From an uncultured Muriicola sp. (GTDB lineage Bacteria; Bacteroidota; Bacteroidia; Flavobacteriales; Flavobacteriaceae), in the NCBI GenBank assembly GCA_945786965.1, contig CALZFZ010000066.1:1-64000 (forward strand): 64,000 nucleotides of DNA, in the 5' to 3' direction. A model generated the notes under the pieces. It had not been told where the DNA came from. It saw nothing but the letters and a program-made list of their open reading frames with translations, and made no database searches. This document shows positions 1 to 64,000 of this stretch, piece after piece (position 1 is the stretch's first letter; every line of letters starts with the position of its first letter). The translations under genes and the position numbers were made by a program.

Positions 1-282
1 ATCGTAAGCCGGGTGCACTGCCACCAGCTGTCCTTGTAAATGTGTGGAAAGTTCTGTGATCTCCAACCCATACGAATTGATTTTCCCTTTTAGTTCATCG
101 CAATAGTCCTGGCTTTCCGCGGCTTTGTCAAGATCTATTAAAAAGTGCTCCCAGGTTGGAATTTGAATTCCTTTATACCCAAGATCCGCAGCCCATTGAC
201 ACATTCCATCCAGCGAATTAAATGGAGCTTTATTGTCTACGAACTGGGCCAGGAAAACTGCCGGTCCTTTTATCGTTTTCAT
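1..282 (-). CDS. Sugar phosphate isomerase/epimerase, TIM barrel (partial, C-terminus off the window)
   Basis: The reading frame runs on the minus strand from an ATG at 282 to the window edge without a stop, giving the first 94 residues (start MKTIKGPAVFLAQFVDN). The segment CQWAADLGYKGIQIPTWEHF is the beta1-alpha1 region typical of xylose-isomerase-like TIM-barrel (AP endonuclease 2 fold) proteins that isomerise or epimerise sugars or keto-sugars. There is no signal peptide, so it is probably cytoplasmic, unlike the two other TIM-barrel proteins of this island. It is divergent from the GMC dehydrogenase starting at 417 and probably acts on the same catabolic substrate. The start is supported by an AAGGAA stretch just upstream. 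The exact reaction cannot be read from the sequence. Confidence 0.75.
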   Translation of the reverse strand, partial: MKTIKGPAVFLAQFVDNKAPFNSLDGMCQWAADLGYKGIQIPTWEHFLIDLDKAAESQDYCDELKGKINSYGLEITELSTHLQGQLVAVHPAYD

Positions 283-416
283 ATGAATTCCTTAGTATAT
301 TATTGATTTTGTCTTTTTAGTCCCTTTCAGAATTAAGTCCTATATTTAATAGATCAATTATCAAATCACTGGACCTTAAGGGAACGTCATAAATATAGGA
401 AATACCTCAGAATTAA

Positions 417-2135
417 ATGAACAATACCCAGGACATTGTTGAAAAATACTACGATGCCATAGTAGTAGGAACGGGAATAACTGGTGGATGGGCTGCCAAA
501 GAGCTTTGTGAGAACGGACTTAAAACCCTTGTGCTGGATCGGGGACGTATGGTTAAGCATAATGAAGACTACCCAACCATGAACATGGACCCCTGGGACC
601 TCCCGAACAATAATGAACTTAGCCTGGAAGATAAAAAGAACTACCATAAACAATTTCGTGTGGGCTGGGCCCCAAAAGAGGACATAAAGCATTTTTTTGT
701 AAACGACCTGGAGCATCCCTATCAGGAGACCAAACGTTTTGATTGGATAAGAGGGTATCATGTGGGAGGTCGTTCTATAACCTGGGGTCGACAGAGTTAT
801 CGCTGGAGTGATCTCGATTTTGAAGCCAACCTTAAAGAAGGCATAGCCGTTGACTGGCCGGTACGTTATAATGATATTGCTCCCTGGTATGATAAGGTGG
901 AGGCCTATATTGGTGTAAGTGGAGAAAAACTGGGGTTGCCTCAACTCCCGGATGGTCAATTTCAGCCTCCGATGGACCTGACCTGCCCCGAAGAGGACTT
1001 TAAAAAGGTAATGGCTGAAAAGTTCGATGACGACCGAATTCTTACAATTGGACGGGTGGCTCATATCACGGATACAAAGGCACAAATAGAGGGAAGAACT
1101 CCTTGTCAATACAGAAACCGATGCTGGAGGGGTTGTCCGTTTGGCGGTTATTTCAGCAGCAACTCTTCAACACTGCCAGCTGCAGAACGCACGGGAAATT
1201 TAACACTCCGTCCCAATTCAATAGTATATGAGGTGATCTACGATGACATCACCCAAAAGGCCACAGGTGTAAAGGTGATAGACACAGAGACCCATGAAAA
1301 ATTTGAATATTACGCCAAGGTAATTTTCCTGTGTGCTTCGGCAATGGCTTCAGTTGGCATTTTGCTGAAATCAAAGTCGGAACGCTTTCCTAATGGGATC
1401 GGGAATAATTATGACCAGGTAGGCCGCAATATCATGGACCATCACTACCAATTGGGCGCCAGTGCCAAAATTGATGGTCATTTAGACAAATATTACAAAG
1501 GCAGAAGGCCAAATGGATTTTATATTCCGCGGTTTGTAAACCTGGACGATAAAACAAGAAAACGGGAATACCTCCGTGGTTTTGGTTATCAAGGAGGGGC
1601 TAGCAGAGGCGATTGGTCTGCCACCATAGCAGAAATGCAATATGGAAAAAAATTGAAAGAAAGCATCCTTAAACCGGGAGCATGGCAAATTGGAGTATCG
1701 GGTTTTGGAGAAATGCTGCCCTATGACGACAACAGGGTAACACTCAGTAAAACACATAAAGACCAATGGGGCCTTCCACAACTCGATTTTGATGTGGAAT
1801 TTAAAGACAACGAATATAAAATGAGGGAAGATATCATAAGGCAGATCGTATTGATGTATGAGGCCGCAGGATTCAGGGACATACAGCCTTATGAAAATGA
1901 TACGGGTCCGGGTTTAGGGATCCATGAAATGGGTGGTGCCAGGATGGGTTGGAACCCCCGTACCTCGGTGGTGAACAAAAACAATCAGGTACATGCGGTC
2001 CCCAATATTTATATTACCGATGGAGCTTTTATGACTTCGGCCAGTTGTGTAAATCCTTCACTAACATATATGGCCTTTACGGCCAGAGCGGCTAACCATG
2101 CTGCCACTGAATTTAAAGCAGGTAAATTTTCATAA
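417..2135 (+). CDS. GMC-family FAD-dependent oxidoreductase, paralog 1
   Basis: This 572-residue glucose-methanol-choline type flavoprotein has the N-terminal dinucleotide-binding motif GTGITG at residues 18-23, followed by the strand end TLVLDRGR. The C-terminal GMC_oxred_C part has H503 in HEMGGARMG and N546 in CVNPSLT, the expected catalytic His/Asn pair. A cysteine-rich segment (CQYRNRCWRGCPFG, near residues 230-243) is shared with the paralog at 6718. Members of this bacterial branch oxidise sugars or glycosides, often at C3, with a small 'subunit 3' partner. No partner gene adjoins this copy; the nearest is at 8436. There is no signal peptide, so export would need a Tat-bearing partner. 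An ASCH gene follows after 10 bases. The family is certain; the substrate is unknown. Confidence 0.92.
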   Translation: MNNTQDIVEKYYDAIVVGTGITGGWAAKELCENGLKTLVLDRGRMVKHNEDYPTMNMDPWDLPNNNELSLEDKKNYHKQFRVGWAPKEDIKHFFVNDLEHPYQETKRFDWIRGYHVGGRSITWGRQSYRWSDLDFEANLKEGIAVDWPVRYNDIAPWYDKVEAYIGVSGEKLGLPQLPDGQFQPPMDLTCPEEDFKKVMAEKFDDDRILTIGRVAHITDTKAQIEGRTPCQYRNRCWRGCPFGGYFSSNSSTLPAAERTGNLTLRPNSIVYEVIYDDITQKATGVKVIDTETHEKFEYYAKVIFLCASAMASVGILLKSKSERFPNGIGNNYDQVGRNIMDHHYQLGASAKIDGHLDKYYKGRRPNGFYIPRFVNLDDKTRKREYLRGFGYQGGASRGDWSATIAEMQYGKKLKESILKPGAWQIGVSGFGEMLPYDDNRVTLSKTHKDQWGLPQLDFDVEFKDNEYKMREDIIRQIVLMYEAAGFRDIQPYENDTGPGLGIHEMGGARMGWNPRTSVVNKNNQVHAVPNIYITDGAFMTSASCVNPSLTYMAFTARAANHAATEFKAGKFS

Positions 2136-2145
2136 CGTATATTCA

Positions 2146-2613
2146 ATGAAGAACGCATCAGCACGAAATTTATGGGGAGATTATTTGGATTCCCACTTGG
2201 AATACGCCTTTGCGGAAGAGCCAACGGTTACGCATTTTTGCGATAATGAAAAAGATGCCAATACATGCCTGAAATTAGTTCTTAAAGGTGTTAAAAAGGC
2301 TACCTCGCATTCGCTACTTGGACTTCAATACAGAAAAGAGCGGTTACCCAAAATAGGTGATTTTACCATCATTACAGACTGGAAAGGGAATGCAAAATGT
2401 ATAGTGAGGACTGTGGCAGTGCAATTAAAACCCTTTTTCAGCATCCGCGAATCCTACGCGAAACTGGAAGGGGAAGGCGATAAATCATTGGCGTACTGGA
2501 AAAAAACACATTGGGACTATTACACCCGGGAATTAGAACCATTCGGACGTGTTCCCCGGGATTCTATGATTGTGGTCTGTGAGGTCTTTGAAAAGGTCTT
2601 TGAGCGGAAGTAG
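2146..2613 (+). CDS. ASCH domain protein
   Basis: The 155-residue protein carries the ASCH fold, a PUA-like beta barrel: the KGVKKATSHS segment, then GDFTIITDWKGNAKCIVRT, and a C-terminal DSMIVVCEVFEKVF strand. Characterised ASCH proteins bind RNA or act on modified nucleosides (YqfB is an N4-acetylcytidine amidohydrolase; ZmASCH is a ribonuclease). The frame is open back to 2098, inside the GMC gene, but the ATG at 2146 follows the GMC stop and gives the normal family N-terminus, so I chose it. It may be co-transcribed with the GMC gene, with no obvious link to sugar oxidation. Its 3' end faces the Gfo/Idh gene 15 bases away, with no terminator visible between them. Confidence 0.85.
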   Translation: MKNASARNLWGDYLDSHLEYAFAEEPTVTHFCDNEKDANTCLKLVLKGVKKATSHSLLGLQYRKERLPKIGDFTIITDWKGNAKCIVRTVAVQLKPFFSIRESYAKLEGEGDKSLAYWKKTHWDYYTRELEPFGRVPRDSMIVVCEVFEKVFERK

Positions 2614-2627
2614 TTTAGCGCATTTGC

Positions 2628-3764
2628 CTAATCCAAGTCTACCCAAACATTTCCCCCTTTATGGGAAGCAACGGATGCTTCAATAAAATTGAGTCCGCGT
2701 ACCCCGTCGGTAATGGTAGGGAATTCTCCATCATTATATTTCTCTCCGCGAATAGCCCTGGCAACCCCCAAATAAATATTGGCCATGGAATCAAAGATCC
2801 CTTCCGGGTGACCGGGTGGTAGCTTAGTACCATTTAGCGATAATTTGGAATTATAGGCATGCCCGGGTTTATATACCTGCATGGCTTCTGTATCGCTAAG
2901 TTTATAGAGAAAATTAGGCCGTTCCTGTTCCCACAGCAAGCCAAATTTTTCACCGTAAATGCGAATGGCCAAGCCATTTTCTTCGCCCGTAGCTACCTGA
3001 CTGGCTCTGATAACCCCTTTTACATGGTCTCCCATCCGGATCAAGGCGGTACCATCCACATCCATCTGGTTGTCTGCATAGAGGTAGTTAAAATCACACA
3101 ATAAAGATTTTATTTTTAATCCCGTGGTATATTCAATTAGGTTAAAAGCATGCACTCCTATATCGCCCATGCAGGAACTTATACCTGCTTTCTTTGGATC
3201 TAATCGCCATACCGTAGATCGCTTTGCCTTGTCGTGAATGATGGTATTGATCCAGCCCTGATAGTACCTGGCATCTACTTTATGGATTTTTCCCAAAACG
3301 CCTGCTTTGATCATCTCGCGCATCTGGCGTACCATGGGATATCCTGTATAGGTGTGGGTCACCGCAAATACGGTACCTGCCTTTTTATGGGCTTCCCTTA
3401 ATATTTTAGCTTCTTCATAGGTAGTGGTCATGGGCTTTTCACAGATCACATGAAATCCATTATCCAACAATTTTTTCGCCATCGGAAAATGAAGAAAATT
3501 GGGTGTCAGGATAGAACATACCTGTATACGTTCATCCTTGGGTAATTTCAATTCTTCTTCCACCAGGGTGTCAAAATCCTTGTATATCCTATTGGTAGGG
3601 ACATCAATTTGTTTTGCAAATCCTAAATTTTCTTCAAAATTCGGATTAAAGACAGCCCCAACTATCTCATAATTATCATTGATAAAAGAGGCAACACGAT
3701 GCAGCACTCCAATAAGGGAGTCACCACCGCCACCTAATATTCCAAGTCTTATTTTTTTAGGCAT
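2628..3764 (-). CDS. Gfo/Idh/MocA family oxidoreductase
   Basis: The 378-residue protein has an N-terminal Rossmann domain with the glycine-rich loop LGILGGGGDSL (residues 7-17), the family signature EKP at 109-111, and a C-terminal substrate domain containing GDIGVHAFNLIEY. Such enzymes use NAD(P) to oxidise or reduce a sugar, inositol or keto-sugar hydroxyl. There is no signal peptide, so it is cytoplasmic. It is the last gene of a tight minus-strand operon (TIM barrel, DinB, MFS permease, this gene; gaps of 13-18 bases). This suggests it processes the imported sugar, for example by reducing a 3-keto intermediate. The direction of the reaction is inferred. Confidence 0.9.
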   Translation of the reverse strand: MPKKIRLGILGGGGDSLIGVLHRVASFINDNYEIVGAVFNPNFEENLGFAKQIDVPTNRIYKDFDTLVEEELKLPKDERIQVCSILTPNFLHFPMAKKLLDNGFHVICEKPMTTTYEEAKILREAHKKAGTVFAVTHTYTGYPMVRQMREMIKAGVLGKIHKVDARYYQGWINTIIHDKAKRSTVWRLDPKKAGISSCMGDIGVHAFNLIEYTTGLKIKSLLCDFNYLYADNQMDVDGTALIRMGDHVKGVIRASQVATGEENGLAIRIYGEKFGLLWEQERPNFLYKLSDTEAMQVYKPGHAYNSKLSLNGTKLPPGHPEGIFDSMANIYLGVARAIRGEKYNDGEFPTITDGVRGLNFIEASVASHKGGNVWVDLD

Positions 3765-3777
3765 CTTATTCTATATA

Positions 3778-5007
3778 TTACTTTTTATATTCTATTACTT
3801 CATTCTTAAAAAATATGGCAAAAAGTATGGATACTACTAGAGCAAAAATAGCAGGGAAGGTCCAAATACTGCCCCAATCATGTACATTTTCTGAAACGAG
3901 GTACATATCCGAAATTTTGCCAGCCACCCAAAATCCTATCAGCATACCAAAACCGTAAGTAGCCAGGGTTATTAACCCTTGAGCCGCGCTTTTGTATTTT
4001 TCACCTGCTTTGGAATCCGTATAAATTTGTCCTGATACAAAGAAAAAATCATAGCAAATACCATGCAGCGCTATCCCCAATATTAGCATAAATGCCAGGT
4101 CGCCTGCATTTCCATAAGCAAATAATACATACCTAAGAGTCCAGGCCAACATCCCTGCCATAATGGTTTTCTTGAAACCAAAATGCTTAAAGAAAAATGG
4201 CAGCAGTAACATGAACAATACTTCTGATGCCTGTCCTATTGTCATTTTGCCTGTAGGATTATTCATCCCGATCTCGGCAAGAAACGGATTCGCGTTCTGG
4301 TAATAAAAAGCAAGAGGGATGCAAATTAAAATGGATGATATGAAAAAGATAAGGAAATTCCGGTCCTTCAATAATTTAAGGGCATCCAATCCTAAAATAT
4401 CAGAAATACTTACCTTTTCCGCGCGATCTGCAGTAGGTGGTGTCTTAGGTAATGTGAAACTAAATAATCCTAAAACAGCCGAAGCTATTGCAACCATTAA
4501 GAATGTATTTTTTAGCATTCCTTCACCCCTTGATTCCGGTGAATCCCAGAGAAAAACATAACTGATGATTAAGCCTGCCACGATCCATCCGATAGTTCCG
4601 AAGACGCGCACAAATGAAAACTCCTTGGCAGGGTCTTTCATTTGATTAAAAGAAATGGAATTTACCAGGGCAAGGGTGGGCATGTAAATGATCATATACC
4701 CTAAAACATACGGGTAAAAGCCTGCAAAATCGACCGAGTTATACATTTGATACATCAAGACAGCACCCACTAAATGCAACACCGCCAGAATACGCTCTGC
4801 ATTAAAATACCGGTCGGCTATGAGTCCAATGATAAATGGCGCAATTATAGCCCCCCAGCTTTGGGTAGAAAATGCCATGGCTATTTCTCCGCCGCTTGCC
4901 CGCAAGTTATCCCCCAAAAAAGTCCCCAGAGTTACAAACCAACCTCCCCAAATAAAAAATTCAAGGAACATCATAAAGGATAACTGTATTTTAATTTTCG
5001 TGTTCAT
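3778..5007 (-). CDS. MFS permease, nucleoside:H+ symporter (NupG/XapB-like) family
   Basis: The 409-residue protein has about 12 hydrophobic segments. The first is FMMFLEFFIWGGWFVTLGTF, a hallmark of the Nuc_H_symport branch of the major facilitator superfamily, followed by the loop GLIADRYFNAERILA. It is an inner-membrane proton symporter. In Bacteroidota members of this branch are often found in sugar or glycoside clusters, so a sugar derivative is a likelier substrate than a nucleoside. It lies between a DinB gene (18 bases upstream) and Gfo/Idh (13 bases downstream) in one operon. It would be the import step for a product made in the periplasm by the GMC system. The family is clear; the substrate is inferred from context. 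Confidence 0.85.
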   Translation of the reverse strand: MNTKIKIQLSFMMFLEFFIWGGWFVTLGTFLGDNLRASGGEIAMAFSTQSWGAIIAPFIIGLIADRYFNAERILAVLHLVGAVLMYQMYNSVDFAGFYPYVLGYMIIYMPTLALVNSISFNQMKDPAKEFSFVRVFGTIGWIVAGLIISYVFLWDSPESRGEGMLKNTFLMVAIASAVLGLFSFTLPKTPPTADRAEKVSISDILGLDALKLLKDRNFLIFFISSILICIPLAFYYQNANPFLAEIGMNNPTGKMTIGQASEVLFMLLLPFFFKHFGFKKTIMAGMLAWTLRYVLFAYGNAGDLAFMLILGIALHGICYDFFFVSGQIYTDSKAGEKYKSAAQGLITLATYGFGMLIGFWVAGKISDMYLVSENVHDWGSIWTFPAIFALVVSILFAIFFKNEVIEYKK

Positions 5008-5025
5008 TCTTGGCTGTTTAAGTAA

Positions 5026-5469
5026 TTATCGTTTGTAAAAAACAAAGTCGAGTGGGATCGGTTCAAGACCATTCTCCCTTAGATCCATCAAAATCTGAGC
5101 CCTGTGATGGGTTGAATGATTAATGATATGAAATAACATATCTTGTATTGTATTGGTAAACAAACGCCCTTCGGTATTTTCATAGTCTATTCGTTCCTCA
5201 TAATCATCTGTATTAGTGATGATCTCAAAAGTATTTCGCTGATTCTCATAATGAATGTCTTCCCAGTCTTTTACCGGATGGAAATGCCATGCCTCCATAG
5301 TAGCCGAATTCCCTACAATTCTGGCATTCCAAATATGATGGGCATTTAACAAGTGGCTGAAAAGCTTTATGCTTCGCTCCGGTACCTTTGTTAATTTATT
5401 ACATGCTTCTATTAGCTGTTTATTACTATAAAAGTTGTAATCAAAAAGTTCATTAAAGAATTCTTCCAT
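5026..5469 (-). CDS. DinB-family four-helix protein
   Basis: The 147-residue protein has the DinB/YfiT layout: a helix ending LFSHLLNAHHIWNARI (near residues 36-51) and a C-terminal helix MLFHIINHSTHHRAQIL, supplying the histidines of a divalent-metal site. DinB-like proteins include thiol-dependent transferases and isomerases as well as many members of unknown function. The gene is second in the minus-strand operon, 14 bases after the TIM-barrel gene and 18 before the MFS gene. Its tight placement suggests a role in the catabolic island rather than DNA damage. No reaction can be assigned. Confidence 0.82.
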   Translation of the reverse strand: MEEFFNELFDYNFYSNKQLIEACNKLTKVPERSIKLFSHLLNAHHIWNARIVGNSATMEAWHFHPVKDWEDIHYENQRNTFEIITNTDDYEERIDYENTEGRLFTNTIQDMLFHIINHSTHHRAQILMDLRENGLEPIPLDFVFYKR

Positions 5470-5483
5470 TGAGATTCTGTGTA

Positions 5484-6485
5484 TTATGTAAGTTTAGCTG
5501 CTGCATTCAGCATTAATGTTTTTGTTGCCATGATGCCTTCAACTTCTCCAAGTTCATCGCCTTCATATTCTACACCTACAAAACCGGTGTAGCCGGCATC
5601 TTTTACTATTTGAAGCATTTTAACGTAGTCTATTTCGGTTTCATTTCCGTTGGCATCAAAGTTGTGCGATTTTGCACTTACCGCTTTGGCAAAAGGCATT
5701 AATTCCGTTACTCCTTTATAGATATCGTACATCTCTGCGCATCCCGCCCGGTAATCTGCCGGATCATTTCTTCGGATACAGAAATTGCCAAAATCGGGCA
5801 GCGTTCCACAATTATCCATCCCAACCTTGGTCATCACCTCAGCTAACATAGCAGCATTGGAGGAAAGTCCGCCATGGTTTTCTACAAGCACGTTGATATT
5901 CTTCTCCCTGGCATAGGTAGCCAGTTGTGTAAGTCCGTCTACTGAATTAGGTACCCACTCTTCGGGCACACTGCTTCCGGCAAGGTTAACACGTATAGAA
6001 TGGCACCCCATAGCACTGGCTGCATCTACCCATTTAAAATGATTCTCAGCAGCACTTTTTCGTGTTGCCGCATCGGAAGTTGCAAGGTCTCCCTGCCCAT
6101 CGATCATGATGAGCACATTCGTTAAACCGTGTTTTTCAGCTTCGGCATTCGATTTCTCTACAAAAGCGGCCATTGCCTCGGCACTGTAGTTTGCAGCTTC
6201 CAGTTCCTTATTATACAATTGACTCACGTATTCCAGACCACTGAACCCCCATTCCTTGGCTTTTGCGGCAAAAGAATATGGATCCAATTCTCCGTTCCTG
6301 ATCATTCTGTGGACAGACCATTGAGCCAATGATAATTTAAAAAATGGCGCTGCCGTTTCCATCACGGATTCCATTTCATTTTCTTTGCTCTCATCTTTTT
6401 TGGCTTCTTTGCAGCCATAAATTCCCAGGACAGATAATCCGATTCCTGCCGTTGTTGTGTTCTTTACAAAATTTCTTCTTTTCAT
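5484..6485 (-). CDS. Exported TIM-barrel sugar isomerase/epimerase, Tat-like signal with lipobox
   Basis: The 333-residue protein starts MKRRNFVKN, a twin-arginine-like motif, followed by a hydrophobic stretch ending LGIYGC. The cysteine at 25 could be lipidated, giving a membrane-anchored periplasmic protein. A charged linker rich in K, E and M (residues 26-44) precedes the barrel. The body (LSLAQWSVHRMI, GLEYVSQLY, SIRVNLAGSS, VLVENHGGLSSN, GTLPDFGNFC, FVGVEYEGDE) is a xylose-isomerase-like TIM barrel, with E and H metal ligands implied by VENHGG and GVEYEGD. It is the first gene of the four-gene minus-strand operon and is divergent from GMC paralog 2 across 232 bases. An epimerase, isomerase or 3-keto-sugar role is plausible; the substrate is unknown. 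Confidence 0.85.
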   Translation of the reverse strand: MKRRNFVKNTTTAGIGLSVLGIYGCKEAKKDESKENEMESVMETAAPFFKLSLAQWSVHRMIRNGELDPYSFAAKAKEWGFSGLEYVSQLYNKELEAANYSAEAMAAFVEKSNAEAEKHGLTNVLIMIDGQGDLATSDAATRKSAAENHFKWVDAASAMGCHSIRVNLAGSSVPEEWVPNSVDGLTQLATYAREKNINVLVENHGGLSSNAAMLAEVMTKVGMDNCGTLPDFGNFCIRRNDPADYRAGCAEMYDIYKGVTELMPFAKAVSAKSHNFDANGNETEIDYVKMLQIVKDAGYTGFVGVEYEGDELGEVEGIMATKTLMLNAAAKLT

Positions 6486-6679
6486 TGTGTTTGTAATATA
6501 AGGATTAGTACTTACAGACCTTAATTTGACACAGTTTTTAAAACTCAGCCATGATTAAGAAATGGAAAATAATGTATATGTATTAATAATTGATTGTTAA
6601 TTTATTTATTCTCAAGAAAACATTGATTTTATAAGCAAATCAGGAAGAATTAGGGAGTTTAAATGTAGAGAATTAATTT

Positions 6680-6687
6680 TATATTTG
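6680..6687 (+). promoter_or_regulatory. Candidate Bacteroidota promoter (-7 element) for the GMC2 operon
   Basis: TATATTTG matches the Bacteroidota consensus TAnnTTTG exactly and lies 30 bases before the ATG at 6718. A TTTA about 19 bases upstream (6658-6661) is a partial -33 element. Transcription would begin near 6694. This is a sequence match only. Confidence 0.45.
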
Positions 6688-6717
6688 ATACATTTAGCAG
6701 GTAAACAATTCTATTAG

Positions 6718-8436
6718 ATGGGTAAATTTTATTACAATGAAGAGCAGGAATCGTATGATGCGATTGTTGTTGGAACAGGAATCAGTGGAGGCTGGGCTGC
6801 CAAGGAGTTATGTGAAAATGGACTTAAGACCCTGGTCCTGGAACGCGGAAGGATGGTTAAACATCGTGAAGATTATCCTACCGCAAATATGGATTTCTGG
6901 GATTTTCCGAATAATGGGGAACTACCCCCGGAAGAAGTAGCTAAACAGTTAAAGCAGGCGCGTACCGGATATACGGTAAAGGCGCCTCATAATTTTTGGT
7001 TTGTCAATGACCTGGAACATCCTTATAATGAAACAAAACGCTTCGATTGGATGCGTGGATATCATGTAGGAGGAAGATCCTTGCTTTGGGGCCGACATAG
7101 CTACCGCTGGAGCGATCTGGATTTTGAAGCTAATAAAAAGGACCGCATTGCCGTGGATTGGCCGGTGCGCTATAAAGATATTGCACCTTGGTATTCAAGG
7201 GTTGAAACCTATGTTGGGATATCCGGTGAAACTTTAGGACTTCCTCAATTACCGGATAGTGTGTTTGAGCCGATGATGGAACTGAATTGTGTTGAACAAC
7301 ATGTCAGGGAAAAAGTAGCCGAGAATTTTGGGGGACGGGTAATCACATCAGGCCGTGTGGCCCATATTAATAGCGCTAATCAATTTGACGGGGACGGAAG
7401 AACCCGCTGCCAGTATAGGAACAGATGCATCCGGGGGTGTCCTTTTGGAGCTTATTTCAGCAGTAACTCCTCTACCTTACCGGCTGCGGAAGCCACCGGA
7501 AATATGACGCTTAGACCCGATTCTATTGTTCACGAGGTTATGTACGATCCCGATACCAAAAAAGCAACAGGGGTAAAAGTTATTGACAGGGTTACCAAAG
7601 AAACTTTTGAATTTAAAGCTAAGGTGGTCTTCCTGTGTGCCTCTGCCATAGCATCAGCCGCTATTTTGATGCAGTCAAAATCGGACCGTTTTCCAAATGG
7701 AATGGGTAATGACTCAGATCAATTAGGACGTAATATTATGGATCACCATCTTGGAGTAGGCGCCGCAGGGAAATATGACGGGTTTGAAGATAAATTTTAC
7801 AAGGGAAGAAAGCCTAATGGGGTTTATGTGCCACGCTTCCGGAATATTGGCGGGGATACCAATATGAAGGAATTTATTCGCGGATATGGCTATCAGGGCA
7901 GTGGTAGCCGGGGCAATTGGGAAGACGTTGTTTCTGAGATGTCTCATGGGAAAAGCCTTAAAGAAGCTATTCTCAAACCGGGAGGATGGACTTTCGGGAT
8001 CAGTGGTTTTGGTGAAGTGCTGCCCTATGAAGATAACAGGATGACCCTGGACTATGACCAATTAGATGGATGGGGCCTACCTACGGTAACATTTGATGCC
8101 GAGTTTAAAGAAAATGAGTGGAAGATGAGGAAAGATATGAAAGAACAGGCCTATGAGATGCTCTCAAAAGCCGGCCTTAGGGACGTTGAAACCTTTGATA
8201 GGCCAGGGGCCCTAGGTTTGGGGATCCATGAGATGGGTACCGCACGGATGGGAAGAGATCCTAAAACTTCCGTCTTAAACGGATACAACCAGGTACACGC
8301 CGTTCAAAATGTGTATGTAACAGATGGTGCCTTTATGACCTCTGCGGCCTGTGTAAACCCTTCATTGACCTATATGGCATTTACAGCAAGAGCTGCAAAT
8401 CATGCCGCTGAACAACTTAAAAAAGGATTATTATAA
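6718..8436 (+). CDS. GMC-family FAD-dependent oxidoreductase, paralog 2
   Basis: At 572 residues it is the same length as the copy at 417 and collinear with it throughout. It has the FAD motif GTGISG, the RGYHVGGRS loop, the cysteine-rich segment CQYRNRCIRGCPFG, H504 in HEMGTARMG and N547 in CVNPSLT. Unlike paralog 1 it is followed directly by its presumed partner: its TAA overlaps the ATG of the subunit 3 gene by one base (TAATG), so translation is probably coupled. Catalytic subunits of this kind have no signal peptide and are thought to be carried through the Tat pore by the small subunit. The likely role is periplasmic oxidation of a sugar or glycoside, with electrons passed to the respiratory chain. 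C3 oxidation is inferred from related clusters. Confidence 0.93.
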   Translation: MGKFYYNEEQESYDAIVVGTGISGGWAAKELCENGLKTLVLERGRMVKHREDYPTANMDFWDFPNNGELPPEEVAKQLKQARTGYTVKAPHNFWFVNDLEHPYNETKRFDWMRGYHVGGRSLLWGRHSYRWSDLDFEANKKDRIAVDWPVRYKDIAPWYSRVETYVGISGETLGLPQLPDSVFEPMMELNCVEQHVREKVAENFGGRVITSGRVAHINSANQFDGDGRTRCQYRNRCIRGCPFGAYFSSNSSTLPAAEATGNMTLRPDSIVHEVMYDPDTKKATGVKVIDRVTKETFEFKAKVVFLCASAIASAAILMQSKSDRFPNGMGNDSDQLGRNIMDHHLGVGAAGKYDGFEDKFYKGRKPNGVYVPRFRNIGGDTNMKEFIRGYGYQGSGSRGNWEDVVSEMSHGKSLKEAILKPGGWTFGISGFGEVLPYEDNRMTLDYDQLDGWGLPTVTFDAEFKENEWKMRKDMKEQAYEMLSKAGLRDVETFDRPGALGLGIHEMGTARMGRDPKTSVLNGYNQVHAVQNVYVTDGAFMTSAACVNPSLTYMAFTARAANHAAEQLKKGLL

Positions 8437-9083
8437 TGGATAGAAGAGTAGCATTAAAAAATATGGGCCTGGCGCTCGGATATACCGTAGCCACCCCCAC
8501 ACTATTAAGCCTAGTTCAAGGTTGTAAAGAAGTAGAAATAGTTAACTGGACACCTGATTTTTTTACTATAGAACAGGGGAATATCCTTATTAAGCTGGTG
8601 GATATCATCCTGCCTAAAACGGATACCCCTTCTGCCTCTGAAGTGAATGTACATGTATTCTTAGATAGGTTCACAAATGAGATTATGGAAGAGCTTCAGC
8701 AGGATATGACAAAATTGTCTCTTAACAAGTTCATCCAAAATGCACTAATTGAGACCGGAAAGGAGAAAGCCGAGGATCTGACCTCAGAAGACCTGGAACC
8801 TGTTCTGGCGAAAGCTTTGCAAGTCAGTGAAGAAGAGGAAATTGCAAATATGGAACTGATGATTAAAAATACCTCGGCCGCAGCCAAGGGAGAAAATGAC
8901 GCGGTCCCTGACGAGGTCATGAGATACTCTTTTGCTAAAAACCTGCGCGATATGACCATATGGGGATATAAAACTTCAGAATATGTTGGTGAGGAAGTAC
9001 TTGCGTATCTGCCCGTTCCCGGAGAATATATCGGTTGCGGAGATCTTAATGAACTCACAGGGGGCAAAGATTGGTCCCTATAA
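8436..9083 (+). CDS. Gluconate 2-dehydrogenase subunit 3 family protein, Tat/lipoprotein partner of the GMC enzyme
   Basis: The 215-residue protein starts MDRRVALKNMG, a twin-arginine-type motif, with a hydrophobic stretch ending SLVQGC (C30), a possible lipobox. The mature part holds the family features IIKLVDIILPKTDTPSASE(V) near residues 50-70 and the C-terminal PVPGEYIGCGDLNE. In characterised FAD sugar dehydrogenases the small subunit is needed for export and stability of the GMC subunit. The start overlaps the GMC stop by one base. A TIM-barrel gene follows after nine bases. It may also serve the orphan GMC at 417. Whether the cysteine is really lipidated is uncertain, because Q at -2 is uncommon. 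Confidence 0.88.
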   Translation: MDRRVALKNMGLALGYTVATPTLLSLVQGCKEVEIVNWTPDFFTIEQGNILIKLVDIILPKTDTPSASEVNVHVFLDRFTNEIMEELQQDMTKLSLNKFIQNALIETGKEKAEDLTSEDLEPVLAKALQVSEEEEIANMELMIKNTSAAAKGENDAVPDEVMRYSFAKNLRDMTIWGYKTSEYVGEEVLAYLPVPGEYIGCGDLNELTGGKDWSL

Positions 9084-9092
9084 CTTATTTCC

Positions 9093-10013
9093 TTGAAAAG
9101 AAGAAGCTTCATAAATAAATCAGCTTTTGTAGCAAGTACCTTGTCCCTGACGGGGTTTACTGCCCTAGGCTCTGCGTCTAAGGCTTCTGCCAAACATACC
9201 TTTAATCTGAAATACGCACCGCATATTGGTATGTTTAAACATAGTGCCGGTGAAGACCCAATTTCGCAGCTTCATTTCATGGCAGACCAGGGGTTTACTG
9301 CCTTTGAGGACAATGAAATGATGCAGCGCTCTGTTGCCTTACAAGAAGAAATGGCGAAGTCCATGGCAACCCGTAGTATTGAAATGGGTGTGTTTGTTGC
9401 CCATAAAATTTATTGGTCCGAACCCAATCTCGCTTCCGGGGATCCGGAAAAACGAGTCGAATTTTTAGATTATATTAAAAAGGCTGTTGAGGTAGCAAAG
9501 CGGGTGAATGCCAAATGGATGACGGTAGTACCAGGACATGTGGATCTAAGGCTCAACATGGGATACCAAACAGCTCATGTGATCGAATCTTTGAAACAGG
9601 CCGCAGCCATTTTAGAACCACATAATTTGGTTATGGTCTTAGAACCGCTGAATTTTAGAAACCATCCGGGTCTTTTTTTAACAGGATCTGCACAAGCTTA
9701 TGAGATATGTAAAGCAATAGATTCTCCATCCTGTAAAATACTGTTCGATATCTATCATCAACAAATCCAGGAAGGAAACCTGATCCCGAATATTGAATCT
9801 TGCTGGAGCGAAATAGCCTATTTTCAAATCGGGGATAACCCAGGACGTAATGAGCCTACTACGGGCGAAATTAATTACCAAAATGTATTGAAATATATTC
9901 ATTCCAAAGGTTTTGCCGGTGTCCTGGGAATGGAACATGGCAATTCAAAACCTAATATCGAGGGAGAAGAAGCGGTGATTAATGCCTATAAAAAAGTAGA
10001 TCAATTCAGATAA
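9093..10013 (+). CDS. Hydroxypyruvate isomerase-like TIM-barrel protein with Tat signal
   Basis: The 306-residue protein begins at a TTG codon; no ATG or GTG lies in frame where the signal peptide must start. TTG gives MKRRSFINKSAFVASTLSLTG, a twin-arginine signal with a cleavage site near ASAKH (about residue 34). The body is a TIM barrel like the hydroxypyruvate isomerase family: FKHSAGED near the N-terminus, WMTVVPGHVD, VLEPLNFRNHPG, ILFDIYHQQIQEG and GEINYQNVLKYI, with Glu/Asp/His metal ligands. It is the third gene of the GMC2 operon, nine bases after subunit 3. It is probably periplasmic and acts on the GMC product. The true substrate need not be hydroxypyruvate. Confidence 0.87.
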   Translation: MKRRSFINKSAFVASTLSLTGFTALGSASKASAKHTFNLKYAPHIGMFKHSAGEDPISQLHFMADQGFTAFEDNEMMQRSVALQEEMAKSMATRSIEMGVFVAHKIYWSEPNLASGDPEKRVEFLDYIKKAVEVAKRVNAKWMTVVPGHVDLRLNMGYQTAHVIESLKQAAAILEPHNLVMVLEPLNFRNHPGLFLTGSAQAYEICKAIDSPSCKILFDIYHQQIQEGNLIPNIESCWSEIAYFQIGDNPGRNEPTTGEINYQNVLKYIHSKGFAGVLGMEHGNSKPNIEGEEAVINAYKKVDQFR

Positions 10014-10132
10014 CGGTCAATTTCAGAACGCCACCTTGGAATCTTTACTTCAATTCTGTTTTTGATCACTATATAATCCATTTTCACTTTTAGTACGTAA
10101 ATACTAGTAAGCCGTTAATACTTGTACCTGCT

Positions 10133-10219
10133 ATGGACCATTATTTTATTTTTCTTTTTATTTATATCGCAGTATTGATCATAACCAATAGTGCGATAAG
10201 ACCTTCTATGAATAAATAA
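10133..10219 (+). CDS. Possible 28-residue hydrophobic peptide
   Basis: ATG at 10133 opens 28 codons ending TAA. The peptide starts MDHYFIFLFIYIAVLIITNS and would form a single membrane helix. It sits in an A+T-rich gap where chance hydrophobic frames are common. No promoter element or ribosome site supports it, and its 3' end overlaps one arm of an inverted repeat. It is recorded as a candidate small protein only. Confidence 0.15.
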   Translation: MDHYFIFLFIYIAVLIITNSAIRPSMNK

Positions 10220-10225
10220 AGGTCT
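10199..10225. repeat. Inverted repeat AGACCTT/AAGGTCT
   Basis: Perfect 7-base arms (10199-10205 and 10219-10225) flank a 13-base A+T-rich loop. No T-run follows on either strand, so terminator function is unlikely. The role is unknown. Confidence 0.35.
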
Positions 10226-10308
10226 AATACTTGTACACACGCTACGAGTACTGATGCACGCTGCGCTCTTCAGTATGTCCTAAAGTGACTCCCCAGATCT
10301 AAAATAAA

Positions 10309-10358
10309 ACACCCCGAGAATTCGCTATGTGTGGGGCAAGCGATCCCGAGGTATTTTT
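10309..10358. terminator. Two-sided terminator between the GMC2 operon and nrdA
   Basis: The arms ACCCCGAGAATTCGC (10311-10325) and GCGATCCCGAGGT (10340-10352) pair, with the mismatches of the plus strand becoming G-U pairs on the minus strand. On the minus strand the stem is followed by TGTTTTATTTT, so it best serves nrdA. On the plus strand TATTTTTAATAA follows, so it may also stop the GMC2 operon. Confidence 0.6.
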
Positions 10359-10395
10359 AATAATAAACACTATCCTTTTACCGTTCGCATAAGCA

Positions 10396-10419
10396 TCAGG
10401 AATTTAATTTTATTCCTGA
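10396..10419. repeat. Perfect 8-base inverted repeat just after nrdA
   Basis: TCAGGAAT (10396-10403) and ATTCCTGA (10412-10419) flank an 8-base A/T loop, 23 bases beyond the nrdA stop. No T-run follows on the minus strand. It may stabilise the 3' end of the nrdA message. Confidence 0.35.
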
Positions 10420-10441
10420 GGGCGTAGGTTTATATCCATGG

Positions 10442-12928
10442 TTATGATCCGCACATTAAGCAGTCGTCATCTGCTTCTCCAGCTTTGGCTTGTGCGATCA
10501 ATGTCTTCATCTCTTCCGGTGTCAGGGGAGCCACCTCCGGTTCTTCCTGCTTAACAGACGTTGTTTGAACCTGAATTGCCGCTGCAGCTTTAGGGTCAGG
10601 AGTACTCGCTGCAAGCACCTCGGCCTCAGCCGCCACACTTACCGGAACTTCTTTTTTCTTAGTGTTATCCAGTGTAAATTTAATGGCATCTACTGCCGCT
10701 TTGGTCCTCAGATAGTACATGCCTGTTTTTAAACCGCTTTTCCAGGCATAAAAATGCATTGAGGTCAGTTTCGGATAATTGGCATTTTCCATAAACAGGT
10801 TTAACGATTGACTCTGATCAATAAAATAGCCACGCTGTCTGGACATATCGATGATATCTTTCATGCTCAACTCCCATACCGTCTTGTAAAGTTCTTTTAT
10901 TTCTTCAGGTATCTCATTAATATGCTGAATAGAACCGTTTGCCCGCATCAATTCCTGCTTCAAGTTCTCATTCCACAATCCCAGTCCTACCAGATCTTCA
11001 AGCAGATGTTTGTTTACAACAATAAATTCTCCAGACAATACACGTCTTGTATATATATTGGAAGTATAGGGTTCAAAGCATTCGTTATTCCCAAGAATCT
11101 GAGATGTTGAAGCCGTTGGCATGGGCGCAACCAGGAGTGAATTTCGAACTCCATGTTTCTTTACGCTCTTGCGTAACTTTTCCCAATCCCATCTTCCGGA
11201 AAGTTCATCATCTTTAATTCCCCAAAGGTTGTGCTGAAATTCTCCTTTGGAAATAGGAGATCCTTTGTAAGTTGAGTAAGGCCCTTCTTCTTTCGATGCT
11301 TCCATAGAAGCAGTTACAGCGGCAAAATACAAGGTTTCAAAAATTTCCTGGTTTAATTTTCTTGCCTCATCACAGGTAAAAGGTAAACGCAACATGATAA
11401 AAGTATCGGCTAATCCCTGTACCCCTAGCCCTATTGGCCTGTGACGCATGTTTGAATTCTCGGCTTCTTTTACCGGATAGTAATTCCTGTCAATAACACG
11501 ATTCAAGTTTTTGGTAACACGTTTTGTAACCCTGAATAATTCCTTATGATCAAAACTGCCATTCTTTACGAACATGGGTAGGGCAATGGAAGCCAAATTA
11601 CACACTGCAACCTCATCCGGTGAGGTATACTCCATAATCTCAGTACACAAGTTGCTGGAACGGATAGTTCCTAAATTCTTTTGATTGCTTTTGCGGTTCG
11701 CCGCATCTTTATAGAGCATATACGGCGTCCCCGTTTCTATTTGAGATTCAAGGATCTTTTCCCAGAGCTCTCGTGCCTTTATTGTCTTACGGCCTTTTCC
11801 TTCGGTTTCATATCGGGTATACAGTTCTTCAAAGGCTTCACTGTGGTTTGTGAAAAGACCCGGACATTCATTTGGACACATCAAGGTCCACTCGCTATCT
11901 GTCTCTACTCTTTTCATAAAAAGATCCGGGATCCACATGGCATAAAAAAGATCACGTGCCCGCATCTCTTCTTTACCATGGTTCTTTTTTAATTCAAGGA
12001 ATTCAAAGATATCTGCATGCCATGGTTCCACATAAACGGCAAAGCTTCCTTTTCTTTTTCCGCCTCCCTGATCCACGTAGCGTGCCGTATCATTAAAAAC
12101 GCGGAGCATTGGCACTATACCATTTGAAGTGCCATTGGTCCCCGCAATATAGGACCCCGTGGCCCTGATATTGTGAATAGACAGGCCAATACCACCAGCA
12201 GATTGCGATATTTTCGCAGTTTGCTTCAGGGTATCATAAATACCATCGATGCTATCATCCTTCATTGCTAATAAAAAGCATGAGGACATTTGAGGTTTCG
12301 GTGTTCCCGAGTTGAATAGGGTAGGCGTAGCATGGGTGAAGAATTTTTTGGACATCAACTCATAGGTCTCTATGGCAGAATCCAAATCTTCCAGGTGTAT
12401 CCCTATGGATACTCGCATCAACATATGTTGCGGTCTCTCTGCAATCTTACCGTTTAGTTTTAAGAGATAGGATCGTTCCAAAGTCTTAAAACCGAAATAA
12501 TCGTAGCCAAAATCGCGGTTATAAATAATGGTAGAATCGAGCATGTCTGCATTTTCCGATATGACCTTATAAACCTCATCCGATAATAAGGGTGCTTTTT
12601 TACCGGTCCTAGGATTTACATATTCATGCAGGTCTTTCATCGTTTCTGAAAACGACTTCTTGGTGTTCTTGTGAAGGTTTGAAACGGAAATCCTTGCCGC
12701 CAACTTTGCATAATCGGGATGCGCCGTCGTTAATGTTGCGGCAATTTCGGCTGCCAAATTATCGAGCTCCGATGTAGTAACTCCATCATACAGTCCTTCA
12801 ATAACTCTCATAGTTACCCTTACAGGATCCACAAGATCACTAAGTCCATAACAAAGTTTTCTGACTCTGGCCGTGATCTTGTCGAACATTATCGGCTCTT
12901 TTCTTCCGTCTCTTTTTACTACATACAT
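10442..12928 (-). CDS. nrdA: Ribonucleoside-diphosphate reductase, alpha (large) subunit, class I
   Basis: The 828-residue protein reduces ribonucleotides to deoxyribonucleotides together with NrdB. An N-terminal ATP-cone ([17 protein letters not shown]) gives the overall activity site. The catalytic core follows: C217 in QMSSCFLL is one redox-active cysteine, [11 protein letters not shown] is the NxCxE radical-cysteine motif, and CNLASIALP and [13 protein letters not shown] are conserved strands. The C-terminal tail DDCLMCGS supplies the C823/C826 pair that is re-reduced by thioredoxin. A low-complexity Ala/Glu/Pro linker (about residues 760-800) precedes the tail. nrdB lies upstream on the same strand, but 124 bases with a terminator separate them. 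It ends before a two-sided terminator. The identification is secure. Confidence 0.97.
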
Positions 12929-13010
12929 GTGGCTACAATTATTTAATTATTATCCGTTGGGTTGGTACTTAGATTTTTTGCTAAATCTTAACATTTTCAA
13001 TATGGTCACA

Positions 13011-13036
13011 AAAAACCCCAATAAAAAAAGGGGTTA
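13011..13036 (-). terminator. Terminator-like hairpin between nrdB and nrdA
   Basis: AACCCC (13014-13019) and GGGGTT (13030-13035) form the stem. On the minus strand the hairpin is followed by TTTTTGTG. It lies after the nrdB stop and before the nrdA start, so it should end or attenuate transcription coming from nrdB. Confidence 0.6.
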
Positions 13037-13052
13037 TTGTGGTAATTATTAT

Positions 13053-14039
13053 CTAAAAATCAGCGTCGAAGCTTATTTTTTGAGAATCTGTATCTTTTTC
13101 TTTGTTCAATACTCCGGCCTTTTGATATTCGGATACACGTTTTTCAAAGAAATTGGTTTTTCCCTGAAGTGAGATCATATCCATAAAATCAAAAGGATTT
13201 GTGGCATTATACACCCTCTCGCATTCCAGTTCAACCAAAAGTCGGTCAGTGACAAACTCTAAATATTGGGTCATAAGTTTAGAGTTCATTCCAATTAAAC
13301 TTGCGGGTAATGATTCTGTAATGAATTCTCTTTCTATGTTAAGTGCGTCTACGATAATTTCTGTAATTCGTTTTTTGGGAACTTTGTTTACCAGGTGTTT
13401 GTTGTGAAGATGAACTGCATAGTCACAGTGCACTCCTTCATCTCTGGAAATTAACTCATTCGAAAAAGTAAGTCCTGGCATAAGGCCTCTTTTCTTCAAC
13501 CAGAAAATAGAACAAAAGGCACCGGAGAAAAAGATTCCTTCCACAGCGGCAAACGCAATAAGCCGTTCTGCAAAACTTGGGGAATCGATCCATTTCAAGG
13601 CCCAATCGGCTTTTTTCTTGATTGCAGGAAAGTTTTCTATCGCCTTAAAAAGTATGTTTTTTTCTTTTTCGTCCTTTACATACGTATCGATCAACAAGGA
13701 ATAGGTTTCCGAATGGATATTTTCCATCATGATCTGAAACCCGTAGAAAAATTTGGCCTCTGTATACTGTACTTCATTTACAAAGTTCTCCGCCAAATTC
13801 TCATTGACGATTCCGTCAGAGGCCGCAAAAAAGGCCAAAATATGTTTTATAAAATAACGCTCATCGTCGTTTAGCTTATTTTTCCAATCGGCCAAATCCT
13901 GATGTAAGTCAATCTCCTCAGCTGTCCAGAAACATGCTTCGCATTTCTTATACCATTCCCATAAATCATGGTGTTTAATGGGGAAGATCACAAATCTATC
14001 TTCATTTTCCTCTAAAATGGGCTCTACGGATACTGACAT
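13053..14039 (-). CDS. nrdB: Ribonucleoside-diphosphate reductase, beta (small) subunit, class Ia-like
   Basis: The 328-residue radical-generating subunit is all helical. The iron ligands and radical tyrosine resemble eukaryotic-type R2: D44 in AEEIDLHQD, then E106, H109 and Y113 in the spacing ENIHSETY, followed by LLIDTYV. A later E/E/H set lies in [10 protein letters not shown] and [16 protein letters not shown]. The tyrosine is present, so a standard tyrosyl-radical diiron enzyme is expected. The C-terminal [11 protein letters not shown] tail is the segment that docks on NrdA. It is the first gene of the nrdB-nrdA pair. No perfect TAnnTTTG lies just upstream; the nearest match is CATCTTTG near 14102 on the minus strand. 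Confidence 0.96.
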
Positions 14040-14251
14040 ACTTTGGTTATTTTAAGTGTTAATTTAAATGAGAAAATTTCATTCGAGCTGGGACTAACAA
14101 AGATGGATAAATGTTATTAAATTGTAAAGTCCGTTTTATCCAAAGCGCCTCAAAGTTTTTAACACAGCATGTTGAAATCTAGCCTCGGCGTATATGTTTA
14201 TTGCGCTCATGCACTACAGAGATTTTGTATAAATATTTTCAGGTCTTGAAC

Positions 14252-14298
14252 AAAAAAAGAATAGACCAAAAAGTATAAAATATTATACTCGTTGGTCT
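14252..14298 (-). terminator. Long two-stage hairpin with T-run, second of two tandem terminators
   Basis: AGACCAA (14263-14269) pairs with TTGGTCT (14292-14298). Inside it AGTATAA (14272-14278) pairs with TTATACT (14283-14289), with a 2x2 internal loop and a 4-base AATA loop. Read on the minus strand it is followed by ATTC and seven T. The inner AGTATAA/TTATACT palindrome could also be a protein site. Confidence 0.5.
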
Positions 14299-14369
14299 TC
14301 AAAAAATTGGTATTCGCTATAACGATGTTTTATATTATAGCTACCGGGCTATTATGACAAATGAAAGCA

Positions 14370-14396
14370 TAAAAAAATGCCAAATTATTTTGGCAT
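14370..14396 (-). terminator. Terminator after the 60-residue peptide gene
   Basis: Perfect 8-base arms ATGCCAAA (14377-14384) and TTTGGCAT (14389-14396) enclose TTAT. On the minus strand the stem runs straight into TTTTTTTATG. It lies 70 bases after the stop of the small gene at 14466, which supports that gene being transcribed. Confidence 0.7.
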
Positions 14397-14465
14397 CTGT
14401 ACTTCCAATAAATTTTTCAAGGAATATCGCTCCTTAGAGCATCTTTCGTCTTTACGCAATAATCA

Positions 14466-14648
14466 TTAGTAATTGTAGTAAACTTTTTCTGCTGATTGAT
14501 CTGATGTGCTATTTTGCAGGGCCACTTCGTCTGAATTCTTTAAATCCATGACCACTTCTTCCTTATTCAATCGTTCCCTATTTTCTATAATAGAGGCAAT
14601 TGCCAATGCAAATACAAATACAAGAAACAAGAAAATACATTTTCTCAT
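14466..14648 (-). CDS. Small membrane-anchored or secreted peptide, unknown
   Basis: The 60-residue protein has an N-terminal hydrophobic segment (residues 4-20, CIFLFLVFVFALAIASI), which is a signal anchor or uncleaved signal. A short charged, then polar tail rich in E, N, S and Q ends VYYNY. It has no cysteine in a lipobox position and no recognised domain. The strong terminator 70 bases downstream on the same strand argues that it is a real transcription unit. It stands alone between nrdB and the DUF3109 gene, with about 250 bases upstream. I do not recognise the family. Confidence 0.5.
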   Translation of the reverse strand: MRKCIFLFLVFVFALAIASIIENRERLNKEEVVMDLKNSDEVALQNSTSDQSAEKVYYNY

Positions 14649-14897
14649 GATGGCACCCCGGTTAGGTTACTTCCTTAACTTAATTTTAAAATGACTTACA
14701 ATCATCTTAATCATAATTAAGGATCGAAAGCTAGATATTGCTTTGCATGGAAAGAAAATAATACTACCAATGGTATTAAATACTCTATGAAATGCTTTCT
14801 AAGGAATTTTTGGCATCTGTTTTCCTAGGTGATCAAAGGAATTGTAGGAATTTACATCTCCAATATAATTGAGTGAATACCCTTACTATATAGGCTA

Positions 14898-15476
14898 TCA
14901 GGGATGGGATTTGAGATGATCTTTAGCTACCAGTTCTAACTCATCATACCATTTTTTTCCAAATTTCCGGATAAGCGCTTCTTTCACGAATTTATAAACA
15001 GGCACTTTTAAACTTTCACCTAACTGACATGCTGGGTCGCAAACCTGCCATTTATGGTAGTTCACAGCGGTTAACTTGGTATATTCTTTTACCCTTACAG
15101 GATATAAATGACAGGAAATTGGTTTTTTCCATTTTGTAATTCCCTTTTCATACGCTTCTTCCAAACCACATTTCGCAATTCCCGTATCGCCAAAAACAAC
15201 GTACGCACACTCACTCTTATTTATCAAGGGTGTTTCCCAGTCCCCATCTTCTCCTTTTACAAAGGCTCCCTTTTCTTCTATAGCTTTGATCCCTTCCGGT
15301 CTTAAAAACGGTTTAACCTTGGAAAAGATATCGACCAGGATCTCCGTTTCCTTTTCTTCAAGGGGTGCTCCGGCATCCCCATCTACACAGCAAGCTCCCT
15401 TGCATGCCGTGAGATTGCATACAAAATCATTTTCTATGATCTCTTCTGAGACCAATGTATTACCAAGCTGGAACAT
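14898..15476 (-). CDS. DUF3109 family cysteine-rich protein
   Basis: The 192-residue protein has at least nine cysteines, beginning with C20-x4-C25-x3-C29-C30 (VCNLTACKGACC). Later come SECAYVVF, AKCGLEEAYE, ISCHLYPVRV and VCDPACQLG. The pattern is like the YkgJ-type zinc/iron-chelating cysteine cluster, and DUF3109 proteins are conserved in Bacteroidota. It probably binds metal or an iron-sulfur centre; no function has been assigned. It is divergent from marC, and a -7 element with exact consensus precedes its start. Confidence 0.88.
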   Translation of the reverse strand: MFQLGNTLVSEEIIENDFVCNLTACKGACCVDGDAGAPLEEKETEILVDIFSKVKPFLRPEGIKAIEEKGAFVKGEDGDWETPLINKSECAYVVFGDTGIAKCGLEEAYEKGITKWKKPISCHLYPVRVKEYTKLTAVNYHKWQVCDPACQLGESLKVPVYKFVKEALIRKFGKKWYDELELVAKDHLKSHP

Positions 15477-15493
15477 CCTTTAAAACTATAGGG

Positions 15494-15501
15494 CAAAGAT
15501 A
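15494..15501 (-). promoter_or_regulatory. Candidate -7 promoter element for the DUF3109 gene
   Basis: Read on the minus strand this is TATCTTTG, an exact TAnnTTTG match, 18 bases before the ATG at 15476. No clear TTG -33 element is seen. Confidence 0.45.
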
Positions 15502-15569
15502 CCTTTTTGGCATTAATTAACAGGAGATACTTTTTACAAACATGTGCTTAACAAACGCAAAATATAGAC

Positions 15570-15577
15570 TACTTTTG
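15570..15577 (+). promoter_or_regulatory. Candidate -7 promoter element for marC
   Basis: TACTTTTG matches TAnnTTTG exactly and lies 23 bases before the marC ATG. TTA at 15548-15550, 19 bases upstream, is a partial -33 element. Confidence 0.45.
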
Positions 15578-15600
15578 CGCAAAATTTAAACACGCATTCC

Positions 15601-16176
15601 ATGAATTTAAATGTACGCGAAATCGCCACTGCAAGCATTGTACTATTTGCAGTAATCGATATTGTGGGCAGCATCCCTATAATTATCGATCTCAGGAAGA
15701 AAGTTGGGCACATACATTCAGAAAAAGCATCCATCATTGCGGCTTGTATTATGGTCGCTTTCTTATTTGTTGGTGAGGAAATATTAAAGTTGATCCGGAT
15801 CGATGTATATTCATTTGCTGTGGCAGGGGCATTTATTTTGTTCTTTTTGGCTATTGAAATGATCTTGGGGATTACACTTTACAAGGACGATGAGCCTCAA
15901 ACCGCGTCAGTAGTACCTATAGCGTTTCCCCTTGTTGCCGGGGCAGGTACCATGACTGCCCTCCTGTCTTTACGGGCAGAATTTTATGTAGAGAATATCA
16001 TCGTAGCAATTATCGTAAACATTATTTTTGTATATCTTGTTTTAAAATCTTCCTCGAAGATTGAAAGAGTAATGGGCAGTAGTGGGTTAAGTATTGTACG
16101 AAAAGTATTTGGCGTGATATTACTGGCCATAGCCGTAAAATTATTTGCTACCAATATAAATCAACTATTTCCATAA
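15601..16176 (+). CDS. MarC family integral membrane protein
   Basis: The 191-residue protein has about six membrane helices in the MarC/UPF0056 pattern: the first helix has VLFAVIDIVGSIPIIIDLRKK and the middle loop has VVPIAFPLVAGAGTMTALL, the two family repeats. MarC proteins were once linked to multiple antibiotic resistance, but their transport role is unproven. The gene has its own promoter match. Two small frames follow on the same strand: a 67-residue membrane protein after 43 bases and a 45-codon frame. Confidence 0.92.
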   Translation: MNLNVREIATASIVLFAVIDIVGSIPIIIDLRKKVGHIHSEKASIIAACIMVAFLFVGEEILKLIRIDVYSFAVAGAFILFFLAIEMILGITLYKDDEPQTASVVPIAFPLVAGAGTMTALLSLRAEFYVENIIVAIIVNIIFVYLVLKSSSKIERVMGSSGLSIVRKVFGVILLAIAVKLFATNINQLFP

Positions 16177-16219
16177 CTATACGTTCTTCGCGATCTGAAG
16201 GACACATTGAGATTGTATC

Positions 16220-16423
16220 ATGAACAAAAAAATCAGTATCGTACTCATTATCCTGGCCTTGGCTCTCATAGCCTATAACGTCACTATTATTGATTTTAAC
16301 GACCCTTTTGAGGGCAATAGCATTATTGCTATTATTGGGGTAGTCGCAGCCTCATGTGCTATTGTGCTGCTTCTTATTTTTCTTACTTCGAAGCAGATTC
16401 AGAAGAAAATAAATGAAAAGTAA
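16220..16423 (+). CDS. Small two-helix membrane protein
   Basis: The 67-residue protein has two hydrophobic helices (residues 5-25 and 35-57) and a lysine-rich C-terminus (KQIQKKINEK), which predicts a cytoplasmic tail. It starts 43 bases after marC on the same strand and may share its transcript. No family is recognised, but the good helix pattern, an ATG start and the position make it a probable gene. Confidence 0.55.
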   Translation: MNKKISIVLIILALALIAYNVTIIDFNDPFEGNSIIAIIGVVAASCAIVLLLIFLTSKQIQKKINEK

Positions 16424-16446
16424 GTTGTAATAGGTATTGCAAGAAT

Positions 16447-16584
16447 ATGATTGAGAAATCCCTGCTACATCCGGAAAAAGTGCTGCAATTAGGGTGGACC
16501 AACAAGGACTTTATTCGGGGGACTAAAGAATTCATCCAATTAAAAGAGCATCCTGAATTTAAAAGAATTTTAAGTACTTATTGA
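16447..16584 (+). CDS. 45-residue frame resembling the tail of a TPR-type protein, possible remnant
   Basis: ATG at 16447 opens 45 codons ending TGA. The peptide (HPEKVLQLGWTNKDFIRGT..., then LKEHPEFKRIL) reads like coding sequence. It resembles the final segment of bacterial tetratricopeptide proteins, where a phrase of the type 'D.....LR.HP.F..L' is common. No longer frame extends it upstream: the frame is open only to 16417, with no other ATG. It may be a small protein or the surviving 3' end of a decayed gene. Confidence 0.35.
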   Translation: MIEKSLLHPEKVLQLGWTNKDFIRGTKEFIQLKEHPEFKRILSTY

Positions 16585-16615
16585 ATCCCACGTAGATCTT
16601 GTAAACTAATATACA

Positions 16616-18247
16616 TCAAGACTCGTCTTCCGTTACTTCAAGATTAAAGGACTTCTCCTTACGCAATGTAGGCAAGTCTAGTTCTAAAACTTTTTGGAGC
16701 ATTGGATCTATAGTGCCTTTTATTTTAGCACTGATATTGGCAGAAAATAATTGTTCAGCTATGGTGGCTTTTAGATATAGTTTTATTTTTTGGTCATAAT
16801 CATAAAAACTCATTCGGATATTATTTTGAATGGCAAAATCGACAAATTTTTCAAAGAGAATATCATCGACCCGGAATTCTGAAAGAAAATCTTCCTCCGT
16901 ATAGTTGTCGTATTGCTTTCTATCATTCTCCAGGTGTTCAAAAACGAAACGTGCAATAAACCCCAGATTTGCCATGCTTTCAATGGTCTCTTCTTCTAAA
17001 TTGCCAATCGGCACAAAAACATCGGGTATAATTCCCCCTCCACCATAAACTACTTTGCCTTTAGGGGTCGTGTACATCAAGGAATCTGCAACTTTAATGC
17101 TGTCTTGAGATACGAGTTCTCCATTGTGATACCGCTCTGTAAATCTTTCATAATAGTCCTTGTTACCATTCTCGTATGTTCTTTGGATAGAACGCCCTGT
17201 TGGCGTATAGTACCGCGACACTGTTAACCGAACAGCGGAGCCATCTCCCAATTCCATTTCTCTTTGCACCAGGCCTTTCCCAAAGGATCTTCTCCCAACT
17301 ATAGTTCCTATATCGTTATCCTGTAAGGCACCTGCAATGATCTCACTAGCCGAAGCCGAGCGCTCATTTATCAGGACAAATACCGGCTTGTCTTCAAAAG
17401 AACCTACGTTGGTAGCAAATGTCTTATCTATTTTACCCTTTTTGTTCTTGGTGTAAAGTATAAGTTTCCCGTCTTCCAAAAATTCATCGGCCATTTGTTC
17501 TGCGATTCCTAAATAGCCCCCCGGATTATCGCGCAAGTCCAAGGTAATTTTCTCAGCTCCTTGCTGTTGCAGCGATTTCAGTGCTTTTTTAAATTCTCTG
17601 AATGTGGTCTCGGCAAAACGGTTTATTTTGATATAGCCCATATCCGCAGTTAGCATGTAGTATGCCTCCACACTTTTTATGGGAACCCGGTCTCTTTGGA
17701 GGGTAATGTTAAAAAATCGGTTATCCTTTTTTCGATATACCTGCAATTTGACCGAGGAACCACTTTCCCCTTTTAACTTACTTACAATGCTATTACTAGG
17801 CATGTTTCTGCCAAATAAAGTATCCTTATCTGCCATTAAAATACGATCTCCTGGCTTAATCCCTTTTACATAACTGGGTCCATTTTCAATGGTCCGTATA
17901 ACCGTTATAGTATCTTTATACATATAAAAATTAATCCCGATCCCTACAAAATCGCCCTTCATATTTTCCGAAACCCGGGCCATTTCTTCTTTAGGAATGT
18001 ATACGGAATGTGGATCTAACTTGCCCAAAATATTATTTACGGTAACATCTACGATACTATCCGTATTAATTTCATCTACATACTCATATTCGATATAATC
18101 AATTAGACGGTTAAGTTTGTCCTTTTTGGAATTTGTTGTAAATAACTTCTCGGGCGAATCATTAAAATGCAGCTTACCACCAATTAAGATCCCAATAGCC
18201 ATTGCTAATGCGATAATTGTAGGCCATATGTAATGGTACTTCTTCAT
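16616..18247 (-). CDS. C-terminal processing peptidase (S41 family, PDZ)
   Basis: The 543-residue protein has an N-terminal membrane anchor (residues 7-24), then an S41 N-terminal region with YVDEINTDSIVD and LDPHSVYIP. A PDZ domain (about 95-185) has VGIGINF and GIKPGDRILMAD. The protease core has LDLRDNPGG, ERSASASEI (nucleophile most likely S299) and FGKG (K324 as general base), forming the Ser-Lys dyad of Prc/CtpA. A C-terminal extension of about 150 residues follows, longer than in small CtpA proteins and usual for Bacteroidota. It is probably periplasmic, trimming exported proteins or controlling cell-wall enzymes. It follows the dCMP deaminase gene by 14 bases on the same strand, a likely operon. 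Confidence 0.93.
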   Translation of the reverse strand: MKKYHYIWPTIIALAMAIGILIGGKLHFNDSPEKLFTTNSKKDKLNRLIDYIEYEYVDEINTDSIVDVTVNNILGKLDPHSVYIPKEEMARVSENMKGDFVGIGINFYMYKDTITVIRTIENGPSYVKGIKPGDRILMADKDTLFGRNMPSNSIVSKLKGESGSSVKLQVYRKKDNRFFNITLQRDRVPIKSVEAYYMLTADMGYIKINRFAETTFREFKKALKSLQQQGAEKITLDLRDNPGGYLGIAEQMADEFLEDGKLILYTKNKKGKIDKTFATNVGSFEDKPVFVLINERSASASEIIAGALQDNDIGTIVGRRSFGKGLVQREMELGDGSAVRLTVSRYYTPTGRSIQRTYENGNKDYYERFTERYHNGELVSQDSIKVADSLMYTTPKGKVVYGGGGIIPDVFVPIGNLEEETIESMANLGFIARFVFEHLENDRKQYDNYTEEDFLSEFRVDDILFEKFVDFAIQNNIRMSFYDYDQKIKLYLKATIAEQLFSANISAKIKGTIDPMLQKVLELDLPTLRKEKSFNLEVTEDES

Positions 18248-18261
18248 GGATACTTTATTGT

Positions 18262-18696
18262 TTAATCCTCCATAATCTGAGGCAGGTGTTCCAGCGCCAC
18301 CCCCGCCCTTTTAAGGAACTGTAATCCGGAATCGTCCTTATATGCAATTTGGTATACAACACGTTTTATGCCAGACTGGTGAATTAGTTTACTGCATTCC
18401 TTACATGGCGATAAGGTGATGTATAAAGTAGCCCCTTCACAAGACTGAGTAGATGAAGCCACCTTAGATATTGCATTAGCTTCTGCGTGTAATACATACC
18501 ATTTTGTATATCCTTCTTCGTCCTCGCAGATATTCTCGAAACCTGATGGGGTTCCATTGTAACCATCGGATATGATCATTCGATCCTTAACGATAATGGC
18601 CCCTACTTGTCTGCGATGACAATAAGACAATTTACCCCACTCATGGGCCATTCTCAGATAGGCTTTATCGTATTTTAATTGTTTCTTCTTTATCAC
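18262..18696 (-). CDS. dCMP deaminase family protein (ComEB-like)
   Basis: The 144-residue zinc-dependent cytidine/deoxycytidylate deaminase has H70-A-E72 in VLHAEANA and C98-x2-C101 in SPCKECSK, the zinc ligands and the proton-shuttling glutamate. N-terminal residues CHRRQVGAIIVKD and ISDGYNGTPSGF are the nucleotide-binding loop of the dCMP branch. It makes dUMP from dCMP to feed thymidylate synthesis. The ctp gene follows 14 bases later. A promoter-like TTG-N17-TATCTTAG lies upstream at 18737-18764. Confidence 0.93.
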   Translation of the reverse strand: MIKKKQLKYDKAYLRMAHEWGKLSYCHRRQVGAIIVKDRMIISDGYNGTPSGFENICEDEEGYTKWYVLHAEANAISKVASSTQSCEGATLYITLSPCKECSKLIHQSGIKRVVYQIAYKDDSGLQFLKRAGVALEHLPQIMED

Positions 18697-18736
18697 TTAA
18701 AAATATAACTGCTTCTTTCTAGAGAATGGGAAGGCA

Positions 18737-18764
18737 CTAAGATACCCGCTTTACAATTGTTCAA
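18737..18764 (-). promoter_or_regulatory. Candidate -33/-7 promoter for the dCMP deaminase-ctp operon
   Basis: On the minus strand TTG (18764-18762) is followed after 17 bases by TATCTTAG (18744-18737), one mismatch from TAnnTTTG. Spacing fits the Bacteroidota pattern; the leader would be about 34 bases. Confidence 0.35.
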
Positions 18765-18868
18765 CAACCATAATTGGTTAATTTTTATTTAAAACCGATA
18801 ACCGGCTACTTTAATCCACATTATTGTTTTTACAGGTAGTACTGGGAATACGAATTTCAGCGGTTCAA

Positions 18869-19453
18869 CTAAAAGGGCCATGTATTAATTATCATGGGCA
18901 TAGTGATCAGTATCACCCCTATTGAAGTTGCCAGAATAAAATGTTGCTTTTTTATTTTAAGTCCGGATTCCATCAGTAAAGCCAGTAGCAATACCCCCAT
19001 GATAATTACTACCTGGGCTATTTCGATCCCGGTTGCAAAACCCAATAGTGGTGTAGCTTTTTCGTCCTGACCTGCGATAAGCATTTTAAAATAGTTCGAA
19101 AATCCCAGCCCATGTATCAGTCCAAAAAAGGCCGTAGCCAAAACTTGTATAAGGTAATTCAGATTGGAAACCTTTTTAAGGGTATCTTTTACATTGAACA
19201 AAGCCGTGATCAAAATGGTTATTGGAATTAAGAATTCTATTAATCCCTCGTCCAATTGAAGCAGATCATACACAGACAAGGTTAGGGAAAAACAATGGGC
19301 AACGGTGAAAATAGTCACCAAGGTTAATATTCGTTTCCAAAGTCTAAAGGTAAATGGGATGGCAAGCGCTGTTAAAAACAAAATATGGTCGTATGCACTC
19401 AGGTCTAACACATGTCCCAGCCCCAATTCAATATAAAACCAAAAATCTCCCAT
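18869..19453 (-). CDS. HupE/UreJ-like membrane protein
   Basis: The 194-residue protein has about six helices. The signature near the N-terminus, GLGHVLDLSAYDHILFL (residues 12-28), with His and Asp in or near the membrane, and IHGLGFSNYF later, are typical of the HupE/UreJ family, whose members are proposed nickel or cobalt permeases. No hydrogenase or urease gene is nearby, so metal transport is only a family-level guess. It lies 15 bases after the DjlA-like gene on the same strand. Confidence 0.85.
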   Translation of the reverse strand: MGDFWFYIELGLGHVLDLSAYDHILFLTALAIPFTFRLWKRILTLVTIFTVAHCFSLTLSVYDLLQLDEGLIEFLIPITILITALFNVKDTLKKVSNLNYLIQVLATAFFGLIHGLGFSNYFKMLIAGQDEKATPLLGFATGIEIAQVVIIMGVLLLALLMESGLKIKKQHFILATSIGVILITMPMIINTWPF

Positions 19454-19468
19454 GGATGGTATCCTATA

Positions 19469-20209
19469 TTAAATTCCGCGCTCACTTTGAATTTGTTCAT
19501 AAGCCTTTTGAACTTCCTTGAACTTTTCTTCCGCACCCTTTTTAATAGCCTCATTTTCAGTAATGACCTTATCCGGGTGATACTTTTTCGCCATTCTTCT
19601 ATAGGCTTTTTTTACCTCATCGTCGGAAGCACTTTTCTCGATCTCAAGGATCTTATAGGCCGTATCTACTGATTTTATGAACATGGCTTTGATGCTCTCA
19701 AAATCGTTCCTCCCTATACGTAAATATCGGGCTATTTCACTGATCTTATCGATCTCCAATGAACTTACACTCCCATCGGACTGTGCAATGGCAAACAAAA
19801 AGTGAATGAGTTGTAAGCGAACCTCAAACCGGGTTCGTTGATTGAGAAAGGTACAGATGCGCTGAGCCGAAATCTCTCGTTTCTTTATCACCTCATTAAA
19901 CGTCCTGAAGATGGCATTGGCCTTTTCCTTTCCGTAAGTGCTTAAAAAATATTGCCTTACGTAGTCTAGTTCTTTTTGATTAACCTGGCCATCTGCCTTG
20001 ATCACAATAGAACACAAAGACAGCAAATTCAATTCAAAATCGGCCGGTGAAACTTTTTGACGGGAAAGATCTTCAAAAATGGTACGTGCACTGTTCCCTG
20101 AACCCATACTATCCATTACACTACCAACCAGAAAGCCTATAATGGCACCGGGTAAACGAAATAAAAAATAGCCCAATATGGCAGCGATCCATCTGATCAT
20201 TATCCTCAA
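19469..20209 (-). CDS. DjlA-like protein: membrane anchor, TerB domain, C-terminal J domain
   Basis: The 246-residue protein has an N-terminal hydrophobic, glycine-rich anchor ([20 protein letters not shown]). A TerB-like helical domain (about residues 45-160, with [20 protein letters not shown] and [13 protein letters not shown]) follows, and a J domain (about 183-246) carries the HPD motif in KYHPDKV. The order matches DjlA, a membrane co-chaperone that stimulates the ATPase of DnaK. TerB acidic motifs (KADGQV, QSDGSV) may bind metal. It is the first gene of the pair with the HupE-like protein, and a promoter match precedes it. It is divergent from the bacilliredoxin gene. Confidence 0.88.
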
Positions 20210-20219
20210 AAAATTTTGG

Positions 20220-20227
20220 CAAAGATA
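20220..20227 (-). promoter_or_regulatory. Candidate -7 promoter element for the djlA-like gene
   Basis: On the minus strand TATCTTTG is an exact TAnnTTTG match, 11 bases before the ATG at 20209, implying a very short leader. Confidence 0.42.
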
Positions 20228-20294
20228 GGATTTAAGAGGGAATAACTCTTGTGCCTATTAAGAAAGCTTTAGCTTAAAACTTGGACATTTTAAT

Positions 20295-20302
20295 TATCTT
20301 TG
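20295..20302 (+). promoter_or_regulatory. Candidate -7 promoter element for the bacilliredoxin gene
   Basis: TATCTTTG is an exact TAnnTTTG match, 27 bases before the ATG at 20329. TTA at 20274-20276 is a partial -33 element with 18-base spacing. Confidence 0.45.
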
Positions 20303-20328
20303 CAGTGAACTAAAATAAAAAATAGACT

Positions 20329-20739
20329 ATGTATCCTGCGGAATTAGTAAAACCAATGAGACAAGACCTGGCTTCAGCCGGATTTGAAGAATTATATACG
20401 GCAGAGGCAGTAGAAAATGCCATACAAAAAGAGGGGACTACGCTGGTAGTCGTTAATTCTGTTTGTGGCTGTGCTGCTGCCAACGCAAGACCTGCTGCAA
20501 AATTGAGCCTGCGCAACGATAAAAAACCAAATCATCTGGTTACCGTATTTGCCGGTGTTGATATGGAAGCCGTTGATGCTGCCAGAAATCTAATGGTTCC
20601 ATTTCCTCCATCATCGCCCAGTATGGCGTTATTTAAGAATGGCGAATTGGTTCATATGATAGAGCGTCATCATATTGAAGGAAGACCCGCAGAAATGATC
20701 GCGGAGAATTTAATGGAAGCTTATAACGATTTCTGCTAA
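20329..20739 (+). CDS. BrxA/BrxB family bacilliredoxin
   Basis: The 136-residue thioredoxin-fold protein has the C46-G-C48 active site in NSVCGCAAANARP, characteristic of the YphP/YqiW (BrxA/BrxB) family, and FPPSSPSMALFKNGE near the C-terminus. In Firmicutes these proteins remove bacillithiol from oxidised proteins; many Bacteroidota also make or encode enzymes for bacillithiol. It is a single-gene unit: its own promoter match lies upstream and a terminator follows 23 bases after the stop. Confidence 0.92.
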   Translation: MYPAELVKPMRQDLASAGFEELYTAEAVENAIQKEGTTLVVVNSVCGCAAANARPAAKLSLRNDKKPNHLVTVFAGVDMEAVDAARNLMVPFPPSSPSMALFKNGELVHMIERHHIEGRPAEMIAENLMEAYNDFC

Positions 20740-20762
20740 TAAAAATCGAATATTAAAAATTG

Positions 20763-20797
20763 AAAACCGTGCTTATAAAGTGCGGTTTTTTATTTTT
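20763..20797 (+). terminator. Terminator after the bacilliredoxin gene
   Basis: AAAACCG (20763-20769) pairs with CGGTTTT (20783-20789), followed by TTATTTTT. It ends six bases before the plsC start, so plsC must begin from read-through or a promoter inside this unit. Confidence 0.65.
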
Positions 20798-20802
20798 GCT
20801 CT

Positions 20803-21537
20803 ATGCGAAAGCTATTGGCGTATCCATTAACCTGTATCTACTTTATCTTTTTTGGGGTGGCACTCCTGGTATTCCATCCCATCCAATGGATCTGCTTTAA
20901 CTGGTTTGGTTATAATGCCCATCAAAAGAGTGTTAGCTATTTGAATTTGGTTTTAATGTGGTGTACCTATCTGCTTGGTACCCGATATAGTTTTAAAAAA
21001 CCCTATAACCTGCCAAAGAACAGGCCATTGATAATTGTCGCCAACCATCAAAGTATGAATGATATCCCTCCAATAATATGGTATATGCGGGCATATCACC
21101 CAAAATTTGTTAGTAAAATAGAATTGGGGAAGGGAATTCCTAGCGTATCCTATAATCTGCGCCATGGCGGTTCTGCACTTATAGACCGCAAGGATGCTAA
21201 GCAGGCCCTGGTAGCGATTTCCAAATTGGGGAAATATATTGAAATAAATAAGCGAAGTGCCGTCATATTTCCTGAGGGAACACGCAGCAGAACGGGCCAT
21301 CCCAAAAAATTTCAGACCACCGGATTGAAAGTGCTTATGAAACAAGCACCATCAGCACTCATAGTTCCCATCAGCATTAATAATTCCTGGAAAATGCTCC
21401 GGTATGGCAAATTTCCATATGGTATTGGATCGCATTTGTTTTTTCATGTACACCCTCCTGTTGAAAATAGCGGGGACCCCGATCAACTAATTGCCAGGGT
21501 TGAAGAAATCATTACTGGTGGCGTAAATTCTTTTTAA
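20803..21537 (+). CDS. plsC: 1-acyl-sn-glycerol-3-phosphate acyltransferase
   Basis: The 244-residue membrane-associated enzyme adds the second acyl chain to lysophosphatidic acid. An N-terminal hydrophobic region (residues 5-35) anchors it. The catalytic motif NHQSMND (H82, D87) is the HX4D box, IFPEGTRSR is motif III for glycerol phosphate binding, and VPISINNS is motif IV. The stop overlaps the ATG of the HD-domain gene by one base (TAATG), showing translational coupling. Confidence 0.93.
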   Translation: MRKLLAYPLTCIYFIFFGVALLVFHPIQWICFNWFGYNAHQKSVSYLNLVLMWCTYLLGTRYSFKKPYNLPKNRPLIIVANHQSMNDIPPIIWYMRAYHPKFVSKIELGKGIPSVSYNLRHGGSALIDRKDAKQALVAISKLGKYIEINKRSAVIFPEGTRSRTGHPKKFQTTGLKVLMKQAPSALIVPISINNSWKMLRYGKFPYGIGSHLFFHVHPPVENSGDPDQLIARVEEIITGGVNSF

Positions 21538-22196
21538 TGCATAATACAGAGCTTGTTGAAGAAACTATTTCCTTTGTCAAGGAAACCCTTGGAGGTGCCG
21601 AAGCCGGGCATGATTGGTTTCATACCCAACGGGTTTTTAGAAATGCCCTGTTAATAGCTAAAGATGAGAAAGTAGATGTGTTAATAGTTAGCCTCGGGGC
21701 ATTGCTGCATGATATAGCGGATGCAAAATTTCATGATGGAGATGAGACGCTAGGACCAAAATTGGCTCAGGAATTTCTGGTTTCCCTGCAAATAGATGCC
21801 GAAATAACAGAACAGGTTATACATATTATAGAACATATTTCCTTTAAAAATAGTCTCGCTAAAAAAGGCCATCCTCCATATTCTAAAGAGCTACAGGTAG
21901 TGCAGGATGCAGATCGTTTAGACGCCCTCGGTGCCATAGGAATAGCAAGGGCTTTCCATTATGGGGGCTATAAAAACAGGGAGCTTTATAACCCGGACAT
22001 TCCGCCTAACCTGGAAATTACTAAAGAGGAATACAAACATTCTCATAGCCCAACCATCAATCATTTTTATGAGAAACTGTTGCACCTGAAAGATAAAATG
22101 AACACGCATACAGGTAGAAAGATTGCTGAAGAAAGACACCAATTTCTGCTAAAATATCTGGAACATTTCTACTCCGAATGGAATGGTACCAGCTAA
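21537..22196 (+). CDS. HD-domain hydrolase (YedJ/YpgQ-like)
   Basis: The 219-residue metal-dependent phosphohydrolase has GHDWFHTQRV near residue 24, LLHDIADAKFHDGDE (the HD pair near residue 58), a central HIIEHISFK and a later QDADRLDALGAIGIARA. This matches the YedJ/YpgQ group of HD proteins, of which YpgQ is a nucleotide pyrophosphohydrolase. It is coupled to plsC by a TAATG overlap. The substrate here is unknown, and I see no regulatory domain. Confidence 0.9.
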   Translation: MHNTELVEETISFVKETLGGAEAGHDWFHTQRVFRNALLIAKDEKVDVLIVSLGALLHDIADAKFHDGDETLGPKLAQEFLVSLQIDAEITEQVIHIIEHISFKNSLAKKGHPPYSKELQVVQDADRLDALGAIGIARAFHYGGYKNRELYNPDIPPNLEITKEEYKHSHSPTINHFYEKLLHLKDKMNTHTGRKIAEERHQFLLKYLEHFYSEWNGTS

Positions 22197-22308
22197 CAGC
22201 AGTATCAATTTCTACCCATCTTAATATTGAGTACATAGGCTTTTATGCAGGTATAACAGGGTGGTCTTTTTTTTGTATCTTCCAGCTTCATTTTAAAATC
22301 CCTCCAGT

Positions 22309-23733
22309 ATGCAAAGGCGTAAGTTTATTAAAAATGTAGCAGCGTCTTCAGCTGTATTTTCAATCGTTCCAAGTTACGTATTAGGTAAAGGCCATGTACC
22401 CCCCAGCGATACCTTGTATGTGGCAGCTTTTGGTGTAGGTGGCAGAGGGGCCGGCGTCATACGGGGCCTGAATGAAACAGGGAAAGTTAAATTTGTAGCT
22501 TTTTGCGATGTGGATGACCGAAGAGCGGCTGAGACATATGAACTTTTTCCGGATGTAAAAAGATACAGTGACTTTAGAAAGGTCTACAAAAGACAACTCA
22601 AGGACATTGATGCCATTATGGTGGCGACGCCAGACCATACACACGCAACAATTGCCTTGCCATTTATGCGTGAGAAAAAACATGCATACGTGGAAAAACC
22701 GCTTACCCATAACATTGCTGAAGCCCGATTAATGACCCTGGTGGCCAGGGAGAACGGAATAGTGACTCAAATGGGAAATCAGGGTGCTTCAAGCGATGGC
22801 AGCAGACAGGCCAAGGAATGGATCGAAGCTGGAGCCATTGGAACGGTGGAAAGAGTAGATTGCTGGACCAATCGTCCTGTTTGGCCGCAAGGGATTCCGC
22901 TACCCACAGAGATTCATAAGATTCCTAAAGAGCTGGATTGGGACCTATGGCTAGGTCCTGCAGCAAAAAGAGACTACAACGATGCCTATTTGCCTTTTAA
23001 ATGGCGTGGCTGGTGGGATTTTGGAACCGGGGCCCTCGGCGATATGGGCTGCCACATTATGGAAACCCCTTTTGGAGTTTTAGATCTTGGTTACCCTACT
23101 GAGGCCGAAGCAAGCTGCACTACCAATTGGGTGGGCGACTTTATTGAAGCAGATTACAGTGCCTCCTGTCCGGCATCGTCCATTGTTCGATTAAAATTCA
23201 ATACGAAGAAGCATGGAGATATAGCACTGAACTGGTATGACGGGGGTATTATGCCTGACTTGCCAGATGCTCTTAAAGATGGGGAAAGTATTGGAGATAC
23301 CGGTGGAGGAACAGTCTTTTATGGTTCCAAAGGAATTCTGGTTTGCGACGTTTATTCTCGAAATGCCAGATTGCTGCCTTCAGAGATGATGGGCTTATTT
23401 AATGCTCCCGCACCTACCTTAAAACGAATTGAAGGGAGCACCGGCGGGCACCAGCGAAACTGGGTGGAAGGGTGTTTACAGGGAACGGAAACCTCTTCTG
23501 GTTTTGATCGCTCCGGCCCCTTAACAGAAGCTGTCCTAATGGGTAATCTGGCAATCAAAGCTTATCAATACAAAGAAATTATGGAACCCAGGGAACCGGG
23601 CGATAGGCCCAGGATTCAAAGGCCTGGAAGAAGAAAATTACTTTGGGATGGAGACGCCATGAGCGTTACTAATTTTGAAAAAGCCAATGAATGGGTCCAC
23701 GGTTCTTATCGAAAAGGTTGGGAATTAAAATAA
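22309..23733 (+). CDS. Tat-exported Gfo/Idh/MocA family protein
   Basis: The 474-residue protein starts MQRRKFIKNVAAS with a hydrophobic stretch to about residue 26, a twin-arginine signal typical of the Bacteroidota/Planctomycetes branch. The Rossmann motif FGVGGRGAGVIRG (41-53) and EKPLTHN (129-135) follow. The C-terminal domain contains GWWDFGTGALGDMGCHIM. Exported members probably carry a tightly bound NAD through the Tat pore and act redox-neutrally on glycans or glycosides; the GH109 alpha-N-acetylgalactosaminidases belong to the same superfamily. The substrate is unknown. Its last nine bases overlap the 3' end of the convergent radical SAM gene. Confidence 0.9.
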   Translation: MQRRKFIKNVAASSAVFSIVPSYVLGKGHVPPSDTLYVAAFGVGGRGAGVIRGLNETGKVKFVAFCDVDDRRAAETYELFPDVKRYSDFRKVYKRQLKDIDAIMVATPDHTHATIALPFMREKKHAYVEKPLTHNIAEARLMTLVARENGIVTQMGNQGASSDGSRQAKEWIEAGAIGTVERVDCWTNRPVWPQGIPLPTEIHKIPKELDWDLWLGPAAKRDYNDAYLPFKWRGWWDFGTGALGDMGCHIMETPFGVLDLGYPTEAEASCTTNWVGDFIEADYSASCPASSIVRLKFNTKKHGDIALNWYDGGIMPDLPDALKDGESIGDTGGGTVFYGSKGILVCDVYSRNARLLPSEMMGLFNAPAPTLKRIEGSTGGHQRNWVEGCLQGTETSSGFDRSGPLTEAVLMGNLAIKAYQYKEIMEPREPGDRPRIQRPGRRKLLWDGDAMSVTNFEKANEWVHGSYRKGWELK

Positions 23734-24795
23734 TTTCATTTGACCTCCTTTAGCAGATTCATGGAGGGTGGTATTTAACTTCGGAAATTTACGGTCCTTA
23801 AAATAGGTTTGCTTGGCGATACGGGCCGTCTCATGGATCTGTTTGGCCAAAGAACCCTCTCCCCTGTTTCTAATCCCAAATCGACTGTCATGTAAAGTGC
23901 CCCCATGACAACTAGCTATCTGATTTAGTACCTTGGAAGCCTTGTTTGGCATTGTTTTCTGAATCCACTCTTTAAATAGTTCTCCTATTGCCCCATTCAA
24001 TCGTACTACCGTAAAGGCAAATGAGAGCGCCCCGCAATCGGCTGCTGTTTTAGCTAGTTTTAGAAGTTCATGACTATTGATCCCTGGAATAATGGGAGCC
24101 AACATAGCATTTACAGGGATCTTGTTTTCTGATAGTACTTTTATAGTGTCCAGTCTTTTGTGGATCGTTGCCGTTCTTGGTTCCAGAAGACGCCTCGTTT
24201 TCTCAGACAGGGAAGTCAAAGATATGTTTACCCCTAATAAACCGTCTTTATTGAGTTGCTTTAACAGATCCAGGTCCCTCAGTATTAAAGCATTTTTAGT
24301 AATGATCCCTACAGGATGCTTATATTTTAAAAATACCTCCAGGCAGGCCCTGGTAATTTTAAGTTGCTTTTCTGCCGGTTGATAACAATCAGTATTTCCA
24401 GACATCACAATCGTCTCTGCCTTCCATGTTTTGCTCCTAATTTTCTGTTCCAATAGATGAGCGGCATTCTTTTTGAAAAGAATCTTTCTTTCAAAATCCA
24501 ATCCTGCGCTATATCCCCAAAATTCATGGGTATTCCTTGCGTAACAGTAGATGCACCCATGTTCACATCCCTGGTAAGGGTTCATTGAATAAGACATTCC
24601 TACGTCGGGACTTGTAACCTTGTTTATAATGGTCTTAGGGTAAACGGGAAGGTACTGTGTTTTATTCATATCGGCAGTCTCTCCTTCTTTTTTACAATAT
24701 TCAAGGAAATCGTCCCTTATTTCAGAATGATGATGAAGAAATTTATTGTCCGAATTATGCTGGGCTCCCCTGCCTTTAACGTAGTCTTTGGGCAT
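23725..24795 (-). CDS. PA0069-type radical SAM protein
   Basis: The 356-residue protein has the radical SAM cluster motif C77-x3-C81-x2-C84 in QGCEHGCIYCYAR, preceded by SYSMNPY, and an SplB-like organisation (IVMSGNTDCYQPAEK, VGIITKNALILRDLDLL, INVSLTSL-like strand, ARLDTI region). It would bind a 4Fe-4S cluster and cleave S-adenosylmethionine. PA0069-family proteins have no firm function; similarity to spore photoproduct lyase suggests a nucleic-acid or radical-repair role. The start MPKDYVKGRGAQ is the family N-terminus. It overlaps the convergent Gfo/Idh gene by nine bases. Confidence 0.9.
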   Translation of the reverse strand: MPKDYVKGRGAQHNSDNKFLHHHSEIRDDFLEYCKKEGETADMNKTQYLPVYPKTIINKVTSPDVGMSYSMNPYQGCEHGCIYCYARNTHEFWGYSAGLDFERKILFKKNAAHLLEQKIRSKTWKAETIVMSGNTDCYQPAEKQLKITRACLEVFLKYKHPVGIITKNALILRDLDLLKQLNKDGLLGVNISLTSLSEKTRRLLEPRTATIHKRLDTIKVLSENKIPVNAMLAPIIPGINSHELLKLAKTAADCGALSFAFTVVRLNGAIGELFKEWIQKTMPNKASKVLNQIASCHGGTLHDSRFGIRNRGEGSLAKQIHETARIAKQTYFKDRKFPKLNTTLHESAKGGQMKLF

Positions 24796-24870
24796 ATCAA
24801 ATTAGGATTATATCCAAATATATGGATTTTTTCCTAATATAAATGTAGGGAATGGATAAGGGGGATAATT

Positions 24871-26427
24871 CTAATGTATTCCAATATTCACCAATTGCTT
24901 TTTAGTTCCCCGTTTGGCATAAAAAAGCAATTCGTTATTGATATTATCCTTAAGGGGATTGGAGACCATCAACGGCAAACGTGCATCTTGCGAATCAATT
25001 ATTTTTTTGTAATTCATCTGACCTTCACGGTCTAACTGAATTACAAATACATTTCTATTTCTGCTAAGGCCTTGTTTAAAAATGATCCGTTCCTTGTTTA
25101 GTATTTGAGGATTTTCGGCAGATGTACTGATAAAAAAATAGGTATGCCCGTCCTTGGTATATGAGCTATAGGAGGCATAATCGCCATCTCCCTGAGTAAC
25201 CTCGGTTTTATTAATATTACGGGCCCAAACCATATTGCCTTCATCATCTAATTTAGCACTTACAATGTCATTGTAATGATACCTTTGAACCCGCACGCGT
25301 CCACCACTTGAATTCGCCTGAACACTATTAGAAACAAAATATTCTTCTGCGTTGAATAGAATTGAATTGTCCTTAGTTACTGTGACATTCTTGAAAACCA
25401 GGTTCTGTAATTCCTTTTCGTATTCCTGACCAAACTTGTCGAACATGAATTGTTCCGAAAAAGGATTGTATTTTTTACTCTTTACCGTCAAAGTTGATGG
25501 ATCCATTTGGAAATAAGCCAAGCCGTTATAGCGATTGTCCTTTCGATCAGCATAAAATCCTACACAAACCAGGTCTCCTTTATTTAGAATAGGGGTAAGA
25601 GATTCTGAATATTTCCCTGGACTATCAAAATTCTGGATTTGGACACCCTGGGCTGAGAGTTGAATTAGCTCGTATTGAAATTTACGTTCAAGTGCGGTAA
25701 ATCGTTTCTTTTTAAAATAGGCCTTCCCAATAATATATGCCTTATCGAGGCTTTTTGAAACCACAATATTTTCAAAGGCGTAGTTTTTTTCTTCGACCTC
25801 CGCGGAAAAGTCCTGGAAGATTATTTTTTTAAGAGAGGCATTGAATACATAAATTTCGTGTTTATTGATCTTGCCTTTTTTAAAGTGGGTACTTATGGCA
25901 AAGGCATTCTTATCTTCTGTAAACAATACGGTTGTAGTAAACCCTGAATTGAAGTTTCGATTGTAGTAATTTTTATCGAGGGGGTTGTTAACAGGTGCCG
26001 AGGCCACTGAAACGAGTTTCTCACGGGTGAAATTAAATTGATCTATGGGGCTTCTATGGATCCAGTATTCATAAGCCTCTGTCTCCAGGTTGTAGTCTAA
26101 AAACAACATATAGAGTTGACCGTTTTTTACATAGCCTTCTACAAATTCCCGATCCTTTAGTTTATAATTGAATTCATTTATGAGTTGCAGATTCTCATTG
26201 TAACGTTCTACCAGGTATCCTTTTGGTTTTAAAATAAGTCCCGTATAATAGGCTCTAACAAGGATAGTTCCCCCGGAGCCATCATCTGAGATCGTTAATA
26301 AATTTGAGTACTTATACCGATCATTATATTTTTCTCCAAATGTATAATTTACGGGTATTTCCTGAGCCCTGACTGCGATACCAATCAAAAAGAAACTGAG
26401 TAAAAGCCATTTTAATCTCATGAGCAT
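24871..26427 (-). CDS. Secreted protein of unknown function
   Basis: The 518-residue protein has a cleavable signal peptide (residues 1-21, ending VRAQ, the usual flavobacterial AQ cleavage). The mature part is rich in aromatic and charged residues, with beta-strand phrases such as YLVERYNENLQLINEF, YIIGKAYFKKKRF and RNVFVIQLDREGQMNY, a pattern seen in beta-propeller or periplasmic sensor-like proteins. A Ser/Gly linker VQANSSGGRVRVQ sits near residue 375. There is no lipobox and no T9SS sorting domain, so it is probably periplasmic. An alternative start at the third codon is equally possible. It lies 20 bases after the enoyl-CoA hydratase gene. I do not recognise the family. Confidence 0.7.
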   Translation of the reverse strand: MLMRLKWLLLSFFLIGIAVRAQEIPVNYTFGEKYNDRYKYSNLLTISDDGSGGTILVRAYYTGLILKPKGYLVERYNENLQLINEFNYKLKDREFVEGYVKNGQLYMLFLDYNLETEAYEYWIHRSPIDQFNFTREKLVSVASAPVNNPLDKNYYNRNFNSGFTTTVLFTEDKNAFAISTHFKKGKINKHEIYVFNASLKKIIFQDFSAEVEEKNYAFENIVVSKSLDKAYIIGKAYFKKKRFTALERKFQYELIQLSAQGVQIQNFDSPGKYSESLTPILNKGDLVCVGFYADRKDNRYNGLAYFQMDPSTLTVKSKKYNPFSEQFMFDKFGQEYEKELQNLVFKNVTVTKDNSILFNAEEYFVSNSVQANSSGGRVRVQRYHYNDIVSAKLDDEGNMVWARNINKTEVTQGDGDYASYSSYTKDGHTYFFISTSAENPQILNKERIIFKQGLSRNRNVFVIQLDREGQMNYKKIIDSQDARLPLMVSNPLKDNINNELLFYAKRGTKKQLVNIGIH

Positions 26428-26447
26428 AAATTTTAGGGCAAGGGGTT

Positions 26448-27236
26448 CTATTCTCCAGGAAATGATGCTTTACGCTTTTCTAAAAATGCAGTAGTACCTT
26501 CTTTAAAATCATCGGTTCCAAAGCATTCTCCAAAAGCCTTAATTTCAACATCATACCCATTAACATCATTCTTAAAACCCGCATTTATGGCTTTTATTGC
26601 CTGACTAATAGCTACAGGTGAATTTTTGGCTATTTTTTTGGCTATATTTTTACAGAATTCCAATAGCTCTTCAGAAGCCGTAACATGATTGACCAATCCA
26701 AATTCTATAGCCCTTTCCACATCGATCATACCTGCAGTCATAATTAGTTCCATTGCTCTGCCTCTGCCTATTAATTGAGGTAAGCGCTGCGTGCCGCCAT
26801 AGCCCGGAATAACCCCTAGTGAAACCTCAGGTAATCCCATTCTGGCATTGTGACTTGCAACCCGAAAATGACAGGCCATAGCCAATTCCAAACCTCCGCC
26901 CAGTGCAAAACCATTGATAGCAGCAATTACCGGTTTATCCAGATTTTCGATAAAACTGAACAATAGTTCCTGGCCCTGCGCTGCAAGCTGCCCGCCTTGT
27001 TTAACGGAGAAATTTGAGAATTCAGAAATATCGGCTCCCGCCACAAAAGCTTTTTCTTCACTTCCTGTAATTATAATGACGCGAATTTGTATGTTTTTTT
27101 CAAGGGCTTTTAGAGCTAGGTGTAATTCCTTGATCGTCGCGGTATTCAGCGCGTTGAGTTTTTTAGGCCTGTTAATGGTAACCACTGCCAAGGGTTCTTC
27201 CAGATCGACTAAAATGTTTTTAAATTCCATATTCAA
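26448..27236 (-). CDS. Enoyl-CoA hydratase/isomerase (crotonase) family protein
   Basis: The 262-residue protein hydrates enoyl-CoA esters or performs a related crotonase reaction. The oxyanion-hole regions are KAFVAGADISEF and INGFALGGGLELAMACHF; the acidic catalytic residue lies in LPEVSLGVIPGYGGTQRLPQ. The start MNMEFKNILVDLEEPLAVVTI is normal, with either of the first two Met codons possible. It sits eight bases after the histidine kinase gene. No other beta-oxidation gene is close, so the physiological substrate is open. Confidence 0.93.
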   Translation of the reverse strand: MNMEFKNILVDLEEPLAVVTINRPKKLNALNTATIKELHLALKALEKNIQIRVIIITGSEEKAFVAGADISEFSNFSVKQGGQLAAQGQELLFSFIENLDKPVIAAINGFALGGGLELAMACHFRVASHNARMGLPEVSLGVIPGYGGTQRLPQLIGRGRAMELIMTAGMIDVERAIEFGLVNHVTASEELLEFCKNIAKKIAKNSPVAISQAIKAINAGFKNDVNGYDVEIKAFGECFGTDDFKEGTTAFLEKRKASFPGE

Positions 27237-27244
27237 TACGTTTT

Positions 27245-28705
27245 TTATTTTTTTGCTTTAGGAAATTTAACTGTAAAAACAGATCCCTTACCATGTTGTG
27301 AGGTTAGGGAGATAGTGCCTTTATAGGTTTCTACTATATTTTTGACCATCCCAAGGCCAAGACCCATCCCACTCGATTTGGTAGTAAATTTAGGTTCAAA
27401 AACTTTTTCCTTAACCTCATCCGAGATCCCTATACCATTGTCTGCCACTGATATTTTTACATAATCGCCCTCAGATGCGACCGAGACTAATATCCTGGGT
27501 GAAGCAACTTCGGGCACGGCTTGTATGGCATTCTTTACAAGATTGGTCACTACCCGTATTAGCTGAGTCCTATCTAATTTCGCTATAATTTCCTTCTCTT
27601 CCGATATAAAATGAATGTAATTTTCATTAAATATATCCAGGGCCAGTTTTACTGTTTTTACAACATTTAAGGTCTCGTTTTGTTGTGCAGGCATATCTGC
27701 AAAACTGGAAAAGGCAGAGGCAATACTGCTCATCATGTCTATCTGTTGAATCAAAGTCTTGGAAAACTCCGCTATCTTTTTCTTTGCATCGGGTGCAGCA
27801 GGGTTAAATTTACGTTCAAAACTCTGGACGGTTAAACGCATGGGGGTAAGTGGGTTCTTAATTTCATGGGCCACTTGTTTGGCCATTTCACGCCAGGCCT
27901 GTTCGCGCTCACTGCGTGCCAATTTAGCAGCGCTTTGTTCCAGCTCATCGATCATGGCATTATAGGAATCTATGAGTTTTCCAATTTCTTCACTGGGGTT
28001 TTTCACAAATATCTTCTCATTTCGTTTGGTGAGATCTGTTTGATGGAGTTTATCTGATATAGTCTGTAGGGATCGGGTAATGTATTTAGAAACAAAATAG
28101 GCTAGAATAATGGCAACTAAAAACATGACCAAATAAACACCCCCTAAACGAAACAGGAATTCCCGAAGCTCCATATTATTGAAGGAGTTATCCTCAAAAT
28201 AAGGAAGATTCAGGATTCCTACAGGTTTAAATTTGGTATCTGTAATGTAGGTATAAGACGCCTGGTATTTATCCCCTGCAGCTACGTTGTCTTCTACATA
28301 TCTTTTGTCTACGCTCTCCGATAGATTATTAAGTATTTCGGCCTGCAAACATTGAGAAATGGAGTCATTATTTAATTTAGGTCGGGAACTTTTAATAAGC
28401 TGTCCCTCCAGATCATAAATATTAAAATTTACATTTTGAACATCAGCGATTCGATATATCTCATCTTTAAAAATAAGCCCCAGATTCTCTGTAGTTACCG
28501 GATAGGTGGTAGATTGGATAGCATAGTATATGCTTTGCTTTATTTGTTCCTCTTTTCGTTCTAGCCGCTCTTGGTGATAATCCCTGGACTGTTCCCGGTA
28601 CTGATAGACGGTTACCCCCGCGATAAGCACAGAAGCAATGAGGACCAATAAGATCATGGTAACGAAAATCCTGGACCTAAGAGAGAATTTTTTGAACAAG
28701 GACAT
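27245..28705 (-). CDS. Membrane sensor histidine kinase, NtrY-like
   Basis: The 486-residue protein has TM1 (13-33), a periplasmic sensor region (about 34-187), TM2 (188-207), a HAMP linker (208-260), a dimerisation domain with H280 in [14 protein letters not shown], and an ATPase domain with [11 protein letters not shown] (N box), DNGIGIS (G1) and GLGLGMV (G2). The phrase HEIKNPLTP is typical of the NtrY class. No response regulator gene lies in the window, so the partner must be elsewhere. The hemJ gene is upstream (58 bases) and the crotonase gene downstream (8 bases). The signal is unknown. Confidence 0.93.
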
Positions 28706-28763
28706 TTAATTTGAGACTAAAGATAGCAATAATCAGTCCAAAAAATAAGGATGTCACGGCTAG

Positions 28764-29315
28764 TTAGGCCTCCGGATTTTTTTCCCGAATACGCTTATAC
28801 AGACGTATCCCCAACATCAACATAATTACCAATAGGAAGATACCGATAACTCCGTATATCCAGTCGATCGCATTTTTAATAATGGCAAGGAAGGTTACGG
28901 CAAATAAAATAAGCGTCGCCACCTCGTTATAAATCCGCATATAGTTTGAACTGTACTTCACCTCATCTCGTTGCAATTCCTTAAACATTTTGTGGGTTAC
29001 CAATTGGTAGATGATCAATAACACTACAAACCCAAGTTTCACATGCATCCAGGGTTGTTGCATCCAACCGGGCATAATTAACAACAACCAGATCGCAAAT
29101 ATCGTCGTCAAAATCGCTGAGGGCCATGTAATGATGTACCATAATCGTTTGGTCATTAACTTCAACTGTTTGGATAGAATTTCTTTGTCCGGTGAAGGCT
29201 TGTCCTGGGCCTCAATATGATAAATAAATAGCCTTGGAATATAAAAAAGACCAGCAAACCAGGTTATTACAAAAATCAAATGTAATGCCTTAATGTAATT
29301 ATAATATTCCCCCAT
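28764..29315 (-). CDS. hemJ: Protoporphyrinogen IX oxidase HemJ-type
   Basis: The 183-residue membrane protein has four or five helices. The N-terminus IKALHLIFVITWFAGLFYIPRLFIYH (residues 8 on) is the HemJ signature, with H12 likely a haem or substrate ligand. WMHVKLGFVVLL and RIYNEVATLILF are later conserved parts. HemJ oxidises protoporphyrinogen IX to protoporphyrin IX, the step between HemF and HemH, both present elsewhere in this window. The ATG overlaps the stop of the propeller gene at 29315 by one base (TAATG). It lies about 12 kb away from hemH and 16 kb from the main hem operon. Confidence 0.85.
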   Translation of the reverse strand: MGEYYNYIKALHLIFVITWFAGLFYIPRLFIYHIEAQDKPSPDKEILSKQLKLMTKRLWYIITWPSAILTTIFAIWLLLIMPGWMQQPWMHVKLGFVVLLIIYQLVTHKMFKELQRDEVKYSSNYMRIYNEVATLILFAVTFLAIIKNAIDWIYGVIGIFLLVIMLMLGIRLYKRIREKNPEA

Positions 29316-32300
29316 TAATTACGTATTTGAATGGCGCCAATACCGGCTTCCCAAAGTTTTTTATTGTACGCAGGAAGTGCTTGCGATATAAATTCTTGAG
29401 CCTTCGATTGTAAATCATTCCACTGAGCGTCCAATTCTTTTTTGCGGTCCTTGGACGATTGATTTACCCTGGGGATAACGCTGTTAGTTTGGTTAATTAA
29501 AAACAAGTATTCAGCGGTAAATTTATTGGGAAAATTCTCAACATCGTCATATGCCTGAGATTTTCGTTGCACCATATCCTGATCCCAAGCCACCAATTTA
29601 TTCAGCAACGCTTGTCCTTCTTCCTTCACACTTCTTACTTCCAAACCGGCAAAAAGACTCCTTAATTGATTTTGTACCTTAAATAATTGATTGATCATTG
29701 TATGCATCGTGTTCAATTTCGATTCCATTTCTGTCATGAAAACATCAAACTCCATGTATTGCGTCTCAGAAACATCAAATCCCGGGGTTGCCACAATGGT
29801 ACCTGTGGTTGAAGCCTCTGAGCCTCCTGCTATAATACGTATATTGTAAGTGCCCGGGGGTGCTGTATGCCCTCTAAAATCGGCCTCCATATAAACGTTT
29901 GGAACACCTTCCATAATGGGATATCTTAGGTCCCAAACAAATCTATTTAGTCCCGTATTTTTAGACAATACAGGCGCCGGTGGAGGCCCTCCTCCATTGT
30001 GTTTCGTATAGGTTGTGTCTTTTTCAGATGTAAAGGATCGAATAATCTCCCCTTTAACATTTATAATTTCCAATTCAACAACAAGTGAATCCTTGCTCTT
30101 GGGCAGCTCGTAATATAAAACCATCCCATTAGCCGGGTTTACACCTTCAAATGGATCTGTTCCCTTAAATGTGACCGAATTCCCATTCAAGGGACTTCCC
30201 CATGAGGCATTCAGAGTGTTTTCGGGTTGCATTATTTTTAAGGCAGTATTCGCGGGTTGGTACTGATTTAAAGCTGCAAGATCATCCAGGATCCAAAAAG
30301 AGCGCCCGGAAGTCGCTACGATAAGGTCGCCCTGATGAACCTTCAGGTCTGTTATGGGGGTTGCCGGCAGGTTTAGTTGCAGTGGTTCCCAGGATGTTCC
30401 GCCGTTCCAGGAAATGTAGATACCTTTTTCAGTACCTGCATACAACAAATTCTTTCGGGACGAATCCTCCCGAACAACCCGGGTAAAGTCACCATAAGGA
30501 ATCCCATTGCTAATATTGGTCCAGGTATTACCATAATTGGTTGTTTTATAAAGGCCCGGTGTATAGTCGTTAAACTTATAGCGGGTGGTAGCTATATAAG
30601 CCGTTCCAGGATCATGGGGTGAGATATCAATTGCATTGATCAAACATTCCTGTAAGCCTTTTGGGGTTACGTTTTCCCAAGTTTGGCCGCCATTTTTTGT
30701 AATATGTACAAATCCATCATCACTCCCGGTCCAGTACACACCCTTTTCATGAGGTGATTCTATCATATAGGCCAGGGTTCCATAGTTTTCGGCACCTACA
30801 GCCTCATTGGTATAAGGCCCGCCTCCTTTGCCTTGTTTATCATCCATATTTCTCGTTAGATCCGGTGAAATTTCCTCCCAGGTAAGCCCTTTATCACGGG
30901 TTCTCAATACCAATTGTGCACAATGAAAATACGTATCAGGCTCATGCTGTGAACGGATGATTGGCGCATTCCAGTTAAACAAATATTTCATATCCCTGGC
31001 CGCCCTACCAAGGTATTGGAAGGGCGAAGCTAAGATCTTCGTGTCAGATTTTGTTTGGGTGTCCAAAAGATCGATATACCCTAAATAACTACCTCCCATA
31101 ACATATCTTGGATTATCCGGATCATAGGCAAGGAAAGCACTCTCCCCTCCTGCGGAATAGGACCAGTCCTGATCAGAAATGGAGCCTCTGGACAAGGATA
31201 GACTGGCAATTTTCACAGATGTATTATCCTGCTGACCCCCATATATATTATAGGGAAATAAATTGTCTGCATTGATACGATAAAACTGGGCAGTTGGCAT
31301 TATGTCCTGGGTTGACCAGGTTTTGCCATAATTAAAACTGATGGCCGCCCCTCCGTCATTGGCAATTACCATATTATTGGAATTAGACGGATTGATCCAA
31401 AGATCATGGAAATCTCCGTGGGTCCCTGTAATGCGCTCCCAGTTCTTGCCTCCATCGATAGACCTTAATGCTGGGGCACTCATCACATATACGGTATTCT
31501 CATCATTCGGATCTGGGAATACTTCAATATAATACCACGCCCTTTGCACCAATCTGTTATCCCCACTCACCATGGTCCAGCTTTTACCTGCATTTTCGGA
31601 TACAAAAAGTCCACCTTTATCCTGGTTCGAATCGCTCTCAATTAAAGCATAGACCTTGTTTGGGTTAGCCTGACTAACTGCGATGGCCATTTTTCCTTTT
31701 TCCTCCGGAAGGCCTTTGTGAATTTGAAACCACGAATTACCCCCATCGATAGATTTATAAAGGCCACTTCCTGATCCACCGCTAATTACGATATTTGGTT
31801 TACGCTGATGGTGCCACATAGCCGCATACATAATTTCCGGAGTGTTCACGTCTATGGAAAGTTCATTGCAACCTGTAAGCTCGTTTACAAAAAGCACTTG
31901 TTTCCAACTGTTTCCTCCATCGGTGCTTTTATAGATTCCCCGTTCTTTGGTTGGCCCGTAAAGTGCCCCCTGGGCAGCAACGAAAACAATATCCGGATTG
32001 GTTGGATGTATTACAATACGGGCTATGTGTTGGGTCTTTTCCAAACCAATTTTTTTCCAGGTTTTCCCGGCATCTGTAGACTTATATACCCCGTCTCCAT
32101 AGGATGTCATAACGCCTCTGACAGCATGTTCTCCCATGCCACAATAAACAATATTAGGATTGGAGGCTGAAACGGCCACGGCACCTACAGAACCAGTTTC
32201 AAAAAAACCATCTGAAATATTAACCCATCGTTGTCCTGCATCATTGGTCTTCCATAAACCTCCTCCGGTAGTTCCCATATAGTAGGTAAGCGGATCCCCA

Positions 32301-32446
32301 ATAACCCCAGTCGCGGTTACAGACCTGCCTCCCCGGAAGGGGCCAATATTCCTGTATTTTAAGGGTTTAAAGTACTCTTCGGCGGTTTGGGCCAATACCA
32401 TGCCCACGGTAAAAAAGGCGATTAGTAATGCGATTTTTTGTTTCAT
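29315..32446 (-). CDS. Large secreted Sortilin/VPS10-like beta-propeller protein, paralog 1
   Basis: The 1,043-residue protein has a signal peptide (1-20, ending LAQ). Many repeats of the type 'GlyLeu-Tyr-Lys-Ser-x-Asp-Gly-Gly-x-x-Trp' (e.g. [28 protein letters not shown]) form a BNR/Asp-box propeller like VPS10 or sialidase repeats. The start of the mature part, [12 protein letters not shown], is a family hallmark. The last 250 residues form a beta-sandwich-like part, then helices ([17 protein letters not shown]). There is no T9SS C-terminal domain and no lipobox. It is often annotated as a glycosyl hydrolase, but no catalytic acids can be assigned. It is followed by hemJ with a one-base overlap. 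Confidence 0.85.
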
Positions 32447-32508
32447 AGTTCTTTAGGAATATAATATTGTAATTGATCTATTTAAATCAGGGTTCGGGAA
32501 ACGAATAA

Positions 32509-32537
32509 TAAACCCCGCTTTGCAAAGGCAGGGCTTA
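32509..32537 (-). terminator. Probable terminator between the two propeller genes
   Basis: AACCCCGCTTTGC (32511-32523) pairs with GCAAAGGCAGGGCTT (32522-32536), apart from bulges. On the minus strand it is followed by TTTATTATT. It lies 29 bases after the stop of the propeller gene at 32566. Confidence 0.5.
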
Positions 32538-32565
32538 TCCTTTAGTATTTAAAGATTTTGCCTCA

Positions 32566-35500
32566 TTATTCTACAAACAAGTAGTTAAGATTTAAGGAAT
32601 TAAAGGCTGCATTAAATTCTTTGATCTCTTTTGTTATCAAGGCATCAAAATCATTTAACTGTTTATTGATTTTAGCGGTTAACTCATCTTTAACGGTAAT
32701 GTCCTGATCGGTCGGAGGAAAATCATCAATAGATACCAGGCTATTCAGATGAGACAATTTGTTCGTTAAACGTATTGGGAAGTTTAATGGATCCTGCCCA
32801 CTCCTATTCTGGGTTTGATATAGTGCTTTTTCAATGGACCCAAAATCTTCCTTCATCTTTTTTGCCTTTTCGATCAATTCTTTGGTGGCCTCATTTCCCT
32901 TGTATTGAGCCATAAACGCATCTAATTGCTCGGTAATCTTGCGAATTTTCTTGATCGATTTATGCGCTTTATCTACCGTTTTATTAATGTCACTGATAAA
33001 ATCGTATTGTTTTTGCATATCGGGCACCGAGACCTCCGCCCTTGGGTCAGGGACAATCGTAAAGTTTTCTGAGCTATTGTTCCCATTTACGTTCAAATGT
33101 ACTTTGTAAATGCCGGGAACTGCTTTTGCACCATCCAGGTTAGCCCACCAAAATATCATCCCTTTTAATTCCTCAGCTCCTTTGCCGCGGGTATCCCAAA
33201 CGTGGGTATTCCCTCCTTTTTTAACAGTTAGTTTTTTGTCTTTATCCTTGGTATAGCTGCTATAATTGGCAAGGGTATCTCCTGCCATGCTGGTATAGGT
33301 AATAGCCACACTATCTTTCTCTGAAAAATCCTTCAAATGAAAATGCGTGATCACCCCGTTTGGGTGATTTTGCCCGGCTGTTTTTGACGGGGTTCTTGAG
33401 CTCCCGCCTTTGGTTCGGTATGCATCTTTTGGTTTAAACAAAATAGAAGAGCTAGTCGTTTGTCCTCCCTGTAGCTGGTGTAAAACGGTAAGATCATCTA
33501 TGATCCAAAGGCTTCGTCCCTGGGTAGCAACAATCAAATTATTATCCTTGATTGTTAAGTCTGTAATAGGAACTACCGGTAAATTCAACTGGAAAGGTTT
33601 CCAATTCTGACCATCATTAAAGGACACATACATCCCGGTTTCGGTACCGGAATACAAGAGTCCTTTCCGTTTGGGATCTTCACGAACTACTCTGGTAAAA
33701 TGTTCGTTATTTATTCCATTGGTGATCTTTTGCCAGGTTCTCCCGTAGTCTGTGGTCTTGTATAAATAGGGGGCAAAATCGCCAAGTTTATAGCGAGTGG
33801 CTGCAACATAGCATGTGCCTTCATCGAATGAAGAAGGTTCAATGCTATTCACCATGCTCCATTCCGGCATACCCGCAGGAGTCACATTTTCCCAGGTAGC
33901 ACCCCCGTCTTTGGATACATGAACTAATCCGTCATCGCTCCCAACCCATAAAAGGCCTTCTTTTAGAGGGCTTTCATTAGCGGCAAAAATGGTACAGTAG
34001 TACTCCACCCCCGTATTATCCTGTGTAATAGGTCCGCCGCTCGATACCAGCTTTTCAGGGTCGTTTCGGGTAAGGTCTTCACTAAGCAATTCCCAACTTT
34101 GCCCTTCATTGGTACTCATGTGGACGTGGTTGGAAAACGTGTATAATTTTTTAGGATCGTGCTTGCTGAAGATGATCGGGAAGTTCCACTGGAACCGATA
34201 TTTCATCCCTTCTGCACCGTAACCCATGGGGTTATCGGGCCATACGTTTATTCCGCGTACGGTATTGGCATCGTGGTTTACCCTCGTAAGGAAGCCTCCA
34301 TAACTACCCCCGTAAACAATATCGTCATTGGTTGGGTCTACTGCGATATGGGCCGATTCTCCCCCGGCTGTAGTTTCCCAGTCGTCTTCCCCAATATTTC
34401 TTCCATTACTTCGATGCCTGATACGAATTGTAGAATTATCCTGTTGTGCCGCATAAATGCGATATGGAAACGCATTATCTGTGGTTACCCTATAGAACTG
34501 TGCGGTGGGTTGGTTATAGTATGTACTCCATGTGGAACCGCCATCATAAGACACCTGTGCGCCGCCATCATCCCCAATGATCATTCGTTTTGAGTTTTCC
34601 GGGGCAATCCATAGATCATGGTGATCTCCATGTGGCGCGTTAAAGGTATTGAAGGTTTTGCCGCCGTCGGTCGATTTGTGATACCGTACATTCAGTACAT
34701 AAACCACATCTTCATCTTCGGTATCGGCATATACCCGGGTGTAATACCAGGCTCGTTGCCTAAGTTTTCGTTCTGAATTTATTTGAGTCCATTTTTTACC
34801 CCCATCTTCAGATCGGTAAAGGCCCCCTTTATCTTTGTTTTCCACAATTGCCCAAACTCTTTGGGAATTTTTTGGTGAAACGGTTACGCCCATGATCCCT
34901 AGGGTATCTTTTGGGAAACCTTCATTTTTAGAGATCTCGGTCCAGGTCTCCCCGCTATCGGTACTTTTCCATAAGGCTGAGCCATCACCACCACTGCTTA
35001 AACTATAAGGAGTGCGTTTAGCCCGCCAGGTAGAAGCATACAGTATCCTGGGATTGGTGGGATCCATCACAAGATCTACTGCACCAGACTGGTCGTTTGC
35101 ATACAAGGTTTTTTTCCAGGTGGCACCCCCATCCACACTTTTGTATATCCCCCGGTCCTGTGAAGGTTTGTAAATATTCCCAAGCACCGCGGCATAGACG
35201 ATATCCGGATTATATGGGTGAATCCGTATCCTGGGAACATGCCTGCTTTTTTCAAGTCCTACAGAGCGCCAGGTTTTTCCGGCATCTTCGGTTTTCCAAA
35301 CACCATACCCCGAAGAAACATTTCCACGAAGGGTCTTTTCGCCCCCGCCCACATAAATCACATTGGGATCGCTTTTGGCTACCTCAACAGCACCTATACT
35401 GCCTCCGAAAAATCCGTCTGAAATATTTTCCCAGGTTCTGCCTCCATCCATGGTTTTCCAGACGCCACCTCCCGTTGCTCCAAAATAGAACAAGTTAGGT

Positions 35501-35694
35501 TCTCCGGGGACCCCGGTAACGGCAGCAGATCGACCTCCCCGAAAAGGGCCAACCAATCTGTACTCAAGACTCGAATAGAGCGTCTCCGGAAATGGATCGG
35601 TTACAGTTTTATTAGTTCGTCTTTGGGAATTGGCCGGAAGGGCAAGTGCGAAAAAGGCCATAAGAAGACCTATCTGATAAATTTTGATTTTCAT
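32566..35694 (-). CDS. Large secreted Sortilin/VPS10-like beta-propeller protein, paralog 2
   Basis: The 1,042-residue protein has a signal peptide (MKIKIYQIGLLMAFFALALP, cleavage after ANS-Q). The frame extends 29 codons upstream, but the ATG at 35694 starts the signal peptide and lies downstream of a promoter match, so I chose it. The same opening, [12 protein letters not shown], and Asp-box repeats (VWKTMDGGRTWENI, IYKSVDGGATWKKT, LWKSTDSGETWTEI) mark it as a paralog of the next gene. The C-terminal third holds a sandwich and a long helical section (INKTVDKAHKSIKKIRKI). There is no sorting domain and the function is unknown; peptide or glycan binding is possible. It is divergent from the PQQ-type dehydrogenase. 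Confidence 0.85.
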   Translation of the reverse strand: MKIKIYQIGLLMAFFALALPANSQRRTNKTVTDPFPETLYSSLEYRLVGPFRGGRSAAVTGVPGEPNLFYFGATGGGVWKTMDGGRTWENISDGFFGGSIGAVEVAKSDPNVIYVGGGEKTLRGNVSSGYGVWKTEDAGKTWRSVGLEKSRHVPRIRIHPYNPDIVYAAVLGNIYKPSQDRGIYKSVDGGATWKKTLYANDQSGAVDLVMDPTNPRILYASTWRAKRTPYSLSSGGDGSALWKSTDSGETWTEISKNEGFPKDTLGIMGVTVSPKNSQRVWAIVENKDKGGLYRSEDGGKKWTQINSERKLRQRAWYYTRVYADTEDEDVVYVLNVRYHKSTDGGKTFNTFNAPHGDHHDLWIAPENSKRMIIGDDGGAQVSYDGGSTWSTYYNQPTAQFYRVTTDNAFPYRIYAAQQDNSTIRIRHRSNGRNIGEDDWETTAGGESAHIAVDPTNDDIVYGGSYGGFLTRVNHDANTVRGINVWPDNPMGYGAEGMKYRFQWNFPIIFSKHDPKKLYTFSNHVHMSTNEGQSWELLSEDLTRNDPEKLVSSGGPITQDNTGVEYYCTIFAANESPLKEGLLWVGSDDGLVHVSKDGGATWENVTPAGMPEWSMVNSIEPSSFDEGTCYVAATRYKLGDFAPYLYKTTDYGRTWQKITNGINNEHFTRVVREDPKRKGLLYSGTETGMYVSFNDGQNWKPFQLNLPVVPITDLTIKDNNLIVATQGRSLWIIDDLTVLHQLQGGQTTSSSILFKPKDAYRTKGGSSRTPSKTAGQNHPNGVITHFHLKDFSEKDSVAITYTSMAGDTLANYSSYTKDKDKKLTVKKGGNTHVWDTRGKGAEELKGMIFWWANLDGAKAVPGIYKVHLNVNGNNSSENFTIVPDPRAEVSVPDMQKQYDFISDINKTVDKAHKSIKKIRKITEQLDAFMAQYKGNEATKELIEKAKKMKEDFGSIEKALYQTQNRSGQDPLNFPIRLTNKLSHLNSLVSIDDFPPTDQDITVKDELTAKINKQLNDFDALITKEIKEFNAAFNSLNLNYLFVE

Positions 35695-35721
35695 TTTGCG
35701 TAGTGTTCGAATTAGCTGCCT

Positions 35722-35749
35722 TAAATGTACCAAAAAAGATGAGAACCAA
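35722..35749 (-). promoter_or_regulatory. Candidate -33/-7 promoter for the propeller gene at 35694
   Basis: On the minus strand TTG (35749-35747) is followed after 17 bases by TACATTTA (35729-35722), one mismatch from TAnnTTTG. A start near 35715 gives a 21-base leader and excludes the longer in-frame start at 35781. Confidence 0.4.
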
Positions 35750-35893
35750 AAACGGCTAATTTCAAAGGTTCCAGTACACACAAACTATGGTATTTATGAT
35801 CTCCCTATTTTAATGAAATTGCAAATCCAATGGATGCTATTCTCGATAATAATATAATTTGTATCTTTTTAACTGCGGCCAACCTTTTGCCAA

Positions 35894-38098
35894 ATGAAAG
35901 AAATCAAAACCAGTACTTCTTTAAAAACTATTTTTCCTTTTTTCATTTCTCTACTCTTTGTGTTTGGCACTTCCTGTACCAAAGATAATTTCCTTACTTC
36001 CATTGACGCTAATCCTGATTTTAAATTCTGGTCCCATTATCTGGGCGATCCTGAACGGACGCATTATTCTGTTTTAAATGAAATCGACACCAGCAATGTA
36101 CACCTGCTCAAACCTGCGTGGCATTACGTTAGCGGGAATTTAGAACAAGGAAGAAACAGTCAGATACAAACAAATCCACTTATTATAGGAAATCAACTCT
36201 TGGGCGTGAACCCGCAAAATACGCTGTTCTCTGTAAATGCCGGCACCGGAGAACGGCTCTGGGAATTTACGCCAGACAATACAGATCAAACAGGGTTGGG
36301 TCTTAGCCGTGGATTATTAGCCTGGATGGGGAAAACAGCCGATAAAAGCAGGATATTTTATGCTTCGGGCTACAGGCTCTATGCCGTTGATTTAACTAAG
36401 GGAAAGTTAATTTCCTCTTTTGGCGATAATGGCAGTATCGATCTCCGACAGGGGTTAGGTAGAGACCCTGAGAGAGTTCCTATCGTATTAACAACACCAG
36501 GGGTTGTTTACAAAGATCTGATGATTTTGGGGTCTAGAACATCCGAATCTCCGGGAGCCGCCCCCGGTCATATTCGGGCCTATAATGTGCATACCGGAGC
36601 CATGGAATGGATCTTTCACACCATCCCACAGCCCGGGGAATTTGGCTATGATACCTGGCCTAACGAAGCCTATAAAAAAACTGGAGGTGCAAATAACTGG
36701 GCAGGGATGGCATTGGACGAAGACAGGGGCATTGTATATGTCCCTACTGGCTCGGCCGCCTTTGATTGGTACGGTGGCGACCGAATTGGCGATAATTTAT
36801 TTGCCAATACACTACTGGCTTTGAATGCACAAACAGGCGAACGTATTTGGCATTTTCAAATGGTAAGGCACGACCTTTGGGATCGTGATTTACCTGCTCC
36901 ACCCAATTTATTTTATATGGAGCGCGATGGTAAGCGTATCCCTGCAGTAGCTCAAATTACCAAGAGCGGACATGTGTATGTTTTTAATCGGGTTACCGGG
37001 GAGCCTCTGTTCCCTTTGGAAGAAAAGGTCTACCCCAGTACTCCTCTGGAAGGCGATTTGGCGGCCAGCAGGCAGACACTCCCTGTAATACCAACCCCAT
37101 TTGCCAAGCAACTATTAAAAGAAGAAGATTTGTATGCCCCGAATCAACCTGCTTTTGTGGATGATTTTATTGATAAGGGCCAGAATATCTTTCCTCCTAC
37201 CGTACGCGAGAAGTTAGCACAGGTAACTTCCAATGGGCAGTTTATTCCGATAGATACCAGAGGTGTTATTTTGTATCCCGGTGCCGATGGTGGTGGCGAA
37301 TGGGGGGGTGCAGCAATGGATCCCAGAAATGGGGTTATGTATGTAAACGGGAATGAAATGGCGTGGATCGTTAGAATGGCAAAGGTGGGAGAAAAAGATG
37401 GTAAACCACTGGGTAAAGGAGAGACACTTACTCAAATTCACTGTGTTCGATGCCATGGTGGCAATTTGCAAGGTCTGGGTGTAATCCCTGAATTAAAGAC
37501 CGTAAAATCACGCTTATCATCTAAGGAGATACAGAATGTGATATCAAAAGGAAAAGGGGCTATGCCGGGACAGCCTAATTTAAGTGATGATGAAGTACAA
37601 AAGATTACGGAATTTCTTTTGGGTGTTGAAAAAAAGGAAGAAGAAGATCACAGGGCACAGCCAACCTTGGGCAGCCAATACGCCATGGTGGGTTTTGGCC
37701 GTTTTAAGGATGACAGGGGCTATCCTGTAATGAAACCGCCCTGGGGAACACTTAACGCTATTGATCTGAATACGGGCGATTACTTGTGGCAGATTCCCTT
37801 GGGGCATGAAGAGAGCCTTAAGGACCCTGATTACCCTGTGACGGGTACAGAGAATTATGGAGGACCTGTCATTACAGCTGGGGGTGTTTTGTTCATTGCA
37901 GCGACCAAAGATGAAAAGTTCAGGGCCTTTAATTTGAAAACGGGAGAACTGCTCTGGGAAACTAACCTCCCTGCAGGAGGCTATGCTACACCGGCAACCT
38001 ATGAAATAAATGGAAAGCAATACGTGGTTATTGCCTGCGGAGGCGGTAAAATGGGTACGAAACCAGGAGCCTCTTATATTGCTTATGCGTTGCCTTAA
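35894..38098 (+). CDS. PQQ-dependent dehydrogenase-type lipoprotein with inserted cytochrome c domain
   Basis: The 734-residue protein has a lipoprotein signal (hydrophobic 11-25, FGTSC with C28), so it is a lipid-anchored periplasmic protein. The body is an eight-bladed quinoprotein propeller: LNAQTGERIWHFQMVRHDLWDRDLPAPP, GGGEWGGAAMDP, and C-terminal ENYGGPVITAGGVLFIAATKD, as in glucose dehydrogenase-type enzymes. A cytochrome c domain is inserted at about 505-580, with C517-x2-C520-H521 and M557 in AMPGQ as haem ligands. It would oxidise a sugar or alcohol and pass electrons through its own haem. No PQQ synthesis gene is in the window, so the cofactor would have to come from elsewhere. The substrate is unknown. 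Confidence 0.9.
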   Translation: MKEIKTSTSLKTIFPFFISLLFVFGTSCTKDNFLTSIDANPDFKFWSHYLGDPERTHYSVLNEIDTSNVHLLKPAWHYVSGNLEQGRNSQIQTNPLIIGNQLLGVNPQNTLFSVNAGTGERLWEFTPDNTDQTGLGLSRGLLAWMGKTADKSRIFYASGYRLYAVDLTKGKLISSFGDNGSIDLRQGLGRDPERVPIVLTTPGVVYKDLMILGSRTSESPGAAPGHIRAYNVHTGAMEWIFHTIPQPGEFGYDTWPNEAYKKTGGANNWAGMALDEDRGIVYVPTGSAAFDWYGGDRIGDNLFANTLLALNAQTGERIWHFQMVRHDLWDRDLPAPPNLFYMERDGKRIPAVAQITKSGHVYVFNRVTGEPLFPLEEKVYPSTPLEGDLAASRQTLPVIPTPFAKQLLKEEDLYAPNQPAFVDDFIDKGQNIFPPTVREKLAQVTSNGQFIPIDTRGVILYPGADGGGEWGGAAMDPRNGVMYVNGNEMAWIVRMAKVGEKDGKPLGKGETLTQIHCVRCHGGNLQGLGVIPELKTVKSRLSSKEIQNVISKGKGAMPGQPNLSDDEVQKITEFLLGVEKKEEEDHRAQPTLGSQYAMVGFGRFKDDRGYPVMKPPWGTLNAIDLNTGDYLWQIPLGHEESLKDPDYPVTGTENYGGPVITAGGVLFIAATKDEKFRAFNLKTGELLWETNLPAGGYATPATYEINGKQYVVIACGGGKMGTKPGASYIAYALP

Positions 38099-38148
38099 AA
38101 ATAGCACCAATATGAGGTATTGGATTTGCCCACTAAACAACTATTTGT

Positions 38149-38511
38149 ATGAAAAAAAAATTCAACTGGCTCAAATTTTTCTATACCCTAGGGGTGATAC
38201 TCTTCCTAATAGGTACGCTGGACCCTTTAGAAGGAAGTGTATTGATTGCCCTTGGCAGTATGGTCCTGGTTGCGGCATCCCGGTATAAAAAAGACAGACA
38301 TTATAAGGCCTTTCGAATACATGCAATGTTAATTATAATTGGAGTCTTTTTCTTGTTTTATTTTTCCTCTTTAGGAGGATTTGGTGGCACTTCGAGCCTT
38401 TCGTGGTGGTGGGGCATATTGATCATTCCGTATCCGCTTGGGTGGTTAATGAATGTAATTTTACTACTTAAAAGGGCGTTTTATAAGAACAAAGGAATTG
38501 GAGATCCATAG
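38149..38511 (+). CDS. Small integral membrane protein, unknown
   Basis: The 120-residue protein has four hydrophobic segments (about residues 9-24, 28-43, 57-75, 85-108) with positive ends (KKKF at the N-terminus, KRAFYKNK at the C-terminus). The middle has a Gly/Ser/Trp-rich loop (LGGFGGTSSLSWWWG). It lies 50 bases after the PQQ-type gene on the same strand and may share its message. No family is recognised. Confidence 0.6.
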   Translation: MKKKFNWLKFFYTLGVILFLIGTLDPLEGSVLIALGSMVLVAASRYKKDRHYKAFRIHAMLIIIGVFFLFYFSSLGGFGGTSSLSWWWGILIIPYPLGWLMNVILLLKRAFYKNKGIGDP

Positions 38512-38514
38512 GCA

Positions 38515-38546
38515 ATAAAAAAGCTTTAGGAATTCACCTAAAACTT
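38515..38546 (-). terminator. Terminator for the lipoprotein gene at 38605
   Basis: AAGCTTTAGG (38521-38530) pairs with CCTAAAACTT (38537-38546), with one G-U on the minus strand, and TTTTTATTG follows there. It may also end the plus-strand transcript of the small membrane protein. Confidence 0.55.
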
Positions 38547-38604
38547 TTACAACACTAATTCTATTTGCTTCTAATTATGGCTGCTTTTAACTGAGCCAAC
38601 TATT

Positions 38605-39102
38605 TTAAGAACGATCAGTATCAAAAGCCCGAGCAAAATTAACCGCTGTCTCCTGGTACTCTTTACTATCAGCAGCCAGCAATAACAAGCCAATCAGGAC
38701 AATCCTGGGGTCATTTGCATCACCAAATTCTTCAGTTAACACCTCCTCTTCAATATCATAGGTCCGAAGTAACTCCTTGGTTCCGTTCACCAAGGGCATC
38801 ATGGCCCTTTGGGTCTCTTCCGTTACTCGTTCACTAAAGTTACCATCTATGATGTCATTCTTGTTTAGACCAGAATAATGTTCTTCCACTAAATTCCGGA
38901 TTTTTGGCGTGGTCTCCTTTACGAGGCGTTCAAACTTGTTTATGGCTTCCTGTTGTTCCAAGTATTTAAACTCCTCATTTTCCTTTTGACAGGCATGAAA
39001 TGCCATTCCTCCCAGCAGTACCAAAAACTTAATGGCGAAAATGGCGGCCAATCCTTTGGCCAGGCGTTTCGCCGATCGATTCATTGTCCTTAATTTTAAC
39101 AT
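38605..39102 (-). CDS. Hypothetical lipoprotein-like helical protein
   Basis: The 165-residue protein has a basic N-terminus (KLRTMNRSAKRLAKG), a hydrophobic segment (residues 18-34) and AFHAC (C38) as a possible lipobox, then an acidic helical part (EFKYLEQQEAINKFERLVKETTPKI). The seventh codon, Met, could be the true start. The tail (IVLIGLLLLAADSKEYQETAVNFARAFD) is amphipathic. It is a single gene with a terminator behind it; about 170 bases with no other feature separate it from the MATE gene. I do not recognise it. Confidence 0.6.
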   Translation of the reverse strand: MLKLRTMNRSAKRLAKGLAAIFAIKFLVLLGGMAFHACQKENEEFKYLEQQEAINKFERLVKETTPKIRNLVEEHYSGLNKNDIIDGNFSERVTEETQRAMMPLVNGTKELLRTYDIEEEVLTEEFGDANDPRIVLIGLLLLAADSKEYQETAVNFARAFDTDRS

Positions 39103-39273
39103 CTTTCATGTGTTTTAATGTTTAACAAACTATTTAATTATGACACATACTATGCGCTAAGTATTGAAAACAATATAGAGGCGCTTTCCGTAACCACCTT
39201 GCAGGCGCAGCCAAGAGTTTTCAAACCTTAGTTCACGAAATAATAAATAAGGACTAAATTGAAATGAATTGAA

Positions 39274-40665
39274 TTATTCTGCTGTAGTGGCCCGCAACGA
39301 AGTTTTAACTTCTTTTCGTAAATAATAGCCAGTAACGATGGTAGACAGGGTATCTGCTATAGGAAAGGACAGCCAAACTCCCAGTTCCCCCAAATAGAAA
39401 GGTAAAATAAGGATCAGCGGGATAAAGAAAAATCCCTGTCGAGTAAGGGTTAGTAATAGGGCAGGTATCGCCTTACCCACTGCCTGGAAATAGGCTGCGC
39501 CAATTAGTTGTATGGCAATGATCGGGGTAGCTGCAAAAACCCAGCGCATTGCAGCTGGCGTATTGTTGAGTACAAAGAGGTTTCTCGCTAATTCGTCGGC
39601 CGGCATATCTGCCCGGCTGCTTAAGAACAAGCCTGTAATTTCCGCAGGAAAAACCATGAGAACAACAAATACTAGGGTTGCAACAAAAGCGGCATATTTT
39701 ATGGCGGTGTTAATAGCTTCCCTAACTCGTTGGTATTTCCTGGATCCATAATTATACCCAGCAATAGGTAAAAACCCCTGGGTGACCCCAAATACGGGGA
39801 ATAAGGCAAACATAAGCATACGCCCTATAATTGCATAAACAGCTACCATAGATTCCCCACCCAGATCGAATAATATGTTGTTCATTAAAAGATAGGTAAT
39901 ACTGGTTACAGCCTGTCGAGAGAGGGTCACAAAACCCAGAGAACTGATTTCCTTGAGAATCGGAAGGTGTAATCTAAAATGAGGAAGTTTAATTTTAAGC
40001 TCCGAATTTTTTGAAAGGAAAAAATAAAAGATGTATCCAAAACATAACAGGTACCCGCCCGTTGTAGCCCAGGCCGCTCCTTCCATACCCCAGTCGAACA
40101 CATAAATAAAAAGATAGTCCATTACCAGGTTTCCTATCGATGGGATGATCATTGCGATCATGGCAAATTTAGGTTTGCCCTCTGCCCTAATCACGGTATT
40201 CCCCATCATACACAATGCTAAAAAGGGGACCCCGTATAAAACGATTGTGTAATAAATTTTTGCCGGGTCAAAAATAGCCCCTTTACCTCCAAAGGCAGGG
40301 ATAAGGCTATTTGCATAATAGAGGCCCAATACCACCATGGTAATGGTCACCAGCAACGTAAATGTAATCTGATTCCCAAAGGTTGTAAGTGCCTTCTCTG
40401 GATTATCAGCCCCCAAAGCACGGGAAATGATACTGCTACCCCCAATGCCAATGGCCATGCCCAGTGCCGCAATAAAAAATGATACCGGCAAAACCACATT
40501 GATCGCTGCAATGGCGATAGATCCTATCCAATTCCCTACAAAGATCGTGTCGACCAAAATGTTGAGCGACATGACAAGGATGCCGATGGATGCGGGTACT
40601 GCTTGTTTAATCAGGAGTCTCCCAATGGCTTCTGTTCCTAACTCATCTGAAGAGACTGTGGCCAT
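39274..40665 (-). CDS. MATE family efflux transporter
   Basis: The 463-residue protein has 12 predicted helices, with the MATE pattern: LLIKQAVPASIGILVMSLNILVDTIFVGNWIG at the start and GADNPEKA in the first half, repeated as SRKYQRVREAIN in the second. It exports cationic compounds using Na+ or H+. The frame opens at 40695, but the ATG at 40665 overlaps the hemH stop by one base (TAATG) and gives the usual MATE N-terminus, so I chose it. Coupling to hemH suggests a shared function, perhaps export of porphyrins or a related toxic compound; this is inference. Confidence 0.9.
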   Translation of the reverse strand: MATVSSDELGTEAIGRLLIKQAVPASIGILVMSLNILVDTIFVGNWIGSIAIAAINVVLPVSFFIAALGMAIGIGGSSIISRALGADNPEKALTTFGNQITFTLLVTITMVVLGLYYANSLIPAFGGKGAIFDPAKIYYTIVLYGVPFLALCMMGNTVIRAEGKPKFAMIAMIIPSIGNLVMDYLFIYVFDWGMEGAAWATTGGYLLCFGYIFYFFLSKNSELKIKLPHFRLHLPILKEISSLGFVTLSRQAVTSITYLLMNNILFDLGGESMVAVYAIIGRMLMFALFPVFGVTQGFLPIAGYNYGSRKYQRVREAINTAIKYAAFVATLVFVVLMVFPAEITGLFLSSRADMPADELARNLFVLNNTPAAMRWVFAATPIIAIQLIGAAYFQAVGKAIPALLLTLTRQGFFFIPLILILPFYLGELGVWLSFPIADTLSTIVTGYYLRKEVKTSLRATTAE

Positions 40666-41696
40666 TAAACGGGAAGTAATTCTTTCAGTTGCCAATCCTT
40701 AATCCAGCTAGCCATCAAGGCTACCCATGCGTCATTGTCATTTAAACAAGGTATGTGTTTGTATTGTTCGCCCCCAGCTTCTTCGAACTGTTCCTGACCT
40801 TCCATGGCAATTTCTTCTAAAGTTTCCAGGCAATCACTTACAAATGCGGGTGTTATCACTACAAGGTTTTTCTTTCCCTCTTTGGCTAGGCGTTCAAATT
40901 CATAATCTGTATAGGGTTTTAACCACGGATCCCCGGCCAATCGGGATTGAAATGAAGAGCTTACTTTGTCCTCAGGCAGCTGCAAACTGTTCTTTACCAA
41001 TTCGGTAGTATCATAACACTGGTGCCTGTAGCAGGTATGGTGCGCTACTGAATTTATTTGACAACAACTCCCATCTATCTTGCAATGAAAACGGGTTGGG
41101 TCCGATTTTCGAATATGACGTTCTGGTATGCCGTGATACGAAAACAAGATATGGTCATAGTCAAATCCTTTTAATCCTTCAGCAATACTATCGGATAGTA
41201 CTTTTATATACTCTTTGTTCTTATAAAAAGCAGGCATTGTAGTAACCTGCATTTCGGGAAAATTGTCCTGTTGCTCTTTCAGCACTTTTACCACTACCGT
41301 TTCATACGAGGACATTGCATAGTGAGGGTATAAAGGCACTAGTAATACCTCATCTACTCCCTTGTTCTTAAGTTGTTGTAGCGCATTTTTTATGGTCATA
41401 GATCCATACCGCATTCCAAGAGCAACTGGCAATTCGGTATGTTTTTGCACCTTGGTGGCAAAGCGTTCGGAAATAACAATAAGCGGAGACCCTTCTTCCC
41501 ACCATATTTTCTTGTAAGCCTTGGCAGATCTTTTGGGACGCGTTTGTAGAATGATCCCTCGAACCAAAAGATTACGGAATATTTTGGGAACATCGATCAC
41601 CCGTTCATCCATTAAAAATTCATCTAAATATGGCTTTACATCTTTTGCAGTAGGACTGTCCGGAGACCCCAGGTTTACCAATAATACTCCTTTCAC
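40665..41696 (-). CDS. hemH: Ferrochelatase
   Basis: The 343-residue enzyme inserts Fe2+ into protoporphyrin IX as the last step of protohaem synthesis. SYHGIPERH has the catalytic H188, and ETLEEIAMEG the conserved glutamates (about 291-295). N-terminal GVLLVNLGSPDSP and the FLMDERVIDVP loop are family-typical. A cysteine-rich insert holds C205, C211, C212, C222 and C227 (between DPTRFH and CYDTT); in some bacterial ferrochelatases internal cysteines bind a 2Fe-2S cluster. It is first in a pair with the MATE gene (TAATG overlap). A TATTTTTG -7 element lies just upstream. Confidence 0.96.
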   Translation of the reverse strand: MKGVLLVNLGSPDSPTAKDVKPYLDEFLMDERVIDVPKIFRNLLVRGIILQTRPKRSAKAYKKIWWEEGSPLIVISERFATKVQKHTELPVALGMRYGSMTIKNALQQLKNKGVDEVLLVPLYPHYAMSSYETVVVKVLKEQQDNFPEMQVTTMPAFYKNKEYIKVLSDSIAEGLKGFDYDHILFSYHGIPERHIRKSDPTRFHCKIDGSCCQINSVAHHTCYRHQCYDTTELVKNSLQLPEDKVSSSFQSRLAGDPWLKPYTDYEFERLAKEGKKNLVVITPAFVSDCLETLEEIAMEGQEQFEEAGGEQYKHIPCLNDNDAWVALMASWIKDWQLKELLPV

Positions 41697-41716
41697 AATG
41701 CTATTTTTTTAAGTCC

Positions 41717-41724
41717 CAAAAATA
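41717..41724 (-). promoter_or_regulatory. Candidate -7 promoter element for hemH
   Basis: On the minus strand TATTTTTG matches TAnnTTTG exactly, 20 bases before the hemH ATG. A TTG lies upstream but 25 bases away, longer than the usual spacing. Confidence 0.42.
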
Positions 41725-41863
41725 CTATTTGTAAGCTAACCTAGGGCTACAACTCACCAATACTTTTTTTATGCCTTTATAGAGATTCCTAATTTTACAT
41801 GGAATTCACATCTTTGTTCCGTATTTTAACACCCGGCCATAAACTAAACTCGCAATAGTCAAG

Positions 41864-42949
41864 ATGATAGAAGACCTATTAAAAAATCCAGCTAACAAGT
41901 CCATGCTCTTTGTTTTCGGAGGCCTTTTTTTAATAATAGTGGCCTATATCATTACGGTTCGGATTTTGAGCCATTTCGGAAAAAATCCTGATTATTTAAT
42001 TCCGCCAGAAACTGTAAAAAAAATTTCCATACCTCTCTTTTTGATCTTCTTTTCTTTTCTGTTACGAATTAAATCGCTGAGCGATCTAATGGGCCTTGAA
42101 GATTATCTGTACTGGTTTAGAAAAGCTGGTACCCTATTATTAATTTTTTCCTGTACATGGTTATTGATCAAGAGCATCAAATTGATAAAACTACTGGTTA
42201 TAAGAAACTACGATGTACATGCCGATGATAATCTTAAAGCACGTAAGGTATATACACAGTTTACTATCCTGGAACACATCTTTATTTTTATCCTTATAAT
42301 TCTGGCCCTGGGGATTGCCTTAATGAGTTTCGATGGGATTAAAGAAATCGGTGTCAGCATTTTTGCCTCTGCAGGAGTCGCAGGTATTATCTTGGGTATT
42401 TCGGCCCAAAAAATGATCGGTGCTATCCTGGCCGGAATACAAATCGCCATAGCCCAGCCAATAAAGATTGATGATGTAGTGGTGGTTGAAGGCGAATGGG
42501 GAAGGATAGAGCAAATAACCCTTACCTATGTTGTGATAGGCCTGTGGGACAAAAGGAACCTGGTAGTTCCCACTACTTATTTTATTGAGAACCCAATTCA
42601 GAACTGGACCAAAACATCATCGGATATCCTGGGTACCGTTTTGCTTTATACGGATTATAATGTTTCATTCGATGCATTGAGAGAGGAACTAACGCGGATC
42701 CTAACCAGTACTGAATTATGGGATGGTGAAACCAATGTTTTGCAGGTCACTAATTCTGCTGCCAGTCATGTTGAAATTAGGGCTTTGATGAGCGCAAAAG
42801 ACGCCCCAACGGCTTGGAATCTGAGGGTATTGGTAAGGGAAAAACTTATTACATTTTTACAAAAGAAATATCCGAAAAGTATTGCTCATACCAGGGTATA
42901 TTTAAAAAATGACATTGTTGCCGATAAAAATAGTAACACGCATCCGTGA
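41864..42949 (+). CDS. MscS-family mechanosensitive channel
   Basis: The 361-residue protein has N-terminal helices (residues 14-32, 50-68, 86-105, 135-155), then the pore helix and MscS beta domain (VSIFASAGVAGIILGISAQKMIGAILAGIQIAIAQP, in part), with IKIDDVVVVEGEWGRIEQIT after it. The C-terminal domain (LRVLVREKLITFLQKKYP) is the mixed alpha/beta cage. It is an inner-membrane pressure valve releasing solutes on osmotic downshift. It stands alone, with its start about 160 bases from the divergent hemH. Confidence 0.93.
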   Translation: MIEDLLKNPANKSMLFVFGGLFLIIVAYIITVRILSHFGKNPDYLIPPETVKKISIPLFLIFFSFLLRIKSLSDLMGLEDYLYWFRKAGTLLLIFSCTWLLIKSIKLIKLLVIRNYDVHADDNLKARKVYTQFTILEHIFIFILIILALGIALMSFDGIKEIGVSIFASAGVAGIILGISAQKMIGAILAGIQIAIAQPIKIDDVVVVEGEWGRIEQITLTYVVIGLWDKRNLVVPTTYFIENPIQNWTKTSSDILGTVLLYTDYNVSFDALREELTRILTSTELWDGETNVLQVTNSAASHVEIRALMSAKDAPTAWNLRVLVREKLITFLQKKYPKSIAHTRVYLKNDIVADKNSNTHP

Positions 42950-42982
42950 AATCCCTTGATTTGCTCTCTAAGATCTGGCATG

Positions 42983-42999
42983 GTCTATGTTCTATAGAC
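42983..42999. repeat. Short inverted repeat after the MscS gene
   Basis: GTCTAT (42983-42988) and ATAGAC (42994-42999) flank GTTCT, followed by ATCCCTTTTTATTG. It may be a weak terminator for the MscS gene. Confidence 0.3.
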
Positions 43000-43037
43000 A
43001 TCCCTTTTTATTGTAATTTCACAAGAATTTACAGCAC

Positions 43038-43883
43038 ATGAAATATTGTAGTGTTTTTCTTTTATTCGCTTTAATGGGCAATTTTGCTGCAGCTCAGAAT
43101 ATTGTATGTTCTGATTCTGATCAGCAAGCGATTGTTACAAAAATTAATACGATTCGTTCGTTAGAACAAGGTGATTTTGGTGAAACCCTCGTCCGTATTG
43201 GTAAAACCTTCATCGGCACCCCTTATGTAGCGCAAACCTTGGAAGTTGGCAACGTGGAATCTTTGGTGATTAATCTGCGTGGATTAGACTGTACCACTTT
43301 TGTTGAAAATGTGTTGGCCTTCACGCTGATAAACACGAAAGTGAATGCAACTTTCGATTCTTTTGTAAACACCCTTGAAGAAATTAGATACCGGGGCGGA
43401 AAGTTAAATGGCTATGCATCACGATTGCATTATTTTTCTGACTGGATCGCAGAAAATGAAAAAAAGGGACTGGTGAATGATGTAACGGCCGCCATTGGAG
43501 GAGCTAAAATTTCGAAAGAAATTAATTTTATGAGCAACCACAGAGGCTCTTATCCATTTTTAAGAGATGAGGAAAACTATTTGAAGATCAAAAGGACCGA
43601 AGACGCCCTCAATCAAAAATCATTTTACATCCTACACCAGGATCAAATTGAAAATAACGAACATCTTATAAATACTGGTGATATTATTGCTTTAACAACC
43701 TCCATTAGTGGCCTCGATATTACCCATACAGGGATCGCAACCAGGGAGGCAGACGGCAGAATTCATTTGCTGCATGCTTCGTCTTCAGGGCAGGTAGAAA
43801 TATCCGAATTGCCTCTAACCGATTACCTAAAAAATATAAAAAATAATACAGGGATTATGGTTGCAAGGCCTGTAGGTGAATAA
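43038..43883 (+). CDS. DUF1460 N-acetylmuramoyl-L-alanine amidase-like protein
   Basis: The 281-residue protein has a signal peptide (1-19, NFAAAQ). The family core has GTPYVAQTLE, then GLDCTTFVEN, where the cysteine is the likely nucleophile of an NlpC/P60-type papain-like fold, and LDITHTGIAT with the histidine partner. It has the length usual for DUF1460. It probably cleaves a peptide or amide bond in peptidoglycan in the periplasm; the precise bond is not known. It lies between MscS (same strand) and the convergent AraC gene. Confidence 0.9.
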   Translation: MKYCSVFLLFALMGNFAAAQNIVCSDSDQQAIVTKINTIRSLEQGDFGETLVRIGKTFIGTPYVAQTLEVGNVESLVINLRGLDCTTFVENVLAFTLINTKVNATFDSFVNTLEEIRYRGGKLNGYASRLHYFSDWIAENEKKGLVNDVTAAIGGAKISKEINFMSNHRGSYPFLRDEENYLKIKRTEDALNQKSFYILHQDQIENNEHLINTGDIIALTTSISGLDITHTGIATREADGRIHLLHASSSGQVEISELPLTDYLKNIKNNTGIMVARPVGE

Positions 43884-43984
43884 TTACTATTTCCTTCCTA
43901 AACAAAGGATTATCATACACTTCTTCGGTATAAATTAAACCAGTCTAAAAGGGACGGCCTCCGTCAAATTCATAGTGCCAGGCA

Positions 43985-44893
43985 TCAGGATTGAAATGTC
44001 TGGGACATTAAATACCTTTTAGGGGTGGTCCCGTATTTCTTCTTAAAAGCCGTAATGAAATGACTAGCCGTACTATACCCTACTCGCAGTCCTACCTCAT
44101 TTACATTATATTGATTCGATTCCAACATCTTGCGAGCGTACTCCATTTTGTAGTCAAATAAAAAACTATAGACCGAATCTCCATAGATCTGTTTAAACCC
44201 TTCCTTTAATTTCTTTAGACTTAACCCTATTTCTTCTGACAAAGCCGCAAGGGTTGGGGGCTCTGTCATTCGGGCTATGATGATATCTTTTGCCTGTCGA
44301 ATGCGTTTTACATTTTCCTCGTCGACCAGGAAGGGACATTGTTCCAGGGCAGCATCATCATTCTTATTAAAATATAAGGCCATTAATTCATACACCTTGC
44401 CTTTCAGATAGAGGTCTATAATGGAAGGATGTAAATTATAATTCATTATTTGACTTAAAACTACCGCAATAGCCGGGGATACAGGCTCCTGTGAATAATA
44501 CTTCTTCTCCTTGAATTCCGAATTTAAAAATGGAATATGTCCGGCTTGTTTGGAAAAAAGGGCATGAAATTTTTGAATGCTCATGATCAGGGAAAGCATC
44601 CAGGTATTTGAATTGATCTCGGTATTTAATGGTAGGTCTAACTGCGTATTATAAAGCAAAAGGGATTGCTCCTCCGGTACTTCCAAGGCGTAATTCCCCT
44701 CGTTAAATATAAATTTCGAACTCCCTTTCAGACAAAAGTGAAACTGTATGAACGAACTATCAATTTTACGCGTAACCTGCTGTTTATGAATACTTTCATT
44801 TTGAATTTTTAACACAAAAAATCCCGGTTCAACAAAAACTTCCTGATAAGAACCTTTAGCGATATTTTTTTTAATTCCATCCATTAAATACAA
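43985..44893 (-). CDS. AraC-family transcriptional regulator, divergent from hemA
   Basis: The 302-residue protein has an N-terminal ligand-sensing part (about 1-190), without an evident metabolite-binding signature, and a C-terminal pair of helix-turn-helix motifs (about 205-300): TLAALSEEIGLSLKKLKEGF, then VNEVGLRVGYSTASHFITAFKK, ending YGTTPKRYL. It is transcribed away from hemA across 185 bases. A regulator in this position commonly controls the adjacent operon, so control of haem synthesis is likely but inferred. No operator can be picked out. Confidence 0.9.
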   Translation of the reverse strand: MYLMDGIKKNIAKGSYQEVFVEPGFFVLKIQNESIHKQQVTRKIDSSFIQFHFCLKGSSKFIFNEGNYALEVPEEQSLLLYNTQLDLPLNTEINSNTWMLSLIMSIQKFHALFSKQAGHIPFLNSEFKEKKYYSQEPVSPAIAVVLSQIMNYNLHPSIIDLYLKGKVYELMALYFNKNDDAALEQCPFLVDEENVKRIRQAKDIIIARMTEPPTLAALSEEIGLSLKKLKEGFKQIYGDSVYSFLFDYKMEYARKMLESNQYNVNEVGLRVGYSTASHFITAFKKKYGTTPKRYLMSQTFQS

Positions 44894-45051
44894 TCTTTTT
44901 TATTTAGATATTCTTAATAATAATTTCATTCGCTGTTCAATTATCCCGTAAAATTAATAGTTTGAAGGATATAATCCTCAATTTAAGATGGAAAAAACTT
45001 ATAACGATACTTATTGTACCTCTAGCGTTATTTTCATTTCGCAGGAGCACC

Positions 45052-45059
45052 TATTTTTG
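45052..45059 (+). promoter_or_regulatory. Candidate -7 promoter element for the hem operon
   Basis: TATTTTTG is an exact TAnnTTTG match, 19 bases before the chosen hemA ATG (45079). A transcript from it would start near 45066 and excludes the longer in-frame hemA start at 44962. Confidence 0.45.
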
Positions 45060-45078
45060 TGGGGTTTTAAATGAGAGA

Positions 45079-46335
45079 ATGAAGAAATACCACATTTCAA
45101 AACACAATTCGTTTTATACCGTTGGTTTAAGTTATCTGAAAGCCGATGCCGTAATGCGTGGTAAATTCAGTTTAGATCAGCAAGCCAAAGAGGCCCTTTT
45201 AGTTGAGGCCAGAGAACTGGGGATCGATGGATTGTTAATAACCGCGACCTGCAATAGGACTGAATTGCACGGATTTGCGCAGCATCCTTTCCAACTGATC
45301 AAATTACTCTGCGATCACTCCAGGGGAACCGTAGAAGAATTTCAGGAAGTAGCCTATGTCTATAAGAACTATGAGGCTATTCACCATTTATTCAGAGTAG
45401 GAACCGGGCTCGACAGCCAAATCCTGGGCGATTTCGAGATCATAAGTCAGATTAAAAAAGGATTCTCCCTTTCCAAGGCACAAGACCTCACCAATCCTTT
45501 TCTGGAACGCTTATGTAACTCAATCCTTCAGGCTAGTAAACGAATTAAAAATGAGACTGAATTATCGAGCGGTGCCACCTCAGTTGCTTTTGCCTCCGTA
45601 CAATACATTTTACAGAACATCCCTGACGTTTCAGATAAAAACATTCTGCTTTTTGGCACCGGAAAAATTGGCAGGAATACCTGTGAAAACCTTTTAAAAC
45701 ATACCAATAATTCCCATATTACCTTAATAAACAGAACCAAAAACAAGGCTGAAAAAATTGCAGGTAAATTTAATCTGGTCGTGAAGAGTTATGGTGACCT
45801 GCAAGCGGAGATTCGAAACGCGGATATCCTTATTGTGGCAACAGGAGCACAATCGCCCACTATTTCAAAAGAATTGGTATATATAAAGAAACCGTTGCTC
45901 ATCCTGGACCTGTCTATTCCTAAGAATGTCGCGGAAAATGTTACCGACATAAAAGACGTGACCCTGGTTCATCTTGATGACCTCTCGCAACTAACAGATG
46001 AAACCCTGGAACGAAGAAAACAATTTATTCCGCAGGCCGAAAGAATCATTCATGAAATAATGACCGATTTTATTCAATGGTTGGAAACCCGCAAATTTGC
46101 GCCTGTAATCAAGGCATTAAAAAAGAAACTGAAAACCATGAAAGAAGAAGAGCTGGACTTTCAATCGAAGAAACTAGCCGATTTTAATTCGGAACAGGCC
46201 GATATCATTTCAGAACGTATTATCCAGAAAATAACCAAACAGTTTGCAAACCACTTAAAGGATTCAGAAATCGATGCAGAAGATAGTTTAGAACTAATTC
46301 AACGTGTATTTCAACTAGAAGTAGATCTAAAATGA
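45079..46335 (+). CDS. hemA: Glutamyl-tRNA reductase
   Basis: The 418-residue enzyme makes glutamate-1-semialdehyde from glutamyl-tRNA, the first committed step. C58 in TATCNRTE is the catalytic nucleophile. GLDSQILGDFEI is the substrate domain, VLLFGTGKIGRNTCENL-like region the NADPH fold, and the C-terminal helices the dimerisation domain. The frame opens upstream at 44962, but the ATG at 45079 gives the normal start (MKKYHISKHNSFYTVGLSYL) and length, with a promoter match just before it. The stop overlaps the hemC ATG by four bases (ATGA). It heads the hem operon. Confidence 0.96.
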   Translation: MKKYHISKHNSFYTVGLSYLKADAVMRGKFSLDQQAKEALLVEARELGIDGLLITATCNRTELHGFAQHPFQLIKLLCDHSRGTVEEFQEVAYVYKNYEAIHHLFRVGTGLDSQILGDFEIISQIKKGFSLSKAQDLTNPFLERLCNSILQASKRIKNETELSSGATSVAFASVQYILQNIPDVSDKNILLFGTGKIGRNTCENLLKHTNNSHITLINRTKNKAEKIAGKFNLVVKSYGDLQAEIRNADILIVATGAQSPTISKELVYIKKPLLILDLSIPKNVAENVTDIKDVTLVHLDDLSQLTDETLERRKQFIPQAERIIHEIMTDFIQWLETRKFAPVIKALKKKLKTMKEEELDFQSKKLADFNSEQADIISERIIQKITKQFANHLKDSEIDAEDSLELIQRVFQLEVDLK

Positions 46336-47246
46336 ACCACCCAATCCGTATCGGAACCAGAGATAGTGAATTAGCTCTTTGGCAGGCAAATACTGTAAAA
46401 AATAAGCTTGAATCCCAGGGATACACATGCAGGCTTGTTGCTGTAAAATCTACTGGAGATCTAATATTAGACCAGCCACTTTACGAACTTGGAATTACGG
46501 GTATATTTACCAAAACATTGGATGTTGCCATGCTTAAAGGTGAAATTGATATTGCCGTGCATTCAATGAAAGATGTCCCCACCGTACTCCCAAAGGGTAT
46601 GGTGCAGGCGGCGGTATTAAAAAGGGGCAATCCTCGTGATATCCTCGTGCACAAAGGACTCAATTTCTTAAATGAGGAAGGCATTGTGGCCACAGGTAGT
46701 TTAAGGCGCAAGGCGCAATGGCTGCATCGATATCCATTACATGAGATTGCAGATCTGCGAGGCAACGTTAATACACGTTTGCAAAAATTAAAAGATCAAC
46801 CCTGGAATGCCGCCATATTTGCTGCCGCCGGGTTGGAACGTATCGACCTCCTCCCTGATAACCATACAACATTACAATGGATGATTCCCGCACCGGCTCA
46901 GGGAGCGATGGTTGTGATGACCCTCGAAAACAACAGCCATTGTATAGAGGCGCTAAGACCGCTGAACGACGCAACTACTGAACTTTGTACGGCAATAGAA
47001 CGAGGTTTTCTTAGAACGCTCGAGGGTGGTTGTACGGCACCAATAGGAGCCTTGGCTACCGTAGTAGAGGATACGGTCCACTTTAGTGGAATTCTGCTTT
47101 CCCTGGATGGTCAAAAGGTCCTGGATATTCACAAACAAATACCAAAGGATCATTGCAGCGGATTTGGTTTAGCCTGCGCTGAAGAACTAATTCAACGTGG
47201 AGGTAAGGAATTAATGGGAGAAATAAAATCAGAGTTGAAAAAATGA
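46332..47246 (+). CDS. hemC: Hydroxymethylbilane synthase (porphobilinogen deaminase)
   Basis: The 304-residue enzyme joins four porphobilinogen units. The dipyrromethane cofactor attaches to C234 in GGCTAPIG, and D81 in HSMKDVP is the catalytic acid. RIGTRDSELALWQA is the N-terminal signature, and TGSLRRKAQW and LRGNVNTRL contribute the arginines that hold the growing chain. It overlaps hemA and hemD by four bases at each end. Confidence 0.97.
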   Translation: MNHPIRIGTRDSELALWQANTVKNKLESQGYTCRLVAVKSTGDLILDQPLYELGITGIFTKTLDVAMLKGEIDIAVHSMKDVPTVLPKGMVQAAVLKRGNPRDILVHKGLNFLNEEGIVATGSLRRKAQWLHRYPLHEIADLRGNVNTRLQKLKDQPWNAAIFAAAGLERIDLLPDNHTTLQWMIPAPAQGAMVVMTLENNSHCIEALRPLNDATTELCTAIERGFLRTLEGGCTAPIGALATVVEDTVHFSGILLSLDGQKVLDIHKQIPKDHCSGFGLACAEELIQRGGKELMGEIKSELKK

Positions 47247-47917
47247 CCACTATACTTTCTACCAGATTACTTACCCCTCATCAAAAAAAGAAACTCCTGA
47301 GTGCTGACATACAGGTGACAGACTACAAGGCGATCTCTATTGAATTTAAGAATGTTGACCTTCCCGATTCGTATGATTATGCTGTTTTTACCTCCAAAAA
47401 TGGGGTAAAAGCCTACCTTCAAAATACTCCCCCGAATCAAGAACGGAATCTGAACTGCTTTTGCGTAGGACAGAAAACAAAATTGATTTTAGAGAAAAAT
47501 GGACTAAAAGTTATAAAAACAGCCGAAAATGCCTTAGAATTAGGTAAAATCCTCGTAAAAAGTTACAAAAATGCTTCTTTTTTGATTTTTTCAGGGAACA
47601 TGAACCGGCCCGAATTAGGGAAACATTTAGCTGAGAATCGAATTAAATTTAAAGAGGTGGAAGTATATACAACCAAGTTCACCCCAAAGAAATTTGAATA
47701 CGCTTTCGATGGGATTTTATTTTTTAGTCCCAGTGGCATACGGAGTTATACTATGGAAAATGAGATGCGATCATGCCCCGCATTTTGCATTGGTGAAACC
47801 ACGGCAACAGAGGCAAAGAAACATGCTGAAATCATTTTCATTGCATCGGAATCTACTGTAGAAAGTGTCATTGAAAAGGTTATTCATACTTTAGGTACCC
47901 CAATAAAAAATTCATAA
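47243..47917 (+). CDS. hemD: Uroporphyrinogen-III synthase
   Basis: The 224-residue protein is the usual size for the enzyme that inverts ring D and closes the ring. HemD is poorly conserved, but the two-domain pattern is visible: [12 protein letters not shown] near the N-terminus (the 'FTS..N' motif), and [11 protein letters not shown] in the second half. Position between hemC (ATGA overlap) and hemE (TAATG overlap) makes the call firm. Confidence 0.92.
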
Positions 47918-48945
47918 TGGCTATAAAGAACGATCTATTTCTGAAAGCACTGCAAGGTAAAACTGTAGACAGGCCCCCGGTTTGGATGATGCGACAGGCA
48001 GGTCGATACCTGCCCGAATTTATGGAGATCAGGAAAAAATATGATTTTTTTACCCGCTGCCGTACTCCTGAGCTCGCTTCTGAAATTACAGTGCAGCCAA
48101 TCCGCCGTTTTGGAATGGACGCCGCCATCCTTTTTAGCGATATTCTGGTAATACCCCAGGCAATGAATATCGAAGTACAGATGAAACCTGATTTTGGTCC
48201 GTATTTGCCTCATCCTATACGATCTAAAAAAGAGGTCAATGCAGTAATTGTTCCCGATATTGAGGATACTTTGGGATATGTTATGGAGGCTATAAAAATG
48301 ACCAAAGAGAAATTGAAAGATGAGATTCCACTTATTGGTTTTGCAGGCTCTCCCTGGACCATCTTGTGTTATTGCGTGCAAGGACAAGGCAGTAAATCTT
48401 TTGATAAGGCCAAAGAATTCTGTTTCACACAACCGGAGGCTGCGCATACATTACTTCAAAAAATTACAGATACTACTATTGCGTATTTAAAAGCCAAAGT
48501 ACAGGCTGGCGTAAATGCAGTTCAGGTATTCGATTCGTGGGGAGGAATGTTATCCCCTGAAGACTACGAAACGTATTCCTGGAGGTATATACAGCAAATC
48601 ATTGATGCTCTTAAGAATGAAGCACCCGTGATCGTTTTTGGAAAAGGATGCTGGTTTGCATTAAGAACAATGGGTGCCTCCGGAGCCGCTGCCTTAGGGG
48701 TCGACTGGACCTGTTCTCCACAAAATGCCCGATATTTAAGTGGTGGTACTATTACATTGCAAGGGAATTTTGATCCGGCACGCTTATTTTCACCTCCCGC
48801 AGAAATAAAGAAACGCGTTACCCAAATGATCAACGAATTTGGTAAAGACAAATACATTGTCAATTTGGGACATGGTATCCTGCCCAATGTGCCTTTAGAA
48901 AATGCCAGAGCCTTTATAGATGCAGTAAAAGAGTATTCAGAATAA
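47917..48945 (+). CDS. hemE: Uroporphyrinogen decarboxylase
   Basis: The 342-residue enzyme removes four carboxyl groups to give coproporphyrinogen III. The signature [15 protein letters not shown] (about residues 21-35, with R26 and R30 in the active site) and [11 protein letters not shown] are typical, and the C-terminal [13 protein letters not shown] is conserved. It overlaps hemD by one base. The following gene starts immediately after its stop, at a GTG. Confidence 0.97.
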
Positions 48946-49440
48946 GTGGGGCTTTGGCAATTCATAAAAAAGATCAATGCCCGTCAATTTTGGAGCCTTT
49001 TTAAGCTGTGTATTTCGCATATTTGGTTTGTTTGGCCTACATTAAAGGCAACCCAACGTACAGTAGCATTAGCCAATACACATTTTGGTTCCCGTCATCA
49101 TAAAAATACCCGGGCGAATGCCTTCAGACATGCCTTATGGAACTTTTTAATTGCAAAGGAATGTTCCGGGTGGAATAAAAAGGAAGATACCGTAATTTCA
49201 TGGACCAAACATATTACGGAAATCCATGAGATGGCATTACCAGGGAATGTTTTGGCCAATGCCATGGATATTCATAACAATGAAGTGGGGCAATATGTAT
49301 TTTTACAAAACAAGGAAATAGCGCTTGAAAAAACACTAGCGCTCCTCTTGGAAATGACCAGAAATTCTAAAAAAATTAGCACGTTGGATGAACTAGTGAT
49401 TGTCCCCAAAGATCAAATGGTGCATCTGATCGATGTTTAA
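48946..49440 (+). CDS. DUF6973-like small protein inside the hem operon
   Basis: The 164-residue frame starts at GTG directly after the hemE stop and overlaps the hemF frame by eight bases at its end. Conserved-looking motifs are NTRANAFRHALWNFLIA (residues 52-68), WTKHITEIHE and ANAMDIHNNEVGQYVF. The His, Asn and Asp residues suggest a metal- or ligand-binding helical fold, as in DUF6973 proteins. N-terminal aromatic residues (FKLCISHIWFVWP) may associate with the membrane. The function is unknown; position alone links it to haem synthesis. Confidence 0.7.
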   Translation: MGLWQFIKKINARQFWSLFKLCISHIWFVWPTLKATQRTVALANTHFGSRHHKNTRANAFRHALWNFLIAKECSGWNKKEDTVISWTKHITEIHEMALPGNVLANAMDIHNNEVGQYVFLQNKEIALEKTLALLLEMTRNSKKISTLDELVIVPKDQMVHLIDV

Positions 49441-49444
49441 GACT

Positions 49445-50353
49445 ATGAAAGAAAAATTCTATAAGTATATTGAAGCGCTTCAGAATACCATTACCTCCCA
49501 ACTTGAAAAAACGGATGGGAAGGCCGTCTTCCGTGAAGATATTTGGAAAAGAGCCGAAGGTGGAGGAGGGCGAACAAGAGTTATTGAAAATGGGGCTGTA
49601 TTTGAAAAAGGTGGTGTTAATATCTCTGCAGTACACGGAGCCCTCCCAAAAAGCATGCAAGCCTACTTTGGGGTAGCCGAAGCAGATTTTTTCGCCTGTG
49701 GCCTAAGTTTGGTCCTACACCCAGTAAATCCAATGGTCCCTACCGTACATGCCAATTGGAGGTATTTTGAAATGTATGATAAAAAAGGAAAGGTAGTAGA
49801 TCAGTGGTTCGGCGGAGGACAAGATCTTACCCCATACTATTTGTTCGATGAAGATGTTCGTCATTTCCATGCAGTATGTAAAAAAGCATGCGACGCTCAT
49901 CATCCCGATTTTTATGACAGCTACAAAAGAAAATGCGATGAATACTTTTGGAATAGCCATAGGGAAGAAGCGCGGGGCGTGGGGGGTTTATTCTTTGATT
50001 ATTGTAAACCAACCGACAATATGGGCATGGAGGATTGGTATCAATTTGTTACCGAAGTGGGCGATTCTTTTCTGGAGTCCTATATCCCAATTGTGAAAAA
50101 GCGAAAAGGAATGAAGTATGAATCAATACACAAAGAATGGCAAGAGATCCGCAGGGGCAGGTATGTAGAGTTTAATCTCGTGCACGATAAAGGCACGCTA
50201 TTTGGCCTGAAAACCAATGGGCGAATAGAGAGTATTTTAATGAGCCTTCCCCCAACGGTGCAATGGAAATATAACCACCATCCTGAAGATAACAGCGAGG
50301 AGTTCCGTTTATTACAAGTGCTTAAACATCCTAAAGATTGGACCGGAGAATAA
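49445..50353 (+). CDS. hemF: Coproporphyrinogen III oxidase, oxygen-dependent
   Basis: The 302-residue enzyme converts coproporphyrinogen III to protoporphyrinogen IX using O2. Signatures are GGGGRTRVIENG, VNISAVHGALP, WFGGGQDLTPYY and YVEFNLVHDKGT. An ATG four codons upstream (49433) overlaps the preceding gene; I chose the second (MKEKFYKYIEAL), which gives the usual start. No oxygen-independent HemN is in the window. phzF follows after 19 bases. Confidence 0.96.
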   Translation: MKEKFYKYIEALQNTITSQLEKTDGKAVFREDIWKRAEGGGGRTRVIENGAVFEKGGVNISAVHGALPKSMQAYFGVAEADFFACGLSLVLHPVNPMVPTVHANWRYFEMYDKKGKVVDQWFGGGQDLTPYYLFDEDVRHFHAVCKKACDAHHPDFYDSYKRKCDEYFWNSHREEARGVGGLFFDYCKPTDNMGMEDWYQFVTEVGDSFLESYIPIVKKRKGMKYESIHKEWQEIRRGRYVEFNLVHDKGTLFGLKTNGRIESILMSLPPTVQWKYNHHPEDNSEEFRLLQVLKHPKDWTGE

Positions 50354-50372
50354 ACTACAAATAAGGTAGCCT

Positions 50373-51161
50373 ATGAAACAAAAAATATATCAGGTAGACG
50401 CTTTTGCTGATCAATTATTTTCCGGGAATCCGGCTGCTGTCTGTGTCCTTAATTCCTGGTTGGAAGAGGAGACCATGCAAAAGATCGCCATGGAAAATAA
50501 CCTGGCAGAAACAGCATTTCTGGTCAAAGAAGATGGTCGGTACTTAATACGATGGTTTACTCCGGAATTGGAAGTAGATTTATGTGGCCATGCGACCCTG
50601 GCCAGTGCCTATGTGCTTTTTAATTATTACGGCCATTCCACCAACATATTAGAATTATATTCCCCAAGAAGCGGCAGATTATCAGTAACCAAAGAAAAAG
50701 ACGGTTATTTAACCCTGGATTTTCCAACCGATGAAATGGAGGAAGTAACAGCGTTACCAATATTTAAAGAAACTTTAGGGACCGAGCCCGTCCAATCTTA
50801 TAAAGGCAAGACTGATTACCTGCTGATCTATAATAGTCAAAAGGAAATTGAACAAATGGCCCCGGATTTTTTCCTGCTAGATACGATAGACGCAAGGGGC
50901 ATTATTGTTTCAGCGCCTGGAGATGAGGTAGATTTTGTTTCCCGATTTTTTGCCCCTCAATGCGGCATTAGTGAAGATCCGGTTACAGGATCGGCGCATA
51001 CCAGCCTAACTCCCTATTGGGCCAAAACACTTAATAAAACGAAACTCGTTGCCAAACAGTTATCAGCGAGAGGAGGAACCCTCAAATGTGAATATTTGGA
51101 AGAACGGGTCAAAATATCAGGGAAAGTAATACCCTATTTGATTGGTGAAATTATGCTGTGA
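50373..51161 (+). CDS. PhzF family isomerase
   Basis: The 262-residue protein has the phenazine-biosynthesis-like/diaminopimelate-epimerase fold twice. N-terminal features are VDAFADQLFSGNPAAVCVL, NLAETAFLV with the catalytic glutamate, and DLCGHATLASA; in the second half SEDPVTGSAHTSLTPYW. Members catalyse proton-transfer isomerisations, but most have unknown substrates. It lies between hemF (19 bases before) and hemB (40 bases after), although no tetrapyrrole role is known. Confidence 0.9.
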   Translation: MKQKIYQVDAFADQLFSGNPAAVCVLNSWLEEETMQKIAMENNLAETAFLVKEDGRYLIRWFTPELEVDLCGHATLASAYVLFNYYGHSTNILELYSPRSGRLSVTKEKDGYLTLDFPTDEMEEVTALPIFKETLGTEPVQSYKGKTDYLLIYNSQKEIEQMAPDFFLLDTIDARGIIVSAPGDEVDFVSRFFAPQCGISEDPVTGSAHTSLTPYWAKTLNKTKLVAKQLSARGGTLKCEYLEERVKISGKVIPYLIGEIML

Positions 51162-51201
51162 AATAAGTTCAATTCCCGTAACTTTAGGAAATAAAATAGA
51201 T

Positions 51202-52191
51202 ATGTACCCACTAAGAAGAAATAGAATACTCAGGAACAATAGCGCCATAAGACACCTGGTTCGGGAAACCATTTTAACCCCAAGTGATTTTTTGGTGCCT
51301 CTATTTGTAGTTGAAGGTCATAGGGTAAAGGAGGAAATACCTTCTATGCCCAATTATTACCGATTGAGTTTGGATAACCTGGAGAAAGAAGCAAAGGAAC
51401 TATGGAAAATGGGTCTTTGTGCTGTTCTCTTATTTGTAAAAATTCCGGAAAATCTTAAGGATAATCAGGGTAAGGAAGCATTGAATGAACATGGCCTCAT
51501 GCAACGGGCCATTAAAGCCGTTAAAAATGCATGCCCTGAGATGTTGGTCATGACCGATGTGGCTCTGGATCCTTATTCTACTTATGGGCATGACGGTATC
51601 GTCGCAGATGGGATCATTCTCAATGATGCCACCAATGAAATATTAGCTGAGATGAGTATTTCACATGCATTGGCCGGGGCCGACTTTGTGGCACCGAGTG
51701 ATATGATGGACGGAAGGATACGGATTATTCGTGAAGCACTGGAAGATGAAGAACTCACCAGTACAGGGATAATGAGCTATGGTGCAAAATATGCCAGCGG
51801 CTTTTACGGGCCGTTCAGGGATGCCCTGGATTCTGCTCCCGTTGCTTCGGATGAGGTTCCAGGGAACAAACAAACCTATCAGATGGATCCGGCAAACCGA
51901 TTGGAAGCTGTTAAAGAAGCCAAGATGGATATTGAAGAAGGGGCCGATATTATTATGGTAAAGCCCGGTTTGTGTTATCTTGATATTGTTCGCGACATCA
52001 GGAATGAGATAGATGTTCCAATAGCGGTTTACCAGGTTTCCGGAGAATATGCTATGCTCAAAGCTGCAGCCGAGAAAGGATGGTTAGATCACGATTCCGT
52101 AATGATGGAACAATTGATATCGATCAAAAGGGCGGGTGCCAGCATTATTGCAAGTTATTTTGCAAAAGAAGCAGTGGCGTTAATGTCCTGA
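51202..52191 (+). CDS. hemB: Delta-aminolevulinic acid dehydratase (porphobilinogen synthase), zinc-independent type
   Basis: The 329-residue enzyme condenses two aminolevulinates. Schiff-base lysines are K196 (SYGAKYASGFYGPFRDA) and K254 (IMVKPG). In the metal site, DVALDPYSTYGHDG (119-132) has Ala/Asp instead of the zinc-binding cysteines, so it is the magnesium-type enzyme. The frame opens 20 codons upstream within phzF; the ATG at 51202 gives the standard start MYPLRRNRILRNN. It is the last gene of the hem operon. Confidence 0.96.
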   Translation: MYPLRRNRILRNNSAIRHLVRETILTPSDFLVPLFVVEGHRVKEEIPSMPNYYRLSLDNLEKEAKELWKMGLCAVLLFVKIPENLKDNQGKEALNEHGLMQRAIKAVKNACPEMLVMTDVALDPYSTYGHDGIVADGIILNDATNEILAEMSISHALAGADFVAPSDMMDGRIRIIREALEDEELTSTGIMSYGAKYASGFYGPFRDALDSAPVASDEVPGNKQTYQMDPANRLEAVKEAKMDIEEGADIIMVKPGLCYLDIVRDIRNEIDVPIAVYQVSGEYAMLKAAAEKGWLDHDSVMMEQLISIKRAGASIIASYFAKEAVALMS

Positions 52192-52261
52192 TATTTTACC
52201 TTTCTTTCGAACATAGTATTTGAACTTTCTAGGGTTCTAAATAGTGCTGAATTCATAATCC

Positions 52262-53602
52262 ATGGTACTCCGCATACAAATTCTTGTTTTTCTGATCTTG
52301 ATATTCATTCCCCTGAAAAACTTAGGGCAAACTACTCCTATATCCAACATAGACTCCTTTAATTATGATCATATATGTGTAGATGGATCGGCTTTAAGAG
52401 GGGCGCCATTAGACGTTCTAAATGCCGAGATCGATTCTATTATAACGATAGGTATAAAAAAGAATGCCTTCCCGGGAGCGCAGATTTTAGTGGCTAAAAG
52501 TGGAAATATCATTTTTCATAAGACCTACGGATTCCACACCTACGACAGTATTCGGCCTGTGCAATTGACCGACCTCTATGATCTTGCCTCTCTGACCAAA
52601 ATTTTAGGACCTCTACCCATTCTTATGAAATTATACGAAGAAGGTAAGATAGATCTTGACCTTCCCTTTAGCACCTATTGGAAGCCCTGGAGAACCATAA
52701 AGGACAAAAAGGACATTACACTTAGGGAAATCTTGGCTCACCAGGCCGGTTTAACGCCCTACATTGTCTTTCTGAATACGGTCTTGAAAAAAGATCGGAT
52801 TCGGAAACATTTTATAAGAAGTACGCCATCTATTCATTATCAGAAACAAGCCTATGAAGATCTGTTCGTTCGAAACGGGTTTAAAAATAAGATGCATCGG
52901 ATAATCAACCGATCCGAAGTAAGTAAAGATAAGACTTACAGCTACTCGGGATTGGCATTTTTAATTTTTCCAGACCTAATTCAACAACTTACCGGGCATT
53001 CCTATGAGTACTATTTACAAAAGCACTTCTTTTTACCCTTAGGCACCCCATCATTAGGGTTTACGCCAAAACACACATACCTGGTAAATGCTGTTGTTCC
53101 AACAGAATATGACGATCGGTATAGAAAATCCCTGATTCAGGGCTGGGTCCATGATGAGAATGCATCGTTGTTAGGGGGTATTTCGGGAAATGCCGGATTA
53201 TTTGGAACTGCACATGATCTGCATAAGCTAATGCAATTGTATCAAAATTATGGAACCCTGGAAGGGGAACGTTATTTTTCAGAATCCACCCTTCGAGAAT
53301 TTACAAAAGTTCAATATCCAGAAAATGAAAATAGAAGGGGTCTTGGTTTTGACAAACCGCTATTAGATAATAGAGAACGTTCTTTGCAAGAAGCATACCC
53401 GGCGCCTTCAGCCAGTATGGAAAGCTTCGGGCATAGTGGGTTTACCGGAACTTTCGTCTGGGCCGATCCAGTAAACCAATTGGTATTTATTTTTCTTTCC
53501 AACAGGGTGTATCCTACACGAGATCATCGGAATTTGTATGATCTCAATATTCGAACCTCCTTACAACAGCTCTTTTATTCTTACTTTATCGCTATTGATT
53601 AA
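52262..53602 (+). CDS. Exported beta-lactamase-family serine hydrolase
   Basis: The 446-residue protein has an N-terminal signal peptide (hydrophobic 5-17, ending NLGQ). The class C/penicillin-binding fold begins with SxxK (SLTK in DLASLTKI), then KTYSYSGLAF at the place of the YxN/YSN motif, and GHSGFTGT in place of the KTG motif. In some Bacteroidota this domain is fused to a GH3 glycosidase; here it stands alone. It probably hydrolyses a peptide, ester or lactone in the periplasm; the substrate is unknown and there is no evidence for antibiotic resistance. Confidence 0.87.
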   Translation: MVLRIQILVFLILIFIPLKNLGQTTPISNIDSFNYDHICVDGSALRGAPLDVLNAEIDSIITIGIKKNAFPGAQILVAKSGNIIFHKTYGFHTYDSIRPVQLTDLYDLASLTKILGPLPILMKLYEEGKIDLDLPFSTYWKPWRTIKDKKDITLREILAHQAGLTPYIVFLNTVLKKDRIRKHFIRSTPSIHYQKQAYEDLFVRNGFKNKMHRIINRSEVSKDKTYSYSGLAFLIFPDLIQQLTGHSYEYYLQKHFFLPLGTPSLGFTPKHTYLVNAVVPTEYDDRYRKSLIQGWVHDENASLLGGISGNAGLFGTAHDLHKLMQLYQNYGTLEGERYFSESTLREFTKVQYPENENRRGLGFDKPLLDNRERSLQEAYPAPSASMESFGHSGFTGTFVWADPVNQLVFIFLSNRVYPTRDHRNLYDLNIRTSLQQLFYSYFIAID

Positions 53603-53653
53603 AAGATTTTTGGTTTTTTATTAATTCTTACCTTCGCAATTGAAACTGACACC

Positions 53654-54757
53654 ATGGGATTATTACTTTTTTACGTCCTTATTTCTATATTTTTCTCTTT
53701 TTTATGTTCCATTTGGGAAGCCGTTTTGCTTAGCATTACCCCTACTTTCATTAATTTAAAAAAGAAAGAAAACAAAAAGTTCGCTTTTATTTTAGAGCGA
53801 CTTAAAAGAGATATCGATCAACCTTTAATAGCCATTTTAACCTTAAATACCATTGCACATACGGTAGGTGCCATTTTGGTTGGGGTGCAAGCGAAAGTAA
53901 CATATGCCGAAAATTATGGTAAGGTTACCAGGAGTTTCATTGGCATGGAGTTCACTGAAGAGCTTATGGTAGGTATTGTCTCAGCCGTCATGACCATGCT
54001 TGTTTTAGTGGCTTCAGAGATTATACCTAAGACCTTAGGTGCCACCTATTCCAGGCAATTGGCTAATTTCACAGCTAAATCATTGCATTTATTAGTCCTT
54101 TTATTAAAATGGACAGGGTTATTATGGGTGCTTCAATTATTCACACGATTAATTAGTAAAGGAGCCGTTCACGGAAGTGTCCTGAGTCGAGAAGATTTTA
54201 CTGCAATGACCGATATTGCTGAAGAAGAGGGTGTTTTCCATTCGTCGGAGTCTACTGTAATTAAAAATTTATTGCGCTTTAATGAGGTTAAGGTCAAAGA
54301 TGTAATGACTCCCCGTGCCGTTATGAAAATTGCTTCAGAAGCAAAGAGCATTAAGGAATTTCATAATGATAACCCTAACCTACGGTTTTCGCGTATTCCG
54401 CTTTTTGGGGAACGAGTAGATATTATTACCGGATATGTCTTAAAGGATCAGGTCTTAGAGGAAATAATCAATGATAATGGTGATAGCCCCCTCGTTTCCT
54501 TACGACGAGATCTATTGGTTACAAAAAGAGATACCCCTATTCCTCAATTATTTGCAACGTTTATTGCGCAAAGAGAGCATATTGCGTTGGTAGTAGATGA
54601 GTATGGCTCTATAAGTGGAATTGTGACCATGGAAGATATTATCGAAACCCTCCTGGGACTCGAAATAATGGATGAAAGCGATAATGTAGAAGATCTGCAG
54701 GTATTAGCTCGTAAAAAGTGGGAAGCACGGGCCAAACGAACAGGTATTATTGAATAA
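53654..54757 (+). CDS. CNNM (DUF21)/CBS-domain membrane protein
   Basis: The 367-residue protein has a DUF21/CNNM transmembrane domain (about 1-180: FFSFLCSIWEAVLLSITP, LNTIAHTVGAILVG, VLVASEIIPKTLGATYS) and a pair of CBS domains (about 210-345; KVKDVMTPRAVM, and VDEYGSISGIVTMEDIIETLLG). It lacks the CorC_HlyC domain after the CBS pair. Members are proposed Mg2+/Co2+ transporters. The ogt-type gene follows one base later. Confidence 0.9.
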   Translation: MGLLLFYVLISIFFSFLCSIWEAVLLSITPTFINLKKKENKKFAFILERLKRDIDQPLIAILTLNTIAHTVGAILVGVQAKVTYAENYGKVTRSFIGMEFTEELMVGIVSAVMTMLVLVASEIIPKTLGATYSRQLANFTAKSLHLLVLLLKWTGLLWVLQLFTRLISKGAVHGSVLSREDFTAMTDIAEEEGVFHSSESTVIKNLLRFNEVKVKDVMTPRAVMKIASEAKSIKEFHNDNPNLRFSRIPLFGERVDIITGYVLKDQVLEEIINDNGDSPLVSLRRDLLVTKRDTPIPQLFATFIAQREHIALVVDEYGSISGIVTMEDIIETLLGLEIMDESDNVEDLQVLARKKWEARAKRTGIIE

Positions 54758-54758
54758 C

Positions 54759-55238
54759 ATGGAAATTGCGATCATACAAACGCCTATTGGGTATACAGCC
54801 ATTGAGGGCGATATAAACGGGATTAGTACGGTAAGTGTCTTAGAGGGCCAACATAGTGTCACCGCTACCATTCCTGAAGTCCTGGAAGACGCCGTATACC
54901 AGCTTAACGAATACTTTGAAGGTAAACGACAAACCTTTGACCTGCTATTAAATGCGTCTGGTACGGATTTCCAACGGTCTGTGTGGAATGAGTTATCTAA
55001 ACTACCTTATGGTAAAACAATTTCTTATTTAGATTTATCAAAAAAACTAGGAGATACTAAGGCCATTCGCGCCGTGGCTTCAGCCAATGGGAAAAATCCA
55101 TTATGGATCATAATTCCTTGCCATAGAGTCATTGGAACTGATGGATCATTGACCGGATATGCAGGGGGATTACATCGTAAAAAATGGTTGTTAAACCATG
55201 AGAGTCCTGCAAAACAACATTCATTATTTCCAAATTAG
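54759..55238 (+). CDS. ogt: Methylated-DNA--protein-cysteine methyltransferase
   Basis: The 159-residue suicide repair enzyme transfers the methyl group from O6-methylguanine to C121 in IIPCHRVIG. FQRSVWNELSKLPYGKTISY is the helix-turn-helix DNA-binding part, and RAVASANGKNPL the asparagine hinge. A TTG nine bases upstream is in frame, but the ATG at 54759 starts the usual MEIAIIQTPIG. It follows the CNNM gene by one base and has a terminator just after its stop. Confidence 0.94.
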   Translation: MEIAIIQTPIGYTAIEGDINGISTVSVLEGQHSVTATIPEVLEDAVYQLNEYFEGKRQTFDLLLNASGTDFQRSVWNELSKLPYGKTISYLDLSKKLGDTKAIRAVASANGKNPLWIIIPCHRVIGTDGSLTGYAGGLHRKKWLLNHESPAKQHSLFPN

Positions 55239-55263
55239 CAGACTATCCGGTCTGTTTTTTTAT
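55237..55263 (+). terminator. Terminator after ogt
   Basis: CAGAC (55239-55243) pairs with GTCTG (55250-55254), followed by a run of nine T, within 20 bases of the ogt stop. Confidence 0.65.
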
Positions 55264-55391
55264 AGAAATTGGTATTTCCTTCGTTGCAAAGTGTCCTTTG
55301 TCGGGAATTTCCGTTTAGAAATCGCATTTTAAACAGTATTCACTTGACTATCTCATTTTAAAAACCGACTACCTGGTTTGTTTGGGGGAAT

Positions 55392-56513
55392 TTAGGGTTT
55401 TATAAAATATGTAGGTGCAAAAGGCACTTCAATTCGCTCCAATAAAGTACCGTCTTTCGCAATAATAAGAATGCCCCCTACTATCGTATTTGCGTTATCG
55501 ATATAGCCATATCCCATCACGAAAACTTCGTCACTGGCTATATAGTGCATCGCAGTTAAGTCGATAGAAAACTGGGTTTCTTCCTCTACTTGCCGAACGA
55601 TCGATATCATATCTATAACCACATTTTTATCCAGTACAAAATCAAAATACGCAGGGCCAAAAGGAACTGCTGATGGCTGTGCATAAAAATTAGAGTAATA
55701 AAGGGTGTTCTCGTATATGGAACCTTTTAGGGGGCCTGGAGTTAGAAATTTGTTCAGGTTAAAGTTTACCTCATTTATTAAAATTAGGCTTTCAATGTCA
55801 TAGACCTGATACCCAAAGCTATTATTAGCCTTTCCCGAAATGATCCCCAAATTACCCAGTTCATCAATTAGTATATTGGGTATGTCGCTATTAAGATCAA
55901 AGGTTTGTATAATGGAGCGGGTTTCCGTATTAAATACAATAACATGGTAATTATCATCGGTGCCGCGGTAGCTCAATATAAGCCGCTGCCGGTAATATAA
56001 AGGATCGTAGACCTTATCTACGTTTGAGGCGATTGATAAATCTGAACTATCACCGGTTTCGGGATCTATGGTTCTAACGCCAAAATTATTACTGCCTATA
56101 GGACTAAAATACCCTAAAAACAGTAGGTCTTCTGAATTGGTCCCCCAAATAATATAGCGTTCATCAGTATTACTGTAAAAATCAGGATAGGCATTGGATT
56201 GCCCTGTGACCACATTTTGTTGCAGCACGGAAAAATTACCGAAAGAAATACTATAAAAAGAAAGTACCTCGAAAACTTGTCTTAAAGTCAGATAGGTAGG
56301 GCTTAATCCTAAAGCTTCTGTAAGATTTATTTGGGATCCCTGAGATAGCGACCCCTTATAAGAATATTGGTAGATGTTTTCTGCATCTTCCCCTATCACT
56401 ATAAAATCAGGGATAGTGATGTTCTCTGCTTCCTTATCTGATACCCCGTCCTTGGAACAGGAAAACAGAAAGGCTACAAAGAAAAGTACCCCCAATGCCT
56501 TGATGAATTTCAT
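55392..56513 (-). CDS. Lipoprotein of unknown function, probable beta-propeller
   Basis: The 373-residue protein has a lipoprotein signal (MKFIKALGVLFFVAFLFSC with C19, followed by SKD). The mature part is rich in short strands (FIVIGEDAENIYQYSY, YIIWGTNSEDLLFLGYF, HVIVFNTETRSIIQTFDL, VGGILIIAKDGTLLERIEV), as in a DUF4374-like or other propeller lipoprotein. There are no catalytic motifs and no adjacent transport genes. It is convergent with ogt and stands alone. Confidence 0.72.
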   Translation of the reverse strand: MKFIKALGVLFFVAFLFSCSKDGVSDKEAENITIPDFIVIGEDAENIYQYSYKGSLSQGSQINLTEALGLSPTYLTLRQVFEVLSFYSISFGNFSVLQQNVVTGQSNAYPDFYSNTDERYIIWGTNSEDLLFLGYFSPIGSNNFGVRTIDPETGDSSDLSIASNVDKVYDPLYYRQRLILSYRGTDDNYHVIVFNTETRSIIQTFDLNSDIPNILIDELGNLGIISGKANNSFGYQVYDIESLILINEVNFNLNKFLTPGPLKGSIYENTLYYSNFYAQPSAVPFGPAYFDFVLDKNVVIDMISIVRQVEEETQFSIDLTAMHYIASDEVFVMGYGYIDNANTIVGGILIIAKDGTLLERIEVPFAPTYFIKP

Positions 56514-56706
56514 GCAGCTTTTTATTTAAAAGTACGTATTATCCTTTTAAGAGGCCAAACTGATATGCCATTTCAGTTTAAAAGGCTCTTTTTGTATTGG
56601 TCCTGGCATCTGTTTAGCACGAAAAAGCTTTTGTTTGTATCTTTAAATAACTCCAAATAGGTATGTATACTACCTTTTGAAATAAAAAGGAAATAACCTG
56701 TTAACC

Positions 56707-57420
56707 ATGTTACAAAAAATAAACATTGAACACCTCTTGTTTTTAGATATTGAGACGGTTCCGGAGGAAAAGACCTTTGATTCCTTAGACGAAACAAAAC
56801 AGCATTTATGGGATCAAAAAACACAATATAAACGGACCGTAGATGTCTCAGCCCGGGAATTCTACGACAATGCCGGTATTTGGGCCGAATTTGGAAAAAT
56901 TATATGTATTTCTGTAGGGTATTTTAATTTTAAAGGCGAAAAAAGACATTTTAGGGTCACCACCTTTCATGGAGAAGAAAAAGAAATCCTTAAAGAATTT
57001 AAGGCTCTTTTAGGTGATCACTTCAGACATCCAAAATATCTATTATGTGCTCATAATGGAAAGGAATTTGACTTCCCTTACATAGCGAGACGGATGATCA
57101 TCCATGGTGTTTCGCTTCCATCCAAACTGGATCTGTTTGGGAAAAAACCCTGGGAAGTGCCCCATTTAGATACGATGGAGCTATGGAAGTTTGGTGATTA
57201 CAAGCATTACACGTCTTTAAAACTCATGGCCAATGTACTCGGAATACCATCTCCCAAGGAGGATATTGACGGGAGTATGGTCCGGGGTGTATATTATGAG
57301 GATCAAAATCTAGATCGCATCATTGAATACTGTGAAATGGATGTCATTACAGTAGCACAGGTTCTTTTACGTTTGAGAAATGAGCCGATGTTAGGTGAGA
57401 GCGAAATTAAGAGGGTCTAG
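56707..57420 (+). CDS. DnaQ-like 3'-5' exonuclease
   Basis: The 237-residue RNase H-fold exonuclease has the DEDDy acidic residues: FLDIETVPEE (Exo I, D and E), CAHNGKEFDFPY (Exo II, D) and RIIEYCEMDVI (Exo III, with tyrosine and D). HLDTMELWKFGDYKHYTSL lies between, as in the PolB-exonuclease-like bacterial family. It probably trims DNA or RNA 3' ends, but the substrate is not known. It converges on the EEP-family gene 16 bases beyond its end. Confidence 0.92.
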   Translation: MLQKINIEHLLFLDIETVPEEKTFDSLDETKQHLWDQKTQYKRTVDVSAREFYDNAGIWAEFGKIICISVGYFNFKGEKRHFRVTTFHGEEKEILKEFKALLGDHFRHPKYLLCAHNGKEFDFPYIARRMIIHGVSLPSKLDLFGKKPWEVPHLDTMELWKFGDYKHYTSLKLMANVLGIPSPKEDIDGSMVRGVYYEDQNLDRIIEYCEMDVITVAQVLLRLRNEPMLGESEIKRV

Positions 57421-57436
57421 TAACTCGGATTACTTT

Positions 57437-58417
57437 CTACTCCTGGGGATGATATTTTAACTGAACGTACACCGGAAAATGATCGCTGTAACCTCCTATA
57501 TATTTTTTCCCAACGTAGGTTCTAAAGGGATTTCCTTTATATCTCCCATTCCATTCTTTTAGAAAATGATCATCAAAGATATTGGCATGGGCAAAACTAT
57601 GCGTTCCTTTTTCGTACTTAAAATAAGTCGTAGAAAGAATAATTTGATCGAATAGCGACCAGCTATTCTTATAATTAGCACTTCCTCTATTTTCAGTAAT
57701 AAGTTTTTCCATTGGATTGTAAAGCGGCTTTTTTTGCAACAGCATCTGAATACTCTTAGCATCCGGACCATCATTAAAATCACCCATTATACTGTAATTG
57801 GGCATCGGGTCTTTCTCTTCTATTTTAGCCATGTACTCACAAATGGTCTCTGCTGCCTTAACCCTTTTATAGGCTGTTTCTGTCTCACCATCCCTTCTTG
57901 AAGGCCAATGGTTCACAAAAATATGCATAGGCTCCCCGTTGAGGCGCCCTTTAACATAGAGGATATCTCTGGTAGCATCCTTATTTCCATCCAAATTATG
58001 TACAGATAGGTGAATGTTTTCAGAGAATTCAACTTCAAAGTATTCGGGATGATATAATAATGCGGTATCAATACCGCGTTCGTCCGGAGAGTTATAATGT
58101 ACAATTTGATATCCAGCCTCCCTCAGCCATTTGGTGGCAATTAGGTCTTTGATAACCGATTTATTTTCGAGCTCAGCAAGGCCGATCAAAATTGGAGGTG
58201 AATTACTCACTTTTGCCCCCAGATGAGCCATAGTTCTCGCCAGTTTCTTAATTTTCCGCTGATATCGTTTATTGGTCCATTTTTTGAATCCCTTAGGCGT
58301 AAAATCGTCATCCAGTTTATGGGGATCATTTTTTGTGTCGAATAAATTTTCAAGATTGTAAAAGGCAACTGTGTAGATATTTTCTCGTCGCTTCTTCTGA
58401 AATAAAGGAAATAACAT
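57437..58417 (-). CDS. Endonuclease/exonuclease/phosphatase family protein
   Basis: The 326-residue protein has the EEP (DNase I-like) fold: VAFYNLENLFDT (N and metal site), LAELENKSVI (catalytic glutamate), NHWPSRRDGE (the H-W-P motif), SIMGDFNDGPD (Asp/Asn) and YSDHFPVYVQL (the final SDH). It has no signal peptide: the N-terminus MLFPLFQKKRREN is short and basic. It could be a nuclease or a sugar/lipid phosphatase; the motifs do not distinguish. Confidence 0.9.
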   Translation of the reverse strand: MLFPLFQKKRRENIYTVAFYNLENLFDTKNDPHKLDDDFTPKGFKKWTNKRYQRKIKKLARTMAHLGAKVSNSPPILIGLAELENKSVIKDLIATKWLREAGYQIVHYNSPDERGIDTALLYHPEYFEVEFSENIHLSVHNLDGNKDATRDILYVKGRLNGEPMHIFVNHWPSRRDGETETAYKRVKAAETICEYMAKIEEKDPMPNYSIMGDFNDGPDAKSIQMLLQKKPLYNPMEKLITENRGSANYKNSWSLFDQIILSTTYFKYEKGTHSFAHANIFDDHFLKEWNGRYKGNPFRTYVGKKYIGGYSDHFPVYVQLKYHPQE

Positions 58418-58468
58418 GGAATCCTGAATATGCTCCTAAAAATACAAAATCACTTGGTAGGTATTGCT

Positions 58469-58476
58469 TAGCTTTG
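58469..58476 (+). promoter_or_regulatory. Candidate -7 promoter element for hflX
   Basis: TAGCTTTG matches TAnnTTTG exactly, 16 bases before the hflX ATG. A TTG lies 12 bases upstream, too close for a standard -33 element. Confidence 0.42.
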
Positions 58477-58492
58477 TACCATAAAGTGAATT

Positions 58493-59704
58493 ATGCTCGA
58501 GAAAAAGACTATTGATCACGAAAAAGCTATTCTTATTGGTGTTATCAATCGGGAACAGAATGAAGTTAAGGTGTCTGAATACCTGGATGAATTAGAATTC
58601 CTGACCTACACTGCAGGAGGGGTCGTAGAAAAACGCTTTGTACAGCGCGTAGATCTACCTAATCCAAAGACCTACATTGGCAGCGGTAAAATGGAGGAGG
58701 TAGAAGCCTTTGTAAATGAACACGAAATTGGTTCGGTGATCTTTGATGATGAACTTTCTCCGGTACAGCAGCGTAATATTGAAAAGCAATTAAGGTGTAA
58801 GATCCTGGACCGGACCGGGCTTATTCTGGATATTTTCGCACAGCGTGCAAAGACGAGCTATGCAAGAACTCAGGTAGAATTAGCACAGTACGAATATCTG
58901 CTTCCCAGATTAACCGGCTTATGGACACACCTTGAGCGTCAGCGAGGAGGTATTGGGATGCGGGGTCCGGGGGAAACCGAAATTGAAACAGACCGCCGTA
59001 TTGTCAGGGATCGAATAGCCCTTTTAAAAAAGAAGCTTACCAAAATAGACAGGCAAATGGAAACCCAGAGGGGTAACCGTGGTTCTATGGTACGAGTTGC
59101 TCTTGTAGGATATACAAATGTTGGTAAGTCTACCCTCATGAACGTGATCAGCAAAAGCAAAGTGTTTGCTGAAAATAAATTGTTCGCAACCTTAGACACT
59201 ACCGTCCGCAAAGTGGTTATTGGTAACCTCCCTTTTTTACTGAGTGATACCGTCGGATTTATTCGCAAACTCCCCACTCAATTGGTGGAAAGTTTTAAAG
59301 GAACCCTGGATGAAGTCAGGGAGGCAGATCTGCTGTTACACGTCGTGGATATTTCACACCCTAATTTTGAAGAACACATAGCCTCGGTAAACAAGATCTT
59401 AGGGGAAATTGGATGTGCAGAGAAAGAGACTATTATGGTCTTTAATAAAATAGATCTCTATACTCATGAAACCATAGATGAGGACGACTTAACTACGGAA
59501 AAAACAAATAAACATTTACGTTTAGAGGAATGGCAGCAAACCTGGATGCGTAGAATAGGAAAAAATGCTTTATTTATTTCTGCCCTGAATAAAGAGAATT
59601 TAGACGTGTTTAAAAAACGTGTGTACGCAGCCGTTCGTGAAATTCATGTTACCCGGTTTCCGTACAACAACTTTTTGTATCCTGAAAACCTGGATGAATA
59701 CTAG
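58493..59704 (+). CDS. hflX: GTPase HflX
   Basis: The 403-residue ribosome-associated GTPase rescues or splits stalled ribosomes. The N-terminal HflX domain has the conserved YIGSGKMEEV, then a glycine-rich motif GGIGMRGPGETEIETDRR. The G domain (from about 200) has GYTNVGKST (G1), DTVGFIRKLP (G3) and NKIDL (G4). The C-terminal part ends FPYNNFLYPENLDEY. It is divergent from the EEP gene and ends before a 320-base gap with a strong terminator. Confidence 0.95.
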   Translation: MLEKKTIDHEKAILIGVINREQNEVKVSEYLDELEFLTYTAGGVVEKRFVQRVDLPNPKTYIGSGKMEEVEAFVNEHEIGSVIFDDELSPVQQRNIEKQLRCKILDRTGLILDIFAQRAKTSYARTQVELAQYEYLLPRLTGLWTHLERQRGGIGMRGPGETEIETDRRIVRDRIALLKKKLTKIDRQMETQRGNRGSMVRVALVGYTNVGKSTLMNVISKSKVFAENKLFATLDTTVRKVVIGNLPFLLSDTVGFIRKLPTQLVESFKGTLDEVREADLLLHVVDISHPNFEEHIASVNKILGEIGCAEKETIMVFNKIDLYTHETIDEDDLTTEKTNKHLRLEEWQQTWMRRIGKNALFISALNKENLDVFKKRVYAAVREIHVTRFPYNNFLYPENLDEY

Positions 59705-59847
59705 TTTGTTTAAATGAAAATTTAGGTAGTTCATCGAACAAATTTACCGCTTGTATTTTTCACAACAGCATCGATTGGGTTTACAACATAATTTTTTTAG
59801 TATCCCCTCATCACAATACATTTACGGTGTAGTTAAGTGTAAGTGTT

Positions 59848-59865
59848 TCCCGATTGTAATCGGGA
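59848..59865. repeat. Near-perfect palindrome TCCCGATT-GT-AATCGGGA
   Basis: Eight-base arms separated by two bases, followed by C rather than T on either side, so not a terminator. Short TCCCGA...TCGGGA palindromes recur in flavobacterial intergenic DNA; I cannot confirm that here, and no second copy stands out in this window. Confidence 0.4.
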
Positions 59866-59981
59866 CCCCAAATCTCACCTGAGCTTAATTATTAGTGTTC
59901 ATTTCCCCAAATCAGCACTAGACCTTTTAAATTATCCATGTGATAATTGAGATTAACCAAATTTTACGAACCTGCTTAATT

Positions 59982-60016
59982 AAAAAACCCTGATCTGTCG
60001 ATCAGGGTTTTTTTTT
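59982..60016. terminator. Strong two-sided terminator
   Basis: A perfect 14-pair stem AAAAAACCCTGATC (59982-59995) and GATCAGGGTTTTTT (60000-60013) with loop TGTC is followed by T on the plus strand and A before the stem (T on the minus strand). It serves hflX and the DUF2480/SUF unit. Confidence 0.88.
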
Positions 60017-60028
60017 ATAATTGGAAGG

Positions 60029-60535
60029 CTATTTTTTCTTAAAAAGGGGCACTGAGGAACAGGCTTCCCCGTACATGATGCTTTTTGCAACCCCCTGCAA
60101 TTTAAAAGTGGCCCATATATAAGCATTTTTGGGCACAGGTTTTTTAGTGCACCCTTTTATAACCACCGGTTTATCTTGAAAAGGAGCTAGCTCCAATTGC
60201 TCTATCACGGATTGGAATATCACGGTTTCCAGTAGTTCCAAGTCTCCCAGAACTACTTTTTTTGCAAAGGGCTGTAGTTTGGTCGAGACCAGCATATACG
60301 CCCAGCCCGGTATAATGGCCTCTGAAGAACAATAGAGGCCCACGTAAGCATCCCGGTATTGTTCCCAATTGTGGCCGGTAACAAAGGTCCTGAAATCTTT
60401 CTCTTTTAGAATGATCCCCTCATGCAGCCATTCTCGGATGTCTAAAAGAACCCTTTCCCCTTCGGGATAATAATCTTCCAGATCTAATGTGACCAAATTG
60501 CTGGATGCAACGCGATTGATAATTTCTTCGGCCAT
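60029..60535 (-). CDS. DUF2480 family protein, last gene of the SUF cluster
   Basis: The 168-residue protein starts MAEEIINRVASSNLVTLDLED; the frame extends 19 codons further upstream, but this ATG gives the usual family start. It has YPEGERVLLDIREWLHEG, a C-terminal KGCTKKPVPKNAYIWATF and cysteines (C in VIKGC, ACSS) that might bind a metal. DUF2480 is found in Bacteroidota and commonly near SUF genes. The role is unknown. It lies 22 bases after the DUF59 gene. Confidence 0.85.
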   Translation of the reverse strand: MAEEIINRVASSNLVTLDLEDYYPEGERVLLDIREWLHEGIILKEKDFRTFVTGHNWEQYRDAYVGLYCSSEAIIPGWAYMLVSTKLQPFAKKVVLGDLELLETVIFQSVIEQLELAPFQDKPVVIKGCTKKPVPKNAYIWATFKLQGVAKSIMYGEACSSVPLFKKK

Positions 60536-60557
60536 AGCTTTATACGATAGTAAATTG

Positions 60558-60884
60558 TTAGAGAAGTCCCAATTCCAATTTTGCTTCTTCACTCATCAGG
60601 TCTTGAGTCCAGGGAGGATCGAATGTGATTTCTACCTCGGCATCTTTAACCATGTCGAGCGATTTTACCTTCTCTTCTACTTCCACCGGAAGTGTTTCTG
60701 CTACCGGGCAATTTGGAGAAGTTAGGGTCATAAGAATTTTTACATCATGGTCTTCATTGACAAATACATCATATATTAATCCCAATTCGTATATGTCTAC
60801 AGGAATCTCAGGATCATAGATGGTTTTGAGGACATTTACAATCTTTTCTCCCAGTTCCTGTGTATTTATAGTAGTATCACTCAT
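60558..60884 (-). CDS. DUF59/SufT-like iron-sulfur assembly protein
   Basis: The 108-residue protein is a MIP18 (DUF59) domain: LKTIYDPEIPVDIYELGLIYDV, LTSPNCPVAETLP with a conserved cysteine, and ITFDPPWTQDLMSEEAKLELG. In SUF operons such SufT-like proteins help mature or deliver Fe-S clusters. It lies 10 bases after sufE and before DUF2480. Confidence 0.9.
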   Translation of the reverse strand: MSDTTINTQELGEKIVNVLKTIYDPEIPVDIYELGLIYDVFVNEDHDVKILMTLTSPNCPVAETLPVEVEEKVKSLDMVKDAEVEITFDPPWTQDLMSEEAKLELGLL

Positions 60885-60894
60885 GATTCTTGAT

Positions 60895-61317
60895 TTAATT
60901 TAATTGCGTTTGATACGCCACTGCATATAATTTCAACTGCTTGATCATACTCACCAGGCCATTCGCCCTGGTGGGCGATAAGTGTTCTTTAAGGCCAATT
61001 TCATCAATAAAATGTGTATCAGCATCTATGATATCCTGAGGTTTTTGATGACTAAACGCCCTGATCAGAATAGCTATGATGCCTTTGGTGATAATAGCGT
61101 CACTGTCTGCTGTAAATACCAATTTATCATCCTCCAATTCGGCATGCACCCACACCTTACTTTGGCAGCCCTTTATAATATTGTCTTCTGTTTTATATTT
61201 CTCCTCGATCAAGGGCAATGATTTTCCAAGATCGATCATATACTCATAGCGCTGCATCCAATCGTCGAACATGGAAAATTCATCTACGATATTTTGCTGT
61301 ATCTCTTGTATACTCAT
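60895..61317 (-). CDS. sufE: Cysteine desulfuration protein SufE
   Basis: The 140-residue protein takes sulfur from SufS. C51 in IIKGCQSKVW is the sulfur-accepting cysteine, preceded by the LPLIEEKYKTEDN loop, and the C-terminal LSPTRANGLVSMIKQL is conserved. It lies 124 bases after sufS, with a weak hairpin between them, and 10 bases before the DUF59 gene. Confidence 0.95.
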   Translation of the reverse strand: MSIQEIQQNIVDEFSMFDDWMQRYEYMIDLGKSLPLIEEKYKTEDNIIKGCQSKVWVHAELEDDKLVFTADSDAIITKGIIAILIRAFSHQKPQDIIDADTHFIDEIGLKEHLSPTRANGLVSMIKQLKLYAVAYQTQLN

Positions 61318-61408
61318 TATCTCAATTTAGTCGTAAAAATACAATACTTATTATTGTCTTTTAGTTGTATTTGTTGCCTTAGCCCTATAGGATTTGATTT
61401 CTGAAAAA

Positions 61409-61430
61409 TTTACGAATAATGACTCGTAAA
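61409..61430 (-). repeat. Inverted repeat between sufS and sufE
   Basis: TTTACGA (61409-61415) and TCGTAAA (61424-61430) flank ATAATGAC, starting 11 bases after the sufS stop. On the minus strand a short T-run follows, so it may weakly terminate or attenuate. Confidence 0.35.
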
Positions 61431-61441
61431 ATCAAAGCCTT

Positions 61442-62674
61442 CTAAGAAAGCATTTGTTTCGCCTTTACAACACCATCAATAAACCGGTCTATCTCTTCCT
61501 TTGTGTTGTAGAAACTAAAACTGGCCCTTATGGTGCCGGGAATTTTAAAATAATCCATTATCGGTTGGGCACAATGGTGTCCGGTTCTTACTGCAATACC
61601 CATTTTATCTAGCAGCGTTCCAATATCATAGGGGTGAATCCCTTTGATATTAAATGAGATAACCGCCGTTTTCTCTTGTGAAGTTCCGTAAATCTTAACT
61701 CCCTCTATACTCAATAAACGATCTGTAGCATAGGTTAGCAATTCATGTTCATATTGGGCGATTGCTTCTATGCCAATATTTTTGATATAATCCAATGCCG
61801 CGCCAAAAGCAATGCCTCCGCAAATATTAGGAGTACCTGCCTCAAATTTATGTGGTAAGCCTGCATAGGTGGTTTTTTCGAAGGTTACTTCGGCGATCAT
61901 TTCACCACCTCCCTGATACGGAGGTAATTTAGTAAGCCATTCTTCTTTGCCGTATAACATACCAACCCCTGTAGGCCCACATAATTTATGAGCCGATGCC
62001 GTATAAAAATCCACATTCAGTTCCTGGACATCTACCTTAATATGGGGAGCTGCCTGGGCCCCGTCTATTAAAACTGCCGCTCCCACTGCATGGGCTTCTG
62101 AAATGATTACTTTAATGGGATTAATAGTGCCAAGTGCATTGGAAACATGATTGCACACCACCAGTTTGGTGTTATCGGAAAGCATTCCCTTAAATTCCTG
62201 CATTAAAAGCTCGCCCTCCGGGTTCATCGGTATTACTTTAAGGGAAGCTCCTGTACGCTCACATAGCATTTGCCAGGGCACAATATTGGAATGGTGTTCC
62301 ATGGCCGAAACCAAAACCTCATCTCCTTTTGTCAGGAAAGACGAAAACCCATTCGCTACTATATTTATACTGTGTGTAGTTCCTGAAGTAAAAAGGATCT
62401 CATGCGCTTTGGCAGCGTTAAAAAAATTTTGAATTTTAATTCGGGCTTTTTCATAGGCATCCGTAGCCTCTTGAGCTAAAGTATGTACCCCCCGGTGGAT
62501 ATTGGCATTGTAATTACTGTAATAACCAACAATGGTATCAATTACCGGTTTTGGGGTTTGAGACGTAGCCGCATTGTCTAAGTAAACCAATGGATTTCCA
62601 TTGACTTCCCTTTTTAGGATCGGGAAATCTTTACGTATCCGTGTAATATCCAAGGTGGTTTGTTGCATCGTCAT
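61442..62674 (-). CDS. sufS: Cysteine desulfurase SufS
   Basis: The 410-residue PLP enzyme releases sulfur from cysteine for iron-sulfur cluster assembly. SAHKLCGPTG carries the PLP lysine, TSGTTHSINIVANG and MEHHSNIVPW hold the cofactor, and VRTGHHCAQPIM the catalytic cysteine. The N-terminus FPILKREVNGNPLVYLDNAATSQ is standard for the SufS group; the first or third codon may be the start. It lies 27 bases after the sufD stop. Confidence 0.96.
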   Translation of the reverse strand: MTMQQTTLDITRIRKDFPILKREVNGNPLVYLDNAATSQTPKPVIDTIVGYYSNYNANIHRGVHTLAQEATDAYEKARIKIQNFFNAAKAHEILFTSGTTHSINIVANGFSSFLTKGDEVLVSAMEHHSNIVPWQMLCERTGASLKVIPMNPEGELLMQEFKGMLSDNTKLVVCNHVSNALGTINPIKVIISEAHAVGAAVLIDGAQAAPHIKVDVQELNVDFYTASAHKLCGPTGVGMLYGKEEWLTKLPPYQGGGEMIAEVTFEKTTYAGLPHKFEAGTPNICGGIAFGAALDYIKNIGIEAIAQYEHELLTYATDRLLSIEGVKIYGTSQEKTAVISFNIKGIHPYDIGTLLDKMGIAVRTGHHCAQPIMDYFKIPGTIRASFSFYNTKEEIDRFIDGVVKAKQMLS

Positions 62675-62701
62675 CGCGTTTTTAAATCCCTTGAAGAACT
62701 A

Positions 62702-64000
62702 TTATAGATCGAATCCTAAGCGGACCCCCAATTTGGTGGCGATTAACTTATTGATCCGTTTTTTTAGTTCCGGTATTCTAACACTTTCCAATACATTATT
62801 GGCGAAGGCGTACATAAGCAATCCGGTTGCCTCTTTTCTCGGGATCCCCCTGGACTGAAGATAGAACATGGCTTCTTCGTCTAACTGGCCTATGGTACAT
62901 CCATGGGAACATTTTACATCATCTGCAAAAATTTCGAGCTGAGGTTTTGTATTGATTGTTGCTTTATCGCTGATAAGCACATTGTTGTTCTGCTGAAAGG
63001 CGTTTGTTTTTTGAGCCACCTTATCCACTATGATCTTGCCATTAAATACCCCGGTTGACTTTTCTCCGTAAATTCCCTTGTAATCCTGATGACTCTCAGA
63101 ATTAGGTTGTCTGTGATGCACAAGCGTATGATGATCTACATGTTGTTTCTCCCCTAAAATAGTTACTCCTTTTAAAGTAGAATCTATATGTTCCCCATTC
63201 TGAAAGAAGTTGAGGTTATTCCGGGTTAACTTTCCTCCAAACGAAAAGGTATGCACTTTAACTACACTATTATCCTTTTGAGAGATATACGTATTGTCTA
63301 TTAAAGACGCTTTCGAAGAATCATTTTGAACCTTGTAATAATCAATAATCGCATTCCTTGCTGCAAATATTTCCGTTACGCAATTCGTAAGGACCTCATT
63401 CGCAGTAAGGCTTTGATGCCGTTCAATGACCTGCAGTTCAGCATTTTCCTCTACTATGATCAAATTTCTGGGTTGAAGCATTAAAGTAGCCTCATTCCCG
63501 GTAGCGAAATGTATGATCTCCACCGGTTTTTTGGGAGCTTTGTTCTTTGGAATATAAATATAGGCGCCTTCTCTGCTAAAAGCTGTATTCAGGGTAGTAA
63601 GTGATTCTTCTTTGGAAGCCACCTTATTGAAATAAACGTCTATTACAGGCTTGTACATGGGCTTTGTAAGGGCTGCGCTCATAAGGCAAATATCTACCCC
63701 GTCATGCGTGGTCTCGGACAAATAAGAACTGTATATCCCGTCTATGAAAACGATCTTGTAAGTATCAATTTCGTGCAGAAAATATTTCTTTACCTGGTGA
63801 TATTCCAGTGCATTCTCCTCTTTTGGGAAAATGCTGAAATCTACCTTCTGCAGACTATTCAGTGAAGTATATTTCCAGGCTTCTTCCTTTTTGCTCGGGA
63901 ACCCTTTTACCTCAAAATTTTTAATGGCCTCGGATCTGATGTCGTGTATAGGATGGTCTACATCCACATTATTTTCAAATGCCATAAAAGAAGATACCAA
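62702..64000 (-). CDS. sufD: Fe-S assembly protein SufD (N-terminus beyond the window)
   Basis: About 433 codons are visible to the window edge. The segment MAFENNVDVDHPIHDIRSEA and EEAWKYTSLNSLQ fits the SufD N-terminal region, and the beta-helix core has GKLTRNNLNFFQNGEH, VDHHTLVHHRQPNSESHQDYKGI and CSHGCTIGQLDEEAMFYLQSRG. It forms the SufBCD scaffold with SufB and SufC, which should lie upstream, to the right of the window. The codon at the edge is TTG and reads as Leu in a frame that continues, so I treat the gene as 5'-truncated. Confidence 0.93.
   Translation of the reverse strand: MVSSFMAFENNVDVDHPIHDIRSEAIKNFEVKGFPSKKEEAWKYTSLNSLQKVDFSIFPKEENALEYHQVKKYFLHEIDTYKIVFIDGIYSSYLSETTHDGVDICLMSAALTKPMYKPVIDVYFNKVASKEESLTTLNTAFSREGAYIYIPKNKAPKKPVEIIHFATGNEATLMLQPRNLIIVEENAELQVIERHQSLTANEVLTNCVTEIFAARNAIIDYYKVQNDSSKASLIDNTYISQKDNSVVKVHTFSFGGKLTRNNLNFFQNGEHIDSTLKGVTILGEKQHVDHHTLVHHRQPNSESHQDYKGIYGEKSTGVFNGKIIVDKVAQKTNAFQQNNNVLISDKATINTKPQLEIFADDVKCSHGCTIGQLDEEAMFYLQSRGIPRKEATGLLMYAFANNVLESVRIPELKKRINKLIATKLGVRLGFDL

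Follow-up and report, generated by a model that had tools for sequence, protein, structure and literature searches.

The window, i.e. the whole 64,000-nucleotide stretch analysed here (positions 1-64,000, forward strand, of contig CALZFZ010000066.1, assembly GCA_945786965.1, from an uncultured Muriicola sp.), begins with an island of ten genes, which by strand layout form two divergent pairs. The first has the fragment of a TIM-barrel gene, TIM_A (1..282, minus strand), on one side and GMC1 (417..2135, plus) followed by an ASCH-domain accessory gene (2146..2613, plus) on the other. The second has TIM_B (5484..6485), a DinB-family gene (5026..5469), a Nuc_H_symport-family MFS permease (3778..5007) and a Gfo/Idh/MocA oxidoreductase (2628..3764), all on the minus strand, facing GMC2 (6718..8436), SUB3 (8436..9083) and TIM_C (9093..10013, TTG start) on the plus strand. 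ORF and Pfam checks located all genes named in a preliminary description of this DNA, positions included, but the ASCH gene (PF04266, 75.6 bits) had been missed, and the "two divergent operons" reported there are divergent pairs that would by strand amount to four gene runs. Moreover, the three TIM barrels described as isomerase-like are present, but the first is a hydratase homologue. All island proteins except the TIM_A fragment reached the Pfam cut-offs.

The TIM_A fragment (N-terminal 94 residues, no signal motif) is truncated by the end of the contig, as the window begins at the contig start within the gene, and not by the choice of window. It scored 24 bits against a Pfam cut-off of 31.1; a full-length relative from a related locus (L035), 95% identical across the fragment, scored 127 bits in the Pfam scan and aligned with PDB 8ro4, titled 2-hydroxy-3-keto-glucal hydratase, at 554 bits (E 1e-165, query 1-350 to chain 1-349). 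The family alignment has 94 invariant positions in 52 rows. Judged by sequence, TIM_A is a 2-hydroxy-3-keto-glucal hydratase homologue. Another contig of the same genome, C199, ends in 30 bases identical to the first 30 of the window, in frame with the gene, and carries the remainder of TIM_A (C199:7494-8291). Downstream on C199 are two PF06439 (3-keto-disaccharide hydrolase) genes (159.4 and 138.4 bits, curated cut-off 26.8), which were invisible to the preliminary description because they lie past the contig break; both products open with a leader that by eye is lipoprotein-like, suggesting export. Among relatives the gene after TIM_A falls in 39 of 41 cases into a PF06439-type cluster (c4), the identity of which is based on five scanned proteins, three from relatives and two from the window genome, all PF06439. 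A PF06439-type gene is present in 40 of 44 TIM_A loci; two of the four without it end at the locus boundary, and L072 and L083 have enough room yet lack it.

Of the two FAD dehydrogenases, GMC1 matches PF05199 (73.7 bits) and PF00732 (49.1 bits), and GMC2, without a signal motif, matches PF05199 (74.3 bits). Among PDB entries GMC2 is close to the large subunit of fructose dehydrogenase (7w2j, 139 bits, residues 9-570) and also to glucose dehydrogenases, so C3 specificity does not follow from its sequence; GMC2 is a candidate FAD-type glycoside 3-dehydrogenase, and the GlycDH of Agrobacterium is presumably likewise of the GMC type. What we take to be the catalytic His/Asn pair of GMC enzymes (H504/N547 in GMC2) is present in 109 (His) and 108 (Asn) of 110 aligned rows, the remainder being gaps; the earlier H503/N546 are this pair in GMC1 numbering. 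The GMC2 and SUB3 genes overlap by one base. SUB3 (starting MDRRVA; PF13618, 85.8 bits), of the gluconate 2-dehydrogenase subunit 3 family, has a Tat-type lipoprotein leader in which R3, R4 and C30 are invariant in 31 of 31 aligned sequences, and the RR motif, scored with motif patterns rather than a signal predictor, occurs in 74 of 76 SUB3 and 0 of 81 GMC2 proteins. SUB3 is found in 74 of the 80 related loci surveyed, and its profile detected no relative of solved structure (best E 0.49). A domain scan of the window's island proteins revealed no cytochrome; we presume that lacB of Caulobacter encodes one.

The model of TIM_B (starting MKRRNF; pLDDT 89) matched 4ovx (Z 41.6) and Art22 (Z 29.5) in structure comparisons and ranked near C-glycoside deglycosidase chains (Z about 25-27), which also have 3-keto substrate chemistry in common with the proposed role, i.e. 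DgpBC and CarBC; the fold is shared by many epimerases and isomerases. AtOGE (8BVK), looked for under its own entry, did not appear among the matches of the TIM_B and TIM_C profiles at E values up to 1, though a distant relation may exist; a common fold and weak sequence kinship are hence what speaks for TIM_B as an eliminase. We regard it as a candidate periplasmic 3-keto-glycoside eliminase (lyase). TIM_B occurs in 52 of 80 loci and has a Tat-like and lipoprotein-like leader; in 51 relatives our own patterns identified RR in 22, a lipobox-like motif in 19, both in 7 and neither in 17. TIM_C (starting MKRRSF; PF01261, 112.5 bits), present in 22 of 80 loci and with a Tat-like leader (RR motif in 22 of 22), resembles 3ngf (Z 29.8) and the 3-keto-glucoside 4-epimerase YcjR (6wn6, Z 26.6), suggesting a candidate periplasmic keto-sugar epimerase/isomerase.

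The Gfo/Idh protein (PF22725, 77.2 bits; PF01408, 72.2 bits), probably a 3-keto-hexose reductase, matched PDB 3v5n (293 bits), the entry name of which gives no function. It lacks a signal motif, is present in 44 of 44 TIM_A loci, and has relatives with an RR motif in 5 of 54 cases, all five in a separate cluster (c20). Assignment as levoglucosan dehydrogenase (NF052479, 91.6 bits, cut-off 650) or as BT_2158 glycoside 3-dehydrogenase (NF058561, 33.6 bits, cut-off 750) was rejected. In the Bacteroides thetaiotaomicron BT2156-BT2160 type of pathway, oxidation is carried out by a Gfo/Idh glycoside 3-dehydrogenase, and NCBIfam holds both a BT_2158_fam and a BT_2159_fam. The permease (PF03825, 402.5 bits), a probable keto-sugar importer, was detected in 41 of 80 loci, none of the 41 copies having an RR motif.

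Across the 80 related loci a block recurs that consists of hydratase, Gfo/Idh, permease, TIM_B, GMC, subunit 3 and hydrolase genes, and 44 TIM_A loci contain SUB3 in 43, TIM_B in 42 and the permease or a second MFS protein (cluster c18) in 42 cases. Among 149 Flavobacteriaceae genomes, including the window's own, 69 have GMC and TIM_A, 8 GMC alone (8 of 77 GMC genomes), 2 TIM_A alone and 70 neither. In genomes with a listed GMC, 62 of 68 TIM_A copies lie within 12.8 kb of it and the other six on different contigs; the genes of the preliminary description are therefore linked in relatives, and since the arrangement turns up again across the family it is not due to chance. In part of the flavobacterial loci the island has a fixed position, flanked by yicC/gmk/nadD on one side and nrdA on the other. 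Comparable sets are found on plasmids of Xanthomonas, Hymenobacter, Halomonas and Pseudoalteromonas, and, with an ABC importer, of Paracoccus. Positions 1-14039 of the window contain no SusC-sized ORF except nrdA, and the island has no SusC/SusD pair; in one related locus (L062) a SusC-like receptor adjoins the island.

The island belongs to a recently recognised, already described kind of system and is, given the published Caulobacter and Agrobacterium gene sets, an addition to it. PMC10628242 describes an Agrobacterium tumefaciens operon, GlycDH-AtOGE-AtHYD-Gfo, for oxidation, elimination, hydration and reduction, with a Tat partner taken from Rhizobium sp. GIN611; common to this operon and the island are a dehydrogenase with Tat partner, a hydratase homologue, Gfo/Idh, a TIM-barrel cleavage enzyme and linkage, whereas the island differs in the export motifs of TIM_B and TIM_C, the added PF06439 genes, the MFS permease, the second GMC and the lack of a listed sequence match to AtOGE. 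According to PMC9007349, Caulobacter crescentus has a cluster of lacABC, DUF1080, a transporter, two sugar epimerases and a reductase, and clusters resembling it occur in Indibacter, Algoriphagus and Halomonas titanicae. By that description the likeness comprises a periplasmic multi-part dehydrogenase, exported PF06439, a transporter, "epimerases" and a reductase, all linked; the island differs by having no cytochrome gene inside and, in part of the flavobacterial loci, by its yicC/gmk/nadD-nrdA place. With Bacteroides it would share PF06439-type cleavage of 3-keto glycosides, for which BT2157 is named in PMC9007349, but it would oxidise with GMC/FAD. The DUF6379 beta subunit characteristic of DgpBC/CarBC was absent from the ten island proteins scanned; in Croceicoccus a TIM barrel and DUF6379 pair has genes for a hydratase, Gfo/Idh, a GMC protein and subunit 3 as neighbours.

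Taken together, we consider it probable that the island serves to cleave a small glycoside after first oxidising it. What the analysis establishes are genes, homologies, linkage, signal motifs and conserved residues; from these we infer each reaction and its place in the sequence, as well as electron acceptor and substrate, as follows. SUB3, as a Tat-type lipoprotein, would carry GMC2 across the inner membrane, where GMC2 would oxidise the sugar at C3 and pass electrons to cytochrome c or azurin. The 3-keto-glycoside would be split outside by the PF06439 proteins, which would either hydrolyse it or combine elimination with hydration, by TIM_B through beta-elimination to 2-hydroxy-3-keto-glucal, or by both. 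The permease would bring in 3-keto-hexose and/or keto-glucal, TIM_A would hydrate keto-glucal to 3-keto-glucose, and Gfo/Idh would reduce this to the hexose; TIM_C, where encoded, may epimerise keto sugars outside and so allow entry of other stereoisomers. Signal motifs would place subunit 3, TIM_B and TIM_C outside and the hydratase and Gfo/Idh inside, in keeping with the earlier proposal of oxidation outside and processing in the cytoplasm, and the earlier 3-keto-sugar classification holds more firmly with the hydratase homologue and PF06439 genes tied to the island.

A purely hydrolytic route, in which PF06439 proteins hydrolyse the 3-keto-glycoside outside and the 3-keto-hexose enters the cell to be reduced, while TIM_A only salvages by-product keto-glucal and TIM_B is an epimerase rather than a lyase, is a real though less than even prospect. 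It would account for the "3-keto-disaccharide hydrolase" genes adjoining TIM_A and for the epimerase-like fold of TIM_B, and PMC9007349 proposes, on fitness data, that a protein of this kind hydrolyses 3-keto-lactose. It would also fit the 11 plasmid loci compared, where no TIM barrel has TIM_B as best match and further TIM barrels match TIM_C or nothing. However, TIM_A is among the best-conserved enzymes of the set, being 65-68% identical in the best 40 of 351 plasmid records, and on three plasmids (L131, L132 and L136) it adjoins genes for Gfo/Idh and a sugar importer, while in the 7 kb fetched neither annotation nor matching showed a GMC or PF06439 gene; such conservation and recurrence are unlike a mere clean-up enzyme. 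The rank of TIM_B close to the C-glycoside deglycosidases also argues against this route.

Action on a non-sugar substrate is unlikely. That the GMC enzyme oxidises a cyclitol or other non-glycoside polyol, with TIM_A as an IolE-like inosose dehydratase and Gfo/Idh as an inositol dehydrogenase, we hold to be highly improbable: TIM_A does match the IolE family (57 bits, cut-off 290) and Gfo/Idh, weakly, the inositol 2-dehydrogenase family (35 bits, cut-off 355), but the full-length match of the L035 copy to the keto-glucal hydratase is far stronger, PF06439 genes belong to the block, and the scanned proteins of the island and of C199 included no member of any further inositol-breakdown family. 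There is also little likelihood that oxidation is incomplete and serves energy only, GMC/SUB3 delivering electrons to respiration while their keto product stays outside. This would agree with cytochrome c (11 of 80) or azurin (8 of 80) clusters in 19 of 80 related loci, each identified from one scanned member, and with the 31 of 74 SUB3 loci in which TIM_A was not seen in the stretch examined, some owing to contig ends; against it, the window encodes permease, hydratase and reductase, and the hydratase accompanies GMC in 69 of 77 genomes.

Given that GMC and hydratase co-occur in 69 of the 149 sampled family genomes, oxidation-first cleavage is probably a common route for flavobacteria using small glycosides, one that counting glycoside hydrolases and SusCD loci would overlook. 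The full set of genes in their order, part of it on C199, is a direct enzyme list for assays and makes it testable where keto-glucal, as an intermediate, passes through the membrane. A more speculative and rather unlikely elaboration of the oxidation-first reading is that the inner membrane divides the pathway at a reactive intermediate: exported eliminases (TIM_B, PF06439) make the enone 2-hydroxy-3-keto-glucal outside, the Nuc_H_symport permease imports it for hydration by TIM_A, one Tat carrier serves both GMCs, and DinB, in the operon in part of the family, guards against the enone. DinB (PF05163, 57.9 bits) occurs in 21 of 80 loci, with H39, H44, H118 and H122 each kept in 21 or more of 22 rows. 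GMC1 has no subunit 3 gene alongside, and the ASCH gene is present in 21 of 80 loci, three of these without GMC1. Finally, in the tree (the L043 copy was left out as too short) GMC1 falls into one clade with 100/100 support and 18 rows, made up of the window and 17 of the 18 loci in which ASCH follows GMC1.

The island (1-10013) lies at the start of contig C66 of a genome that is 80% complete and divided into 214 contigs. The genes, positions and families given for it in the preliminary description were all borne out by ORF and domain scans; the gene list was correct in what it named, and one gene that it had missed, encoding an ASCH-domain protein (2146-2613, forward strand) 3' of the GMC dehydrogenase gene GMC1, is added here. 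The gene for the TIM-barrel protein TIM_A runs leftwards off the contig, GMC1 and ASCH rightwards, the genes for TIM_B, DinB, the permease and the Gfo/Idh oxidoreductase leftwards, and those for GMC2, subunit 3 (SUB3, PF13618) and TIM_C rightwards. Packing in the last group is tight, with a one-base overlap between GMC2 and SUB3 and a gap of nine bases between SUB3 and TIM_C, and nrdA and nrdB (Pfam) adjoin the island on the right. A flavobacterial promoter pattern matched 0 times against 2.5 expected.

Residues 85-350 of TIM_A are encoded at the end of contig C199, whose terminal 30 bases are identical to, and in frame with, the initial 30 bases of the window. Adjoining TIM_A on C199 are two 3-keto-disaccharide hydrolase genes (PF06439; 159 and 138 bits, cut-off 26.8), followed by yicC, a guanylate kinase-like frame (assigned by eye) and a nadD-like gene; the gene order is identical in the related loci L038, L046 and L054, where PF06439-type genes number one or two. 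The PF06439 genes beside TIM_A therefore suggest that an enzyme cleaving 3-keto-glycosides belongs to the island and was masked by the contig break.

The firmest functional anchor for the island is the match of TIM_A to PDB 8ro4, by title a 2-hydroxy-3-keto-glucal hydratase, with which the full-length TIM_A relative of locus L035 aligns end to end (554 bits). From the PDB title we infer that 8ro4 is AtHYD, the Agrobacterium hydratase of PMC10628242. That paper lists GlycDH, the O-glycoside eliminase AtOGE, AtHYD and Gfo as the A. tumefaciens pathway, and terms the AtHYD activity preliminary. PMC9007349 describes a Caulobacter cluster of lacABC, a DUF1080 gene, a transporter, two epimerases and a reductase, with counterparts in Indibacter, Algoriphagus and Halomonas titanicae. 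The A. tumefaciens and Caulobacter systems (PMC10628242, PMC9007349) are of the same kind as the island. An inositol or cyclitol pathway was rejected on family and structure-match scores. Our preferred reading is that a glycoside would be oxidised at C3 outside the inner membrane, cleaved, imported, hydrated by TIM_A and reduced by Gfo/Idh.

The TIM_A relative of L035 was 65-68% identical to plasmid proteins in the best 40 of 351 matching plasmid records, those listed being from Proteobacteria. We also compared the island with eleven plasmid loci. Those of Xanthomonas sacchari, Hymenobacter and Halomonas resemble it in having GMC, subunit 3, PF06439, permease, TIM_A and Gfo/Idh genes, and the Pseudoalteromonas locus has the same set by match or annotation. 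The Paracoccus locus differs by an ABC importer in place of the permease; in the stretches examined, the loci of Ketogulonicigenium (with an ABC importer) and Croceicoccus are without PF06439, and that of Catenovulum is without TIM_A and Gfo/Idh. Of the whole set, the Peteryoungia, Neorhizobium and Phyllobacterium loci have just TIM_A and Gfo/Idh, next to an ABC importer. Across the eleven loci, TIM barrels never matched TIM_B best, which slightly lowers our confidence in the preferred reading, still held as quite probable. Judged by sequence, the island belongs to an already described kind of system, with TIM_B a part seen so far solely in Bacteroidota loci; a search of the open-access literature found no paper on a flavobacterial version of the pathway. 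In the Croceicoccus locus (L133), TIM_A, Gfo/Idh, subunit 3 and GMC genes are located near a pair encoding a TIM barrel and DUF6379 and a GH3 gene, possibly representing C-glycoside and O-glycoside modules side by side.

Gene linkage was studied in the best 80 of 589 confirmed GMC2 relatives, a sample that favours close relatives and in which counts are lower bounds since some loci end at contig ends. SUB3 is present in at least 74 of the 80 loci, TIM_B in at least 52, Gfo/Idh in at least 50, PF06439-type clusters (c4 or c22) in at least 47, TIM_A in at least 44, the permease in at least 41, TIM_C in at least 22, and GMC1 (by best hit), ASCH and DinB in at least 21 each; all 44 TIM_A loci among these best 80 of 589 also carry Gfo/Idh. 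Among 149 genomes sampled evenly from the family, the window's own included, 77 have the GMC gene (threshold E 1e-60), 71 TIM_A, 69 both and 70 neither (Fisher p ~2e-30, a statistic that ignores shared ancestry). Eight genomes have GMC without TIM_A (G013, G025, G047, G062, G115, G136, G142 and G146) and two the reverse (G036 and G121). The linkage of the genes proposed in the preliminary description holds in related genomes, as, of the 68 TIM_A copies whose genome has a GMC among the matches listed, 62 have a GMC gene within 12.8 kb, the other six being on other contigs. Of 72 TIM_A copies listed, 70 entered this count (the split copy of the window's genome and a second copy in G004 were omitted), together with most of the listed GMC rows, omitting some fragments, those of the window's own genome and rows at 33-36%. 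The GMC of L107, a contig labelled as a gammaproteobacterial MAG, branches among the Bacteroidota sequences of the tree, possibly through transfer or mis-binning of the contig.

Compartments were assessed by motif counts rather than signal predictions, RR being sought in the first 30 residues of SUB3. The motif is present in 74 of 76 SUB3 sequences (all 31 aligned sequences share R3, R4 and C30) and in 22/22 TIM_C, and absent from all 81 GMC2 and 41 permease sequences. Among 51 TIM_B sequences, 22 have RR, 19 a lipobox-like motif, 7 both and 17 neither. RR was found in 1/44 TIM_A, namely that of L044, whose frame begins too early, and in 5/54 Gfo/Idh, every one from the separate Tat-type cluster c20. 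The suggested periplasmic oxidation and cytoplasmic Gfo/Idh step are consistent with these counts, which would fit oxidation and cleavage outside, hydration and reduction inside, and SUB3 carrying GMC2. SUB3, which presumably resembles the small subunits of fructose or glucose dehydrogenase complexes, had no match among solved structures as a single sequence and only chance matches as a profile.

TIM_B is a lyase candidate, with an epimerase nearly as likely. Its model (pLDDT 89) is closest to 4ovx from Planctomyces, the title of which gives no function (Z 41.6, rmsd 1.3, 269 aligned), followed by Art22 (Z 29.5) and by a D-tagatose 3-epimerase-like protein and C-glycoside deglycosidase chains (Z ~25-27), many epimerases scoring just below the latter. 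In the profile search, 4ovx scored 374 bits, and the deglycosidase chains, at 52 to 29 bits, were interspersed with Art22 and D-tagatose 3-epimerases; ACE2 rows were disregarded as the alignment covers the leader and start (profile positions 5-76). The TIM_C model (pLDDT 84) matched 3ngf (Z 29.8), 1k77 (29.2) and the YcjR 3-keto-glucoside 4-epimerase 6wn6 (26.6) among many epimerases, and its profile 3ngf (117 bits), 1k77 (89) and several 3-epimerases ahead of 6wn6 (52 bits). AtOGE was not supported as an identity for TIM_B or TIM_C, the profile searches (E up to 1) having listed no match, though a distant relation may exist; its structure, 8BVK, is also absent from the structure-comparison rows shown for both, an absence that excludes nothing.

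GMC1 is followed by ASCH in 18 loci, and on the sides covered (right side only in L043, L050 and L052) the next gene is never subunit 3. A GMC tree of 70 rows was built from GMC1 and plasmid sequences of ≥480 residues and every second GMC2 sequence. In it, one clade (100/100) unites the GMC1 of the window with those of 17 of the 18 loci; the best-hit GMC1 proteins of L068, L069 and L103 fall outside this 18-row clade and were rejected as the window's GMC1, and the plasmid rows L133 and L134 are on long branches. The window's genome (80% complete) has two PF13618 genes, one adjoining GMC2 and one adjoining another GMC on contig C24 (14874-17156), the latter GMC being 34% identical to GMC2. L103 has a single subunit 3 gene next to three GMC genes, and L110 has three GMC frames that may be broken, which makes it plausible that one SUB3 could serve both GMC1 and GMC2. 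ASCH is retained in three loci without GMC1, and co-occurs with DinB in 20 loci (among the best 80 of 589). A search of the window's genome (80% complete) gave no BshC, which argues weakly against DinB as a bacillithiol-dependent enzyme. A role of DinB as a guard against the enone 2-hydroxy-3-keto-glucal is considered solely as part of a less likely variant of the pathway.

The island has neither a SusCD pair nor a glycoside hydrolase. In L050 (2514-5723; Eudoraea MAG) and L052 (Zobellia uliginosa), a cluster c50 gene sits between ASCH and Gfo/Idh. In L050 it encodes a LacZ-type GH2 beta-galactosidase, which is no more than a hint that galactosides or lactose-like compounds may be the substrates. 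Cytochrome c cluster genes (L063-L065, L071, L072, L074, L075, L079, L081, L083 and L085) and azurin cluster genes (L068, L069, L073, L076, L077, L090, L093 and L110), each assigned from one scanned member, encode candidate electron acceptors for GMC/subunit 3.

The island's Gfo/Idh scored far under the cut-offs for levoglucosan dehydrogenase and BT_2158. Cluster c20 comprises Tat-type BT_2158-like Gfo/Idh proteins in GMC loci L042, L066, L073, L077, L080, L082, L084, L091, L093 and L102; the L042 copy (823.8 bits) exceeds the BT_2158 cut-off of 750, and two kinds of 3-dehydrogenase are thus predicted in one locus. Outside the island, a second Gfo/Idh of the window (22309-23733, forward strand) has the Tat-like leader MQRRKF and scores 484.5 bits against the BT_2158 glycoside 3-dehydrogenase family (cut-off 750), possibly being an NAD-type 3-dehydrogenase. 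A PQQ-type dehydrogenase (35894-38098, forward strand; PF01011 569 bits; NCBIfam 436 bits, cut-off 832.65) that also carries a cytochrome c domain may be a further periplasmic sugar or alcohol dehydrogenase, and two adjacent large proteins with Sortilin-Vps10/BNR repeats are encoded at 29315-35781 on the reverse strand.
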